From positions 1 through 44,092 of IMG/VR virus record IMGVR_UViG_3300006802_000173: DNA of 44,092 bases; one strand, written 5' to 3'. Position 1 is the first letter of the stretch. Each line of letters opens with the position of its first letter. The position numbers and the translations under genes were made by a program. Under the pieces are notes generated by a model. The model was not told where the DNA came from. It saw only the letters and a list, made by a program, of their open reading frames with translations, and searched no databases. Source of the stretch: a virus. Shown here one piece after another: positions 1 through 44,092 of this stretch.

Positions 1-65
1 ATGAATCTCCCGATCCAACCGATCAGTTCTCCGCATTTCTGGCAGCAGTAACTTGGATACTTCAC
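1..65 (-). CDS. Small zinc-ribbon-like protein, 3' end cut by the window edge
   Basis: A GTG start at 65 overlaps the TGA stop of the preceding gene (GTGA), the same coupling seen elsewhere in this operon. The 21 visible codons contain the cysteine motif CCQKCGELIGW near residues 7-17, which looks like half of a small zinc ribbon. If the right end of the window is joined to position 1, the frame stays open for about 24 more codons and ends in TGA, which overlaps the ATG at 44020. No function is known. The overlapping ATG at 36 opens a second frame that also runs across the junction, so which frame is used here is uncertain. Confidence 0.45.
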   Translation of the reverse strand, partial: MKYPSYCCQKCGELIGWIGRF

Positions 66-454
66 GGCAACGGCCCTCCATTCTCCCACAGCAGCAGATC
101 GGCGCGGAGAGCGTCGTTCTCGGCTTCTATTTCAGCAATGCGTTGGCGTTGAGATTCGATGACCCAAGCTGCTACCTCTGGCAGTTCGTCAGGATTGTTC
201 TCATGCCAGCTCTTCAGATCGGACGGCATGAGCGGTGTCAGAATGTCGTGCCAGCGTTGGATGCGCTTCTTTAGCTCCTCGACGCCTTCACGCAGTTGCA
301 GGTTGGCAGTGGTGAGACGCTTGATATCGTTCTCAAGCTGCTCCATCCGATCAGCGCACTCATGGAGCGCAGCGTTGGCCACGCCATCGTCGCTCTGGAT
401 ATCCTGCGACAATATCCGCAACGCTTTGATGCAGGTCTCAGCATTCGCGATCAT
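62..454 (-). CDS. Coiled-coil phage protein of unknown function
   Basis: This 130-residue acidic protein is mostly helical. Residues about 35-67 and 103-121 have leucine/alanine heptads typical of coiled coils. The middle (residues about 76-95) carries a Pro/Trp-containing stretch, LMPSDLKSWHENNPDELPEV. It has no signal peptide or membrane segment. Its start overlaps the stop of the upstream 53-residue gene by ATGA, and its own stop overlaps the next GTG, so it belongs to the leftward early operon. I do not recognise an enzymatic domain; a small structural or regulatory accessory role is possible. Confidence 0.75.
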   Translation of the reverse strand: MIANAETCIKALRILSQDIQSDDGVANAALHECADRMEQLENDIKRLTTANLQLREGVEELKKRIQRWHDILTPLMPSDLKSWHENNPDELPEVAAWVIESQRQRIAEIEAENDALRADLLLWENGGPLP

Positions 455-612
455 GCACTTTGTGTCTGTATCCAGTTTTTGATCACGTTCTCCGCAACGT
501 ATTGAACCTTAAGTCCACGCGGATCGCAGTAAGCTCTCAACTTATCATGCGTATCCTTGGAGATAACAACGGTCTTGATGTTGGCGTATTTGCTCGGCTT
601 CTTTTCAGTCAT
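451..612 (-). CDS. Small ribbon-helix-helix-like protein
   Basis: This 53-residue ORF begins at ATG 612 and ends in an ATGA overlap with the next gene. A short strand (residues about 12-18, IKTVVIS) is followed by two helices (THDKLRAYCDPRG and VQYVAENVIKNWI). That is the size and order of a CopG/Arc-type ribbon-helix-helix DNA-binding fold. Such proteins act as dimers that insert a beta ribbon into the major groove, so this could be a phage repressor or a partner of the following genes. The assignment rests on pattern alone. No operator was identified. Confidence 0.6.
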   Translation of the reverse strand: MTEKKPSKYANIKTVVISKDTHDKLRAYCDPRGLKVQYVAENVIKNWIQTQSA

Positions 613-694
613 AATTATTTGGTTAGTTTGAGCGTTGTAGTGATGCGCTCCCCCACCTCGACACTTACGGGTATGCCGAGTGACCCTAAATCAC

Positions 695-1150
695 TTACCA
701 AGGCATAGCATTTCCAGCGTCCTCTTCAGTCGAAAGATCAGGCGGAGGTGCCAGCTTGCTGCTTTTGAAGCTGCGGACACGCATCGCCTTCTTGGTTTCA
801 CCGGTCTTGGCGACGTATTCCTCAGCCTTGGTCGTAATCGCCAGTTCAAGTCCAACCATGCCGGTCAGAAATTCAAAGAAGCTGCCCTTGTTGCCGATGA
901 AATCGATGGTCGTTCCATCAGGCACATTGTGATCAGTCGCAGCCACAAGAGCATTCACGCGCCACCAGACATTCTCCTGGTTGATGAAACGATCCGTGAT
1001 CGCCGCGCCGTCGTGCCGCTTGAAAGTGATGGTCGCCACTTCGCGACCCTTCGCATCCAGCGCACCCTCCACCTTTGCGATGGTGACAACGTGAGTTCCT
1101 TCCGTGTCGATGTACTTCGATCCGGCTTCCTTACGGTTCACTGTGAACAT
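695..1150 (-). CDS. DUF669-like protein of the recombination cassette
   Basis: The 151-residue protein starts at ATG 1150, five bases after the exonuclease stop. The longer frame from 1198 would run into that gene and is less likely. It is rich in beta strands: N-terminal VNRKEAGSKYIDTEGTH, then VATITFKRHDG, a GNKGSFFEFLTGMVGLEL segment and an acidic C-terminus (STEEDAGNAMPW). Both the strand pattern and the place next to RecE- and RecT-like genes resemble DUF669 proteins, which are thought to bind single-stranded DNA or assist annealing. The acidic tail also recalls SSB-type partner tails. Family membership is a judgement by eye. Confidence 0.6.
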   Translation of the reverse strand: MFTVNRKEAGSKYIDTEGTHVVTIAKVEGALDAKGREVATITFKRHDGAAITDRFINQENVWWRVNALVAATDHNVPDGTTIDFIGNKGSFFEFLTGMVGLELAITTKAEEYVAKTGETKKAMRVRSFKSSKLAPPPDLSTEEDAGNAMPW

Positions 1151-1155
1151 ATCAG

Positions 1156-1971
1156 TTATTCTTTCGAGTTCAGTTGTTGTTGGTTGCGGGCAACCCAAGC
1201 GGGCAACCCAAGAGTCGTCGTCTGTGTCGGATAAGCTGGCCAGCTATTCATCGCGCTGCACTCATGCACGATCCGAATCGCTCGCCGCCTCGTTTCAAAT
1301 CCAAGCTCCAGCCACTCAGGCGAGAGCCGGTAAGCGGCCACCGCATACGGAGCATTCCGTTCGACTGCGATGAACACAAAGTCCGTCGCGCCGGTCATCT
1401 CAATATAGTGCGCCGCTTGAACGTGATAAGCGAACTTGAGGATCGTCCGCAGGAATGCTTCCTCGCTCGCGTCATCAGTTGTCTTAATGTCGAGGATAAC
1501 TCCGATGCCTTCGGCCCACAGGTCCGGTCGAGCCTTCAGCGCAAGTCCAGTCTCCTCGTCCTCAGCGAAGACGCTCGCCTCGATCTTGTTGTCGATGTGC
1601 GATACCTCGAAGGATGGGTGGCGGCGAACCGAATCGGCCATGTTCCGAATGTCGGCCATCTCCTGGTAATCGACGATGATCTTATCGGCGTTGTCGGCCT
1701 TCCATTGCTTGCCCTCTTTCGAGACAAAGCTCATACCATCAGGTTTGATTGCTACGATGCTATCGAGCAAATGCGGCTCTAGGATGGCGGTATGCGTCAC
1801 CGTTCCAATCTGCATCGCCTTGGTAGGTTCCTCATGCGATCCGTCCACAGCAGCGCGGTAATGCGCCGGGGACTTGAGAGCCTTCGTCATCAGGCTCTTC
1901 GATAGGGCATCGACCTTGTGATAGGTCGCCGCTTCCATCTCCACGTTCACGACTCGGTTTTTGATGCTCAT
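1156..1971 (-). CDS. RecE-like PD-(D/E)XK 5'-3' exonuclease
   Basis: The 271-residue protein has the layout of phage RecE-type exonucleases. GTVTHTAILEP (residues 56-66) carries the conserved His. RPDLW (148-152) supplies the first catalytic Asp, DIKTT (161-165) is the D-x-K core, and YHVQAAHY (about 182-189) is the conserved Gln/Tyr helix. The enzyme would resect double-stranded ends to give 3' single strands for the neighbouring annealing protein. Its start overlaps the RecT-like stop (ATGA), so the two are translationally coupled, as is usual for two-component phage recombinases. Length fits the family; all catalytic positions are present. Confidence 0.88.
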   Translation of the reverse strand: MSIKNRVVNVEMEAATYHKVDALSKSLMTKALKSPAHYRAAVDGSHEEPTKAMQIGTVTHTAILEPHLLDSIVAIKPDGMSFVSKEGKQWKADNADKIIVDYQEMADIRNMADSVRRHPSFEVSHIDNKIEASVFAEDEETGLALKARPDLWAEGIGVILDIKTTDDASEEAFLRTILKFAYHVQAAHYIEMTGATDFVFIAVERNAPYAVAAYRLSPEWLELGFETRRRAIRIVHECSAMNSWPAYPTQTTTLGLPAWVARNQQQLNSKE

Positions 1972-2756
1972 TGGATCTTGGCGATGAAGGCTTCGACGTC
2001 GGACAGGATCATGTTGGCCACCTTGGCTGACACATCGCGGAAGTTCTGGCCTTCCTTGATCAGGTTTTTCGAGAGGAGAAACGCATTGGCTTTCTCAGCG
2101 TGATCCTCAAGCGCATCCTCCAAGCGTTGAGCGATGCTGAATTCGGGAACAGGAGGCGTGACATTGACCGGCTCAGTCCTCGCGGCGGGAGCAGTGGGAC
2201 GATCAAAGTCGGCCACTTCCTCCGGTGTGTAGCGACCCTGCGTGATTCGCGGATCGAGCATCCTCGTCGCCTTGCTGATCAAACGGGCGCGGAGCATCTC
2301 GGCGGGGAACTTGGCCCAGCCGCTGCCAGCTTTTGCGGGCAATAGACCGGCTTGCTTCGCATCTTCTGCGGTGAATGAAACGCGAAGTTCCTTCTGACCC
2401 TTGCGGAAATCGGCAATCGCCGCGCTCGCATCGAACTGGACCCAATCAATGTCCCAGCCAGCTTGCATCAACCCGGATAACATCGACTCGCTCTTCATCG
2501 TGATGTTTCCGTTGATCAAGTGATTCTCCCGCTTCCACGACAGGGGCGTCTGTCGGGACGCTAGGCACTCCATCGCCAGGACATATCCCTGTTCCGGCTT
2601 CACACACCCGAACATCCCCGAGTGAGCAATCCAATCGCCCATCGTTTTGATTGCCTCCATCGGGTTGTTGATCTTGTCGTAAAACTCCCCCGTCTGGGAT
2701 GGAGTCGCTAGTTCCTGCGGTTGAGATACCGCTACTGTCAGGTTGCTGCTGTTCAT
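1968..2756 (-). CDS. RecT-like single-strand annealing protein
   Basis: The 262-residue protein from ATG 2756 has a mostly helical and strand core: PMEAIKTMGDWIAHSGMFG, EQGYVLAMECLASRQTPL, HLINGNITMKSESMLS, then WAKFPAEMLRARLISKATRM and YTPEEVADF. This order is seen in phage proteins annotated as RecT/annealing recombinases. It would anneal complementary strands made by the adjacent RecE-like exonuclease. The C-terminal 70 residues form a separate helical tail. No Shine-Dalgarno precedes the start; the leader is A/C-rich. Its first 311 bases overlap, out of frame, the open reading frame of the upstream HTH gene. An alternative is a more divergent ERF-type annealing protein. Confidence 0.7.
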   Translation of the reverse strand: MNSSNLTVAVSQPQELATPSQTGEFYDKINNPMEAIKTMGDWIAHSGMFGCVKPEQGYVLAMECLASRQTPLSWKRENHLINGNITMKSESMLSGLMQAGWDIDWVQFDASAAIADFRKGQKELRVSFTAEDAKQAGLLPAKAGSGWAKFPAEMLRARLISKATRMLDPRITQGRYTPEEVADFDRPTAPAARTEPVNVTPPVPEFSIAQRLEDALEDHAEKANAFLLSKNLIKEGQNFRDVSAKVANMILSDVEAFIAKIQ

Positions 2757-3030
2757 TGGTATTCTGATTTTGGTTTGTATTCTCTGACTGCTTCTCGGTC
2801 GAGTCGGCCACCTTCTGTTTCTTTGGCCTATCCTTCCGAGCAAATGGATTTGTCGCTCCGTTCCTAATCGCTGCGTCTTCAAGCAAAGCCGCCACATCCG
2901 CTTCGGTCAGCAAGATCCGCTTGCCCACTCTCCGATGCGGCATCTTGCCCGCTCTGATCATCCTCCAGAGCGTCTCGCGACATACATGGAGTTCTTTCGC
3001 CGCTGTTTTAATGTCCCAAACTTTGATCAT
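2446..3030 (-). CDS. Excisionase/MerR-type HTH protein with long disordered tail
   Basis: From ATG 3030 the first 55 residues form a winged helix-turn-helix of the excisionase type: VWDIKTAAKELHVCRETLW, then RAGKMPHRRVGKRILLTEAD with the wing, then VAALLED. These proteins bind and bend DNA and often regulate phage genes. A Lys-rich linker (KDRPKKQKVAD) and an Asn/Gln-rich tail follow. From residue about 92 the frame runs 311 bases inside the RecT-like gene before a stop at 2446. That may be a real overlap or simply a late stop. A structured leader (3043-3133) precedes the start. Confidence 0.65.
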   Translation of the reverse strand: MIKVWDIKTAAKELHVCRETLWRMIRAGKMPHRRVGKRILLTEADVAALLEDAAIRNGATNPFARKDRPKKQKVADSTEKQSENTNQNQNTNEQQQPDSSGISTAGTSDSIPDGGVLRQDQQPDGGNQNDGRLDCSLGDVRVCEAGTGICPGDGVPSVPTDAPVVEAGESLDQRKHHDEERVDVIRVDASWLGH

Positions 3031-3042
3031 CGAAAATCGTGG

Positions 3043-3133
3043 GATGGTGCCGGTGTTCGTCACGGGAGAACCTATGAGCCTGTTTCCAACTCCCCGTCCG
3101 GCGTTCTCCACCGGCTCGCAGTCCAGCACCATC
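3043..3133 (-). promoter_or_regulatory. Nested inverted repeats in the leader of the HTH gene
   Basis: Three sets of perfect arms are nested here. GATGGTGC (3043-3050) pairs with GCACCATC (3126-3133). GCCGGTG (3049-3055) pairs with CACCGGC (3109-3115). GGAGAAC (3065-3071) pairs with GTTCTCC (3103-3109). Together they fold most of the 125 bases between the stop of the 182-residue gene and the HTH start into one long structure with an asymmetric bulge. No U-run follows, so a simple terminator is unlikely. A translational or transcriptional control element for the HTH gene, or an HTH-protein operator, is an inference. Confidence 0.45.
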
Positions 3134-3155
3134 GTTTCGATACGCTACAAGTTGT

Positions 3156-3704
3156 TTACCGCCTTGTCCAGAAAGATTTTTTAAATTTTTTCCGACCCAA
3201 GGATTTTCCAAACCCAGGCCGTTTCTTCTTCTCCGGCCCGAAAACGTGCCTGGGATCAAGGTTCTCAGTCGGAGCGGGAATGTCCTCCTCGTCCGGTTTT
3301 GAGTCGAAATCGAACGGCAAGGGCGTGATTCCAACCTTGGTCTGGATTTCCAGAACATCGTCCGAATGGCGTTCGCTGAACCAAGTGTAATGCTTCTTCA
3401 ATTCGCGGAACTCCGATTCGATTGTCGATTTCTTCTGGAGCCGATAGTCCATGTCCTTAACGAAGGCCACGAACTCGTTTAGGCGACGATCAAGCCGTCG
3501 CATCTCGCGGAGCAGGAATTCTTCCTTAGCTTCCTTATTCTCCGGTGCCCAATCACATCCGAACCAGACTCGCTCAATAGGATCAAATATCAATACCTTG
3601 CTATTATGATTCCTCATTGAGTTAAAGGCGCGAACTGCCGTAGCCATATCACAATTAATCTGTGACATTATGTAGGCCAGCAATTCGCTCTTGCTCTGGT
3701 CCAT
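3156..3704 (-). CDS. Hypothetical protein with highly basic C-terminus
   Basis: The ATG at 3704 is preceded by GAGGA at a good distance, so I prefer it to upstream ATGs at 3725 and 3770. The 182-residue product starts with a helical segment (ELLAYIMSQINCDMATAVRA), followed by a beta region with FDPIERVWFGCDW. A long helix/coiled coil follows (about residues 60-115, KEEFLLREMRRLDRRLNEF). After an acidic Pro-rich linker it ends in a Lys/Arg-rich tail (KKKRPGFGKSLGRKKFKKS) suited to binding nucleic acid. I do not recognise the family. It is the first gene after the palindromic stretch 3861-3990. Confidence 0.65.
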   Translation of the reverse strand: MDQSKSELLAYIMSQINCDMATAVRAFNSMRNHNSKVLIFDPIERVWFGCDWAPENKEAKEEFLLREMRRLDRRLNEFVAFVKDMDYRLQKKSTIESEFRELKKHYTWFSERHSDDVLEIQTKVGITPLPFDFDSKPDEEDIPAPTENLDPRHVFGPEKKKRPGFGKSLGRKKFKKSFWTRR

Positions 3705-3860
3705 GTCGTTCCTCTTCGGACTCATGGTCCGAAAAACCTGCCTCAGTGTCCGTCCATCAGGGGTGTACATATCGTTGATTTTCTTACCGTCGGAGAAGGT
3801 TTAGTTCACCTCCTCTGGGAAGTCAAGGGTATCTTCCCCTATGTTCACAATTCCTTATGT

Positions 3861-3990
3861 ATCCCCCCTCCCTACTCCCCTTTTGGGAGGCGTAAGCACT
3901 CCCCTTAAAAGGGAGTGCATGAAATCCGCTTTTCGCGGTTTCGCTTGTGCGGCCCTTGTTGGGGCCGTCGCTCACCGCTGCGGATTTCAT
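3861..3990. repeat. Cluster of palindromes in a 345-base gene-free stretch
   Basis: The gap 3705-4049 holds no convincing gene. It contains CTCCCC-TTTT-GGGAG (3875-3889), the near-perfect hairpin GCACTCCCCTT/AAGGGAGTGC (3896-3918), and an 11-base perfect repeat ATGAAATCCGC (3919-3929) with GCGGATTTCAT (3980-3990). The last encloses CGGCCC-TTGTTG-GGGCCG (3950-3967) and GCG-GTTT-CGC (3935-3944). On the plus side a T-rich run (3997-4009) follows. The stacked stems look like a REP/MITE-like element, a structured RNA, or a replication/packaging landmark. The ORFs that can be drawn through it consist of repeat-derived, low-quality protein. Confidence 0.55.
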
Positions 3991-4049
3991 CCCCCAATTT
4001 ATTTTTTCGTTCAATCGATCAGTTCTCAAAGTGGCGGTTTGGTTGGCGA

Positions 4050-4325
4050 TCAGCGATGCCGTTTCTTGGAGCGGAAATGCCCCGTAGAGGCGTCGGAGGT
4101 ATCGATCCGCATCAAACTGCGACTTGAGGGTGCGCCATCGCTCAGGCGGGCGAGGAGATCAGGCTCGAAAGTAACCGCGTGGAGATAGATAATGTGTGAT
4201 ATGTACGCGCCCCAGGAACGGAAGCCTCGTTCATTGGCCCGCTCCTGTAATAGTAATAGATCGGAGCAATCGATTCGGAATGATGTTGTGGTGAGATTAT
4301 TTGTATTCGCGTGACTCGGTTTCAT
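4050..4325 (-). CDS. Putative small DNA-binding (ribbon-helix-helix-like) protein
   Basis: The 91-residue ORF has one short strand (LTTTSFRIDC, residues about 11-20) and two helices (SDLLLLQERANERG and WGAYISHIIYLHA). This is the order of a CopG/Arc-like ribbon-helix-helix unit. A polar, Arg/Ser-rich tail ends in RSKKRHR. It lies between a gene-free palindromic stretch and a small conserved gene, a reasonable place for a local regulator. The start at 4325 is followed by a Thr/Asn-rich segment and has no Shine-Dalgarno sequence. The fold call is weak and the function unknown. Confidence 0.5.
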   Translation of the reverse strand: MKPSHANTNNLTTTSFRIDCSDLLLLQERANERGFRSWGAYISHIIYLHAVTFEPDLLARLSDGAPSSRSLMRIDTSDASTGHFRSKKRHR

Positions 4326-4338
4326 TTATTACTAATAG

Positions 4339-4551
4339 CTAATTGTAACAATCATAATCCTCCTGGTGGCTCTCGGGCATCACACGGGCATCGCCGCTCG
4401 CGTACTCCTCGGGCCACCATTGTCGCGCATAGGAACTGGCATCGGATCGCCCCTCGAAATAAGCCGTCCGCCAAACGCGATCATCCTGAAGCTGCTTCAA
4501 ATCGAACCATCCCAGCTTCTCATGCCCGCGAAACTGAATCTTGAATCTCAT
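4339..4551 (-). CDS. Small hypothetical protein coupled to the methyltransferase gene
   Basis: This 70-residue protein has a beta-rich start (MRFKIQFRGHEKLGWFDLKQ). An aromatic middle (WRTAYFEGRSDASSYARQWW) and an acidic end follow. The ATG at 4551 overlaps the methyltransferase stop (ATGA), showing co-translation. No domain is recognised. Size and composition fit a single-domain phage accessory protein. Confidence 0.6.
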   Translation of the reverse strand: MRFKIQFRGHEKLGWFDLKQLQDDRVWRTAYFEGRSDASSYARQWWPEEYASGDARVMPESHQEDYDCYN

Positions 4552-5474
4552 AGCAAACGCCCTTGCTGTTGGCTGGTAATCCTAGCGTGTGCGATCTTGT
4601 GGTATTCAGGATCGCGCTCGACGCCAATGAACTGGAAACCCTCAAGCATTGCCGCCTTTCCGGTGCTGCCGCTTCCCATGAACGGGTCCAAAACTACGCC
4701 ACCGGGCGGCGTAACAAGGCGGCATAGGTAGCGCATCAGGTCGGTTGGTTTGACGGTGGGATGGACGTTCTCAGAGCCTCGGTCGGACTTGCTGGCCTTG
4801 GCGCAGTAAAAGAACCGTGCGGCACCATTCAACAACCCGATCACCTCCTCGCTTCCATCGTGGATCAGGTTTGCGGGCCAGCGGCCCAGTTGCCTGAGCT
4901 TTGCAACAGCCTCTGCATTGCTTCCGTCTCTATGATTATGGGCTGACTGAGCGTAGGTTTTTCCACCCGTATTCCACGCACGATTTGGAAGGCTTCCAAA
5001 CTCTTCCCCGTTTGCCGCAATGCGGCACCCATCCACATTTAGCGCACCCGTGCCATGCGTCAGAACGTTGTCGGCTACCGTTCCAATAATTGGCTTTCGA
5101 GCCATAGTGATTGGTTCCAGCGCAGGTTTTAAGGCAGTTCCCCATCCTCGCCAGTCGCCTTTCAAATTATGGCTTTTTGGAAAACCCGACCCGTACACCC
5201 AAGCAATCATATCTCGAATCTCAAAGCCAGCGTCCTCAATCCGTACTGCCATCCGGTGCTGCGTTCTTGTTCCAGCGAAAGCTAACAGATATCCGCCCGG
5301 TTTCAGTATTCTGAGACATTGCCCCCAGATGGCCACGCTAGGAACGTCGTAGTCCCATTTTTTTCCCATGAATGACATACCATAAGGCGGGTCCGTGACA
5401 ACTGAATCCACAGATGCGTTGGGAAGTGTTGCCATAACAGAGAGGCAATCACCGAGATGTAATTGATAATTCAT
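4548..5474 (-). CDS. Site-specific DNA methyltransferase (N6-adenine or N4-cytosine)
   Basis: The 308-residue protein has the catalytic motif DPPYGMSF at residues 28-35 and the AdoMet-binding motif DPFMGSGST near 263-271. The target-recognition region lies between them. This is the beta-type order of amino-methyltransferases. Lys-Pro-Thr before the AdoMet motif (VKPTDLMRYL) and the closing GVERDPEYHKIA helix are also typical. It would methylate phage DNA, giving resistance to host restriction or marking it. No restriction enzyme neighbour is seen, so it is a solitary methyltransferase. Recognition sequence and base specificity cannot be read from the sequence. Confidence 0.9.
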   Translation of the reverse strand: MNYQLHLGDCLSVMATLPNASVDSVVTDPPYGMSFMGKKWDYDVPSVAIWGQCLRILKPGGYLLAFAGTRTQHRMAVRIEDAGFEIRDMIAWVYGSGFPKSHNLKGDWRGWGTALKPALEPITMARKPIIGTVADNVLTHGTGALNVDGCRIAANGEEFGSLPNRAWNTGGKTYAQSAHNHRDGSNAEAVAKLRQLGRWPANLIHDGSEEVIGLLNGAARFFYCAKASKSDRGSENVHPTVKPTDLMRYLCRLVTPPGGVVLDPFMGSGSTGKAAMLEGFQFIGVERDPEYHKIAHARITSQQQGRLL

Positions 5475-5521
5475 GGTTTCTACAGGACGATGTTCAAAGG
5501 GATGGGCTGGGGGATGGTGGC

Positions 5522-5725
5522 CTACTCGTTCGAGTCCAGTTCCTCAATCGCTCGCTCAAGATAGATCGCCTGATCAAGAGCCTCGTCACGCGCATGAATG
5601 AGCCAATTTCGGAGACTGAGAGGATTGTCGCGCACGGTTGTCCCATACTTCTTGATACCAAGTTGCTGCCTATGCGCGATCAACGCGCAAATAGACGCCT
5701 CCGTACCACTCACTTGGACGTTCAT
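5522..5725 (-). CDS. Small conserved helical phage protein (KYGTTV family)
   Basis: This 67-residue protein has the pattern ALIAHRQQLGIKKYGTTV, NPLSLRNWLIHARDEALD and IYLERAIEEL. I recognise the pattern from many phages, where it is annotated as hypothetical or as a small all-alpha NTP-pyrophosphatase-like protein. The two helices with spaced Glu/Asp (DEALD) resemble half of a MazG-type metal site, but an ExxE pair is not clear. The start is preceded by GGAGG-like bases and overlaps the stop of the 74-residue gene upstream (ATGA). Confidence 0.65.
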   Translation of the reverse strand: MNVQVSGTEASICALIAHRQQLGIKKYGTTVRDNPLSLRNWLIHARDEALDQAIYLERAIEELDSNE

Positions 5726-5946
5726 TGCTTTTCCTCCCCTTCGACAAACGCATCGCCTACCTCACGTTCAATCACCAGTTCCAGGATCTGCTCGCCATTC
5801 GCCGCCACAATGCTGCAAATGTGCTTCGTCTCATCGTAAATGCTCATAGGCGTGGCTTGGTGTTCCTCGCATTCGCCGGTGATGATCGCATTGAACAAGT
5901 CGATGATCGTTTGAGCGTTGGTTTTCGATTGGATGGTCAGTTTCAT
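5722..5946 (-). CDS. Small acidic hypothetical protein
   Basis: The 74-residue acidic protein has a pattern of helix, strand, strand, helix (QTIIDLFNAIITGECEEHQA, ICSIVAANGEQILELVIE). It starts in an ATGA overlap with the endolysin stop and ends in one with the next gene, so it lies in a tightly coupled set. The leader is A/C-rich (AAAACTAATCCGAA before ATG) without a Shine-Dalgarno. No family recognised. Confidence 0.6.
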   Translation of the reverse strand: MKLTIQSKTNAQTIIDLFNAIITGECEEHQATPMSIYDETKHICSIVAANGEQILELVIEREVGDAFVEGEEKQ

Positions 5947-6302
5947 TTCGGATTAGTTTTACTTATGGTTACTAGTTGCTTGTCTAATTCTCGCCGTATG
6001 CGCCGCGCATAGGCTCGCGTGGAAGATTTGAGATGCCCGCGAGGGCCGCCGTTGTAAATCCTCGCCAGCGATTCGTCGCTCAAATTCTTGCCGTAATGCG
6101 CGAGATAGGACGACACAATGAACCGAGCGATCACGCGATTGGTCATCTGCGCGTGCGCGTAGGATGTTCCCATGATCCGGTTCACATCGCGCACCATAAC
6201 AGGCCGAATCTGAAAGGCTCCAAGTTCGCCATGCCGCCCCCGCGCATAGTCGTTGCCGCCAGATTCAACCTGGATCAGGGCGGAGAGTAAGATTGCATTC
6301 AT
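5943..6302 (-). CDS. Endolysin: lysozyme-like / SLT-type transglycosylase
   Basis: From ATG 6302 the 119-residue protein is a compact goose-type/SLT fold. It has the catalytic Glu in ALIQVESGGND (E13), the GELGAFQIRP motif (25-34) and ARIYNGGP (80-87). It would cut the glycan strand of peptidoglycan for host lysis. There is no signal peptide, so it needs the holin (15710-15889), which lies about 9 kb away on the other strand in a structural operon. The reading frame extends upstream to 6467, but that part has no domain and covers the structured leader 6325-6429. A role as a virion-associated lysozyme is possible but less likely given its early-region location. Confidence 0.85.
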   Translation of the reverse strand: MNAILLSALIQVESGGNDYARGRHGELGAFQIRPVMVRDVNRIMGTSYAHAQMTNRVIARFIVSSYLAHYGKNLSDESLARIYNGGPRGHLKSSTRAYARRIRRELDKQLVTISKTNPK

Positions 6303-6324
6303 TCGATTCGTTGTTAGTCTCGCG

Positions 6325-6429
6325 GATTGCCGCCCGAAGGCACCGCGCCTTACGGCACGGTGACTTTCGGCGAGAATCAGCCAAGGATATCCCACACGCA
6401 TCCGCGCATAGGATACCGGAGCGGGAATC
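6325..6429 (-). promoter_or_regulatory. Stop-codon hairpin, expanded copy, ahead of the endolysin gene
   Basis: Outer arms GATTGCCGC (6325-6333) and GCGGGAATC (6421-6429) pair with one mismatch at the same place as in the hairpins at 7993 and 8804. As there, the right arm includes the TGA stop of the preceding gene. Inside, CACCGCGCC (6341-6349) and GGCACGGTG (6354-6362) form a nine-pair stem that on the transcribed strand closes a GUAA tetraloop. CCGAAG (6334-6339) can pair with CTTTCGG (6364-6370) with one bulge. No U-run follows. A leader element controlling the endolysin gene is inferred. Confidence 0.5.
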
Positions 6430-6679
6430 AAAGCGCCGCAGTCCAGTTGTTGGCAATCCATTCCCACACTTGCTGCGCGGAGTCTTCATGCTCGCATTGG
6501 ACGCCGCCGCCATGCGGTGTTGCGGTGCGTTCAAAGGTAAGAATGGCCCGCTCTCCAAACTCTGCGCGGAGGAGCGATTCGAGGTTGTCGCAGATACGCG
6601 AAACGTCAGTTGCGGTGACATCGCTTCCCCAGTGGGACGGCTCCGTGGAAAGTCGAATGAGGACGGTTTGTTTTCTCAT
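6428..6679 (-). CDS. Hypothetical phage accessory protein
   Basis: The start at ATG 6679 (MRKQTVLIRLST) is chosen because the leader just before it, CAAACCAAATCCGAATCC, matches the A/C-rich leaders of its neighbours. The 83-residue product has an alternating beta-alpha pattern (KQTVLIRL, VSRICDNLESLLRAEFG, AILTFERTA, AQQVWEWIANNW). This could be a small ferredoxin-like fold. No catalytic motif or known family is visible. Its TGA stop is embedded in the hairpin arm at 6421-6429. Confidence 0.6.
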   Translation of the reverse strand: MRKQTVLIRLSTEPSHWGSDVTATDVSRICDNLESLLRAEFGERAILTFERTATPHGGGVQCEHEDSAQQVWEWIANNWTAAL

Positions 6680-6702
6680 GGATTCGGATTTGGTTTGATG
6701 GT

Positions 6703-6987
6703 TCAAAAGACGCGAATGGCATGGGATAGCGGACGCATCACGCCGTCAGCATCGCGCACCTGATTTACCCAATGGGAATTGCGCTCGCGCATGGACTCTT
6801 TGCCCGCGAGCCACCCGATCCAGTAGTCGCGAATCTTAGGCTCTAGGTATCCAATGCCGTGCATCGCTTTTCGATTGCTCTCATGCTGCCAATAGCTTGG
6901 CAGATTCCAATATTGTGATCCGCTCGCGAAGCCGTCGCGGTAGACTTCAGAGTTTCGGTCAACTGCGGGAACGAGTTTTTGATTCAT
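6703..6987 (-). CDS. Hypothetical phage accessory protein
   Basis: The 94-residue protein is rich in Trp, Tyr and Arg (YRDGFASGSQYWNLPSYW, LEPKIRDYWIGWLAGKESM). The YWIGWLAGKE segment resembles a short motif found in several small phage proteins of unknown role. It begins after an A/C-rich leader (ACACAAAATCGAATCATT) and follows the hairpin at 7031-7077. It has no membrane segment or signal peptide. Confidence 0.55.
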   Translation of the reverse strand: MNQKLVPAVDRNSEVYRDGFASGSQYWNLPSYWQHESNRKAMHGIGYLEPKIRDYWIGWLAGKESMRERNSHWVNQVRDADGVMRPLSHAIRVF

Positions 6988-7030
6988 AATGATTCGATTT
7001 TGTGTGCGTGAATAGGTGGCAGAATGGTGG

Positions 7031-7077
7031 CCTACCCTTTCGCATCACCAGTTGCCCGATGATGCGCGGAGGATGGG
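7031..7077 (-). promoter_or_regulatory. Stop-codon hairpin, copy A
   Basis: CGCATCA (7041-7047) and TGATGCG (7060-7066) form a perfect seven-pair stem around the loop CCAGTTGCCCGA (7048-7059). A second tier is formed by CCTACCC (7031-7037) with GGATGGG (7071-7077) and one mismatch. The structure abuts the TGA stop at 7078-7080. The loop is identical to that of copy B, though the stem bases differ. No terminator-like U-run follows. Confidence 0.6.
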
Positions 7078-7299
7078 TCAGACTTGACAGTTAGGGCATC
7101 GGCACAACAGCGAGTTCTTTTTGACCGGATCACCGCACCGGACACACTTCCGCCCGTTCATCCGCATTTTTTGCGCGTTTACGGTGATTTTTCCTGACCT
7201 TAACTTGTGCCGCAATTCCTCCCAGGTCAGACCGAAAACGCCTTCATTGTCCCGCTCGCGCAAATAGGCTTTTGCCTCTTCAATGCTCATTCCACTCAT
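7078..7299 (-). CDS. Small protein with C-terminal zinc ribbon
   Basis: The 73-residue protein starts with a helical part (SIEEAKAYLRERDNEGVFGLTWEELRHKL). It ends with a four-cysteine ribbon: CVRCG, spacer, CRCPNC (residues about 53-71). Such ribbons bind one zinc and usually contact nucleic acid or protein. The leader AATTAAAACCGAAAAAAC has no Shine-Dalgarno. The stop abuts the hairpin at 7031-7077. Function unknown. Confidence 0.6.
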   Translation of the reverse strand: MSGMSIEEAKAYLRERDNEGVFGLTWEELRHKLRSGKITVNAQKMRMNGRKCVRCGDPVKKNSLLCRCPNCQV

Positions 7300-7311
7300 G
7301 TTTTTTCGGTT

Positions 7312-7638
7312 TTAATTGTTCGAGGGGGATGCCGATTGGATCGCTTCGCGGGCGTCAATCGCGCACCGCTTCAAACTGTCCAACATAGAGCCAATCTCCT
7401 TTGGATTGTTCGACAGTTTCCGCAATAGAAACTCCGCATCCTCCAATGCGCGGAGCAATTCGGGCGCGGAAGCGATTAGGCGGGCGTTGGCTTCTTGATC
7501 GCTCTTTTTCTCGCTCATGTTGTCAACGTAGACAACCGCGCACGTCAAACGCGGGTTTCCAATGTGAAGCTCCGATTTCTCTGTCGTCGAAAAAACGGAT
7601 CGGTTGATTGCCCAAGGTCCGGGGGTAAAGGTTGACAT
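7312..7638 (-). CDS. Conserved phage protein of the TPGPW / NARLIASAPELL type
   Basis: The N-terminal FTPGPWAI and the later motif NARLIASAPELLRALED (residues about 51-67) mark a very common family of small phage proteins of unknown function. The 108-residue length is normal. It is helical at the C-terminus, with no membrane segment. Members are usually found, as here, in early accessory clusters. I am confident of the family pattern but not of any activity. Confidence 0.75.
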   Translation of the reverse strand: MSTFTPGPWAINRSVFSTTEKSELHIGNPRLTCAVVYVDNMSEKKSDQEANARLIASAPELLRALEDAEFLLRKLSNNPKEIGSMLDSLKRCAIDAREAIQSASPSNN

Positions 7639-7652
7639 AGGTGCGCGGGGAA

Positions 7653-7961
7653 TTAGAAGTTTTGAACCAAGACGCCGCTTTGGAATTCGATTACCTGCGA
7701 CTTGTCCCGCAGGAAGTCTAGCGCGTCCGATTCATCGTCGAATTCCCGCGCGTAGGATTTCGCAGCGTCAACTGCAGTTTCAAATTCTGACCAGTCGCAG
7801 CAAATGGCTATCGGGTCCAATTCAAGTTCTGTTCCGCAGTCCTCTTCGTAGGATTCAAGATAATCGAACAAAGCGAAAAGAGCCGCACGGGAGAATTGAG
7901 TTTCGCGTCCGCAAGCGCGAAAGGATTCGACAAACTGGTAACTGGTAACTGTGGTTCTCAT
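7653..7961 (-). CDS. Conserved phage protein (LFDYLE / LDPIAICCDW motif)
   Basis: Starting at ATG 7961, the 102-residue acidic protein has FSRAALFALFDYLESYEED, ELELDPIAICCDWSEFETA and an acidic region ending DKSQVIEFQSGVLVQNF. This pattern belongs to a widespread small phage family of unknown function. The leader is ACAAAATCAAACC without a Shine-Dalgarno, and the hairpin at 7993-8042 sits just upstream. Confidence 0.72.
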   Translation of the reverse strand: MRTTVTSYQFVESFRACGRETQFSRAALFALFDYLESYEEDCGTELELDPIAICCDWSEFETAVDAAKSYAREFDDESDALDFLRDKSQVIEFQSGVLVQNF

Positions 7962-7992
7962 GGTTTGATTTTGTGAATCGGGAATCGGGATT

Positions 7993-8042
7993 GATTGCCC
8001 GCCGTTCCCCACCAGTTGCCCGATGGGGAATCGCGGGGAATC
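7993..8042 (-). promoter_or_regulatory. Stop-codon hairpin, copy B
   Basis: The inner stem is TTCCCCA (8005-8011) with TGGGGAA (8024-8030), perfect, around loop CCAGTTGCCCGA (8012-8023). The outer stem is GATTGCCCGC (7993-8002) with GCGGGGAATC (8033-8042), one mismatch. Two unpaired bases per side separate the tiers. The right arm includes the first two bases of the TCA that encodes the TGA stop at 8041-8043. The architecture matches the copies at 6325, 7031 and 8804. Confidence 0.65.
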
Positions 8043-8382
8043 AAATCTTGGTGATTTGATGCAATGCGGATTCGATGTCTCGTTTCAAACCGGATCGGAT
8101 CGATTCCGCTAGTTTCACAGCGGATTCCATAATCTTTTCCGCTTCGTTCCGCGCACCCAAAATGATCTTGTCGCGCTCGCGCATTGCTTCGTAGCGCATT
8201 TGATTGCAGCGATGGGCGCAGTCTTTGATTGATGCGCTTGCCAGGATTCCGGGCGCGATATCGGAGCGAAGATCGCTTTCGATGAACGGGATTTGATCGC
8301 GAAGCCATTGGCCACAGTAGGAATCGGAGCCTAATTTATCGGCGCAATCGGCAAGGATTTGTATTTCGTCGGATTTGTTCAT
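8041..8382 (-). CDS. Helical hypothetical protein
   Basis: The 113-residue protein is almost entirely helical. It has a Cys-containing first third (DEIQILADCADKLG, YCGQWLRDQIPFIESDLRSD) and a long helix (MRERDKIILGARNEAEKIMESA) likely to form a coiled coil. I know of no defined domain. It is preceded by the leader TCGAAAACTAATCCC and lies four bases from the upstream gene. The stop begins hairpin copy B. Confidence 0.6.
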   Translation of the reverse strand: MNKSDEIQILADCADKLGSDSYCGQWLRDQIPFIESDLRSDIAPGILASASIKDCAHRCNQMRYEAMRERDKIILGARNEAEKIMESAVKLAESIRSGLKRDIESALHQITKI

Positions 8383-8386
8383 GGGA

Positions 8387-8779
8387 TTAGTTTTCGATTA
8401 GTTCAACTTCGTTTTCGATGGCATCGGCAATTTCAAATCGGATCATTCCGATTTCATCGGATAACTTGGCAAGGCATTCCGTCACTTCTTTCGGGAATAA
8501 ATCGGAGTTTTCACCGTTCATTCCGTCTTTTCCATTCCGTTCCGCATAACGAAAGGATTCCGCTGCCGCTTCCATGAATGCCAAGATGGATTCGAAAAGG
8601 GATTCGATGGAATGACGGCCCATTCCGGGGCGGAAGTCTCGGATTCGATGTTCTCCAAAGGAGCCGTCCAAGATGAATCCTTTTTCGTCCAAGGATAGGA
8701 AAAGGGAATCGGAGCCGCTTCCGATTTGAACGGCCGGGCAGAGTCTTGGGCCGATAATGAAGGGATAGTGGAGTTTCAT
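8387..8779 (-). CDS. Hypothetical phage protein
   Basis: The 130-residue product has a beta-rich N-terminal half (LHYPFIIGPRLCPAVQIG, LFLSLDEKGFILDG) and a helical C-terminal half (SLFESILAFMEAAAESFRYAE, CLAKLSDEIGMIRFEIADAI). The halves may be two small domains. The leader ACAAAAACTAATCC has no Shine-Dalgarno. It follows hairpin copy C. No family recognised. Confidence 0.6.
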   Translation of the reverse strand: MKLHYPFIIGPRLCPAVQIGSGSDSLFLSLDEKGFILDGSFGEHRIRDFRPGMGRHSIESLFESILAFMEAAAESFRYAERNGKDGMNGENSDLFPKEVTECLAKLSDEIGMIRFEIADAIENEVELIEN

Positions 8780-8803
8780 GGATTAGTTTTTGTGATTCGG
8801 CTT

Positions 8804-8851
8804 GATTGCCGATCATTCCCCACGGTTTCCCATGGGGAAGCATCGGGAATC
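8804..8851 (-). promoter_or_regulatory. Stop-codon hairpin, copy C
   Basis: The inner stem TTCCCCA (8816-8822) with TGGGGAA (8833-8839) is identical to copy B but holds a different loop, CGGTTTCCCA. The outer stem is GATTGCCGAT (8804-8813) with ATCGGGAATC (8842-8851), with one mismatch at the fifth pair, as in copy B. The right arm overlaps the TGA stop at 8850-8852. Confidence 0.65.
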
Positions 8852-9164
8852 ACTTCCGCTTGAACGCTAGTTGAATCGCTTTCCGCCAATACTTTTCAAG
8901 CCGTGACGGATTGGAATGGTCAAAATGGATTGATTCCGTCCGTTCCGTTCCTTCCCGATAATCCGTCACGAAGGAATAGGTTGAAAACCAATCCCATCGC
9001 GTTCCGTCGGTAGGCCAGGAACTAGGAACGGGATGTTCACGGAGTAGATTGACCAGTTCGCGGAACGTGACGGATTCCGTGCCGATTGAGCCGCTATCGG
9101 ATTCCTCGCCGGATTCGGCTGATTCGGGAGTTACTTCGGAATAGGCGCGATGAATGGTGATCAT
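8850..9164 (-). CDS. Conserved phage protein of unknown function
   Basis: The 104-residue protein has an acidic Ser/Glu-rich linker (residues about 14-28). The core FRELVNLLREHPVPSSWP, TRWDWFSTY and SRLEKYWRKAIQLAFKRK follows. The FRELV...S.WP...KYW.A arrangement occurs in many unrelated phages as a small hypothetical protein. No catalytic residues stand out. The start is the ATG at 9164 within ATGATCACC, the same start context as the upstream gene at 9549. Confidence 0.65.
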   Translation of the reverse strand: MITIHRAYSEVTPESAESGEESDSGSIGTESVTFRELVNLLREHPVPSSWPTDGTRWDWFSTYSFVTDYREGTERTESIHFDHSNPSRLEKYWRKAIQLAFKRK

Positions 9165-9177
9165 GGGATGGAATGGT

Positions 9178-9549
9178 TTATTTGCTGTAGTCTTCGACGG
9201 AATAGCCTTTCAAATCGGAATGAATCGAATCGGAAACGCCAGCCTCGAAAGCGGCCCACAAGTCTTCGCTGTCTTCGCTTTCGTTCAAATCATGGGCAAC
9301 AAACTCGAAAGGTGAGAAGTCACGGGAGCCGGATTCGGCAGCGAAGCAAAGAGCCTCGTGGTATTCCTTCGCGTTCTCCTCAGTGACGGTTTTCCCGAGT
9401 CCAATCCAATCAATGGAGCGGCAGATTGAGTCGCCGATTGACGGGACATTATGGCAAGCGATTCCGTGCCCATGGTTCCGGCCTAGGAGATAGGCGCGTT
9501 CCGTTTCGGGATTGGTTGCGTAGGCTGAGGGGATTTCAATGGTGATCAT
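9178..9549 (-). CDS. Hypothetical phage protein
   Basis: The start is taken as ATG 9549 because it follows the A/C-rich leader ACCAATCAAATCC and begins ATGATCACC like the downstream neighbour. The longer frame to 9612 overlaps a tiny membrane-protein gene. The 123-residue acidic product has MITIEIPSAYATNPETERAY, a Gly/His-rich segment and a helical acidic C-terminus ending EDYSK. No known domain. Confidence 0.6.
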   Translation of the reverse strand: MITIEIPSAYATNPETERAYLLGRNHGHGIACHNVPSIGDSICRSIDWIGLGKTVTEENAKEYHEALCFAAESGSRDFSPFEFVAHDLNESEDSEDLWAAFEAGVSDSIHSDLKGYSVEDYSK

Positions 9550-9568
9550 GGATTTGATTGGTTGTGGA

Positions 9569-9676
9569 TTAGAGTTGTGAGCGGATGAAAAGGAAGAAGA
9601 AGGCGAAGCCAAGGATAAGGTTCGCCAAGATGAAAAAGGCGAGTTTTGCTAAGGTTTCGATGCGTTTTTTGTTCAC
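9569..9676 (-). CDS. Tiny single-span membrane protein (35 residues)
   Basis: From GTG 9676 the ORF encodes a basic start (VNKKRIETLAK) and then a long hydrophobic Phe/Leu-rich helix (LAFFILANLILGFAFFFLF). It ends RSQL. A single transmembrane segment with a positive N-terminus is clear. It is the first gene of the leftward transcript, facing the divergent small-terminase gene. A tiny membrane protein at the head of an early operon could act on the host envelope, for example in superinfection exclusion or as an antiholin; this is inference. A similar 33-residue membrane peptide is encoded at 39393-39494. Confidence 0.5.
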   Translation of the reverse strand: MNKKRIETLAKLAFFILANLILGFAFFFLFIRSQL

Positions 9677-9683
9677 GGGAGAG

Positions 9684-9712
9684 AGACTAGACCGGGCGGA
9701 AACGGAGCGCAA
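9684..9712 (-). promoter_or_regulatory. Candidate leftward sigma70-type promoter
   Basis: Read leftward, TTGCGC (9712-9707) and TAGTCT (9689-9684) are separated by exactly 17 bases and lie just upstream of the GTG at 9676. The match is 4/6 and 3/6 to the consensus, so this is only a candidate. Its location in the only divergent gap between the leftward operon and the rightward head genes supports it. Confidence 0.25.
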
Positions 9713-9819
9713 GTAGTTTTTTGAAGTTTTTTTCAGAGGGCAGGAAAGGGAAGGGAAAGCCTAGGCCGATCCGAAAGGTAAGACTTGCGTCACAAGGTAT
9801 CTTGCCTGACAAGGTACTC

Positions 9820-10269
9820 ATGGACGCTACGGAATGGGACAAGGCAAAAACATGGTACCTAGGGGGGATGCCTTGGAAGCAGATTTCAAAGGAGTTGAAC
9901 GTACCAGAGTCAACGCTAATGACCAGGGCAAGCCGCTCCGGCTTGACTAAGGTGAAGCGAGATATGGGTGACTTTTCTCTTAAAAAGAAAAGCGAACAAA
10001 TAGAACACTCTATTGAAACACTATCTAAACTAGTTAGAAGCAAACTAGCTAATGATGCCATCACAACACTAGAAAGAGTCGACAATTATCAAATCAGTGA
10101 CATACGCGAAGAAAACACAAGGGAGCAAGTGTTAGCGTCTATTAGCAAACGTTCCGCTCTCGTTTTCGGATGGTCTGACACAAGCGAAAACGCGACTGTA
10201 TCGATTAATCTGTTGGGAGCATTGCCGGATAAAACATTAAACATAACGCCAAGTAATGAAATAGAATAG
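9820..10269 (+). CDS. Probable terminase small subunit (HTH)
   Basis: From ATG 9820 (AAGG five bases upstream) the 149-residue protein begins DATEWDKAKTWYLGG. A helix-turn-helix (WKQISKELNVPESTLMTRA) follows, and then a basic GLTKVKRD and a long central helix (SIETLSKLVRSKLANDAI). It ends with a beta-rich tail (VSINLLGALPDKTL). This order is that of phage small terminases, which bind the packaging site and load the large subunit. The frame is open to a TTG at 9721, which would add a basic 33-residue extension. It is separated from the large terminase by 15 kb and lies on the other strand, which is unusual. A generic HTH regulator is the alternative. Confidence 0.6.
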   Translation: MDATEWDKAKTWYLGGMPWKQISKELNVPESTLMTRASRSGLTKVKRDMGDFSLKKKSEQIEHSIETLSKLVRSKLANDAITTLERVDNYQISDIREENTREQVLASISKRSALVFGWSDTSENATVSINLLGALPDKTLNITPSNEIE

Positions 10270-10335
10270 GGTAATGGGATAGGAAAAGGATTGTTATTCT
10301 ATGGGATAAGTAGAGTTTCAACTGGGCCTGGGCGG

Positions 10336-10386
10336 TCCCCTTTTGGGGTGGGCTTCGTTTACGATACCCCCCCTCAAAAATTTTTG
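10336..10386. other. Palindromes in the gap before the nuclease gene
   Basis: The 130-base gap 10270-10399 contains CCCC-TTTT-GGGG (10337-10348), a run of seven C, and the perfect 12-base palindrome CAAAAATTTTTG (10375-10386), which ends 13 bases before the nuclease ATG. The first could be a weak terminator stem for the upstream gene. The second looks more like a binding site for a dimeric protein. Neither can be assigned further. Confidence 0.3.
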
Positions 10387-10399
10387 GCACTTTTGACAC

Positions 10400-10906
10400 A
10401 TGATTAAAATTGGAAATAGTGTAAAATTAAACATATCCGAGCAACGATTGGCTGAGTATGTGGCGAAGCGGCGTAGCGAGTGGAACGACCAACTAGGAGT
10501 TCCGAATGTTGTGATTAGTTCGTTGGGTCAGCGTGGAATTGATCTTGAGGGCATAGCAGGGGAATTGGCCTTCTGTAGATTATTCAATGTGTATCCAGAT
10601 TTGGAGACGGATGTGGAGCCGCCGTACAAGGCTTATGACTGTGTGTTGTATGATCGCTTGAGAGTGGATGTGAAGAGTACGACGTATGAGCATGGTCGGT
10701 TGTTGGTGAGTCAAAAGACGGGCGAGAAAGCTGGTGAAGTGGATGCGTATGCGTTGATGACGGGAACATTTCCAGGTCCATATGTTTATCGCGGCATGAT
10801 TGATCGACATGAACTGATTCGGGAGAAGCGGATAGGCGAGATTTATGGGAATCGGTCGTACATGGCGTGGCAGAACGAGCTTGTGGACATGGTATTTTTG
10901 TATTGA
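10400..10906 (+). CDS. PD-(D/E)XK family nuclease
   Basis: The 168-residue protein has the sparse motif set of this nuclease fold: Glu in GIAGELAFC (E55), Asp in the strand YDCVLYD (D80), and the D-x-K core RVDVKS (D90, K92), followed by a strand LLVSQ. Later sequence (DAYALMTG, VYRGMIDRHEL) fits the remaining beta-alpha part. It could be a holding or resolving endonuclease, or help packaging, since it sits between the probable small terminase and the capsid gene. The leader is A/T-rich with no Shine-Dalgarno. Fold assignment is fairly secure; the substrate is unknown. Confidence 0.7.
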   Translation: MIKIGNSVKLNISEQRLAEYVAKRRSEWNDQLGVPNVVISSLGQRGIDLEGIAGELAFCRLFNVYPDLETDVEPPYKAYDCVLYDRLRVDVKSTTYEHGRLLVSQKTGEKAGEVDAYALMTGTFPGPYVYRGMIDRHELIREKRIGEIYGNRSYMAWQNELVDMVFLY

Positions 10907-10960
10907 CGCGAGCGGGCCAGTAATCGCTGTATTCGCGCAATCGGACCTAAAACGAGATGC

Positions 10961-10981
10961 TGGCTGATTGGTCGTCAGCCA
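10961..10981 (+). promoter_or_regulatory. Hairpin in the capsid gene leader
   Basis: TGGCTGA (10961-10967) and TCAGCCA (10975-10981) form a perfect stem with a seven-base loop. It lies in the 182-base untranslated stretch between the nuclease stop and the capsid start. No U-run follows. It may stabilise or process the highly expressed capsid message. The rest of the gap shows the direct repeat GTCGGTATAAC/GTCGGTTAAT (11059-11077) but no Shine-Dalgarno before the ATG at 11089. Confidence 0.35.
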
Positions 10982-11088
10982 CAAACTGTCTAAGCGGAAG
11001 TGACGCCCGCGCTGCGGAATTGTCCTCAATGTGGGGATAGTGGCCCGCTTCTACAAAGTCGGTATAACGTCGGTTAATTTTCTGAAAT

Positions 11089-12327
11089 ATGTCTTGTCCT
11101 AATGTCTTTAACGCCTTCGCTGTGGCGACCGAGTCGCTCGCGCAGGATGTGTACAAGCGGGCTTCGTACCGCTCGATGTGGCTCAACTTGATTGAGCGTG
11201 GCGAGTATCCGCAGGGTACTGGTTTGACGCAGACTTCGTTCAACACCACTTCGATTGAGCCGACTGCGGCTGAGGAGTGGAGCGCGATCACGCTTGCTAC
11301 TGGCGAGAATGGTGGTGCTTGCGATGTGACCTATGCGGATGTGCCTGTGGGTTACAACGCGGTGACTTGGTCCCCGGAGCGTTTCGCGCTCAAGGGTCCG
11401 TTGCTGTGTAAGGATGATCTGACCTTTGATCATCGTGTTGAGGCGTTCCTCCGTGTGTATCTTGAGAAGCTCTCGATCCGCGCCCAGCGTAGCTGGGAGA
11501 CTCGCTATCAGAACACGTTCGCGAAGTTCGCGATCAAGGCCGTGGCTGACTCGTCCTTTACGCAGGTGGAGACGATTCCGTCTGGTGTGAACGAGTTCCC
11601 CTGGATTCAGACTGGCTCCGCTGGTCAGGCTTTGAATCAGGCGACGAGCGAGTTGACCCAGGAGATGCTGGATGTGACTGCTGCTACGTTGATTCGTAAC
11701 GGCGCGACCAATCCTGATTCGAGTGGCTTCATCAGCTATTCGAGCGATGGTCCGGTGTTCCCGTTGTACATCGGTCTGGAGGCTTCGCAGCGTATCGCGC
11801 AGAACAATCCTCAGTTCCGCGATGATCTGCGCTATGCGGATATGGGCAGTGGTACGGGTGCCGAACTCTTGAAGCGCATTGGTGCGAACCGTGTGATCAA
11901 GAACTTCCGCCATGTGCCGAATCTGTTCCCGCCCCGGTTCACCTATGCTGGCGGCAAATACACGCTGGTTCAGCCGTTCACCAGTTCGTCTGGCACGAAG
12001 GGTACTGTGTTCAGCGTGAATCCGTCGTGGGTGTCTGCTCCGTACGAGGCCGCGTTCGTCGTGACTCCGTATGTGTTCAAGAGCCACATCGTTCGCCCCG
12101 TGAACCGCGTTGGCGATCTGTCGTGGATGCCGACCAACTACATGGGCGAGTGGCAGTGGGTGACTGGTGCCTACAAGCTCAACGTGGATTGCGCTGATCC
12201 GCTTGAGAAGAAGGGCCAGCATTACGCTGAGTTCATCCATGCCGCCGAGCCAATATTCACCAATCAGGGCATGACGATCATCTTCCGCCGCTGCACTGGT
12301 GCGTTGACGACTATCATCTGCTCGTAA
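11089..12327 (+). CDS. Major capsid protein
   Basis: The 412-residue protein has no signal peptide and a mixed alpha/beta composition. A helical N-terminal region (FAVATESLAQDVYKRASYRS) and a long hydrophilic loop are followed by alternating strands and helices typical of an HK97-like shell protein. Segments include EAFLRVYLEKLSIRAQRSWE, PVFPLYIGLEASQRI, VIKNFRHVPNLFPPRFTY and a C-terminal Cys-containing sheet (MTIIFRRCTGALTTIICS). Codon use is even and there is a strong hairpin terminator right after the gene, as expected for the most abundant product. The fold is inferred from size, context and pattern; no short motif is diagnostic. The scaffold gene, which normally precedes it, is on the opposite strand at 16354-17550. 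Confidence 0.8.
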   Translation: MSCPNVFNAFAVATESLAQDVYKRASYRSMWLNLIERGEYPQGTGLTQTSFNTTSIEPTAAEEWSAITLATGENGGACDVTYADVPVGYNAVTWSPERFALKGPLLCKDDLTFDHRVEAFLRVYLEKLSIRAQRSWETRYQNTFAKFAIKAVADSSFTQVETIPSGVNEFPWIQTGSAGQALNQATSELTQEMLDVTAATLIRNGATNPDSSGFISYSSDGPVFPLYIGLEASQRIAQNNPQFRDDLRYADMGSGTGAELLKRIGANRVIKNFRHVPNLFPPRFTYAGGKYTLVQPFTSSSGTKGTVFSVNPSWVSAPYEAAFVVTPYVFKSHIVRPVNRVGDLSWMPTNYMGEWQWVTGAYKLNVDCADPLEKKGQHYAEFIHAAEPIFTNQGMTIIFRRCTGALTTIICS

Positions 12328-12347
12328 TCGAGATCCGATAGCGATTG

Positions 12348-12385
12348 TGCCGTGGGGAGAGAAATCCTCACGGCATTTTTGTTTT
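12348..12385 (+). terminator. Rho-independent terminator after the capsid gene
   Basis: TGCCGTGGGGA (12348-12358) pairs with TCCTCACGGCA (12365-12375) over eleven positions with one G-T wobble and a six-base loop. TTTTTGTTTT follows directly. This is a textbook intrinsic terminator 20 bases after the capsid stop codon. Confidence 0.85.
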
Positions 12386-12449
12386 GACGGATGATGGATA
12401 GTTGGCCAACTTGCCAGCGGGTATTCTGAATAGGTTGACTCATTGGGAA

Positions 12450-12508
12450 GCGGTAGAACACCGCGAACCCTCGATTGGATGATAGAAACATCTGGTCGAG
12501 GGTTTTTC
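12450..12508 (+). terminator. Second hairpin/terminator before the small head gene
   Basis: GCGGT-AGAAC-ACCGC (12450-12464) is followed by a larger stem, AACCCTCGA (12466-12474) with TCGAGGGTT (12496-12504). Inside this, GGATG and CATCT also pair. TTTTC closes it. It could be a back-up terminator, or, with TTGACA at 12510-12515 just after, mark the start of a separate transcript. The frame that would start at 12443 crosses this structure and is probably not translated. Confidence 0.65.
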
Positions 12509-12544
12509 GTTGACATTTATGATGGTCGCTTGAGTGTCTTTGAT

Positions 12545-12835
12545 ATGCCGAAGTTCATGCTACCGGAGGGTGTTGAGATTCCTGAGAATCTGGCTGAGGG
12601 CGAAGCGTTTCAGACGATGGCCACGATTGTTCTTGGCAAGGGTGGCAAGGCTGAACTGATCGAGGTGGATGGTGTGGCCATCCCTGGATATGAGAAAGCC
12701 GCGAAGAACAAGAAGATGAAGGGCGGCGAGGAGGAGATGGAGGAGGAGGGTGAGATGGAATCTAAAGGTGGCGGTGGGCGCGAGAGTTTCATCGCTGAGG
12801 TGATGCGTCGTGGGCAGGGTCCGATGATGAGCTAA
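12545..12835 (+). CDS. Small acidic head-associated protein
   Basis: The start at ATG 12545 (MPKFMLPEGVEIPENLAEGE) is preferred over an in-frame ATG at 12443 that lies inside terminator hairpins. The 96-residue protein has a folded first half (FQTMATIVLGKGGKAELIEV). A Lys-rich turn and a Glu/Gly-rich low-complexity stretch (KGGEEEMEEEGEMES) follow, then a short helix (SFIAEVMRRG). Its place after the capsid gene suggests a minor head or assembly role. No family recognised. Confidence 0.6.
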   Translation: MPKFMLPEGVEIPENLAEGEAFQTMATIVLGKGGKAELIEVDGVAIPGYEKAAKNKKMKGGEEEMEEEGEMESKGGGGRESFIAEVMRRGQGPMMS

Positions 12836-12839
12836 TTTT

Positions 12840-13274
12840 ATGGCTGCGATTACTTGCGACGAAGCGGAGACGCTGATCAACGAGGCCGCGCCATTCGGGT
12901 GCCGGTCGCCGTGGGAAGTGGAGCTTGGAAAGCTCGCGCTTGAGAATCGTATCGCGAGCTATCTTCAGGGTGGCGGTGCTACCCGTGGAGCGTATCGGAC
13001 GGTGACGACGAGCGGGAATGTCATCAGCGGCGATTATCTGCTGATCTGTGATGCGACGGCTGGAGCCATTACGATGACGCTTCCTCCGGCGGCATTGGTC
13101 GCTGGCCGGATTTACGCTTTCAAGCGGATCAATAGCGGAGCGAATGCGGTGATCGTGGACGGCTATGCGGCGGAGACGATTGATGGTGCCGCGACCCACA
13201 CGCTGACTCCGCAGTGGAATAGTTTGACGATCATGTCGGACGGCACCGCTTGGTTTATTTTAGCTGACCATTGA
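12840..13274 (+). CDS. Structural protein with fibre-type beta module
   Basis: The 144-residue protein has two parts. Residues 1-42 (AITCDEAETLINEAAPFGCRSPWEVELG) form a Cys-containing helical module. Residues about 51-144 are strand-rich (YRTVTTSGNVISGDYLLICD, ITMTLPPAALVAGRIYAFKR, WNSLTIMSDGTAWFIL), like repeats seen in phage fibres and decoration proteins. The N-terminal module recurs in the next gene. It probably forms a small virion spike or decoration anchored by that module. It begins four bases after the preceding stop. Confidence 0.65.
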   Translation: MAAITCDEAETLINEAAPFGCRSPWEVELGKLALENRIASYLQGGGATRGAYRTVTTSGNVISGDYLLICDATAGAITMTLPPAALVAGRIYAFKRINSGANAVIVDGYAAETIDGAATHTLTPQWNSLTIMSDGTAWFILADH

Positions 13275-13275
13275 T

Positions 13276-13485
13276 ATGGCCAATATCTCCTGTACGGATG
13301 CTGCATCGCTGATAGCTGAAGCGTGGGGTGCTTCGTGCAAGAGTCCGCGTGAGCGCAATCTGTTGGAGATTGGCCTACTTTGGGAAGCTGCTACTTTGGG
13401 TGGTTCGGCGGATATCACGGCGGATAGCACGGTGGTAACTGCTGACAGCACCATCATCACGGCGGACATGACGGAATTCATTTAA
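13276..13485 (+). CDS. Small structural protein sharing an N-terminal module with its neighbour
   Basis: The 69-residue protein repeats the N-terminal module of the preceding product (ISCTDAASLIAEA, CKSPRERNLLEIGLLWEA). It then has three tandem TAD turns (DITADSTVVTADSTIITADM). The same TAD pattern is found at residues about 63-80 of the nozzle-like protein encoded at 27426-29282. It looks like a minimal anchor plus beta repeat. It starts one base after the previous stop, so the two are coupled. Confidence 0.6.
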   Translation: MANISCTDAASLIAEAWGASCKSPRERNLLEIGLLWEAATLGGSADITADSTVVTADSTIITADMTEFI

Positions 13486-13494
13486 CAAAAGATT

Positions 13495-14880
13495 ATGTCA
13501 CAGCAAACGATCAATGTCGGTGCGGCTCCGAATGACGGAACGGGAACGCCGTTGCGTACGGCTTTCCAGTACTGCAACTCGAACTTTAGCGAGTTGTACA
13601 CGGCTACTGGGCCTAGTGGTAACAACATCACTGTCCCCGGAAACGCCTCCATCACCGGCGACCTGACGGTTGATACCTCGACGCTGAAGGTTGATAGCGC
13701 GAATGATCGTGTGGGTGTTGGGACGGCAAGTCCGACATCTATTCTGCACGTTCAAAAATCGCAAGATGCTGAAACTACACTTGTCGTTAATAACACGAAC
13801 TCTGGAACTAATGTTGGAGCTAGGTTTGATCTTCAGTCTAATGCTGCCAACTATTTGACCCTTGAATCATACGGTCAAAATGCTTCTGGAACCATTTTCG
13901 GAATCAATAAAGCTAAGTTAAATGTTGTTTTTGAAAACGCGCTAACCGCTAATTCAAGCGGTCTTGCAATCGGAACTTTATCGACTAATCCGCTGTATCT
14001 TTGCACTAACAACACGCTGAGGGCCACCCTCGACTCCTCCGGCAACCTCGGTCTCGGAACCGCGCCGCAGGCTTGGGATGGTAATTTTAAGGCAATGGAA
14101 TTGGGATATCCTAATTTCATCGCTGGAAACGCTGGAGCATATCGTGTTGATGTCGGTGTAAATGGGTATTTTAGCGGTGCTGGATACAAGTATGCTGCTA
14201 CTGGTGTTGCCGCTTCGTACTACAGTCAGTCGTCTGGTGCGCATAGGTGGTACAACGCCGCCTCCGGCACCGCTGGCAATGCGATCACCTTCACCCAGGC
14301 GATGACGCTGGATGCGAGTGGGAATCTTTCTATTGGTGCAACTTCTGTTGCGAATCAGGAGCGGCTTAATCTGACCAGCAGCAGAAATGTGTATGTTGGA
14401 CGATTCTTTAATTCTGCGTCGTCTGGCGGAAACTATGGTTTCCTAATCAACTACAGTGCTGCTGCTCCTAACAATGCTTCAAACGAGTTTCTTGCTTGTT
14501 CTGACAACGCTGCTTCTAGGCTGTTCCTGTATTCCAACGGTGGAATTGCGAATTATCAGTCGAACGATTCCAACCTATCTGACGAGCGCACAAAGACCGA
14601 TATCAAGCCACTTGGTTCTTATTGGAACAAGATCAAGGCGTTGGAGGTTGTCACGTTCAAGTACAAGGACCAGACGCACAGCGACAACAACATCGGTTTG
14701 ATCGCTCAGCAGGTTGAAGCAGTCGCTCCTGAATTGGTCGATGTTGATGGATTTGGAAATACTCCTGCTGACGGTGTTCCTTTCAAGACCATCTACACCA
14801 CCGATCTCTACCACGGTGCAATCAAAGCCTTGCAGGAAGCAATGACCCGTATCGAAGCTCTGGAAGCCAAACTCGCCTAA
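13495..14880 (+). CDS. Tail fibre with C-terminal S74 chaperone peptidase
   Basis: The 461-residue fibre opens with TINVGAAPNDGTGTPLRTAF and a FSELYTATG segment, a common fibre N-terminus. Beta repeats follow (GNASITGDLTV, RVGVGTASPTSILHVQKS, ATLDSSGNLGLGT). The C-terminal 100 residues are an intramolecular chaperone of endosialidase: SDERTKTDIKPL at residue 362, VVTFKYKD, NIGLIAQQVEAVAPELV and YHGAIKALQEAMTRIEALEAKL. This domain trimerises the fibre and then cuts itself off, normally just before the Ser of SDERTK. It is likely a receptor-binding or side fibre. Its place beside capsid rather than tail genes is notable. Confidence 0.88.
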   Translation: MSQQTINVGAAPNDGTGTPLRTAFQYCNSNFSELYTATGPSGNNITVPGNASITGDLTVDTSTLKVDSANDRVGVGTASPTSILHVQKSQDAETTLVVNNTNSGTNVGARFDLQSNAANYLTLESYGQNASGTIFGINKAKLNVVFENALTANSSGLAIGTLSTNPLYLCTNNTLRATLDSSGNLGLGTAPQAWDGNFKAMELGYPNFIAGNAGAYRVDVGVNGYFSGAGYKYAATGVAASYYSQSSGAHRWYNAASGTAGNAITFTQAMTLDASGNLSIGATSVANQERLNLTSSRNVYVGRFFNSASSGGNYGFLINYSAAAPNNASNEFLACSDNAASRLFLYSNGGIANYQSNDSNLSDERTKTDIKPLGSYWNKIKALEVVTFKYKDQTHSDNNIGLIAQQVEAVAPELVDVDGFGNTPADGVPFKTIYTTDLYHGAIKALQEAMTRIEALEAKLA

Positions 14881-14882
14881 TT

Positions 14883-15338
14883 ATGATTACCCCTCTCTGG
14901 AAAATCGAAACCCTGTGGGTCAAGCCTGTTGATGGCTCTCTGACCGATGTCGTCGTCACCGCCGCGTGGAGGTGTTCCGCTACGGATGGCCAGTACAGCG
15001 GATCTGTCTATGCCACGGTGAGCTTCCAAGCTCCTGCCGCTTCCGACTTCACTCCTTTCGAGGATCTGACGCAGGAACAGGTTCTTGGATGGGTCTGGAC
15101 CAATGGCGTGGACAAAGCCGCTGCCGAAGCCGCTGTGGCCCAGCAGATCGCTGATCAGGTTAATCCTCCGATCATCACTCCTCCGCTGCCGTGGGGCGAC
15201 GCTGTTGTCGATGGCACCACCATCCAGGCTCCGGTGATCGCTCCTCCCGCGCCGGATCTGAGCCAGCCGCCGCTTCCCGCCGGTGTTGTCATTGATCCGG
15301 TGACTGGCTCGCCTGTCTTGCAGGACGCTTCTGCCTGA
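14883..15338 (+). CDS. Virion-associated hypothetical protein (W-K-I-E N-terminus, Pro-rich tail)
   Basis: The 151-residue protein starts TPLWKIETLWVKPVDGSLTD and runs through a beta region (VVVTAAWRCSATDGQYSG, YATVSFQ). A helix (LTQEQVLGWVWTNGVDKAA) and a Pro-rich tail follow. This pattern matches small proteins found next to fibre genes in many marine and freshwater phages; their role is unknown. It begins two bases after the fibre stop, so it may be a fibre partner or assembly factor. Confidence 0.6.
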   Translation: MITPLWKIETLWVKPVDGSLTDVVVTAAWRCSATDGQYSGSVYATVSFQAPAASDFTPFEDLTQEQVLGWVWTNGVDKAAAEAAVAQQIADQVNPPIITPPLPWGDAVVDGTTIQAPVIAPPAPDLSQPPLPAGVVIDPVTGSPVLQDASA

Positions 15339-15354
15339 CATACGCTGATCGCGC

Positions 15355-15507
15355 ATGATCAATATCGAACTCACCATCGAACAAGCGCAGCAACTGGCTC
15401 AACTCATCGAAATCGCTATCAAAGCAGGGGGAATTCCGAACGCTCGCGTTGGCGTTCCTCTCTTTGAGAAAATCGAGGAAGCAGTTAAGAAATCAGCCGG
15501 TCAATGA
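15355..15507 (+). CDS. Small hypothetical protein (50 residues) ahead of the lysis genes
   Basis: The ORF from ATG 15355 encodes a helical acidic product (INIELTIEQAQQLAQLIEIA, then GGIPNARVGVPLFEKIEEAV). Its TGA overlaps the next ATG (ATGA), which supports translation. No domain is recognised. The position suggests a link with the lysis cassette. Confidence 0.6.
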   Translation: MINIELTIEQAQQLAQLIEIAIKAGGIPNARVGVPLFEKIEEAVKKSAGQ

Positions 15508-15713
15508 GTGACGACCAACAGCACAACCTGGAACTTCGTATCGTGAGATTGGAAACCATCATTGGAGACGCAGATGCGGGCATGGTGGCCGACATTCACG
15601 GTATCAAGGCGCAGATCGATAACCTTCGAGCTTTCCAATGGAAGCTCTTTGGTGCGTTCAGCGTGATTCCTGTTGTGGCCCAGTTGATCATTCAGGTAAT
15701 GTTCAAGCGATGA
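15504..15713 (+). CDS. Small membrane protein, XhlA-like lysis accessory
   Basis: The 69-residue protein has an acidic start (SDDQQHNLELRIVRLETIIG), a helical linker, and one C-terminal transmembrane helix (LFGAFSVIPVVAQLIIQVMF) ending KR. A coiled coil followed by a single membrane anchor is the layout of XhlA-type holin partners. It overlaps the following holin by ATGA. The likely role is to assist holin function at the inner membrane. Confidence 0.62.
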   Translation: MSDDQQHNLELRIVRLETIIGDADAGMVADIHGIKAQIDNLRAFQWKLFGAFSVIPVVAQLIIQVMFKR

Positions 15714-15889
15714 ATCCGAATATCGCCTCACTCATCCGCCACATCCTCACGGCTGCTGGCGGTTTCCTTGTCGCCAAGGGTCTCGCTTCCGCCGATCAGG
15801 TGGGAGAGTTTGCTGGTGCGATTGCCACGATTGTTGGCATCGGCTGGTCCATTAAGAAGAACGCCGGTGGGGAAAAGAAGGCCGAGTAA
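15710..15889 (+). CDS. Holin (class II-like)
   Basis: From ATG 15710, which overlaps the previous stop, the 59-residue protein has two short hydrophobic helices: ASLIRHILTAAGGFLVAKGL and FAGAIATIVGIGWSI. An SADQVGE turn separates them and a Lys-rich C-terminus (KKNAGGEKKAE) follows. This resembles short two-span phage holins. It would form inner-membrane lesions that release the endolysin encoded at 5943-6302. The upstream in-frame ATG at 15638 is inside the preceding gene and is not used here. Confidence 0.75.
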   Translation: MNPNIASLIRHILTAAGGFLVAKGLASADQVGEFAGAIATIVGIGWSIKKNAGGEKKAE

Positions 15890-15893
15890 TCGG

Positions 15894-16043
15894 ATGTTCA
15901 ACTTCCTTGCCGAGTTCGCCATGAAGCTGATTGTTTGGCTTCATGGCATTTTTTCTGCCGATAAAACGAGTGAAGACGCTAAGAAACAACCTGCTCTCAA
16001 GCGCGATCTGCTTGATCGCATTGACCGGATGCACGACAAGTAG
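15894..16043 (+). CDS. Small membrane-anchored lysis protein overlapping the lipoprotein gene
   Basis: The 49-residue product has a hydrophobic N-terminal anchor (MFNFLAEFAMKLIVWLHGIF) and a charged helical tail (KKQPALKRDLLDRIDRMHDK). The next gene, a lipoprotein, starts inside it in another frame, an arrangement like Rz/Rz1 spanins. However, it is far shorter than usual inner-membrane spanins, so it may be a reduced partner or something else. It follows the holin by four bases. Confidence 0.5.
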   Translation: MFNFLAEFAMKLIVWLHGIFSADKTSEDAKKQPALKRDLLDRIDRMHDK

Positions 16044-16191
16044 GGTGATTTACGTCCCCCACGGTGAACCGGTACGCCTTGCTGAGAGCGTGAAGGCCAA
16101 GGTTTGGGTTGTTGACGCGAGCGGCAAAACCGTGCGTAGTAACAACCGCATCACCATCCATGAAGGCTGGTATGCTCTGCCAAAGGATTGA
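15970..16191 (+). CDS. Outer-membrane lipoprotein, o-spanin candidate
   Basis: From GTG 15970 the 73-residue protein has a signal peptide with a lipobox: MKTLRNNLLSSAICLIALTG followed by Cys21. After processing, the mature part (VIYVPHGEPVRLAESVKAKV, WVVDASGKTV, IHEGWYALPKD) is a small beta protein. I have seen the YVPHGEPVRL pattern in phage lysis regions. It overlaps the preceding membrane-protein gene in a different frame. It would sit in the outer membrane and could help disrupt it at lysis. This implies a Gram-negative host. An upstream ATG at 15931 would bury the signal peptide. Confidence 0.65.
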   Translation: MKTLRNNLLSSAICLIALTGCTTSRVIYVPHGEPVRLAESVKAKVWVVDASGKTVRSNNRITIHEGWYALPKD

Positions 16192-16353
16192 ATGAGCGCA
16201 AACGCCCCATACAAAGGAGTATCGCAATCGCCCGCTTCCGGGTCTGGTCCGTACAGGAAAACACCGGCTCCGATTCCTCAGAAGCCGGTGTATAATCCGC
16301 CTACTGTTCCTAGCGGTTCAGGTCCGTATGGATCTGGACCCTATCGCAAGTGA
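16192..16353 (+). CDS. Short Pro/Gly/Tyr-rich protein with GSGPYRK repeats
   Basis: The 53-residue ORF begins directly after the lipoprotein stop and ends one base before the stop codon of the convergent scaffold gene. It contains GSGPYRK (17-23), GSGPY (42-46) and GSGPYRK (47-53), with a Pro-rich centre. It is expected to be disordered. Such a peptide could be a flexible linker or binding peptide; no homology is claimed. Whether it is expressed is uncertain, but the exact end-to-end packing suggests it is. Confidence 0.45.
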   Translation: MSANAPYKGVSQSPASGSGPYRKTPAPIPQKPVYNPPTVPSGSGPYGSGPYRK

Positions 16354-17550
16354 TCAGCGACCAAGCGATTTCATCACGTTGGCGATGAAATCCTGAGAGT
16401 TCGGATTCGCGCTGTTCGCGGAAGCGGGGCGCGAATTTCCTTTTGAGGAGGACGAGACTCCAGGTTCGGCACCGCGATACTTCGCCAGTTCAGATTGGAG
16501 CCGCTTGTTCACCTCGACCTGAGCATAGAGAAGCTCGCGATACTTCGGCGCAGCAGCGGCCCAAAGAGCAGCCTTGGCAAGGTCTTCCTCGCTGTTCTCG
16601 CCATTGAAAATCTGGCGGGCCAAGTCCATGCGCTGCGTGAGTTCGCTGTTCCACTCCTCGTCATTCTCGCGAGGCTCAAAAATCTCAAGGGCGCGAGCGT
16701 TCTCGGAAACCTTGCTCCAAGTCTTATTAGCCTCCTCTAGCGCGGCCTTCGTGTTCGTCGATTCATCCTGCTGATACTTGGAGATGATCGACTCGTAATC
16801 GCTCTTAGCTTCAGCGATCTCGGAAGCGCGTTCGCCCTGAATCTCCTCATGCTTGACGATCAATGCGCCCAGCTTGGCCTTCTTGGACGGCGAAAGCTGA
16901 TCGACGATGTCATCGATCTGGGAGTTCCGATAATCGCTCTCGGGAGCCTTCAAGAGCGATACGAGACGGTCGCCATCGCTGCCAACGAGTCCTTTGACCG
17001 ACTCGAACACATTGTTGATGCGACCCTCGTACTTCTTGACGAACTCAGGATGACGCTCGATGTCGAGCAATCGAAGACGCTCGGAAAGAGCTTCGCGCTC
17101 TTCGCTCAACGACTTGAGCTTGGTCTCGTAATCTTCGGAAGGATTCTTGGAAGACTTGATTTCCTCTAGCTGCTTGGCGAGTGCAGCCTTCTCTTCCTTG
17201 ATCTTTCGGAAGGCTTCAGCGGCTTTTGTACTCTTGATCGTCTCGGGGATGTCAGCGTCAACATCACCGGAAACATCTTCGGATTTAGCCGGTTTGGTGA
17301 ACATCAACTCGATGTCCTTCTCGGCGCGAGTCTTAGCGGTAGGCTTCTCAGCTTTCGGTTGAGTCTGCTTCTCCTGCTTCTGCTGAGGAGGAGGACTGGC
17401 CTTCTCCTTCTTCAGATCGGCTTCGGTCACCTGCTCGGCAACGCCTTCGTCGTTTGCGCCCATCTTATTGAACGCATCGAGAATCGAGTTCCCGAAATCA
17501 GGAGTTTCGCCGCCATTGACAATCGGACTGTTCAGTTGATCTCCATCCAT
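16354..17550 (-). CDS. Scaffold protein
   Basis: The 398-residue, highly charged protein lacks hydrophobic core segments. It has a disordered N-terminus (SPPPQQKQEKQTQPKAEKP), two long coiled-coil regions (about residues 110-165, KIKEEKAALAKQLEEIKS and LKSLSEEREALSERLRLL, and about 320-355), and a basic Ser/Asn-rich C-terminus ending SQDFIANVMKSLGR. This is the usual form of podovirus scaffolds, whose C-terminal helix binds the capsid protein. It is the last gene of the terminase-portal operon. The capsid gene it should serve is on the opposite strand, so the two come from converging transcripts. Confidence 0.78.
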   Translation of the reverse strand: MDGDQLNSPIVNGGETPDFGNSILDAFNKMGANDEGVAEQVTEADLKKEKASPPPQQKQEKQTQPKAEKPTAKTRAEKDIELMFTKPAKSEDVSGDVDADIPETIKSTKAAEAFRKIKEEKAALAKQLEEIKSSKNPSEDYETKLKSLSEEREALSERLRLLDIERHPEFVKKYEGRINNVFESVKGLVGSDGDRLVSLLKAPESDYRNSQIDDIVDQLSPSKKAKLGALIVKHEEIQGERASEIAEAKSDYESIISKYQQDESTNTKAALEEANKTWSKVSENARALEIFEPRENDEEWNSELTQRMDLARQIFNGENSEEDLAKAALWAAAAPKYRELLYAQVEVNKRLQSELAKYRGAEPGVSSSSKGNSRPASANSANPNSQDFIANVMKSLGR

Positions 17551-17562
17551 ATTTGTTATTGG

Positions 17563-17886
17563 TTAATACTGTTTTTCAAACGTCGCTTCAGGTTCGCTGA
17601 CAACTTGATTTGCTGCCAATTTGCGAAGGTTTTCAAGACAATGCGCGTAACCAGCGGTTACACCAGCGGCAAACACGATATCTGATTCCTTGGCGTTATG
17701 CCCAGGCATTGGGACCGGAATTGATTCGGACACAATCCGCAATGCCATGCGGACAATCGGGTTGGCCAACAGCTTCGCCAGTTCAGCTTGCTGACCGTCA
17801 GAGATCCATTGGGAGAGATTGATCTCCGGTAGGTTCATCAAGTCCTTCGGATCGCTCTTCGTTGAGCCTTTCAACCATTTGATCAT
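17563..17886 (-). CDS. Small hypothetical protein between glycan genes and scaffold
   Basis: The 107-residue protein has a short basic start, then a helical core (LAKLLANPIVRMALRIVSES, DIVFAAGVTAGYAHCLENLRKL). Its first 89 bases overlap the 3' end of the GH130-like gene, and its stop lies 12 bases before the scaffold start. Position suggests a head-assembly helper, but no family is recognised. A start at the internal ATG 17838 would shorten the overlap. Confidence 0.6.
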   Translation of the reverse strand: MIKWLKGSTKSDPKDLMNLPEINLSQWISDGQQAELAKLLANPIVRMALRIVSESIPVPMPGHNAKESDIVFAAGVTAGYAHCLENLRKLAANQVVSEPEATFEKQY

Positions 17887-19165
17887 GCTTAGTCTTTTTG
17901 TTTCGTTTCTTGTGTAACTTAGGAATCGGATCGATCACATCGCCAAAACGCGGAGGACGCTCCGCATTGACGACATCGCGCTTCGGTCGAATCACTTTCG
18001 TGATCTCAAGCAGGTCCGCATACGGAATACGGATGTAACCACAGTCCACATCGTTGATGCCATAGACGACTACCACTTGAGACTTATTAGAGTCGTAAAA
18101 GGCACCGCATGGGAACACGACAGCGGGTAATCCGGGCCACCAATCCTGCTGGTTCGTGCCAGTGAGGATCGGCATCGATGTCATGCGAACGATGCGGAAC
18201 GGAGCCTTCGCCTCGAAAGCATACGCGCCCATGTAATAGCGACGCTTGTTCGCGATCCAAGGGAGCGATGAGTGGAAGAAAGTCCAATACATTCCGTCGA
18301 TGAGGATCGGATTGGTGCCACCTCGAACTTCACCGAACTTGTAGAATGGATTGAACTCGTCCGTCTCGTATTCCTCCTCTTTCTCAAGACGCCCATTAAA
18401 GCGTATTACACGGTGCGGATTGGCCGAATACACCATGTGTGGCGCATTATCGTGGACGAACCATAGCCAGTTCTTCTCATGGCCATCGTTCACCATCGCC
18501 TGGGCGTTGTTGTTTCCGTGAAGCGGATCGAACCGAGCGACGTTCAGGAACTGCTTATCGAGCAGGAACATCGCCTGATGCGCGTAGCTCTTGAACGGGA
18601 TGAACGTGCAGCAGCTTAGTCCGTATTTGTCGCCAAATCGCACCACGCGAGGATCTTCAAACTGCTCATTCGGATAGTGCGATTGAAGCGTGAGAAGAGC
18701 CTTCTTGGTGGCCCGCAGATCACGGGAAAGCTCGAAGACAACGATGTCGTTCTTCTCCATGTAAACATCTTCATCTTTCTCGCGCTTGTTACGGCAGCGA
18801 CGGGCGAAAAATGTGATTCGTCCATCTGCTTCTTGGATGATGGCCGGGTTGAAGTAGTAGGTGCCTGTCTCTTGCGGCAGGACAATTTTGCCTACCTCCC
18901 AATCGACCTGATCCTTTAGTAGTGGGACATCGTTCTTTGCGTAGCTCATCAGGAATTCCGCTGCGAATTTGGTTTCGTCGTAGAGGGCCAGCCAGTGATC
19001 ACGCTCTTCGCGGATCTCGGTCAGGTGTTCCTCATGTTCTTTGGTTCTTATCTCCAGCGTCTTACGCAGGTCTTCGATCTGGAGCATAAGGTCCGCAGGA
19101 CCATCTCCTCCGTTTGCGAACCTGCGAAGTGCTTTGAGACTGATTTCACGGATGATATCTCTCAT
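17798..19165 (-). CDS. GH130-like beta-propeller glycan enzyme with N-terminal coiled coil
   Basis: The 455-residue protein has a coiled-coil N-terminus (about residues 26-62, LQIEDLRKTLEIRTKEHEEH). A five-bladed-propeller pattern like glycoside hydrolase/phosphorylase family 130 follows: YFNPAIIQ (104-111), FEDPRVVRFGDKYGLSCC (169-186) with the Asp of EDPR at the catalytic position, RGGTNPILIDGMYWTFFHSS (281-300), and VVVYGINDVDCGYIRI near the C-terminus. Family 130 enzymes act on mannosides by phosphorolysis or hydrolysis. The C-terminus is basic and disordered. It closes the glycan cluster and overlaps both neighbours. It may trim or transfer a sugar on a virion or host glycan. Activity is inferred only. 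Confidence 0.6.
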   Translation of the reverse strand: MRDIIREISLKALRRFANGGDGPADLMLQIEDLRKTLEIRTKEHEEHLTEIREERDHWLALYDETKFAAEFLMSYAKNDVPLLKDQVDWEVGKIVLPQETGTYYFNPAIIQEADGRITFFARRCRNKREKDEDVYMEKNDIVVFELSRDLRATKKALLTLQSHYPNEQFEDPRVVRFGDKYGLSCCTFIPFKSYAHQAMFLLDKQFLNVARFDPLHGNNNAQAMVNDGHEKNWLWFVHDNAPHMVYSANPHRVIRFNGRLEKEEEYETDEFNPFYKFGEVRGGTNPILIDGMYWTFFHSSLPWIANKRRYYMGAYAFEAKAPFRIVRMTSMPILTGTNQQDWWPGLPAVVFPCGAFYDSNKSQVVVVYGINDVDCGYIRIPYADLLEITKVIRPKRDVVNAERPPRFGDVIDPIPKLHKKRNKKTKHDQMVERLNEERSEGLDEPTGDQSLPMDL

Positions 19166-19785
19166 CGTTTTTTGTACACACGGGTTTTTCCGTTCTCAAG
19201 ATACGTCACATGATCATACTTAAACTTCGCCAACTCCTGAACGAGCTTCATGGTGTCCCAGTTTGCATCGTCCATGATGAAGTAACCGCCTGATTTGATG
19301 CAGGGAGTCCATGCAACCAGATCACGGCATGAATCCCATTCTGTATGCGCTCCATCCAAATGCAGGATATCAACGCGTCCGTTTGCGAACCTAGCGGACG
19401 CCTCAAGAGAAGTCTGGCGATAGACGGTTAGATTCTTATCGAGATCCAAGTTTTTGAAGTCGCGCAGAAACTTGCTGTAGATCGAGTCCAACTGCCACTG
19501 CTTCTCGCTAAGATTCTGGTTGTAACCATTCTCAGACATCGCGTCTTCGCTCCACGGATCAACCGCAAACACCGCGCACTGATGCGTGTAGGAAGCAGCA
19601 CAGAAGCTGGCCAAGCTCAAGCCTTTCCAAACGCCAACTTCTACGACGATGTTCGGCTTCTCTTGAAGAACTAAATCGTAGAGATAGCGGCTCTTTTCTT
19701 CATAGGTCCATCCCTCAAGATGCTCTCTTGCGGCAATTACTTTGTCCCAGTTATCAGGCATATGAGAATGTGCTTTGATCTCCAT
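19162..19785 (-). CDS. Class I SAM-dependent methyltransferase (type 24-like)
   Basis: From ATG 19785 the 207-residue protein has the AdoMet-binding loop IVVEVGVWKG (residues 46-55), the acidic strand end AVFAVDPWSED, the motif VDILHLDGAHTEWDSCRDL and GGYFIMDDANWD near the C-terminus. This order is typical of the Methyltransf_24 group that O-methylates sugars and related small groups. It overlaps the GT25 gene by 32 bases upstream and the GH130-like gene by ATGA downstream. Within this cluster it most likely methylates a sugar. The frame upstream of 19785 lies inside the GT25 gene and is not used. Confidence 0.8.
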   Translation of the reverse strand: MEIKAHSHMPDNWDKVIAAREHLEGWTYEEKSRYLYDLVLQEKPNIVVEVGVWKGLSLASFCAASYTHQCAVFAVDPWSEDAMSENGYNQNLSEKQWQLDSIYSKFLRDFKNLDLDKNLTVYRQTSLEASARFANGRVDILHLDGAHTEWDSCRDLVAWTPCIKSGGYFIMDDANWDTMKLVQELAKFKYDHVTYLENGKTRVYKKR

Positions 19786-20389
19786 TTTGAACCGCCAAAG
19801 GTGGAAACAGGCAGTAATGAACCATAGTCGGGAGACTCTTCTTCTGGAGTTGAATGTCGATTGGCGCGTACATCCGCTCGTTCGTTTCAATCAAGTGTCT
19901 AAGTGATGATTTCTTGATCAGATAAGCGTGGGTACAGAGTGGCGCGATTCCAGAGTATATGATTCCTGGTCGAACTTCCGTGTAATCCTTGCGAAGGCAG
20001 CAGTGGCCAACAAAGACAAACTCCCAGTCTTCAGGAAGGCGTGACATCATCTCGGTCAGTTTTTCCTTGAAACCGTCACAAAGCTGAACGTCATCTTCGA
20101 CGATCAGGAAATAGTCGTCTGGCAGGTACTCGGCAATCCTCCAGATCACATAATGTGAAAGAGAACACCCAAGAACTGGTTGGCTAATCTTGTACGGAGG
20201 GCCGTCCTCTGGAAGCCAGTTTGGCTTATCGTCAAGATAAGCCAATTTGGTTTTCAAACCCATCTTTGATGCATGAATCGCATCGAATAGATGGAACTCG
20301 ATACCGTGATCTCGCAGGTGTTTTGCGACCTTTTCGCGTCGGTCAGCAGCAGCTTTCAGTGAAACACAGAATGTAGTGGGAAATTTCAT
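19754..20389 (-). CDS. Glycosyltransferase family 25-like protein
   Basis: The 211-residue protein has the family 25 layout: the N-terminal strand FCVSLKAAADRREKV, LGCSLSHYVIW (73-83), the metal/nucleotide-binding acidic motif FLIVEDDVQL (94-103) and a later HAYLIKKSSLRHL. Family 25 enzymes often add galactose in lipopolysaccharide or glycoprotein synthesis. It is ATGA-coupled to the methyltransferase upstream. There is no membrane segment, so it acts in the cytoplasm. Substrate unknown; a virion protein or an O-antigen precursor are both possible. Confidence 0.85.
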   Translation of the reverse strand: MKFPTTFCVSLKAAADRREKVAKHLRDHGIEFHLFDAIHASKMGLKTKLAYLDDKPNWLPEDGPPYKISQPVLGCSLSHYVIWRIAEYLPDDYFLIVEDDVQLCDGFKEKLTEMMSRLPEDWEFVFVGHCCLRKDYTEVRPGIIYSGIAPLCTHAYLIKKSSLRHLIETNERMYAPIDIQLQKKSLPTMVHYCLFPPLAVQNGDQSTFSYA

Positions 20390-20946
20390 CCAATCAGAAT
20401 TGCAGACTTATTGAATCCACCGATATTGAACATTTGAACTAGCTTCGATTTTGGCCAGTAAATTGCGTTAAACGGACGATAACCACCGGGATTAATGTCT
20501 TGGTTTGAATCGCAGTGATCGTTGACTATCAGGACTTTTTTATGCTTGGTCGCGGCATAAAGAATCCTGTCGCAATCCGCATTTGGAAGATGTTGAAGAA
20601 CATCTTTGATGTGAACGAAATCAAAGATTTCTTTGACAGATTCAATCCCGTTTACCGATATGTCTGTTCCAATCGGTGCGCGAGCTTTAGCAAGTTCAAC
20701 GGCTTTTTCGCTGGCATCGATACCTTTGTATTTGATTCCGACCAAATCTAGCTGACTGGTGAGTTGCCAATCGCCACAACCAACGTCGAGAAACGACGTT
20801 GCGCCAAGTGATCGGATCAAATTGTTGAGAAATCCAACGTACTCAACCGTGTTTGATTTGAATGATCCTGGGCCAGATCCGCCGTTCCACTTATCTTTGA
20901 TGTAGATGTCATCAAAGATATTTTGAAGCGTGTTCGCAGTAGACAT
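20386..20946 (-). CDS. Class I SAM-dependent methyltransferase
   Basis: The 186-residue protein carries the canonical AdoMet loop SFLDVGCGDW (51-60), the acidic residue after strand two in YKGIDASEKAVELAK (73-87), and the motif FDFVHIKDVLQHLPNAD, closely resembling small-molecule methyltransferases. It overlaps the upstream glycosyltransferase by 35 bases and the next one by ATGA. With its neighbours it probably decorates a glycan. The C-terminal substrate cap is short. Confidence 0.85.
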   Translation of the reverse strand: MSTANTLQNIFDDIYIKDKWNGGSGPGSFKSNTVEYVGFLNNLIRSLGATSFLDVGCGDWQLTSQLDLVGIKYKGIDASEKAVELAKARAPIGTDISVNGIESVKEIFDFVHIKDVLQHLPNADCDRILYAATKHKKVLIVNDHCDSNQDINPGGYRPFNAIYWPKSKLVQMFNIGGFNKSAILIG

Positions 20947-21640
20947 CTTCTTTTTTGCTTATGATTTCGTCGGTCAACGAATTCATTTTCTCCGTATGGT
21001 ACGACCGCCATAAATGGGCGATCACGCAACCATCCAGAGACCTATTTTTTTGCCAATATTCGCCAGACTCGCAGTGAATGAAACCGAGCATCTCGAAATC
21101 GACAGCCTTGCAAAGACCAGGATTCTCGCGATGCAACTGCCACGGATATTGAACTGAAATCTCGTTCCATCCGCGACCATCAAACTCCTGCCATTTCTGA
21201 AGCCATTTCCATTGAAATTGACCGTGCATACGCGAGTACATGATCGCGTTGCATAGGCCAATGGTTCCTTCTCCGCAGAATTCTCGACCGATCACCGCGT
21301 CGTGGTTCAGCCACTCTTCGGGATATGGTGCGACCGTGATCGTGTCCGTGTCGCAGTAAACGCCACCCATCGCATAGAGAACGGTGTGGCGGATTAGATC
21401 AGCGCGATGCTGATGCTGCGGTATTGTTTTTCCGTTCCATTGATGCGGATTCTGGATCGGCATGATCCGAACCGGAGTCGTCGCCTTCAGTTTTTCCCAA
21501 TGATAACCTTTCGGCTCTTCAGGACACCAAAGGTAAAGGTTCCAGTCAGGATTGTTTACATGAGCGGATCGAATGGCGATCCGGTCGCAGATATGAAAGC
21601 CGTCGTTGTGAAGTCCATGTACAAAATGGATGTTTTTCAT
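20912..21640 (-). CDS. Glycosyltransferase with DXD motif (GT32/capsular type)
   Basis: The 242-residue protein has the family 32-like core HRADLIRHTVLYAMGGVYCD followed by TDT, with the DXD metal site at residues 97-99. NLYLWCPEEP and AIMYSRMHGQF come before and after it. A C-terminal HLWRSYH resembles the conserved His-Trp-x-x-S-W end of such enzymes. These transfer a hexose from a nucleotide sugar. Its start overlaps the portal stop by ATGA, so it is translated with the portal. No membrane segment. Confidence 0.82.
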   Translation of the reverse strand: MKNIHFVHGLHNDGFHICDRIAIRSAHVNNPDWNLYLWCPEEPKGYHWEKLKATTPVRIMPIQNPHQWNGKTIPQHQHRADLIRHTVLYAMGGVYCDTDTITVAPYPEEWLNHDAVIGREFCGEGTIGLCNAIMYSRMHGQFQWKWLQKWQEFDGRGWNEISVQYPWQLHRENPGLCKAVDFEMLGFIHCESGEYWQKNRSLDGCVIAHLWRSYHTEKMNSLTDEIISKKEDVYCEHASKYL

Positions 21641-23886
21641 CCCTGACGCGATAATTGAGCCTGAGCAGTTGCGTTCGCCCGCTGAATATCAGCGGTTGTC
21701 TTCGCGTTTCGACGGGCCAGATCAGCCTGAGTCTTGACGTTCTGACGCTGGATATTTGCCATCGTCTCGGCGTTCTGGCGAGCGATTTTTGACTGAACTT
21801 CGGCGTTTAAGACAGCAGTCTTCGGGTCAACACCCTGCTGGATCGCCATCGCTTGCTGCTGCTGCGCCATCGCCTGAGCTTGCTCGCTCACGAACTCACC
21901 AAGCTGCTGGATCGTCTGGTTCAACAACTCAAGCTGGCGAGTGTAGGCTTCAATCTGCGGACGGCGGGTCGGATCGAGCGACAGCCGCTGGAGATGCTCT
22001 TGAACGTGCTGGAGGATGCCTTGCAAGAAGAGCATGACTTCCTGCGGATTAGCACCCTGCTGGAGACTGCTCGCAGCTTCGTTCGCCGCGCCGAGATGCG
22101 TCTCGACATGGATGACATGGTTCTGCGTATCGGTGACGACAGCCATGTTGCCCTGGCGCAGCGATGAGTGTTCGAGAACGGCGAGTGCCGCTTGATCCTG
22201 AGCCTTCGAGTTGGGCATGGCGGACGGCAGATAGCGATCAACCATCTGCTGTCCAACCTGAGCAGCGATGTAGTCCTGCAACAGGTTGATCTTTCCACCT
22301 TCGGGCAAGGAGCCAAGCAGACCGAGCAGCGAGCCGAGAAGCTGCTGTTTCGCGAACTGCGATCCTTGGCCAACCGTCCTCGTCGCTTCCACGAAGTCCA
22401 AATCAAGCATGGCTTGATCAGGAACACCACGCTCACGACAACGACGCTGGAACTCAATCGCATCGCGATCACTCTTGGTGATCGGATTCAGATTCGGATT
22501 GGCGGCGCGACGGAATCGCTCCTCAAAGAAAGCATCAAGCTGATTGTAATACCGGCTTAACTGCGTCTTACCAATCGCGCTTTGCTGCGAGACAATCGCT
22601 TGGATTTCGGTTGCCGTGCGCGGGTTACCGGATGGTTTGTTAAGGCTCTGACGGTACTGCGAAAGATTTCCTTGGAGGACGTTTTCAAGGTCCGCGTTGA
22701 CGGCCATAGGCGCGTCCAGAACGCCCGCAACATTCTGCTGAATGACATCATAATCAGGAGGAATAATGGCGTACGGACCCTGCTGAACGACACTCGTCTT
22801 ATTCAGCGCATTCGGATTGAGCGGCTTGAAAAGAATCTGCGTACGAGCGAACGCTCCATCAACCATCGCGCAGCGCAGACGATTCTTCAGTTCCATCGCC
22901 TGAAGCATCTTGATGCCAAGACCCTTCACACCGTGATGCTCACCATCACCACGGTCGTAATACATCGGATGAATCACCTGCTCCCACTTGGAGAACCGGC
23001 GCAGTTTCCGATACATGAAATCACCGCTATCACGCTCGTCGATGATGCAGTGGCTGATCATCCCATCGAATTCCTTGTAGAATACATGGGACATCAGCAC
23101 GACTTCCGAACGAGCAGAGAACGTGATGTCGTTCGAGCGAAGCTGGCGTTGGAAGAACTCCCAATCGTACTGAACTCCGGAACGGTACGGTTCGGGCATC
23201 GCCACGCGGATGCGCTCGCGGACGTAATCGACATTCCAACCGGCAGCTTTAGCCGCTTCCTCGTCCTGAATTTTCTCGAACAAATCGTCCACGCCCATGC
23301 GGACACGGACGACGGCCACCTTCCAATCGCTGACATTGGACTTGGTGCCGTCAGGAACGAGCAGATCGGTCGCCAGGATCGCTTTGCAACGCCAGTTGTT
23401 GGCATCCTCGAAGATGAGAGGACCGTGGCCCACTAGGACCATCTCACGCTGCGAAAGCTGCATGAGGTAATCGAAGTCCTTGTCCAGCTTCTGGAGACGG
23501 TCGAACTCCTCGGTGATGATCTTAGACCAGTCCTCGCGCTTATCGATGTCGTTGCCGTAAGCAGTCTTGATGGTCGCGTAGGTCGGAACCTCGGCGAACA
23601 CATCGTAGAAAGCGGACATCGCGAGCGTTAGGAACGCTTCGGATTCGCGGAAATTTACGTTTGTACGGAACGCCTGATTATTCCTACGAAGTTCCGCAGG
23701 ATTGTAAGGAGGGTTTCCGTCAACGAGTCCACGGAGCTTCGCTCGCGTGTTATTCCGCAACTCATCTGCCATGATGAGTTTCTGGAAGATTTCACGGGCG
23801 GATGCCGCATCCGCGATGCGCGTATCGGGCGCAGTCCCGTTCTCGTTGAGACTCTTAAGCGGAAGTTGGGCTATTGATCCGTACAT
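21637..23886 (-). CDS. Portal protein (P22-like)
   Basis: The 749-residue protein has the typical podovirus portal order. A helical N-terminal region (FQKLIMADELRNNTRAKLRG), the clip/wing strands (GPLIFEDANNWRCKAIL, DLLVPDGTKSNVSDW), the stem and crown, and GNLSQYRQSLNKPSGNPRTA with ATEIQAIVSQQSAIG come first. A long C-terminal helix then carries near-heptad repeats (KIARQNAETMANIQRQNV, KTTADIQRANATAQAQL), which in P22 builds the barrel inside the head. It forms the dodecamer through which DNA is packaged and ejected. It overlaps the Cys-rich gene upstream by 16 bases and the glycosyltransferase by four. Confidence 0.88.
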   Translation of the reverse strand: MYGSIAQLPLKSLNENGTAPDTRIADAASAREIFQKLIMADELRNNTRAKLRGLVDGNPPYNPAELRRNNQAFRTNVNFRESEAFLTLAMSAFYDVFAEVPTYATIKTAYGNDIDKREDWSKIITEEFDRLQKLDKDFDYLMQLSQREMVLVGHGPLIFEDANNWRCKAILATDLLVPDGTKSNVSDWKVAVVRVRMGVDDLFEKIQDEEAAKAAGWNVDYVRERIRVAMPEPYRSGVQYDWEFFQRQLRSNDITFSARSEVVLMSHVFYKEFDGMISHCIIDERDSGDFMYRKLRRFSKWEQVIHPMYYDRGDGEHHGVKGLGIKMLQAMELKNRLRCAMVDGAFARTQILFKPLNPNALNKTSVVQQGPYAIIPPDYDVIQQNVAGVLDAPMAVNADLENVLQGNLSQYRQSLNKPSGNPRTATEIQAIVSQQSAIGKTQLSRYYNQLDAFFEERFRRAANPNLNPITKSDRDAIEFQRRCRERGVPDQAMLDLDFVEATRTVGQGSQFAKQQLLGSLLGLLGSLPEGGKINLLQDYIAAQVGQQMVDRYLPSAMPNSKAQDQAALAVLEHSSLRQGNMAVVTDTQNHVIHVETHLGAANEAASSLQQGANPQEVMLFLQGILQHVQEHLQRLSLDPTRRPQIEAYTRQLELLNQTIQQLGEFVSEQAQAMAQQQQAMAIQQGVDPKTAVLNAEVQSKIARQNAETMANIQRQNVKTQADLARRNAKTTADIQRANATAQAQLSRQG

Positions 23887-24488
23887 GGTCTTTTTTTCCA
23901 GCAGTGATCTGGAAGGTTTTTGTTCTCTGTAGAGTCCGTGAATTTATGTAGGGTTTCAATGGGAAACCAAACCATGCTTCTTACAAAGCATCCGCAGAAT
24001 TCGCAACTCTGTAGCTTTTCGTCGTATGGTGTGCTGCCATGAGACGATAAAGCCTTCACCGTTTCCTTTATGACACGGCTGTTGCAAGCACTACACCCAT
24101 GAGGCTGACGATTGTAGATGCAGGACGCACAGATAGCTGCCCTTCTTGTAGCTTCGTCCTTCGATACCTTACCGCCACCGATGGTAAGACCATGGGCCAA
24201 ACTCATACTGAACCGGACGACATCGCCTATCTGGAAGGATTTTGCGCCTTTGACCTGCGGAATCTCGACATCGTTGTAGCTGCATTCAACGCCACGACGA
24301 CATGAAAACTCGACCAGCAGATCGGTCAGATTCGGCGGAATCTTAATCGCGTTGGCTTTGTAATGCTCCTCAACGAATGTAATCAGTTGCTGCCAAGAGC
24401 TTGCGATGATCTCAATGCCGGTCTCTGGCACCCGATAAACCCAGTTACCCGGTGGAACAACATGAGTATTAAGTAACTTGTATCCCAT
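23871..24488 (-). CDS. Cys-rich probable zinc-binding protein between terminase and portal
   Basis: The 205-residue protein has eleven cysteines. Eight lie in three groups: ICASCIYN (119-126), GCSACN (131-136) and SCEFCGC (161-167), with DHCWKKRPC at the end. This looks like two or more zinc ribbons. The N-terminal half (GNWVYRVPETGIEIIASSWQ, LITFVEEHYKAN) is a small alpha/beta domain. It is coupled to both terminase (two-base gap) and portal (16-base overlap). A head-assembly or DNA-contact role would fit; I do not know a named family. Confidence 0.7.
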   Translation of the reverse strand: MGYKLLNTHVVPPGNWVYRVPETGIEIIASSWQQLITFVEEHYKANAIKIPPNLTDLLVEFSCRRGVECSYNDVEIPQVKGAKSFQIGDVVRFSMSLAHGLTIGGGKVSKDEATRRAAICASCIYNRQPHGCSACNSRVIKETVKALSSHGSTPYDEKLQSCEFCGCFVRSMVWFPIETLHKFTDSTENKNLPDHCWKKRPCTDQ

Positions 24489-24490
24489 AA

Positions 24491-25669
24491 TTAGATGTCG
24501 TGATAGATTGTATCAGCTTCGCTTACAAGTTTCTCCCAGAGCTTGTCCGCTTTGGTGTGGCGCGGTTCAAACTGTACGGTTTTCCGTACAAGATCGAGCA
24601 GAACGACGGCGGCATCCGCCAAGTCGGGTGATCGTCCCGTGCGCTGCTTCATCACGGTCTTCGATTCAACGGATATCTTCCGCTTGGAATCATCGAACAT
24701 ACGGGCGCAAAACTCCTGCATCGTCTCGATATCGAGTCCACCAATCCGTTCCTCTACCACCCATTTACGCATCGAGAACCAGAGTTCTGTGACCTTTCTA
24801 TCATAGGCTTCGTTGCATGGCCGATTGTCCTCGTCGCTCACAGGTAATACCGATGGCGATCCGCCGAACTCTACGCGGTGAACAATTCCCCATTCTCTGG
24901 TGAGAATGTCGGCCAATCCACCGCCTTCACCGCTTGAATCGAGTGCGAATCGATCCGGTTGGATACCGCGCTTTACGCACTCCTCTTTAACCCGATTGGC
25001 AATCTGGTAATGGACTGGATCTGGCAATGCTGCATTGGGCGAAATCTGGATGATATCACCGAAAAGGATGCTCACTTTATCCGTGGCAGTACCAACTTTG
25101 GCAAAGCGTAGGACGCAACGATCACCGCCGAATCCTGGGTCGAGCGCAGCGACTTCCTGAGCGTTCGATGTAAAGATCAGCTTTTTGTTGGGCGAATGAG
25201 TCTCGACAAGTGCTTCCGAAAGCACCGTCTTGACCATGCCGTCCGGTGCCCAGAAACCGCGTGTGTACTTCCAGAAAGTCGGACTTTGCTCGCCCTCATG
25301 CCGCATGGCTGACAGCACCTGATCGTGGGTGATCAGATACGAATACTTCGTCCGACCCTCGCTGATGTTTGGACTCTTCATGCCGTCGAAACGGCAGCAA
25401 ATACCGCGTTCAGTCAGCCATGTCTGGTCCTCAATAGTGACGCTGCGCCACCCTTTGCCGGGGGTACAGAAGCGTCCGTGCGGATCGAACTTGGATGCAG
25501 GATTTCCGATTACCAGCATTTTGAACTCGCGACAGCCTTTGGATAGGTTTGTACACGCTTCAAACGCTGCCTCTGGGGTATCCGTCGCTTCGTCGATGAT
25601 CACCATCACCCGATCCGCGTGGATACCTTGGATGTTGGCCACTGCCTTCGATGTATTGCCTTCGGCCAC
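24491..25669 (-). CDS. Terminase large subunit, C-terminal part (Walker B and nuclease)
   Basis: This 392-residue frame contains the terminase Walker B motif VMVIIDEATD (21-30), the coupling motif LVIGNPAS (52-59) and the RNase H-type nuclease Asp residues: AALDPGFGGD (D177), FALDSSGEGG (D244) and PDLADAAVVL (D349, D352). It continues the product of 25695-26162 after a shift of frame within about 20 bases. The reading can open upstream of the first GTG (25669) to just after a TGA near 25716. It motors DNA into the head and cuts concatemers. As written it lacks the Walker A part, so it is only functional if the frames are joined. Confidence 0.85.
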   Translation of the reverse strand: MAEGNTSKAVANIQGIHADRVMVIIDEATDTPEAAFEACTNLSKGCREFKMLVIGNPASKFDPHGRFCTPGKGWRSVTIEDQTWLTERGICCRFDGMKSPNISEGRTKYSYLITHDQVLSAMRHEGEQSPTFWKYTRGFWAPDGMVKTVLSEALVETHSPNKKLIFTSNAQEVAALDPGFGGDRCVLRFAKVGTATDKVSILFGDIIQISPNAALPDPVHYQIANRVKEECVKRGIQPDRFALDSSGEGGGLADILTREWGIVHRVEFGGSPSVLPVSDEDNRPCNEAYDRKVTELWFSMRKWVVEERIGGLDIETMQEFCARMFDDSKRKISVESKTVMKQRTGRSPDLADAAVVLLDLVRKTVQFEPRHTKADKLWEKLVSEADTIYHDI

Positions 25670-25694
25670 CGCTACGGCGGATATCGAATGACGA

Positions 25695-26162
25695 TCATCC
25701 TTTGACAGCTTGGAGACTCATCTTTGAGTCCACCATGTTACCGGGGAATCCGCGTGTCTTGCGCGTAAGATCCTGAAGGTTGGCCCACATACGCTTGCGA
25801 ATCATCTTCGCCGTTGTGGATGTAAGGACTACCGCTGTCTTGGATGGGTTAGCCAGCCACCAAACGGTCGCGAAAAGAGTGGCTCCGAACGTCTTGCCGC
25901 TCGCGCCACATCCAGCCCAGCCAACGTAATCATGTTCGCAGAGGCTCTCGATCTGCTTTTCTAGCCACGGATTCCAACTGAGCTTTGGCCAGAGGATATC
26001 CGTTGCTTTGCGAAAATGTTCAAAAGTTCCTAAACCGCCCTCACTTGGGGACAAACGATTGCGAAAACAGTAAAGCTCAAGCTCCAGATCAGGTATTTTT
26101 ACAGGTGATTTGATGCCATACTTGTGTTGGATCAATGGATGCTCGGACACTTCGGAAGACAT
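25695..26162 (-). CDS. Terminase large subunit, N-terminal part (Walker A), ends in a frameshift
   Basis: The 155-residue frame carries the start of the packaging ATPase: an N-terminal helical region, then YVGWAGCGASGKTFGATL with Walker A at residues 84-91, then AVVLTSTTAKMIRKRMW. It stops at TGA 25695-25697 right after SLQAVKG. A one-base shift in the window between about 25695 and 25716 continues the protein as DDRHSISAVAVAEGNTS into the C-terminal frame. Assembly error, mutation or programmed +1 frameshifting are all possible. The start faces the fibre gene across a 54-base gap. Confidence 0.85.
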   Translation of the reverse strand: MSSEVSEHPLIQHKYGIKSPVKIPDLELELYCFRNRLSPSEGGLGTFEHFRKATDILWPKLSWNPWLEKQIESLCEHDYVGWAGCGASGKTFGATLFATVWWLANPSKTAVVLTSTTAKMIRKRMWANLQDLTRKTRGFPGNMVDSKMSLQAVKG

Positions 26163-26216
26163 AGTTTACCCTTGCAATAATTGAGTCTGGACTTGAGGTT
26201 CTGGCAAAGGAAAAAT

Positions 26217-27422
26217 ATGCCGTCGCAACTCGTTTCTTCATCCGGCTGCTGTCAGCCTTGCGACTCTGATCCAGTTGTCGTCAACATTCCCGGTCCTCAA
26301 GGTGCCGCAGGAACGAACGGGACGAACGGCACGGATGGTCACAATGCTTTCTGTTACACGACTGCGTTGTTTTTGGTTCCGCCGCTGGGCGGATTTGTTT
26401 ACGTCACGGTCACTGATTCCTCGTTTTTGCCTGAAAGCATTCAGGGTCAGTTTTTCGTTTCCGTTCAAGGCTGCGGTTATATGCAGGTCTTGGATGTTGT
26501 CGATCTGACGATCTGCCTGGGAAATCCTGCCGCCGGTGTTCTTGGAGTTCCGAACGCCATTCCGACAACTCCGATTCCATCAGGTTCACTAATCACTCTT
26601 GCTGGAGCAGTTGGCCCTCAAGGTGCGGCTGGCGTTTCGGGTGGTGCGCCCACGGGTGCTTCTTACATCTGTCGGACTGGCGATGGAACGCTGACCAACG
26701 AAACTGCGTTGGATTTGCTGACTGCCGGTTACATGAAAACCGCCGGTTCCGGTGGTTCTGGCGTGATTTCTACGTCGGCCACCATTCCGGTTGCGGATAT
26801 CACCGGCACTCTTCCGATTGCCAATGGCGGAACGAACCTGACGACGGCTCCTGCCAACAAGATTCCGGTTGGCGACGGAACCAATTATCTTCAGAAGGAA
26901 ATCGTCGGAACGCTGCCGATTGTTGTCACCAATTCCGCTGGAAACATTACGCTTTCGGCTCCTTCGATTGTTCCGTTTAGCTACGTTACGTTTACTCGTC
27001 GAGTGACTGGATTGGGTGCCGCCAATGCTCCAAACCTTACGGGCGGAACGACAACTAATCCGTATTCCACCACGACCTACGGAACGGCGTCGTATGCCGG
27101 AATCGATACCGCATCCGGTTTTACTGCTTCTAGTGGGCGGTTTACCGCGCCTTATACCGGATATTACCGCATCGATGCCTACTTCAATTTGGATGCGGTT
27201 TCTTCAACCGCTCAGGTAATTGTTTATCTAAGAAAAAATGGCGGCGACATTCTTGGATCAAAATCATTCAGCGTGACTAGTAGTGGATATCATCCAATCA
27301 GCTTCAACTACATCGATCAGGCCACTGCAACCACCGATTATTACGAAATCATAGTCAACACGACGCATGATATTTACGTCGATCAAGGCTCTTCGTTCTC
27401 GGTTCAGCGGATTCAGGCTTAA
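26217..27422 (+). CDS. Fibre with collagen-like repeats and C1q-like head
   Basis: ATG 26217 has AAAGGA five bases upstream and is preferred to the in-frame ATG 26181. The 401-residue product has a Cys-rich N-terminus (SSSGCCQPCDSDPVV), short collagen Gly-X-Y runs (GPQGAAGTNGTNGTDG, GPQGAAGVSG) and a typical fibre stalk motif (GTLPIANGGTNLTTAPANKI). It ends with a C1q/TNF-like jelly-roll (ASSGRFTAPYTGYYRIDAYF, VIVYLRKNGGDILGS, YYEIIVNTTHDIYVDQGSSF). It would form a trimer whose head binds a receptor. It is the first gene of the rightward tail operon. Confidence 0.78.
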   Translation: MPSQLVSSSGCCQPCDSDPVVVNIPGPQGAAGTNGTNGTDGHNAFCYTTALFLVPPLGGFVYVTVTDSSFLPESIQGQFFVSVQGCGYMQVLDVVDLTICLGNPAAGVLGVPNAIPTTPIPSGSLITLAGAVGPQGAAGVSGGAPTGASYICRTGDGTLTNETALDLLTAGYMKTAGSGGSGVISTSATIPVADITGTLPIANGGTNLTTAPANKIPVGDGTNYLQKEIVGTLPIVVTNSAGNITLSAPSIVPFSYVTFTRRVTGLGAANAPNLTGGTTTNPYSTTTYGTASYAGIDTASGFTASSGRFTAPYTGYYRIDAYFNLDAVSSTAQVIVYLRKNGGDILGSKSFSVTSSGYHPISFNYIDQATATTDYYEIIVNTTHDIYVDQGSSFSVQRIQA

Positions 27423-27425
27423 TCC

Positions 27426-29282
27426 ATGAGCGAACGCGCACCAAGACGCTATACCGATGGCACTGTCACTTTTGAAGGTGGCATTGACATGGGCGTCATG
27501 CCGTCAGAAATCGATAAGAATCAGGTCTCGTTCGCCATCAATTCGTCCTTTCGCGAAGGATTCGTTTCACCTCGCCCCGGATTCGTTCAGAAGGATTACG
27601 ACGTTTGCCTGACGATTACCGCCGACAATGCAATCGTCACGGCTGACGCGATCAACGTCACGGCTGACGGTTGGTCGGAGGAATGTTACGGACCTGATGA
27701 AATCGGTGGCGTTTTCCAATGTGCGCTTCCGTACATTGCGGACAACGGGCGTACCTACATTCTGGCCCTCATTAGCGGTGAAGTTTGGCTGTACGACACG
27801 CAGCTAAACACGTTCATCAACCTGAGCGTCACGGATGATCTCAAGAATCCGTCGAACCTGCTCGATGGATGGATGGTTCAAGCCGAGAACTTTGTCGTCA
27901 TTCAGGATGGATTTTCAAAGCCGCTGATCTTTAACGGGGCGAACCTGCGTCGAGCGCAGCCAGATGAGATCAAGTGCGGGCGCGTCATGTCATACGTCAA
28001 CGGACGCATCTGGTACGCGCTTCCTGACGGCTTCTCTTTCCGTGCGACCGATATCGTCTATGGAGATGGAACGCGGGCCAGTGTTCTCAAGGAAACCGAG
28101 AACACCTTCCTCAATGAAGGCGGAGACTTCGCGGTTCCTTCGGACTCAGGCGGAATCACATCGATGGCGGTTCCAGGCAACCCGGACACTTCGCTCGGTC
28201 AAGGTCCGCTGCTGATCTTCACTCCTCGTTACGTCTTCTCGATCAATGCTCCGGTTGATCGTGATGCTTGGAAGAATCTCAACTATCCGATCCAAGCCAT
28301 CAGCTTGCTCACCTCGGGTGCGCTTGGAGCGCGTTCTTCTATCACGGTCAATGGCGACGTCTTCTACCGCGCTGTCGATGGCATTCGGTCGTTCATCATC
28401 GCTCGACGATCATTCAGCGATTGGGGAAATACGCCCGTCAGCAATGAGATGCTAAAGATTGTTGAGAACGACCAGACAGATTTGCTTTGGTCAGGCTCTG
28501 CTGTCGTGTTCGACAATCGTCTGCTGATGACGACCCAGCCTGTCTATGATAACGACGGTGTTTATCATCGCGCTCTTGGTGTTCTTGACTTTGATCTCAT
28601 CACCTCGATGCGGAAGAAGTTCGCGCCCGCCTGGGCGGGAATCTGGACCGGACTAAAGGTTCTTCAGATTGTTAAGACCGAGAATCCTTACGGTGATCAG
28701 TGCTGGATCTTTGCTCGTGGCGAAAACGGGAACATTCAGCTTTGGGAACTGACCAAGACTGGCCGATTCGATGTCAATCTGTCGGAGCAGAAGGAGATCC
28801 AGTGGCTCTTCCAGACTCGCGCTTACAATTTCGAGGTGCCGTTTGGGATGAAGCGGTTGGATAGTGGCGACATCTTCATCGATCAGTTGGAAGGCGATGT
28901 AACGTTTGAGGCTCGTTACAAGCCTGACCAGTATCCGGGTTGGATCGAGTGGCATGATTGGGCCGAGTGCGCTCGGATCAATCTGTGCGGATTCCAGATG
29001 GATTGTCTGCCGATCACGAACTATCAGCCGCAGTATCGTCCGAAGATGCGGTTGCCGACTCCTTCGGATACGCCGTGCAACTCAACGATCAGCACTCCTG
29101 CTAGGAATCTTTTTGAAGTCCAGATGCAGCTTTTGGTGACGGGTTATTGCCGCATCAAGAGCATTCGCGTTCACGCTTACGATGTTCAGGAGCCGGTTGT
29201 TGGCGATTGCAGAACTTTCAGTCCTGCTTGCAGCATCTTGGAATCCTGCGACCAGAATCCATTCTTCTACTCATCGGAATAG
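27426..29282 (+). CDS. Tail nozzle-like / tail stabilisation protein
   Basis: The 618-residue protein is beta-rich with repeated blade-like segments (YILALISGEVWLYDTQ, NFVVIQDGFSKPLIFNGANL, RIWYALPDG, LLIFTPRYVFSINAP, FYRAVDGIRSFIIARRSF). It resembles the beta-propeller tail proteins of podoviruses (P22 gp10 or T7 gp12 role). These close the tail tube and hold the fibres. An insertion near residues 63-80 carries three TAD turns as in the small protein at 13276-13485. The C-terminus has several Cys. Position between fibre and collar genes supports the role. Homology at the sequence level is not certain. Confidence 0.65.
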   Translation: MSERAPRRYTDGTVTFEGGIDMGVMPSEIDKNQVSFAINSSFREGFVSPRPGFVQKDYDVCLTITADNAIVTADAINVTADGWSEECYGPDEIGGVFQCALPYIADNGRTYILALISGEVWLYDTQLNTFINLSVTDDLKNPSNLLDGWMVQAENFVVIQDGFSKPLIFNGANLRRAQPDEIKCGRVMSYVNGRIWYALPDGFSFRATDIVYGDGTRASVLKETENTFLNEGGDFAVPSDSGGITSMAVPGNPDTSLGQGPLLIFTPRYVFSINAPVDRDAWKNLNYPIQAISLLTSGALGARSSITVNGDVFYRAVDGIRSFIIARRSFSDWGNTPVSNEMLKIVENDQTDLLWSGSAVVFDNRLLMTTQPVYDNDGVYHRALGVLDFDLITSMRKKFAPAWAGIWTGLKVLQIVKTENPYGDQCWIFARGENGNIQLWELTKTGRFDVNLSEQKEIQWLFQTRAYNFEVPFGMKRLDSGDIFIDQLEGDVTFEARYKPDQYPGWIEWHDWAECARINLCGFQMDCLPITNYQPQYRPKMRLPTPSDTPCNSTISTPARNLFEVQMQLLVTGYCRIKSIRVHAYDVQEPVVGDCRTFSPACSILESCDQNPFFYSSE

Positions 29283-29283
29283 T

Positions 29284-30000
29284 ATGCCAAACCTTACGCT
29301 CATCCAACTGACTCCGCCGAATTTCCCGGTCAATTATTGCCCGTCGAATTACCAGAACTTCGCGAACGACATCATCAGCGGCACTCAGGCGACGTTCCTT
29401 TCGGCCATTGGCAATTCGTTTTTCAACTTTGGAAATACAACGCCCGCGCTGAACAATCAGGTTTATCCGTGGTTGGATTCGGACGGTAATTGGTGGGTGT
29501 TCCAAGGTGGTTATTGGTCGCGTAAAAACATCGTTCCGAACACAAGTTTTGAGCGCAGGATGTTCATTGGAACTACCACCGATCTTCAGACTTATGATGG
29601 CGGAAACACCCTTCCTGTTACCGACTACACTGGTCCGATGTGGCAAGTGGATACCAATTTTGAGGCGCGGTTTCCTGTTGGAGTTGGGACTTTTGCCGCG
29701 AGCGGCGTTGTTTCGGTCGGTGGAACTACCACTTCAACGGCTGTTGCTGGCCAAGATCAGCACGTTTTGAGCGTGGCAGAAATGCCGACTCACAATCACC
29801 AGACCATCGATCAGTATTACAATCTAACTCAACGCGGAACCGCTGATACGAAGGCGTTCAGTCCTGATAATCGAGGCGAAGGAACTGCCAACATTCTTGC
29901 GTCGAACACGGCTGGTGGCGGTGCTGCCCACAACAACCTGCCTCCGTTTTACGGCGTTTACTTCATCAAGCGCACTGCGCGAGTTTACTACACCAAATGA
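29284..30000 (+). CDS. Collar-type tail fibre protein
   Basis: From ATG 29284, one base after the previous stop, the 238-residue protein has an N-terminal domain (LTLIQLTPPNFPVNYCPSNY). Its C-terminal half is of the phage tail-collar type: RRMFIGTTTDLQTYDGGNT, HVLSVAEMPTHNHQTIDQYY and GGGAAHNNLPPFYGVYFIKR. The MPTHNH and HNNLPPFYGVYFIKR pair are the standard marks of this domain, which often tips short fibres and binds metal through the His residues. It is probably a fibre or spike on the short tail. It overlaps the next gene by ATGA. Confidence 0.82.
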   Translation: MPNLTLIQLTPPNFPVNYCPSNYQNFANDIISGTQATFLSAIGNSFFNFGNTTPALNNQVYPWLDSDGNWWVFQGGYWSRKNIVPNTSFERRMFIGTTTDLQTYDGGNTLPVTDYTGPMWQVDTNFEARFPVGVGTFAASGVVSVGGTTTSTAVAGQDQHVLSVAEMPTHNHQTIDQYYNLTQRGTADTKAFSPDNRGEGTANILASNTAGGGAAHNNLPPFYGVYFIKRTARVYYTK

Positions 30001-30971
30001 AGCTGATCGTTTCTGACATTCAGGCGATGATCGCTCGGGTGATCGGTACTTGTACCGATGACTCTCGCGTTTACGAGTACATCAACCAAGCCTGTCGCCG
30101 TCTGCTTCACAAAGGACTGTGGGCCGGTGCTTACGGTCGCTTCACGATCTTTACGAACAACGGCTGCATCACTTGGCCGCGTCAGATCGAGACGATTGAG
30201 GCTGTGGCCGACTGTTGCGCTGTCGGAACCGTTCGTAACCAATGGTTTGAGTTTCAGGAAACCGGATTCGGACTCGTCAACGGCGGTGGACAGGTTTGCC
30301 TCGGGAATCAGCTTCTGGATCGTGGAACGGTTGTTTCCTATCGCGATCTGAGCGGTGGTACGAACAATTACCTGCGCGTGTATCCCGGTGATCCGAGCGA
30401 TGTCGGCAAGACGATCACGTTGCAGGGAACCGATAACAACGGTCAGTGGATCAGGACGCAGAGTGGCGGCGTTTGGATTGATGGCGAGAAGGTTACTTTG
30501 GCCCTCCCATACGTTCAGACTACGAAGAAGTTCACGACGCTGACCGGAGTCATTCGTCAGGCAACGAACACGGTAAGTCGCGTTTACGAGTACGATGCGA
30601 CGACTCTCGCTGAGACTGACATCGCCGTTTACGACCCGGACGAGACTTTGCCTCAGTATCGCCGCAGCTACCTCGGCAATCGTTGCAACGCGAACGAGGA
30701 CAAGCCGGTCACCGTGATGGCCAAGATGCGCCATATCAACGCATCTACTCCTAACGATTACCTGATTCCGCCGTGCGCTGATGCCATCAAATTGATGGTT
30801 CAGGCGATTCGGAAAGAGGAGAATGATCTTCTAAACGAAGCTGTTGCGTACGAAGCTAAAGCCGTGCAAGCGGTTCAAGAGCAGACGATGCAATATCTTG
30901 GCGATGCGGTTCACACGATCCGCATGGTCGGTGCTGGCCAGAATGGCGGCGGTTTGTACCAGTGGTTCTAA
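29997..30971 (+). CDS. Tail adaptor / head-tail connector-like protein
   Basis: The 324-residue protein begins with a helical domain (LIVSDIQAMIARVIGTCTDD, VYEYINQACRRLLHKGLW) like the N-terminus of podovirus adaptor proteins (gp4/gp11-type). A beta domain follows (WPRQIETIEAVADCCAVG, YLRVYPGDPSDVGKTITLQG), and a helical C-terminus (DAIKLMVQAIRKEENDLLNE). Such proteins sit under the portal and join it to the nozzle. Context fits: it lies between tail and ejection-protein genes. It is longer than P22 gp4, with an inserted beta part. Confidence 0.7.
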   Translation: MKLIVSDIQAMIARVIGTCTDDSRVYEYINQACRRLLHKGLWAGAYGRFTIFTNNGCITWPRQIETIEAVADCCAVGTVRNQWFEFQETGFGLVNGGGQVCLGNQLLDRGTVVSYRDLSGGTNNYLRVYPGDPSDVGKTITLQGTDNNGQWIRTQSGGVWIDGEKVTLALPYVQTTKKFTTLTGVIRQATNTVSRVYEYDATTLAETDIAVYDPDETLPQYRRSYLGNRCNANEDKPVTVMAKMRHINASTPNDYLIPPCADAIKLMVQAIRKEENDLLNEAVAYEAKAVQAVQEQTMQYLGDAVHTIRMVGAGQNGGGLYQWF

Positions 30972-30980
30972 AGGAAATTT

Positions 30981-31859
30981 ATGCCAATCGGATTAGTAGG
31001 CGCGATTCTTGGTGCTTCAGCCATTTCGGCTGGTGGCAGTCTGCTTGGTGGATTGTTCGGCGGAAAGAAGCCGAAAATTCCCGAGTTAAAGCCGATTGAT
31101 TTCGCCGGTGAACAGCAGAAGGCAATCCAGCAAAATATCGCTGCGATTGAACCTGCCACGGAGCTTGCCAAGCGCACAACGGAAGCCGAGCAGACTCAGC
31201 TTGAGGCACAGCTTCGCCGCGCTATTCCCGGTTACGATCAGCTTGTTCAACAGGCCAGCAAGAACATCGGCGCGTCGTTGCGTGGTGAACTTCCTTCGGA
31301 TGTTTCCTCGCAGGTCATGCGATCCGCTGCCGGTCGAGCTTTGGCTGGTGGATATGCTGGTGCTGGAGCGGGTCGCGCTTTGACGGCTCGCGATCTTGGA
31401 CTGACTTCGTTGCAGCTTCAGAATCAGGGTCTTACTCAGGCTCAGAACTTCATTCAGCAGCAGCGAGCGTTTGGAATGGTTCAACCGTTCTCGGTGAGCA
31501 GTATGTTCATCACTCCTGCTCAACGCATCGGAGCGATCCAAGAGCAGCAAGCTCGTCAGTACGGACGCGATGTGACTGCCGCTCAGGTTGCCGCTGCGCC
31601 TTCTCCGTTCCAGCAATCGGTTGGAACCGCATTGAGCAATGTTGGAAACATCGCTGGCGGTGCGCTGATGCAGTACGGAATGTACAACGCCATGATGGCC
31701 AACAGTCCTTTGGCTTACGGCACTACTCCTGGCGGTGCGCCAAGCGTTTCAAGCACCACCATCGATTACAGCACCGGAGAAACTTCTCCGCTGAATCCGA
31801 TGTCTCCTGCAACGGTTTACGCTGTTCCTCCGTCTTCTTATTACCCTGGAATTCGCTGA
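30981..31859 (+). CDS. Ejection (internal virion) protein 1
   Basis: A Shine-Dalgarno (AAAGGA) precedes ATG 30981. The 292-residue product opens with a glycine-zipper hydrophobic segment (GLVGAILGASAISAGGSLLG). A Gln/Ala-rich helical part follows (QKAIQQNIAAIEPATELAKR, TTEAEQTQLEAQLRRA), then a second small-residue stretch (AGGYAGAGAGRAL). This is the look of short-tailed phage ejection proteins of the T7 gp14 type, which enter the outer membrane during DNA delivery. The C-terminal 70 residues are Ser/Pro-rich. Confidence 0.7.
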   Translation: MPIGLVGAILGASAISAGGSLLGGLFGGKKPKIPELKPIDFAGEQQKAIQQNIAAIEPATELAKRTTEAEQTQLEAQLRRAIPGYDQLVQQASKNIGASLRGELPSDVSSQVMRSAAGRALAGGYAGAGAGRALTARDLGLTSLQLQNQGLTQAQNFIQQQRAFGMVQPFSVSSMFITPAQRIGAIQEQQARQYGRDVTAAQVAAAPSPFQQSVGTALSNVGNIAGGALMQYGMYNAMMANSPLAYGTTPGGAPSVSSTTIDYSTGETSPLNPMSPATVYAVPPSSYYPGIR

Positions 31860-31862
31860 TTT

Positions 31863-33230
31863 ATGGCCGACCAATCTCTTCAAGCGTTTCAGTTAGGTGC
31901 GAGTCTGTTTGATCGCGCTCAGACGCAGCAGCGTCTCATGGAGCAGTTCCAGCTTAATGCGGCTGATCAGGTCATGCGGCAGCGGCAATATGATTTGCAG
32001 AATAAGATTCAGACGAAGGCTTACGAAGATGCGCTGAAGGAGTCCGAAGCGCAAAATTCAGAGTTTGATACGTTTCAAACATTCAACGACCAGATTGCTG
32101 CTTTTCTAAACAACCCTGACATCGAGGGCCAGATTCCGACCGTACCCAGGTTCAAATCAAAAATTTTTAATCAAGAAGCTCAAAGGGCAGTTCAGGGTCT
32201 TCAACAGTATTCTCCAAGGGCAAAACTTCTTAAGGCCCGTGAGAAATACGATGCCGACCGCGCTAACAACGCGGCAGATATGCTTTCAGTGCTGGGTGTT
32301 GATGTTTTTGATCCTAAAACCGGACAGATCAACGAAGAGCTTTATCGGAGATACCTTCCGATGATTCCGCTCAAAGGATACGGACAAGAAGTTCGTGCAG
32401 CATTTTCTCAAACAGATCCAAATCTTCCATTTGATCAGCGGATTGGTGAGGCGATCAAAATGTCCAAGGAGCGAGCAAAAACTGCCGGAGAACGCTCTTC
32501 TGAACGGAATGCTCAACTGGCAGTCGACGAGTATACCAATCTTTTTGGAAAACCTGATAGTTTCACCAAGTCTTTCATAGAAAACAACGCTTTAAGCGGA
32601 AAATGGACAATTCCTCCTGCTACTCAAGCCAAGCAGATCGAAGGTGACGAACGTATTGCTGGAACGACATCTACGCTCGTTGATGAGCTAAATTCGTTCG
32701 AGCAAAAGTACGGTAAAAATGCTTTGCAGCCGTTTGTCGGCATCATCGATGGACGGGTGTCCGAGATTCAGAAAAAGTTATCTGGTGCAAAAACTGACAA
32801 GGAGCGCGAGGCTTACGCGCTGCTCCAGAGATTCCAAGATAACTTCAACAAGGCAGCGTTTGAGCAGTCTGGAAAAGCGGTTACCACAAGTGAAATGCAG
32901 CGGCTCGTTGCCGCCCTCGGAAGCATCAAGAGCGACAATTTCTCCAATGACGTCCGAAACTTTGCGAAGATGTCTGCGGAGGATCTGCATCGCACCATCA
33001 ATAACTTTAAGTCAAAGTACCGGATAACTCCTGAACAAGTTCAGTTGGCTGACGATTTGAAGATCAAATATAAGTTGATCAACCTACCTCTGTTTCAGAC
33101 AACGATTCCGAGCGGAATTCCTCAATCTTCGATGAGTCAAACTCAGCAGACTAACCAGATTGGATTGCCTCCTAATACGACTCCGATTACAGCAAATACA
33201 CCGGCGTCTGGATGGAAATATAATCCTTAA
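31863..33230 (+). CDS. Ejection (internal virion) protein 2
   Basis: The 455-residue, Gln-rich, mostly helical protein (LFDRAQTQQRLMEQFQLNAA, QVMRQRQYDLQNKIQTKAYE) has no signal peptide or enzyme motif. It lies three bases after the first and three bases before the third ejection gene. Length, composition and order match the middle ejection protein of T7-like phages (gp15 role), which helps build the channel across the periplasm. The C-terminus is polar and Thr/Asn/Pro-rich (QTQQTNQIGLPPNTTPITAN). Confidence 0.62.
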   Translation: MADQSLQAFQLGASLFDRAQTQQRLMEQFQLNAADQVMRQRQYDLQNKIQTKAYEDALKESEAQNSEFDTFQTFNDQIAAFLNNPDIEGQIPTVPRFKSKIFNQEAQRAVQGLQQYSPRAKLLKAREKYDADRANNAADMLSVLGVDVFDPKTGQINEELYRRYLPMIPLKGYGQEVRAAFSQTDPNLPFDQRIGEAIKMSKERAKTAGERSSERNAQLAVDEYTNLFGKPDSFTKSFIENNALSGKWTIPPATQAKQIEGDERIAGTTSTLVDELNSFEQKYGKNALQPFVGIIDGRVSEIQKKLSGAKTDKEREAYALLQRFQDNFNKAAFEQSGKAVTTSEMQRLVAALGSIKSDNFSNDVRNFAKMSAEDLHRTINNFKSKYRITPEQVQLADDLKIKYKLINLPLFQTTIPSGIPQSSMSQTQQTNQIGLPPNTTPITANTPASGWKYNP

Positions 33231-33233
33231 CTT

Positions 33234-36200
33234 ATGGGAACAATCACTTCTCCGTCTGGAAGGCAATATAACTGGGGGAATCCAAATCCTCCGACTGAAG
33301 CTGATTTCAAGCAGATTGCGGATTACGAGGCGGCGCAAGGTATTAGCGTCAAATTCGGATCTGCAAAACCATCGACTGAAGAAGCTCAGGCTCAAGTTGG
33401 TTCTCCTCAGCAGCTTGAACAGGCGGTTCAAAAAGCTGGAGAAGTTGGAATTCAACGGCAGTTTATTGGAACAATGGGTCAGATGGCAGAGCCGACTGGA
33501 ATGCTTGCGCCATTTGAAGGAGGCCGCATTCAGCCATCTGGAGAGTTTACTCCATTAGGTGCCGCTGAATCTCGCGGTTATCGGCGTGGATTTGCAACCG
33601 GACTTCCGATTGCAGGATCTTTATTGGCCGCTCCATTTGTGGCCGGAATGACACCGATTGCTGGAGCATTAACAGAGGCTGGTGTTGGACTTACAACTGC
33701 CGCTGTTGGGCAAACCGTTTCACCAGAGCCATATCGCGCTGGAGAAATGTTTGCTCAAGCAGTCCCTGGAGTTCCCGTTGCTCAACAAGCACGAAAAGCC
33801 ACTCAGTTTGCTAAAGAAGCTGGAAGTGGCGTTTTGACTTCCGGTCTTCAAGCTGGTCTTGAAACGCTTGATCAAGATTCAGCCGATTTGGCCGATGTGC
33901 TGCAAAGAACTGGTATCGGAGGATTTTTAAGTCCTGCATTGAGTGGAACTGCTAGAGGAATTGGAGCCGCTACTCGGACTACCGGATTTAGCCCAAGAGC
34001 TTTTGCGGCTGAATTGCAGCGTCCATTCACCCAGCAATTCATCAAGGATCGAGCCGAAGACATCAGCCGTGAAATGGTGCGGCAAGGATCAACAGGAATG
34101 TTTGATCGCTTTGCTGGCGATCTTGCCACCGCTCTTTATTCCCCGAATTCCAGATTAAATCCTCAGGAATTCCAGCAGCAAATCCGAAACGTAGTCAGTC
34201 AGTCGATGAATACCGCAGGTTCATCTGGATTGACTGGAGACGAACTTTCGTCAGCTATCAAAGCTGAACTACAAAAATCTATTCAGATTCCAGATGAGCA
34301 AGCGAACAAAGTTGCAAACGATGCGATTGATTCGTTTGTTGCTGAATCTGAGGCTCTTCGCAATCGAATCACCAATCTAAGAGACGTTCGGAATGCTTCG
34401 CGTGATGCGCGTTTAACCGATGTGCTTAGGTCTTTGGAAGGAAGGGCCAGCGTCGAATCTCAACAGCTTCAAAATCAGATCGATGATCTGAAAAAACAGC
34501 GTGATGCGCTTCCGGTCGAATCAGTTGAAAGGCAGCGTCTCGACACTCAAGTTGCAGATTTGAATCAGCAGATTTCGAGCATCGAAGCGGGTCGTGCTGC
34601 TGGATATGGTCCAACTGGTGGAATCACCAGAGAGTCTCTAGGACTCAAAGCTCAACAAATTGCTCAAGAGGAGCTTGATAAATTTAAGAAAGATCGAGAA
34701 GAGGGTTACGCCAAGATCAATCCTGATCTTGAAAACACTAAGCTGATCGTCACCGAAATGTCTCCCACTGGAGAAGAGGTGCAAAAAGAATATACGGTAA
34801 ATCAGCTTAGGAATAGGCGAACTCAAATCCTTCGGTCTATTGACTTCAATAAGCCGGTTCAAAAAGCGGATTATTCGGTTTTTGAGAGCCTTGACCGAAT
34901 CAACTCTCAAATCGACGAAGCACTTGGGGCAAATCCTGCGTTGAAAGCAGCTTTGCAGCAGGAAAACGCTTCCTACAGAGAAGGCATTTCAAGATTCAAA
35001 GGATTTTTTGCAGACAAGATTTTGCGAGAAGCTGGGGAAGGCGGCGGTATGCCTGGAATCGTTGGAACGATTGCTGGAGCATCTGGCCCGCAAAACCTGA
35101 AATTGCTCAAAAATCTTCTCGGCAATCGATACGATGAGATTAAGCCGGATTTGAGACAGTTTGTTTTCATCCAATCGAGAGGCGAAAACCCAAACGATTT
35201 TCTCAAAGCCATCACAGCGGGTAATAGCGGAAAAGCAACTGGACTACAAAAGGAAGTCATCGACGAGTTGTTCCCAGACTTGTCGGAAATAACCGATGTT
35301 GCCTCAAAGTATAACGCACTTGTTAATAGGAGAGCGTCACTCGAAAAACAATCTAACGATCTTAAATCTCAAATCAAAGGATTGAGAGAAGATGTGGAGA
35401 ACAACATTGCTGGGGCGCAGCAAAAACTGGATGCAGCAATCAAGCAGGAAGGCCAAATTGCTCAATCAAAGGCTAACCTTAAGGCTGAAAACATAACTTC
35501 ACGCGAAGAGCGAATCATTGATTCGTTGTCAAAAATTGAGGCTCAAGTTCGTGATGCTCGCGCTAAAAATATAGACGTTCTCGACACCATTAAACTTGAT
35601 GATGTCATCAGGAACATTGAGACGCAAAGTGGTAAACCGCTTTACAAGGCTTTAGAAGAAGCGGTTGTTACAACCAGTAATGCGCGTGGTAGGTTCAACG
35701 CTGCTGTTAAAAAAGCGTTGGAACCGGGCGGTCAACTTGAGAGTTTTGAGCCTTCTAGCCTCATTGATTTCTTGGTGGCGAAGCAGGGAGAATCACTTAA
35801 TTACCGCAGCAAACAGTTCTTAAAGGCTGTAGGCCAATCTAGGCCAGACCTGATTGGTGACGCTCAAAACCTTTTGGTTGGACGCATTATCGCTGAGTCG
35901 GTTGATGGAAACAAAATCAACACTGCAAAGATCAAGGATCTTGTCGGAACCAGCGAAGCTCCTGGCAAGTATTTTGGAATCACCAAAGGATTGTTTGGTG
36001 ATGATGGCGTCTCTCGAATCACGAAAATTGCCGATCAGCTAGAACAAGTTTCAGACTTAGGAAAACCTAGCATTTTCAGCAAAATTATTGCGCCAAGCGT
36101 TGTTGGATATGTCGGATATCACATTGGAGGATATGCCGGAGCGGGAGCCGGTCTAGGGGGATACGCTGCGTATTCTAATCTTCGCAAAAATTTTGGAGAA

Positions 36201-36377
36201 GCCGTTGATGCCGCGATTGGTCGAATCGTTAAAACTCCAGAATATCTTAATATCGTGTCTAAGCCAATCGATGCTGCAACCCAGGCTCAGATGAACAAAT
36301 TCGAAAGAATGTGGCCGCGCATTCTTAAAATGGAGCAGGATCGATATCAGATGGCTAAGGACGAGTTGAACCAATGA
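33234..36377 (+). CDS. Ejection (internal virion) protein 3, large
   Basis: This 1047-residue protein has a hydrophobic, small-residue region at about residues 120-170 (LPIAGSLLAAPFVAGMTPIA, GALTEAGVGLTTAAVGQTV). Extended helices and coiled coils follow (EEAQAQVGSPQQLEQAVQKA earlier; LRSLEGRASVESQQLQNQID and SLEKQSNDLKSQIKGLREDV later). Near residue 960-985 there is a second glycine-zipper (GYVGYHIGGYAGAGAGLGGY). It resembles the largest ejection protein of podoviruses (gp16 role), but no lysozyme or transglycosylase motif was found in it. It ends in an ATGA overlap with the following small gene. Confidence 0.68.
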   Translation: MGTITSPSGRQYNWGNPNPPTEADFKQIADYEAAQGISVKFGSAKPSTEEAQAQVGSPQQLEQAVQKAGEVGIQRQFIGTMGQMAEPTGMLAPFEGGRIQPSGEFTPLGAAESRGYRRGFATGLPIAGSLLAAPFVAGMTPIAGALTEAGVGLTTAAVGQTVSPEPYRAGEMFAQAVPGVPVAQQARKATQFAKEAGSGVLTSGLQAGLETLDQDSADLADVLQRTGIGGFLSPALSGTARGIGAATRTTGFSPRAFAAELQRPFTQQFIKDRAEDISREMVRQGSTGMFDRFAGDLATALYSPNSRLNPQEFQQQIRNVVSQSMNTAGSSGLTGDELSSAIKAELQKSIQIPDEQANKVANDAIDSFVAESEALRNRITNLRDVRNASRDARLTDVLRSLEGRASVESQQLQNQIDDLKKQRDALPVESVERQRLDTQVADLNQQISSIEAGRAAGYGPTGGITRESLGLKAQQIAQEELDKFKKDREEGYAKINPDLENTKLIVTEMSPTGEEVQKEYTVNQLRNRRTQILRSIDFNKPVQKADYSVFESLDRINSQIDEALGANPALKAALQQENASYREGISRFKGFFADKILREAGEGGGMPGIVGTIAGASGPQNLKLLKNLLGNRYDEIKPDLRQFVFIQSRGENPNDFLKAITAGNSGKATGLQKEVIDELFPDLSEITDVASKYNALVNRRASLEKQSNDLKSQIKGLREDVENNIAGAQQKLDAAIKQEGQIAQSKANLKAENITSREERIIDSLSKIEAQVRDARAKNIDVLDTIKLDDVIRNIETQSGKPLYKALEEAVVTTSNARGRFNAAVKKALEPGGQLESFEPSSLIDFLVAKQGESLNYRSKQFLKAVGQSRPDLIGDAQNLLVGRIIAESVDGNKINTAKIKDLVGTSEAPGKYFGITKGLFGDDGVSRITKIADQLEQVSDLGKPSIFSKIIAPSVVGYVGYHIGGYAGAGAGLGGYAAYSNLRKNFGEAVDAAIGRIVKTPEYLNIVSKPIDAATQAQMNKFERMWPRILKMEQDRYQMAKDELNQ

Positions 36378-36643
36378 AAACATCCCTCTCCAAGAAAGGT
36401 AACGTGTACAAAGGAAAGCACGTTACATTGAACAAGCCGTTCTACACTCCGGGCGAGAGGAAGAAGAGCGCGGTGTATGTTAAGAATCCGGCTGGCAAGG
36501 TCGTGATCGTTCGATTCGGTGATCCGAATATGACGATCAAGAAGTCGAATCCAGAACGCAGAAAAAACTTCCGTGCGCGGCACAACTGCGCGAGTGCGAA
36601 GGATAAGACATCGGCCAAGTACTGGTCGTGCAAAGCGTGGTAG
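36374..36643 (+). CDS. Conserved small basic phage protein (FRARHNC...YWSCKAW)
   Basis: The 89-residue basic protein contains SAVYVKNPAGKVVIVRFGDP, NPERRKNFRARHNC and the end KTSAKYWSCKAW. This combination is a conserved phage family that I recognise from diverse environmental phages; it also occurs as a domain at the end of some head-maturation proteins. The two Cys and His may bind a metal. It overlaps the large ejection gene by ATGA. Function unknown, most likely virion-related. Confidence 0.75.
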   Translation: MKTSLSKKGNVYKGKHVTLNKPFYTPGERKKSAVYVKNPAGKVVIVRFGDPNMTIKKSNPERRKNFRARHNCASAKDKTSAKYWSCKAW

Positions 36644-36671
36644 TTTTCTGTAACTCAAACACATCAATACT

Positions 36672-36860
36672 ATGGACAAGATGAAACTCGGTGGTGGCGG
36701 ACGTTATGAGAAGCTCGTTGGCGAGCTTGAGAAGAAGGGCGTGAAAGATCCTGGTGCTTTGGCCGCCGCAATCGGGCGCAAAAAACTGGGCAAGGCCCGT
36801 TTTCAGAGCCTAGCCGCTAAGGGCCGTCGCCGCGCTCTTCGCGAGAAGGCTAACGCCTAG
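36672..36860 (+). CDS. Conserved small basic protein (KLGGGGRYEKL type)
   Basis: The 62-residue protein (MKLGGGGRYEKLVGELEKKG, then DPGALAAAIGRKKLGKARFQ) belongs to a very common small, lysine-rich phage family near structural genes. Its function is unknown; DNA or capsid binding would fit its charge. It is the last rightward gene. It overlaps the convergent primase-helicase gene by 11 bases, and no terminator hairpin is evident between them. Confidence 0.78.
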   Translation: MDKMKLGGGGRYEKLVGELEKKGVKDPGALAAAIGRKKLGKARFQSLAAKGRRRALREKANA

Positions 36861-38667
36861 CCGATTTTCCGAAGTTACCTTTTCCTTTTGGTCGGACTTC
36901 CCGATCAACGACGAACTGTTCAGGCGGCGCGTACTCCCAGCAGATGCTCTTGGTAGAGTGCTGGATGTTTATCGCGCCTGTCCTCTTTCCATCCTTATCA
37001 ATCAGTCCGCTTCGCATCGAACGCTTCGCCAGACCAAGCACGAAGCGTCTCGGCGTGTTGTAGCCAGCTTCGCGCAGCACCATCACCTCACGCGCCCAGT
37101 TCGTGAGATCGCTCGATCCAAATCCCGAGTAGGCCATCTCCGCCACACTATCAGGTTTCTCATCCTTGCCCTTCGGCTTCGGGAAGTGGTGAACCAGGAC
37201 AATGATAACTCCTGTCTCGATCATCAGCGGCTGAAGCTGTTGTCGCGTGAACTGAGAGCATATCTCGATGTCCGCAGGATTACCGCCGATGTACGAGAGC
37301 AGCGGATCGATGTACACCACATCAGGCTTCGATTTCTTGACCATCTTCCGAAGCATCGAAGTGAAATCGATTCCGGTGCGAACTGTCTCCCGGTAGAATT
37401 CGATTCCAGATTCTCGGATCTTTGATTCCCAATACTCCGAGAACACACCCTTGGCAGCACCGATCAACGAATCGTGCATATCCGCGATGTCGTTCTCCGC
37501 TTGGATCACCATGATCTTGAGCGGACGGATCGGTTGAATACCGAACCAAGCGATGCCATGCGCCCAATGGATTGCTTGCGACATGACCAGCGACGACTTG
37601 CCGCATCCGCTTTGACCGACAAAGAGAAGGCTAGTCCCTCTCCGCAGCCAGCGATCACCGATCAGATTGTCAGGATCGTTGTCCTTGTCGTAGGTGATGA
37701 TGTCATTGAGATCGAACTTCGATGGCAGGTTGGCCGACTCCAGATGATCGATGAACTCTTCCCATGTGGGCGCACCTTGATTGACAGCCAATAGCTTCTG
37801 CTCAACGCCATCGCGCATCACGCCGGGGAGGCGGCTGAACCGGCTGGCATTCTTGTTCTTCGGATCGATGCCGAGATGATCTAGGTGCTGATAGACGATA
37901 TTCCTCCGCTGCTCCCATTCCTCCTTCGTGGACGCATCCACGCGCACCCATCCGTGCAAGCTCTTGCCGCCTGAATCAATGATGACAGAGAATGGCAGGT
38001 TCGATTCCTTCAGAATCGTCCATTGCTCGACCTTGGTTTTCTCGTCCATCTCGACGAGGACATGGCGGAAGACGGCAACACCCGTATCCATGCCGCTCTG
38101 GTCGCTGCACGGATTGATCCTGACATAGGCTCCCTTTGCCTCTTTGCCGGTCCACATTGACGATATGGGCGCGGTAAAGTGCGATTTGATCCATTCATCC
38201 CGCTTGAGGTATGTCCCCTTGGAAGCGGGGCGCGAGCGGCCTTCGTCGTCCGTGATGATCTCGTTACAGATGCAGACCGTATCGTCCGCGTCGAAACAGG
38301 TGCGGAGAAACTCCTCGGTTGAAAATCGAGACTCTGAGTTCGGAATTTCAAGGAGCTTACGGACGACGAACTTGCCGGTCATCGATACCGGATTGCCGCT
38401 GCCACGCGAGTTCTTGAGGTAACCTTTCGGATTCGAGTGCGGCGTACTGATCGCCTGTCGAATCTTATGGTTCAATTCTGATTCACTCCATTTTGGGGAA
38501 CATTTTTGGTTCCACTCTTGGAGGAGTGTCAGCGCATCGGATTGCGACAGTTCAAATCCGTGGATGAGACCTGTAGCGGCGGTGAAGGTTTGTGAGTGTC
38601 CGTTTTGACCGGACACGGCTCCTGGGACGTTGGCCAACCATGCCCGCGCCCGTTCGATTGTATTCAT
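36850..38667 (-). CDS. Primase-helicase (AEP primase and RepA-like AAA+ ATPase)
   Basis: The 605-residue protein has three parts. Residues 1-80 form a helical primase-associated domain (DALTLLQEWNQKCSPKWSES). Residues about 180-300 look like an archaeo-eukaryotic primase core: HVLVEMDEK (202-210) with the acidic pair, SGGKSLHGWV (232-241) and SRFSRLPG (275-282). From 335 a RepA-like ATPase has Walker A GQSGCGKSS (351-359), VIQAENDIADM, Walker B PDVVYIDPLLSYIGG and a VLVHHFPKPKG sensor. It would prime and unwind phage DNA at the fork using host polymerase. It is the terminal gene of the leftward replication operon, ATGA-coupled to the gene before. Confidence 0.85.
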   Translation of the reverse strand: MNTIERARAWLANVPGAVSGQNGHSQTFTAATGLIHGFELSQSDALTLLQEWNQKCSPKWSESELNHKIRQAISTPHSNPKGYLKNSRGSGNPVSMTGKFVVRKLLEIPNSESRFSTEEFLRTCFDADDTVCICNEIITDDEGRSRPASKGTYLKRDEWIKSHFTAPISSMWTGKEAKGAYVRINPCSDQSGMDTGVAVFRHVLVEMDEKTKVEQWTILKESNLPFSVIIDSGGKSLHGWVRVDASTKEEWEQRRNIVYQHLDHLGIDPKNKNASRFSRLPGVMRDGVEQKLLAVNQGAPTWEEFIDHLESANLPSKFDLNDIITYDKDNDPDNLIGDRWLRRGTSLLFVGQSGCGKSSLVMSQAIHWAHGIAWFGIQPIRPLKIMVIQAENDIADMHDSLIGAAKGVFSEYWESKIRESGIEFYRETVRTGIDFTSMLRKMVKKSKPDVVYIDPLLSYIGGNPADIEICSQFTRQQLQPLMIETGVIIVLVHHFPKPKGKDEKPDSVAEMAYSGFGSSDLTNWAREVMVLREAGYNTPRRFVLGLAKRSMRSGLIDKDGKRTGAINIQHSTKSICWEYAPPEQFVVDREVRPKGKGNFGKSARR

Positions 38668-38891
38668 GTGATACCAAGATATGTACGCGCTTTGCGCCCA
38701 CTCTCCCCGAGATCCGTGGACGCTATCTCCTGAATGAACCTTCGATGCTCATGGTTGCGCTTAAACAGAAGCGCAAGCTCCTTGGGTGTGATCAGGTACT
38801 TCGACCAGAAACAGATTTTGATCCGTCTCTGATCGAAGTGTTCAAAGAGCTTTGATTGAGCGTCTATGTATGAATCAGGACTTCGATTCAT
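38664..38891 (-). CDS. Small hypothetical protein upstream of the primase-helicase
   Basis: The 75-residue basic protein is helical (YIDAQSKLFEHFDQRRIKIC, KYLITPKELALLFKRNHEHR). Its Arg/His-rich middle might contact nucleic acid. It overlaps the primase start by ATGA and the preceding gene by 17 bases. It could be a loader or a small partner of the primase; this is only context. No family recognised. Confidence 0.6.
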   Translation of the reverse strand: MNRSPDSYIDAQSKLFEHFDQRRIKICFWSKYLITPKELALLFKRNHEHRRFIQEIASTDLGESGRKARTYLGIT

Positions 38892-39063
38892 CCTGAACGA
38901 ACTTCGCTCGGAACTCCTCCTTGGTGCGAATGCTCACCTTCTTGCGACCTTCGCGAACGTAGGCCACGGCTGGCACCTTCATCTCACCGATTCGGATCTC
39001 GGCATCGTCATCGATGACTTCAACTTTGATCGAGGGTTTTACGGAGTTCTTGAATGTCTTCAT
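38875..39063 (-). CDS. Small hypothetical protein
   Basis: The 62-residue protein has a beta-rich start (SIKVEVIDDDAEIRIGEMKV) and a basic C-terminal part (YVREGRKKVSIRTKEEFRAK). It might be a small barrel or a nucleic-acid-binding unit. It overlaps both neighbours (17 and 44 bases), which supports translation in a tightly packed operon. Confidence 0.55.
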   Translation of the reverse strand: MKTFKNSVKPSIKVEVIDDDAEIRIGEMKVPAVAYVREGRKKVSIRTKEEFRAKFVQDESKS

Positions 39064-39205
39064 CTGATAAATCGTTTCCGTTACGCCAATGCTCGGGCAG
39101 CTTTGATTTCTTTGGGTACTTCAGCCAGCCGCGCATGATGCCATACTCAACGAGCTTCGGTGCTTCTTTCAAGATTTGTTCTCTAGGATAAATCTTATCT
39201 TTCAT
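39020..39205 (-). CDS. Small hypothetical protein
   Basis: The 61-residue basic protein (YPREQILKEAPKLVEYGIMR, then LKYPKKSKLPEHWRNGND) ends in a short acidic helix (DEDIQELRKTLD). It has no membrane segment. It overlaps the next gene by 44 bases in another frame and the previous by ATGA. Confidence 0.55.
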   Translation of the reverse strand: MKDKIYPREQILKEAPKLVEYGIMRGWLKYPKKSKLPEHWRNGNDLSDEDIQELRKTLDQS

Positions 39206-39396
39206 TTCTTGGCCTTCTTCTTTGCCGCCTTTTTGTCACGGCAGCGTTGCGCGATACCCTTGAAACGGTCGGTGCGCTCGATTTCATCGGTGAAGCCTCG
39301 ACGGATCAACCAGTTGCGGTAAGCGCGGTTGAAGTCCTCGAAGTTTACTTTGACGGATGATTCATCCGCCTCTGCGACTTTGTATGTTGTATTCAT
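39202..39396 (-). CDS. Small basic hypothetical protein
   Basis: The start at ATG 39396 overlaps the stop of the tiny membrane-protein gene (ATGA). The 64-residue product begins NTTYKVAEADESSVKVNFED, continues with an Arg/Trp helix (FNRAYRNWLIRRGFTDEIER), and ends in a Lys/Ala tail (RDKKAAKKKAKK). The tail suggests nucleic-acid binding. Family unknown. Confidence 0.58.
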   Translation of the reverse strand: MNTTYKVAEADESSVKVNFEDFNRAYRNWLIRRGFTDEIERTDRFKGIAQRCRDKKAAKKKAKK

Positions 39397-39494
39397 TTTA
39401 CGAACAGTAGGAACCATGCTGTTGCGATGATCAGCCCCATGGCGAAGGCCACCGTGGCTATCGCCTTGAGTTCATCGCGTCGATTCATTTTCAT
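39393..39494 (-). CDS. Tiny single-span membrane protein (33 residues)
   Basis: ATG 39494 (or the second ATG at 39488) starts a peptide with a charged head (KMNRRDELK) and one transmembrane helix (AIATVAFAMGLIIATAWFLL) ending FVK. The stop overlaps the next start. Its layout is like that of the 35-residue peptide at 9569-9676. The gene lies back to back with the HExxH gene on the other strand, the two starts being five bases apart. Confidence 0.5.
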   Translation of the reverse strand: MKMNRRDELKAIATVAFAMGLIIATAWFLLFVK

Positions 39495-39499
39495 TTTGT

Positions 39500-39742
39500 A
39501 TGCGTATCAGGGTTGTGGAGAAGAAACTGGGACGCGAACGTGCCTTGGGTCAGTGCTATCACGGCGAGAACGTAGTCGAGATCGATCCGAGACAAGGCGA
39601 GCGCGAGCGATTGGACACATTGATTCACGAAGTCCTGCACCTCGCCAAACCGGATCTTATCGAGGACGAAGTTATTAGAGTGGCTAATATCCTGTCTAAG
39701 CAGGTCTGGAAGTGTGGGTATCGGAGGATTTTGAAGTCTTGA
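39500..39742 (+). CDS. Small HExxH zinc-metalloprotease-like protein, opposite strand
   Basis: The 80-residue protein has the zinc-binding helix LIHEVLHLAKPDL with HExxH at residues 43-47, preceded by ENVVEIDPRQGERERLDT. This is like a group of small SprT/zincin-like phage proteins. A third zinc ligand downstream (Asp52 or Glu55-56 in KPDLIEDE) is possible. It is the only rightward gene in the right-hand leftward block. Its end overlaps the HTH gene at 39696 by 47 bases, and there is almost no space for a promoter upstream. Substrate unknown. Confidence 0.72.
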   Translation: MRIRVVEKKLGRERALGQCYHGENVVEIDPRQGERERLDTLIHEVLHLAKPDLIEDEVIRVANILSKQVWKCGYRRILKS

Positions 39743-39995
39743 TCTCGCGGTAGTGCGGAGTCGGATAAACGCCCCTGCCGCCCGTTTGAATGCGAAACCT
39801 TTTCCGTTCCATGGCACCGCACTTGGCGGCTCTCTGAAGCACAATTCCTGCGGCGTTATTCGTCATGCCCCATTCCCCCGCAAATTGTTCGACCGTCTTC
39901 CAACCTGCGGGAACTTCATCGGGCTGATTGGCAATGGCTTGCCGCAGCCGCTTCAGAAGCTCGGCAGATTCCATTTGGTCTCGTTCTGATTCCAT
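39696..39995 (-). CDS. Winged-helix DNA-binding protein
   Basis: The 99-residue protein has a helix-turn-helix with wing: ELLKRLRQAI, WKTVEQFAGEWGMTNNAAGI, VLQRAAKCGAMERKRFRI and a Gly/Tyr wing (GGRGVYPTPHYREI). Similar small winged-helix proteins are common phage regulators or replication factors. It overlaps the metallophosphoesterase by 43 bases and the convergent HExxH gene by 47. A shorter start at 39974 is possible. Confidence 0.65.
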   Translation of the reverse strand: MESERDQMESAELLKRLRQAIANQPDEVPAGWKTVEQFAGEWGMTNNAAGIVLQRAAKCGAMERKRFRIQTGGRGVYPTPHYREIKTSKSSDTHTSRPA

Positions 39996-40702
39996 ATATG
40001 TACATTCAGATTCGCGCTGTCGTCATCGTACTCGCCGTAAACGATGCCGTGTGACCATGCGAGAGTTGACCTTCGTTTATGCGCGTATTCCATGCATGGC
40101 ATATCGCTCAACGTGCCTGGGCTATATGCAATCGAGTGTATGGAGTTTCGTCCGGCTGCAACTCCAGCACGATGCGCGTGAGCCACGACGCAATTTCCCC
40201 AGGTCTCAGCACTATCCCGCAGGAAATTCTCGCCGTACAGAACGCCGTGTCCCCATTTGAATCCACCCAAGTGATAGAAACTTCTTTTGAAGACATCGTT
40301 GTATTGAATGAATGTGTGACAGTGAGTTTCGATTGGTTTGATCATTCTCGACCAAACCGCTTCCGCGAATCCACGGATCACCGTGTTATGATGCCTTAGA
40401 TACTTTTGCGCTCGCTGATCATGATTACCGAGCGTGAATACCGTAGGGCGTAGATCGTTAAGAAAACTAGCTCCGCACTGGATATCATCCAGATAATCGT
40501 CAGCGGCATCGTTATCGGAAGGATTTGCGAGCGATCCAGCGCGGAGACTAGCCAGATCGTAAGCATCACCCAGATGAATGACTTCGTGAGGGTTATACGC
40601 TTCACGGAATAGCAACGCAGCGGCGAGCGCGTGTTTGTTGGCTCGGTTGCCGTGTGTGCAGCCTATGGCCATCACACGCTTCCGTGCCTTGATGATATTC
40701 AT
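39953..40702 (-). CDS. Calcineurin-like metallophosphoesterase with altered first motif
   Basis: The 249-residue protein shows the phosphoesterase motifs in order: IGCTHGN (13-19) where the usual D-x-H is C-T-H, HLGDAYD (43-49), TLGNHDQ (90-96), KWGHGV (149-154) and VVAHAHR (172-178). Such enzymes hydrolyse phosphoester bonds, often in nucleic acids or nucleotides, with two metal ions. The missing Asp would weaken the first metal site, so activity may be changed. It lies in the replication block downstream of the RuvC-like resolvase gene. M11 is an alternative start. Confidence 0.82.
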   Translation of the reverse strand: MNIIKARKRVMAIGCTHGNRANKHALAAALLFREAYNPHEVIHLGDAYDLASLRAGSLANPSDNDAADDYLDDIQCGASFLNDLRPTVFTLGNHDQRAQKYLRHHNTVIRGFAEAVWSRMIKPIETHCHTFIQYNDVFKRSFYHLGGFKWGHGVLYGENFLRDSAETWGNCVVAHAHRAGVAAGRNSIHSIAYSPGTLSDMPCMEYAHKRRSTLAWSHGIVYGEYDDDSANLNVHIWNQNETKWNLPSF

Positions 40703-40742
40703 GTACGGCAGCGTTAAAGATGCCGTGTTTCATTGACTTTTG

Positions 40743-41195
40743 TCAACGTCCTCCGCCCAAAGCGTAGTGAAGAATGAGTAACGCATCACAGTTCTTAAGC
40801 GTTACATCAAGATTCGGATAAAGCTCCTGCGCCTTGCTCTTGAGTTTACGCTTCCATTCCGGGCCGGTGGCGCACGACTTCCTTCCTCCTAGACCAAGCG
40901 GCTCCTGCCATACCTTCGGTTCGACGCGGTGGAGCGCGTAACCGTAAGCGTAGGCCAGTCCTTGGCAGATGCCGTAGTTCTCATGGAGCGTTGCCATCGT
41001 CGCAGCCGGTGTAACGGCTGACACAAATTTCGGTAGCTTTTCGATCCAGAAGTGGGACTCGGTTGTCTTGAATCCGGTGATCATCTGCGCCATGTCAGGA
41101 AGTGACTCAGGCATCGGTAGCAGAATGATTCCGTCCTGCGTCTTGATCGCGAAACCGCCGTTCACGCCTGGATCACAGGCAACAATGGTTTTCAT
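40743..41195 (-). CDS. RuvC-like Holliday-junction resolvase
   Basis: ATG 41195 overlaps the MazG-like stop (ATGA). The 150-residue protein has an RNase H-type resolvase arrangement: ACDPGVNGGFAI with Asp8, FWIEKLPKF with Glu52, a helix after GICQGLAYAYG, VEPKVWQEPLGLGGRKS, and a final CDALLILHYAL Asp/Ala helix. It would resolve branched DNA before packaging. A hairpin TTGAC-TTTT-GTCAA (40733-40746) overlaps its stop codon. Confidence 0.78.
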   Translation of the reverse strand: MKTIVACDPGVNGGFAIKTQDGIILLPMPESLPDMAQMITGFKTTESHFWIEKLPKFVSAVTPAATMATLHENYGICQGLAYAYGYALHRVEPKVWQEPLGLGGRKSCATGPEWKRKLKSKAQELYPNLDVTLKNCDALLILHYALGGGR

Positions 41196-41635
41196 TCGAG
41201 GCAAGACTTGATATCGGCTGGCTTGTAGGAAGGACTCTTGATGATCTTGCCGTCCTTACGCTTCACGATGTAGCGAACACCGGATTTCTCGATTGTGTAA
41301 TCCTTTGGCATATTGGCCAACTGATTGATCGAGTCCAATTCCGGCGCGGCCCATAGCTTGGACATATTCGATTCGTGAACGGTCTGGAACGCTCGCTCGA
41401 CTTGTTCCTCGCTGAAGCCGTAGGCGATTGCCGCGCCGTAAACGACGTACAGCAGGTCCGCGATTGCGTCGAGTGCCTCGACCGGATCTTTGGACGCTTC
41501 GAGTTCAACCGCTTCTTCGTCGATCAATGCTCGACGCAAGCTGCGAGTCTTCTCGTCCGGTATCCGTGGATTGACCTTTGTGTCCTGGCCGAACGAGGCC
41601 ATGAACGATGCCACCTGCCTGATTTCTTTTCTCAT
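41192..41635 (-). CDS. MazG-like NTP pyrophosphohydrolase
   Basis: From ATG 41635 the 147-residue protein has the all-alpha pyrophosphatase pattern: LIDEEAVELEAS with E-E-x-x-E, then EALDAIADLLYVVYGAAIAY with D-x-x-D, and FQTVHESNMSKL. These residues bind Mg2+ and a nucleoside triphosphate. It may adjust nucleotide pools or degrade modified or alarmone nucleotides. The C-terminal part (YTIEKSGVRYIVKRKDGKII) is a short sheet. It sits between SSB and resolvase genes. Confidence 0.8.
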   Translation of the reverse strand: MRKEIRQVASFMASFGQDTKVNPRIPDEKTRSLRRALIDEEAVELEASKDPVEALDAIADLLYVVYGAAIAYGFSEEQVERAFQTVHESNMSKLWAAPELDSINQLANMPKDYTIEKSGVRYIVKRKDGKIIKSPSYKPADIKSCLE

Positions 41636-41646
41636 TTTTGTACTTC

Positions 41647-41982
41647 TTAGTAACACAGAAGAACGACGTTCTCCGCTGCTACTCTTATTGCCATTTTTGT
41701 TTCTTCACCATCGTACCATCGCTCAACCTTGATTCTGCCTTTGACGCGCACCAACGCGCCATTGACCAATTCCTCAAGCTGTTGAGCAACTTGTCCCCAA
41801 CCGACAATCTCGAAGTCATCGAAGTCTTCGTGAAATTTGCCCGACTGATCGGTCCAATGACGAGCCACGCTGATCACGCGACGCACCATCTTGGCACCAG
41901 TCTTTGTCTCCGCGTTTCTTGATATGCCTTTCAGTTCACCAATCAAAAATACGATGTTCTCAGTTGGAGAAGCGTTCATCAA
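41647..41982 (-). CDS. Single-stranded DNA-binding protein (OB fold)
   Basis: The 111-residue protein matches the SSB OB-fold: NIVFLIGELKGISRNAETKT, MVRRVISVARHWTDQSG, DFEIVGWGQVAQQLEEL, VNGALVRVKGRIKVERWYDG and KMAIRVAAENVVLL. It lacks the acidic disordered C-terminal tail of cellular SSB, which may limit host partners. It would coat single strands during replication and recombination. It overlaps the helicase gene by 23 bases. Confidence 0.88.
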   Translation of the reverse strand: MMNASPTENIVFLIGELKGISRNAETKTGAKMVRRVISVARHWTDQSGKFHEDFDDFEIVGWGQVAQQLEELVNGALVRVKGRIKVERWYDGEETKMAIRVAAENVVLLCY

Positions 41983-43036
41983 TGATACCCAGTTGCTTGT
42001 ATGATTTTATTCTCTTTCGGGCGTGGAACGCGCCGATGGGATGGAACTTGTCGCTGAAATCATAGATTGTCGCGAAGTTTTTAGTGTCCGTCTTACGAAG
42101 CACACGACTGGCCCGCTGGATAGTCTTCTGCGGTGAACGCCCACCGCTCACCATAATCAGCAGTTCCGCATTCGGCAGATCGAGTCCTTCATCGGCCAAG
42201 CTGGTCGCGATCATCGTCTTCAGATTTCCGCTCTTGAATTCCTCCATGTAAGCGCGGCGATCTTTCTTCCCGATCTTCGAGTGGACGAGTCGCGCACCAG
42301 GAATCTCGCGCTCGTACCATTCACCAAGCGTAATGCGCGGGACCAGGATCAGCGTCTGGAGATCGCCGTGTGCGATTGCCACATCGCGAGCGTATTCGTT
42401 GCGGGCCACGTTCTGCGCTATGCCGATGTCCACCAGCGATTCCCAAGCGCACATCCGCTTGAGTTCTTCATCACTGATTCTCATGTAGCGGCGGCGATCC
42501 TTGAACAGTCGGTCGATGTTGTTATCGATTCGCATCTCCAGGCCCATGTCGGTTGCGTTGGAGATGACAAGAGTCGCGTCGGCCAATGAATCGCCTATGT
42601 CCTCTCGCGTGATTTCGATCTGTCGGTTCCTAAACAAAATACGATTGATCGTATTTCGGTCTTCGTCATCGCACCAAGGCGTGGCATCGAATCCATAACG
42701 CAATCCGTTACAGGACTCGATGATGCGCCGCCATTGGGTCGCAGGGCTATGTTTACATTCGTCAACTATCAGCAGGTCGCACTTGCTGAAATCGACGCTC
42801 TCATGCGGGCAACGGATCTCGTATCGATTCGGATCAACGCCAGCCAGATCGAGGGCCACCTTGGCCTGTTTGCAGGTCTCGATTGTCGGAGCTAACCATC
42901 CGATCCTGGCGGTTGAATGATGGGCGCAGATCGCTGCCGCTATCCATGTTTTGCCGCTACCGGCTGGGGCGATGATCAGTCCATCTTTTGTCTTCGCCCA
43001 TTCAACGACTCGTTTTTGGTAATCTCTCAGATTCAT
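41960..43036 (-). CDS. Superfamily 2 DNA/RNA helicase
   Basis: From ATG 43036 the 358-residue protein has helicase motifs Q-like (LRDYQKRVVEW), I (IIAPAGSGKTW, residues 21-31), Ia (GWLAPTIETC), II (LLIVDECKH, 88-96), III (YGFDATPW), V (IATSLADEGLDLPNAELLI) and VI (QRASRVLRK). The DECK box and compact size are like those of small phage UvsW/Rad25-type helicases. It may remodel replication or recombination intermediates. A longer frame to 43138 has no domain and is not used. Confidence 0.88.
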   Translation of the reverse strand: MNLRDYQKRVVEWAKTKDGLIIAPAGSGKTWIAAAICAHHSTARIGWLAPTIETCKQAKVALDLAGVDPNRYEIRCPHESVDFSKCDLLIVDECKHSPATQWRRIIESCNGLRYGFDATPWCDDEDRNTINRILFRNRQIEITREDIGDSLADATLVISNATDMGLEMRIDNNIDRLFKDRRRYMRISDEELKRMCAWESLVDIGIAQNVARNEYARDVAIAHGDLQTLILVPRITLGEWYEREIPGARLVHSKIGKKDRRAYMEEFKSGNLKTMIATSLADEGLDLPNAELLIMVSGGRSPQKTIQRASRVLRKTDTKNFATIYDFSDKFHPIGAFHARKRIKSYKQLGIIDERFSN

Positions 43037-43100
43037 AGTTTTATTGGGAAATTTGGCCGCAGCACGGACACGCATTAACCGTGCTACGGAGTTGTCCGAG

Positions 43101-43316
43101 TCACACGACTCGGCCCGACTGAGAATCAGCCGGGACAAGGATGAAATCGAAATTGTTCTGCCAGCTATCGTTCAAGCGATTGAACGTGTCGTCCTTGATC
43201 TTCCAGGTGCGCGGATCGCGGACGCTTTTTGTATGACGGCAGCGGATGCGGACATCGAGATCCTTGATGGCGGTGTTCCGCATCTTGTGATCGGGCGGGT
43301 ATTCGTGGAGCATCAT
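43101..43316 (-). CDS. Small basic hypothetical protein
   Basis: The 71-residue protein is rich in Arg, Lys, Asp and His (HKMRNTAIKDLDVRIRCRHT, then RDPRTWKIKDDTFNRLNDSW). It starts two bases after the stop of the previous gene and ends 64 bases before the helicase ATG. No domain is recognised; composition would fit nucleic-acid or protein binding. Confidence 0.55.
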   Translation of the reverse strand: MMLHEYPPDHKMRNTAIKDLDVRIRCRHTKSVRDPRTWKIKDDTFNRLNDSWQNNFDFILVPADSQSGRVV

Positions 43317-43318
43317 GG

Positions 43319-43501
43319 TTATTCCTCCGCTTTCTCCATCCTGACAAAGAGCAACTGGTTTCGATCAATCGCTATGCCGCAACCGTTTCGGCGGCAGTAC
43401 AGTTCAAGAACATCGCACGCTTCTTTGCCCACTTCATTTCCCAGCTTGAGACCCAACAGTCCAAGCGGAGTGATTTCGTAGTATTCTTCTTGTTCGCTCA
43501 T
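43319..43501 (-). CDS. Small hypothetical protein
   Basis: The 60-residue acidic protein (EYYEITPLGLLGLKLGNEVG, then DVLELYCRRNGCGIAIDRNQ) has two nearby Cys and an alpha/beta pattern that may be a small compact domain. Its ATG overlaps the previous stop (ATGA). No known family. Confidence 0.55.
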   Translation of the reverse strand: MSEQEEYYEITPLGLLGLKLGNEVGKEACDVLELYCRRNGCGIAIDRNQLLFVRMEKAEE

Positions 43502-43773
43502 GGTTCACATCGTTGTTCAGTTTTCGGCGGCTTCGCTTCATTCAGGATCTTCAGCATCTTGGCGCAGGTAGCACCATCGCAACCGTCAGCGAAGAATGCG
43601 ACCGACGCTCTCTCGATGATGTCGTGCAGGTAGGCGTTCTCTTCCAAGGCGGACATCAATGCTCCTCGATACCGCTCAGAGCGCAGCGATAGCGTGTAGA
43701 TGTGTTCACCGTCCTCGATGGCTTTCTGGCGGTAGTCATCGACCATTTTGTTGGCGTCACCATTATGGTTCAT
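43498..43773 (-). CDS. Small helical hypothetical protein
   Basis: The start at ATG 43773 overlaps the preceding stop (ATGA); the frame is also open to 43788. The 91-residue acidic, mostly helical protein (KMVDDYRQKAIEDGEHIYTL, ALMSALEENAYLHDIIERAS) has two Cys in FFADGCDGATCAK and ends PPKTEQRCEP. No domain recognised. Confidence 0.58.
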   Translation of the reverse strand: MNHNGDANKMVDDYRQKAIEDGEHIYTLSLRSERYRGALMSALEENAYLHDIIERASVAFFADGCDGATCAKMLKILNEAKPPKTEQRCEP

Positions 43774-43952
43774 CGTCCCACCATCCATTTCTTCAGGTCA
43801 TTAAGCTCATCCGCCTTAGCCTCCAGTTCTTTGATACGCTTGTTAGCACCGGCGAGCTGTCGTTCTAGCTGTTTGGCGAAACCGATTTTGACGTACTGCT
43901 GAAAGGCCACAGTGACGTACGGCTGCCGATCAGTGCGCGGTGTTTTGCTCAC
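43770..43952 (-). CDS. Phage protein with SKTPRTD N-terminus and coiled coil
   Basis: GTG 43952 starts a 60-residue product, SKTPRTDRQPYVTVAFQQYV, with a coiled coil (FAKQLERQLAGANKRIKELE). The T-P-R-T-D start plus A-x-x-L-E-R-x-L coil is a very common small phage pattern of unknown role. The GTG overlaps the preceding TGA (GTGA). The earlier ATG at 43982 lies inside that gene. Confidence 0.68.
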   Translation of the reverse strand: MSKTPRTDRQPYVTVAFQQYVKIGFAKQLERQLAGANKRIKELEAKADELNDLKKWMVGR

Positions 43953-44092
43953 GGCTTGGCCTCCCCTCTGGCTTTGTTCCACAGATCAACGTCGTATCCA
44001 AAGCTTAGTTCGTTGGCCATCAAGTCACCTCCTGTTTCAAGCGCGGCAACGTAGTCGTATAGCTTTGAGATGCGCTCATTGGCCGCGTTGAG
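43949..44092 (-). CDS. Small phage protein, 5' end cut by the window edge
   Basis: The visible 47 codons read NAANERISKLYDYVAALETG, then GDLMANELSFGYDVDLWNKA and a short basic end; the start is outside the window or at the internal ATG 44020. That ATG has a perfect AGGAGGT six bases upstream, so a 23-residue product or an internal start is possible. Joined to the left end of the window, the frame extends to an ATG at 36 without a stop, giving 59 residues. Function unknown. Confidence 0.5.
   Translation of the reverse strand, partial: LNAANERISKLYDYVAALETGGDLMANELSFGYDVDLWNKARGEAKP

Follow-up and report, generated by a model that had tools for sequence, protein, structure and literature searches.

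Glycosylation of the virion is known from few phage isolates. The closest described gene arrangement is that of the cluster O mycobacteriophages, such as Corndog and JangDynasty, in which an O-methyltransferase and three glycosyltransferases lie downstream of the portal gene, between it and the capsid maturation protease gene (PMC4351075, PMC5968724). A passage in a later paper, citing Freeman et al. 2023, says that these enzymes modify capsid and tail tube proteins (PMC11600133). In the Gratiaviridae, a glycosyltransferase gene close to the portal and major capsid protein (MCP) genes is accompanied by genes for a kinase and an ATPase, and this set was interpreted as modifying the host capsule or surface (PMC8008677).

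The 44,092-nucleotide stretch of viral DNA analysed here (the window) belongs to a clade of uncultured tailed phages represented by about 150 portal-bearing IMG/VR contigs. As in cluster O, a methyltransferase and glycosyltransferases lie directly downstream of the portal gene in the head operon, so that this placement, which the preliminary description of the window had called unusual, has a precedent (PMC4351075). The two groups of phages are nonetheless unrelated. The clade has a scaffold candidate as downstream neighbour where cluster O has the protease, its enzymes come in about ten versions that replace one another, and only the clade has a constant member resembling glycoside hydrolase family 130 (GH130). 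Moreover, virion glycosylation has been reported for cluster O, whereas for the clade it is predicted from gene content. Searches of INPHARED (tblastn, without the Corndog record) with two of the glycosyltransferases, F4 and F7, gave no mycobacteriophage match, which speaks only to close homology. The Gratiaviridae resemble the clade in having a late operon with a glycosyltransferase gene next to that of the portal, but differ in their HipA kinase and ATPase, and the part of their description at hand reports no pairing with methyltransferases (PMC8008677).

Layout of the locus and its border proteins

The portal gene of the window comes after the terminase gene and a 205-aa gene, and is followed on the same strand by the genes listed here from upstream to downstream, together with two further features of the window.

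21637..23886, minus strand: predicted portal protein, 749 aa, named from position; upstream border of the swap locus
20912..21640, minus strand: F4, DXD (GT32-like) glycosyltransferase, 242 aa (Pfam PF04488, Gly_transf_sug DXD, E=5e-12; DTDT motif)
20386..20946, minus strand: F5, class I SAM methyltransferase, 186 aa (Pfam PF13847/PF08241, Methyltransf_31/11, E 5e-8 to about 1e-7)
19754..20389, minus strand: F7, GT25-family glycosyltransferase, 211 aa (Pfam PF01755, Glyco_transf_25, E=1e-23)
19162..19890 (listed from TTG), minus strand: F6, Methyltransf_24 protein, O-methyltransferase-like (Pfam PF13578, E=7e-18)
17798..19165, minus strand: GH130-like protein (Pfam PF04041, Glyco_hydro_130, E=1e-12)
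17563..17886, minus strand: conserved 107-aa protein with no function assigned, 64-100% identical in relatives and always between the GH130-like gene and the scaffold candidate
16354..17550, minus strand: scaffold candidate, 398 aa, acidic and helical; its position after the 107-aa ORF is conserved in all loci
11089..12327, plus strand: candidate MCP, 412 aa, from gene order and protein character
4548-5474: DNA N6/N4 methylase gene, separate from the cassette

All five ORFs of the preliminary description are present in the order it gave, on the minus strand, and Pfam supports each family. The linkage by overlaps of 4 or 32-89 bases is borne out as well: a 4-base ATGA at the portal stop joins portal and F4, followed by overlaps of 35 bases (F4/F5), 4 bases (F5/F7), 32 bases (F7/F6, counted from an ATG at 19785, or 137 from the listed TTG), 4 bases (F6/GH130-like gene) and 89 bases (GH130-like gene/107-aa ORF). 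The ATG is the likelier start of F6. The block at 16354-21640 was found where it had been placed, but its five genes occupy only 17798-21640, the stretch 16354-17550 being the scaffold candidate, and the gene list from portal to scaffold, although right for the five, had missed the conserved 107-aa ORF.

The names portal, scaffold and MCP are predicted labels drawn from gene order and protein character. Neither portal nor MCP gave an identifying match in Pfam, PHROG, NCBIfam or PDB sequences, and the portal was therefore named by position; the scaffold candidate matched only coiled-coil families, all below threshold, in Pfam and other family searches. The portal protein is 84-100% conserved within the clade, and the candidate MCP, a candidate acceptor for the glycan, is the clade's most conserved protein (91-95% identical across 12 near-complete genomes, 85% in the outgroup L226). 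Two viral-collection searches with the portal returned the same clade and L226 and nothing else, and tblastn against INPHARED gave no portal match. L226 keeps the location of the cassette despite its divergence (portal 70% and GH130-like protein 47% identical).

Among INPHARED phages (tblastn) F4 had no match, F7 matched only Synechococcus, Burkholderia and uncultured phages, and the GH130-like protein gave a single weak match to a 5.6-kb phage record; tblastn found no plasmid match to the latter. In the 12 near-complete genomes, no relatives of the cassette families occur outside the locus. One virus fragment in a Nitrosomonadales metagenome-assembled genome (L159) is too weak an indication to name a host; the portal is absent from that genome.

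Could these enzymes act on phage DNA or nucleotides instead of protein? Phages are known to use glucosyl- and methyltransferases on DNA, and one cassette methyltransferase matches a PHROG labelled DNA methyltransferase, but the Pfam families are those of sugar or small-molecule O-methyltransferases and LPS-type GT25/GT32 enzymes, not of DNA glucosyltransferases. With the cassette lying in the late operon and the DNA methylase encoded separately, we regard this reading as very improbable.

Exchange of genes upstream of the GH130-like gene

The GH130-like gene stands at the identical place in all 80 portal loci with enough sequence, while the interval between it and the portal varies, with two to five genes per locus drawn from nine families in ten architectures. 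The preliminary description had proposed a search for the same gene order in related phages: this order holds for the position of the GH130-like gene, but the window's four genes upstream of it are swapped, being one of about ten exchangeable versions, and the idea of a fixed five-gene pathway has to be given up. On the portal tree the architecture changes at least 27 times, whereas shuffled labels would lead one to expect 41.5 changes. Homology ends at the portal stop codon and returns at the GH130 start codon; in one example, 7.5 kb at 99.7% identity runs to the portal stop, and similarity is back from the GH130 start. The most likely explanation is that recombination between related phages swaps the variable part exactly, from portal stop to GH130 start.

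The versions are built mostly of fixed glycosyltransferase-methyltransferase pairs. F1 and F0 occur together in 47 of 48 cases, F2 and F3 in 36 of 36, and F4 is paired with F5 in 26 of 31 loci; F6 and F7 are both present in 14 loci, and their two enzyme types, MT24 and GT25, form one fused protein in L183, an unrelated large phage. At least one glycosyltransferase and at least one methyltransferase were found in each of the 71 distinct versions, in agreement with the earlier proposal of linked sugar-building and methylating enzymes that are co-directional with, and coupled to, head genes. The junctions are equally regular, with a -4 overlap between portal and F4 in 31 of 31 F4-bearing loci, between F2 and F3 in 40 of 40, and between F5 and F7 in 11 of 11. 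Median dN/dS values of 0.05-0.10 show strong purifying selection on the cassette enzymes.

The arrangement is thus more than chance, as it recurs in all relatives with its enzymes under this selection. Random cargo (morons) inserted by chance between portal and scaffold would fit the frequent exchange and the lower GC content at 19001-21000 (0.44-0.49, versus mostly 0.50-0.56 in the rest of the window). Such an origin is already contradicted, however, by 75 distinct intervals that are never empty and always carry both enzyme types, by the conserved overlaps and dN/dS, and by the constancy of the GH130-like gene, and we give it hardly any weight. Genes placed elsewhere or as random cargo in relatives, which had been named beforehand as grounds against a linked pathway, are likewise not what the 80 loci show.

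The GH130-like protein

The constant protein of the locus consists of an N-terminal helix or coiled coil (residues 2-79) and a GH130/GT108-type beta-propeller (90-391). Its AF2 model reached pLDDT 71.6 and pTM 0.65 once two distant sequences had been added to the alignment, 16 close relatives alone giving pLDDT 43.5. Structure prediction had been proposed as a check, and it upheld the propeller: the best Foldseek match is 5b0p (E=1.6e-12), the top matches are GH130 phosphorylases (TM by target 0.71 or less), and the GT108 structures 6q4x and 6q4z (the latter at E=2e-9) are also matched. GT108 enzymes are GH130-like propellers that build mannan from GDP-mannose or Man-1-P.

GH130 includes both hydrolases and phosphorylases, with an invariant catalytic Asp (Asp142 in BT3780, Asp131 in BF0772) in an E-D-x-R motif (PMC4599007). 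Loss of this Asp had been named as a finding that would tell against the assignment; instead, E170-D171-P172-R173 is invariant in the clade, L226 and the unrelated large phage L183, and E170-D171 aligns with the catalytic E-D of 5b0p, although in a bacterial homologue (L161) the E-D is kept only under an alternative alignment. Thus the protein shares the five-bladed-propeller fold and the catalytic Glu-Asp with GH130 phosphorylases and hydrolases and with GT108 mannosyltransferase-phosphorylases, but differs from them in its 11-18% sequence identity, its extra N-terminal helix, and its setting in a phage head operon or among glycan-building genes rather than in catabolic or storage loci. It may also differ at the phosphate site, where GH130 phosphorylases have three basic residues: the sequence alignment keeps an equivalent of the His (H298), but at the HR(P/R) position of 5b0p and 7fip neither plausible register offers a clear basic, phosphate-binding Arg or Lys.

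Because GH130 also includes hydrolases and phosphorylases, the propeller might trim rather than build, and it could be a virion-associated trimmer of host or competitor glycans, with the glycosyl- and methyltransferase genes as a separate exchangeable unit alongside. Its constancy beside changing neighbours, and an N-terminal helical segment such as an anchored virion enzyme might have, would suit such a role (as would the known hydrolases; PMC4599007). Its genomic company points the other way. In L183 the same protein directly precedes a GT2-like enzyme, a protein in which MT24 is joined to GT25, a GT25 and a GT32; in a bacterium the domain is fused to a pyruvyl transferase; and the matching folds in giant viruses (pithoviruses, Indivirus, Solivirus and Satyrvirus) include proteins annotated as the glycan-building LicD, fucosyltransferase, and WcaK or pyruvyl transferase. 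These giant viruses are large, have eukaryotic hosts and have no described portal-linked cassette such as the clade's. As the gene moreover lies before the scaffold candidate and away from the tail genes, we find trimming improbable. The comparison suggests instead that the constant propeller is most likely a GT108/synthase-type enzyme, probably acting on mannose. The head operons of phages would then join the known settings of GH130/GT108-type propellers, with a likely role in building glycans.

Possible acceptors and uses of the glycan

On balance we favour an exchangeable, modular glycan-building cassette in the head operon; the glycan that it makes is most likely attached to a virion protein. 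We infer its substrates, order of reactions, acceptor and use as follows. The portal gene and the scaffold candidate run in one direction with the variable genes and the GH130-like gene between them, and translational coupling links most of these genes; the enzymes would therefore be made during head assembly. Soluble GT32-like, GT25 and GT2-like enzymes may transfer one or two sugars, with nucleotide sugars of the host as donors, and the partner methyltransferases would O-methylate the sugars added; the propeller would make or finish the part of the glycan that is shared, and the methylated product would be placed on a virion protein. Exchange of the variable part could then yield serotype-like glycan variants.

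The main rival places the glycan on the host, where a late change of surface sugars would serve superinfection exclusion or seroconversion by keeping progeny or competitors from re-adsorbing to dying cells and debris. The GT25 family takes its name from enzymes that build LPS, late expression fits this reading too, swapping could follow host O-antigen types, tail fibres being likewise hypervariable, and the portal-proximal genes of the Gratiaviridae were interpreted in this way (PMC8008677). Against it stand the strict coupling with portal and scaffold rather than with early genes, and the scanned proteins, among which no lysogeny gene was recognised. Gtr-type seroconversion sets include a membrane flippase, GtrA, and a bactoprenol glycosyltransferase, GtrB. 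The clade's cassette, by contrast, lacks membrane proteins and encodes neither a flippase nor a glycosyltransferase of the polyprenyl-phosphate type: Pfam and a hydrophobic-span scan found neither GtrA nor GtrB-type families in it, and no membrane span is predicted in any cassette protein (19-residue Kyte-Doolittle maximum 1.5 or less). Host-surface modification therefore seems unlikely to us, if less so than the other alternatives.

Under virion glycosylation, a bolder reading, which we offer tentatively, is that the whole clade possesses a serotype-switching system for its own particles, in which combinations of paired glycosyltransferase-methyltransferase modules are plugged in between the portal and the constant GH130/GT108-type enzyme. 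Phages with near-identical capsid and portal would then carry different methylated glycans, in a phage counterpart of bacterial O-antigen loci. Because other parts of the genomes are also mosaic, exchange alone is not proof of selection on glycans; these mosaic regions include the tail fibre, internal virion proteins and early genes. The tail fibres (37 of 47 singletons) are too variable for testing linkage with cassette type. Still, a trait kept in every member examined, with its chemistry exchanged at gene-boundary precision among almost identical phages, suggests a diversifying exchange that acts on the variety of glycans carried by the particle or by the host. In natural, nearly isogenic pairs such as L041 and L091, the cassette is the main difference along the shared stretch.

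Gene order between portal and scaffold

In the window (44,092 bases, a single IMG/VR virus record), five minus-strand ORFs with solid family assignments lie between the predicted portal and the scaffold candidate: a GT32-like DXD glycosyltransferase, a class I methyltransferase, GT25, Methyltransf_24 and Glyco_hydro_130 (hereafter the GH130-like gene). The preliminary description of five linked sugar and methyl genes at this position was right, and we add a sixth ORF, absent from it.

21637-23886, minus: predicted portal, 749 aa (gene order and protein character)
17563-17886, minus: sixth ORF, 107 aa, overlapping the GH130-like gene by 89 bases
16354-17550, minus: scaffold candidate, 398 aa (gene order and protein character)

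Cassette neighbours overlap by 4 bases or a little longer. The second methyltransferase (Methyltransf_24) is listed with a TTG start at 19890, but translation more likely begins at the in-frame ATG at 19785, which leaves an overlap of 32 bases. The cassette's GC content (0.44-0.49 at 19001-21000) is below that of the rest of the window.

Neither the portal nor the candidate major capsid protein (MCP) had a match in Pfam, PHROGs, NCBIfam or PDB, and the same searches gave the scaffold candidate nothing beyond sub-threshold coiled-coil matches; the names portal, scaffold and MCP are predictions from gene order and character. The portal had no tblastn match in 50,697 INPHARED phage records while its relatives are encoded on 157 IMG/VR stretches, and the window therefore belongs to an uncultured clade. 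One member fragment (GH130-like gene, 107-aa ORF, scaffold; MAG contig CAITJF010000097.1) was assigned to an uncultured Nitrosomonadales MAG, which hints weakly at a betaproteobacterial host. Another member lies at the end of a 92,531-base contig (IMGVR_UViG_3300021962_000056), twice the usual genome length.

Relatives share the order terminase, 205-aa gene, portal, variable genes, GH130-like gene, 107-aa ORF and scaffold candidate, and the GH130-like gene is present in all 80 distinct portal loci whose downstream sequence reaches 3.8 kb or more. Even the outgroup L226, whose portal is just 70% and GH130-like protein just 47% identical, keeps portal-F1-F0-GH130-107aa-scaffold. The large terminase (24491-26162, minus) is broken into two frames in the window but forms one open frame in the near-identical stretch L002 and all relatives examined (start-to-start 495 bases versus 493 in the window); a frameshift or an assembly error in this record probably explains the break. 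Relatives have intact copies.

Exchange of glycosyltransferase-methyltransferase modules

Nine gene families form ten architectures in 75 distinct portal-to-GH130 intervals: F0, F3 and F7 are GT25-like, F4 is GT32-like, F8 is GT2-like, and F1, F2, F5 and F6 are methyltransferases.

Commoner cassette architectures among the 75 intervals
F1-F0-F2-F3: 28 (commonest)
F4-F5-F1-F0: 15
F4-F5-F7-F6: 10 (the window's own)
F8-F2-F3: 8
F4-F7-F6: 5
F1-F0: 4

All 71 cassette versions hold at least one glycosyltransferase and at least one methyltransferase, and 52 hold two of each. F1-F0 (together in 47 of 48) and F2-F3 (36 of 36) are near-obligate glycosyltransferase-methyltransferase pairs, and F7-F6 and F4-F5 occur together in most cases. 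Junctions stay tight in every combination, with 4-base overlaps at portal-F4 (31/31 loci), F2-F3 (40/40), F5-F1 (15/15) and F5-F7 (11/11). By family, the median dN/dS lies at 0.05-0.10; the 12 near-complete genomes carry no cassette family elsewhere.

On a portal tree of 71 sequences, architecture changed at least 27 times, against a mean of 41.5 (minimum 35) with shuffled labels; the cassette is thus heritable but quickly exchanged. Exchange has exact borders: in two clade stretches, L041 and L091, 99.7% identity over 7.5 kb ends at the portal stop codon, differing cassettes follow, and alignment resumes at the GH130 start. The remaining pairs with unlike cassettes show these borders too or break between modules inside the cassette. 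Right-flank identity is often unlike left (92% versus 99.7% in L041/L091), as expected if exchange extended into the flank.

An independent occurrence of the GH130-like gene with such enzymes lies in L183/L220 (record G590), a 73.6-kb fragment of an unrelated large phage with many nucleotide-sugar genes. There, in an operon at 8539-13856, the GH130-like gene (40% protein identity across 215 residues, E=2e-50) is followed by F8 (62%), a single Methyltransf_24::GT25 protein, a second GT25 and a GT32-like protein. The fusion directly supports joint action of a Methyltransf_24-type enzyme with a GT25, and the operon in turn links the GH130-like protein with this pathway.

The GH130-like protein

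An AF2 model, whose input alignment included two distant sequences, places a helix or coiled coil at 2-79 and a propeller at 90-391 (mean pLDDT 71.6). Foldseek against PDB ranks beta-1,2-mannoside phosphorylases top (5b0p, E=1.6e-12; 7fip and 9fj8, TM ~0.70 by target), with Leishmania GT108 mannosyltransferases (6q4z, E=2e-9) and the mannoside synthase Uhgb_MS also among the matches. By alignment, E170-D171 is the catalytic Glu-Asp pair, whose role in GH130 is described in PMC4599007. Judged only by the alignment, in which H298 alone of the basic phosphate-site residues is evident, a plain phosphorylase is doubtful; from the glycan-building setting we infer that a GT108/synthase-like role is likelier. 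A bacterial homologue (L161, G059:C9; 29% identical) has a GH130-like propeller fused to a following polysaccharide pyruvyl transferase domain and shares with the phage protein the motifs EKNW, PH, HSS, PCG and YGIND, and viral fold matches of the propeller include proteins annotated as LicD, fucosyltransferase and WcaK pyruvyl transferase.

Possible function and other variable genes

In the likeliest mechanism, transcription with the head genes and coupled translation produce the enzymes at the time of head assembly. Soluble transferases (the cassette proteins lack any segment resembling a membrane span) would then use host nucleotide sugars on a cytoplasmic acceptor, with paired methyltransferases capping the sugars and the GH130-like enzyme supplying a constant part of the glycan. 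The likeliest acceptor is a virion protein: the enzymes are soluble, made late and encoded beside portal and scaffold, and cluster O mycobacteriophages, which share this portal-adjacent layout (PMC4351075), reportedly glycosylate their capsid and tail tube (PMC11600133, citing Freeman et al., 2023). Module exchange would alter the particle's surface chemistry. The cassette may instead modify the host surface, as proposed for Gratiaviridae (PMC8008677), and mosaicism at other hot spots as well (tail fibres, internal virion proteins, early genes) counts against certainty in the virion reading. A virion glycosylation system, as first suggested, is plausible but unproven, and the cluster O layout weakens the claim that placement beside the portal is unusual. 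As far as our searches show, a system of exchangeable modules beside a constant GH130/GT108-like partner is new; it belongs to a phage clade not previously described.

The N6/N4 DNA methylase gene (4548-5474, minus) has no match in 12 near-complete relatives. The tail fibre and the proteins that are probably internal to the virion (13495-14880 and 31863-36377, plus) are hypervariable among relatives, 37 of 47 fibres being singletons at 70% identity. Two genes 3' of the candidate MCP (12840-13274 and 13276-13485, plus) have two allelic forms, ~80% or ~50% identical to the window, without correspondence to cassette type. The proteins of 13276-13485 and 27426-29282 (plus) contain short repeats, e.g. 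ITADSTVVTADSTIITAD and LTITADNAIVTADAINVTAD.
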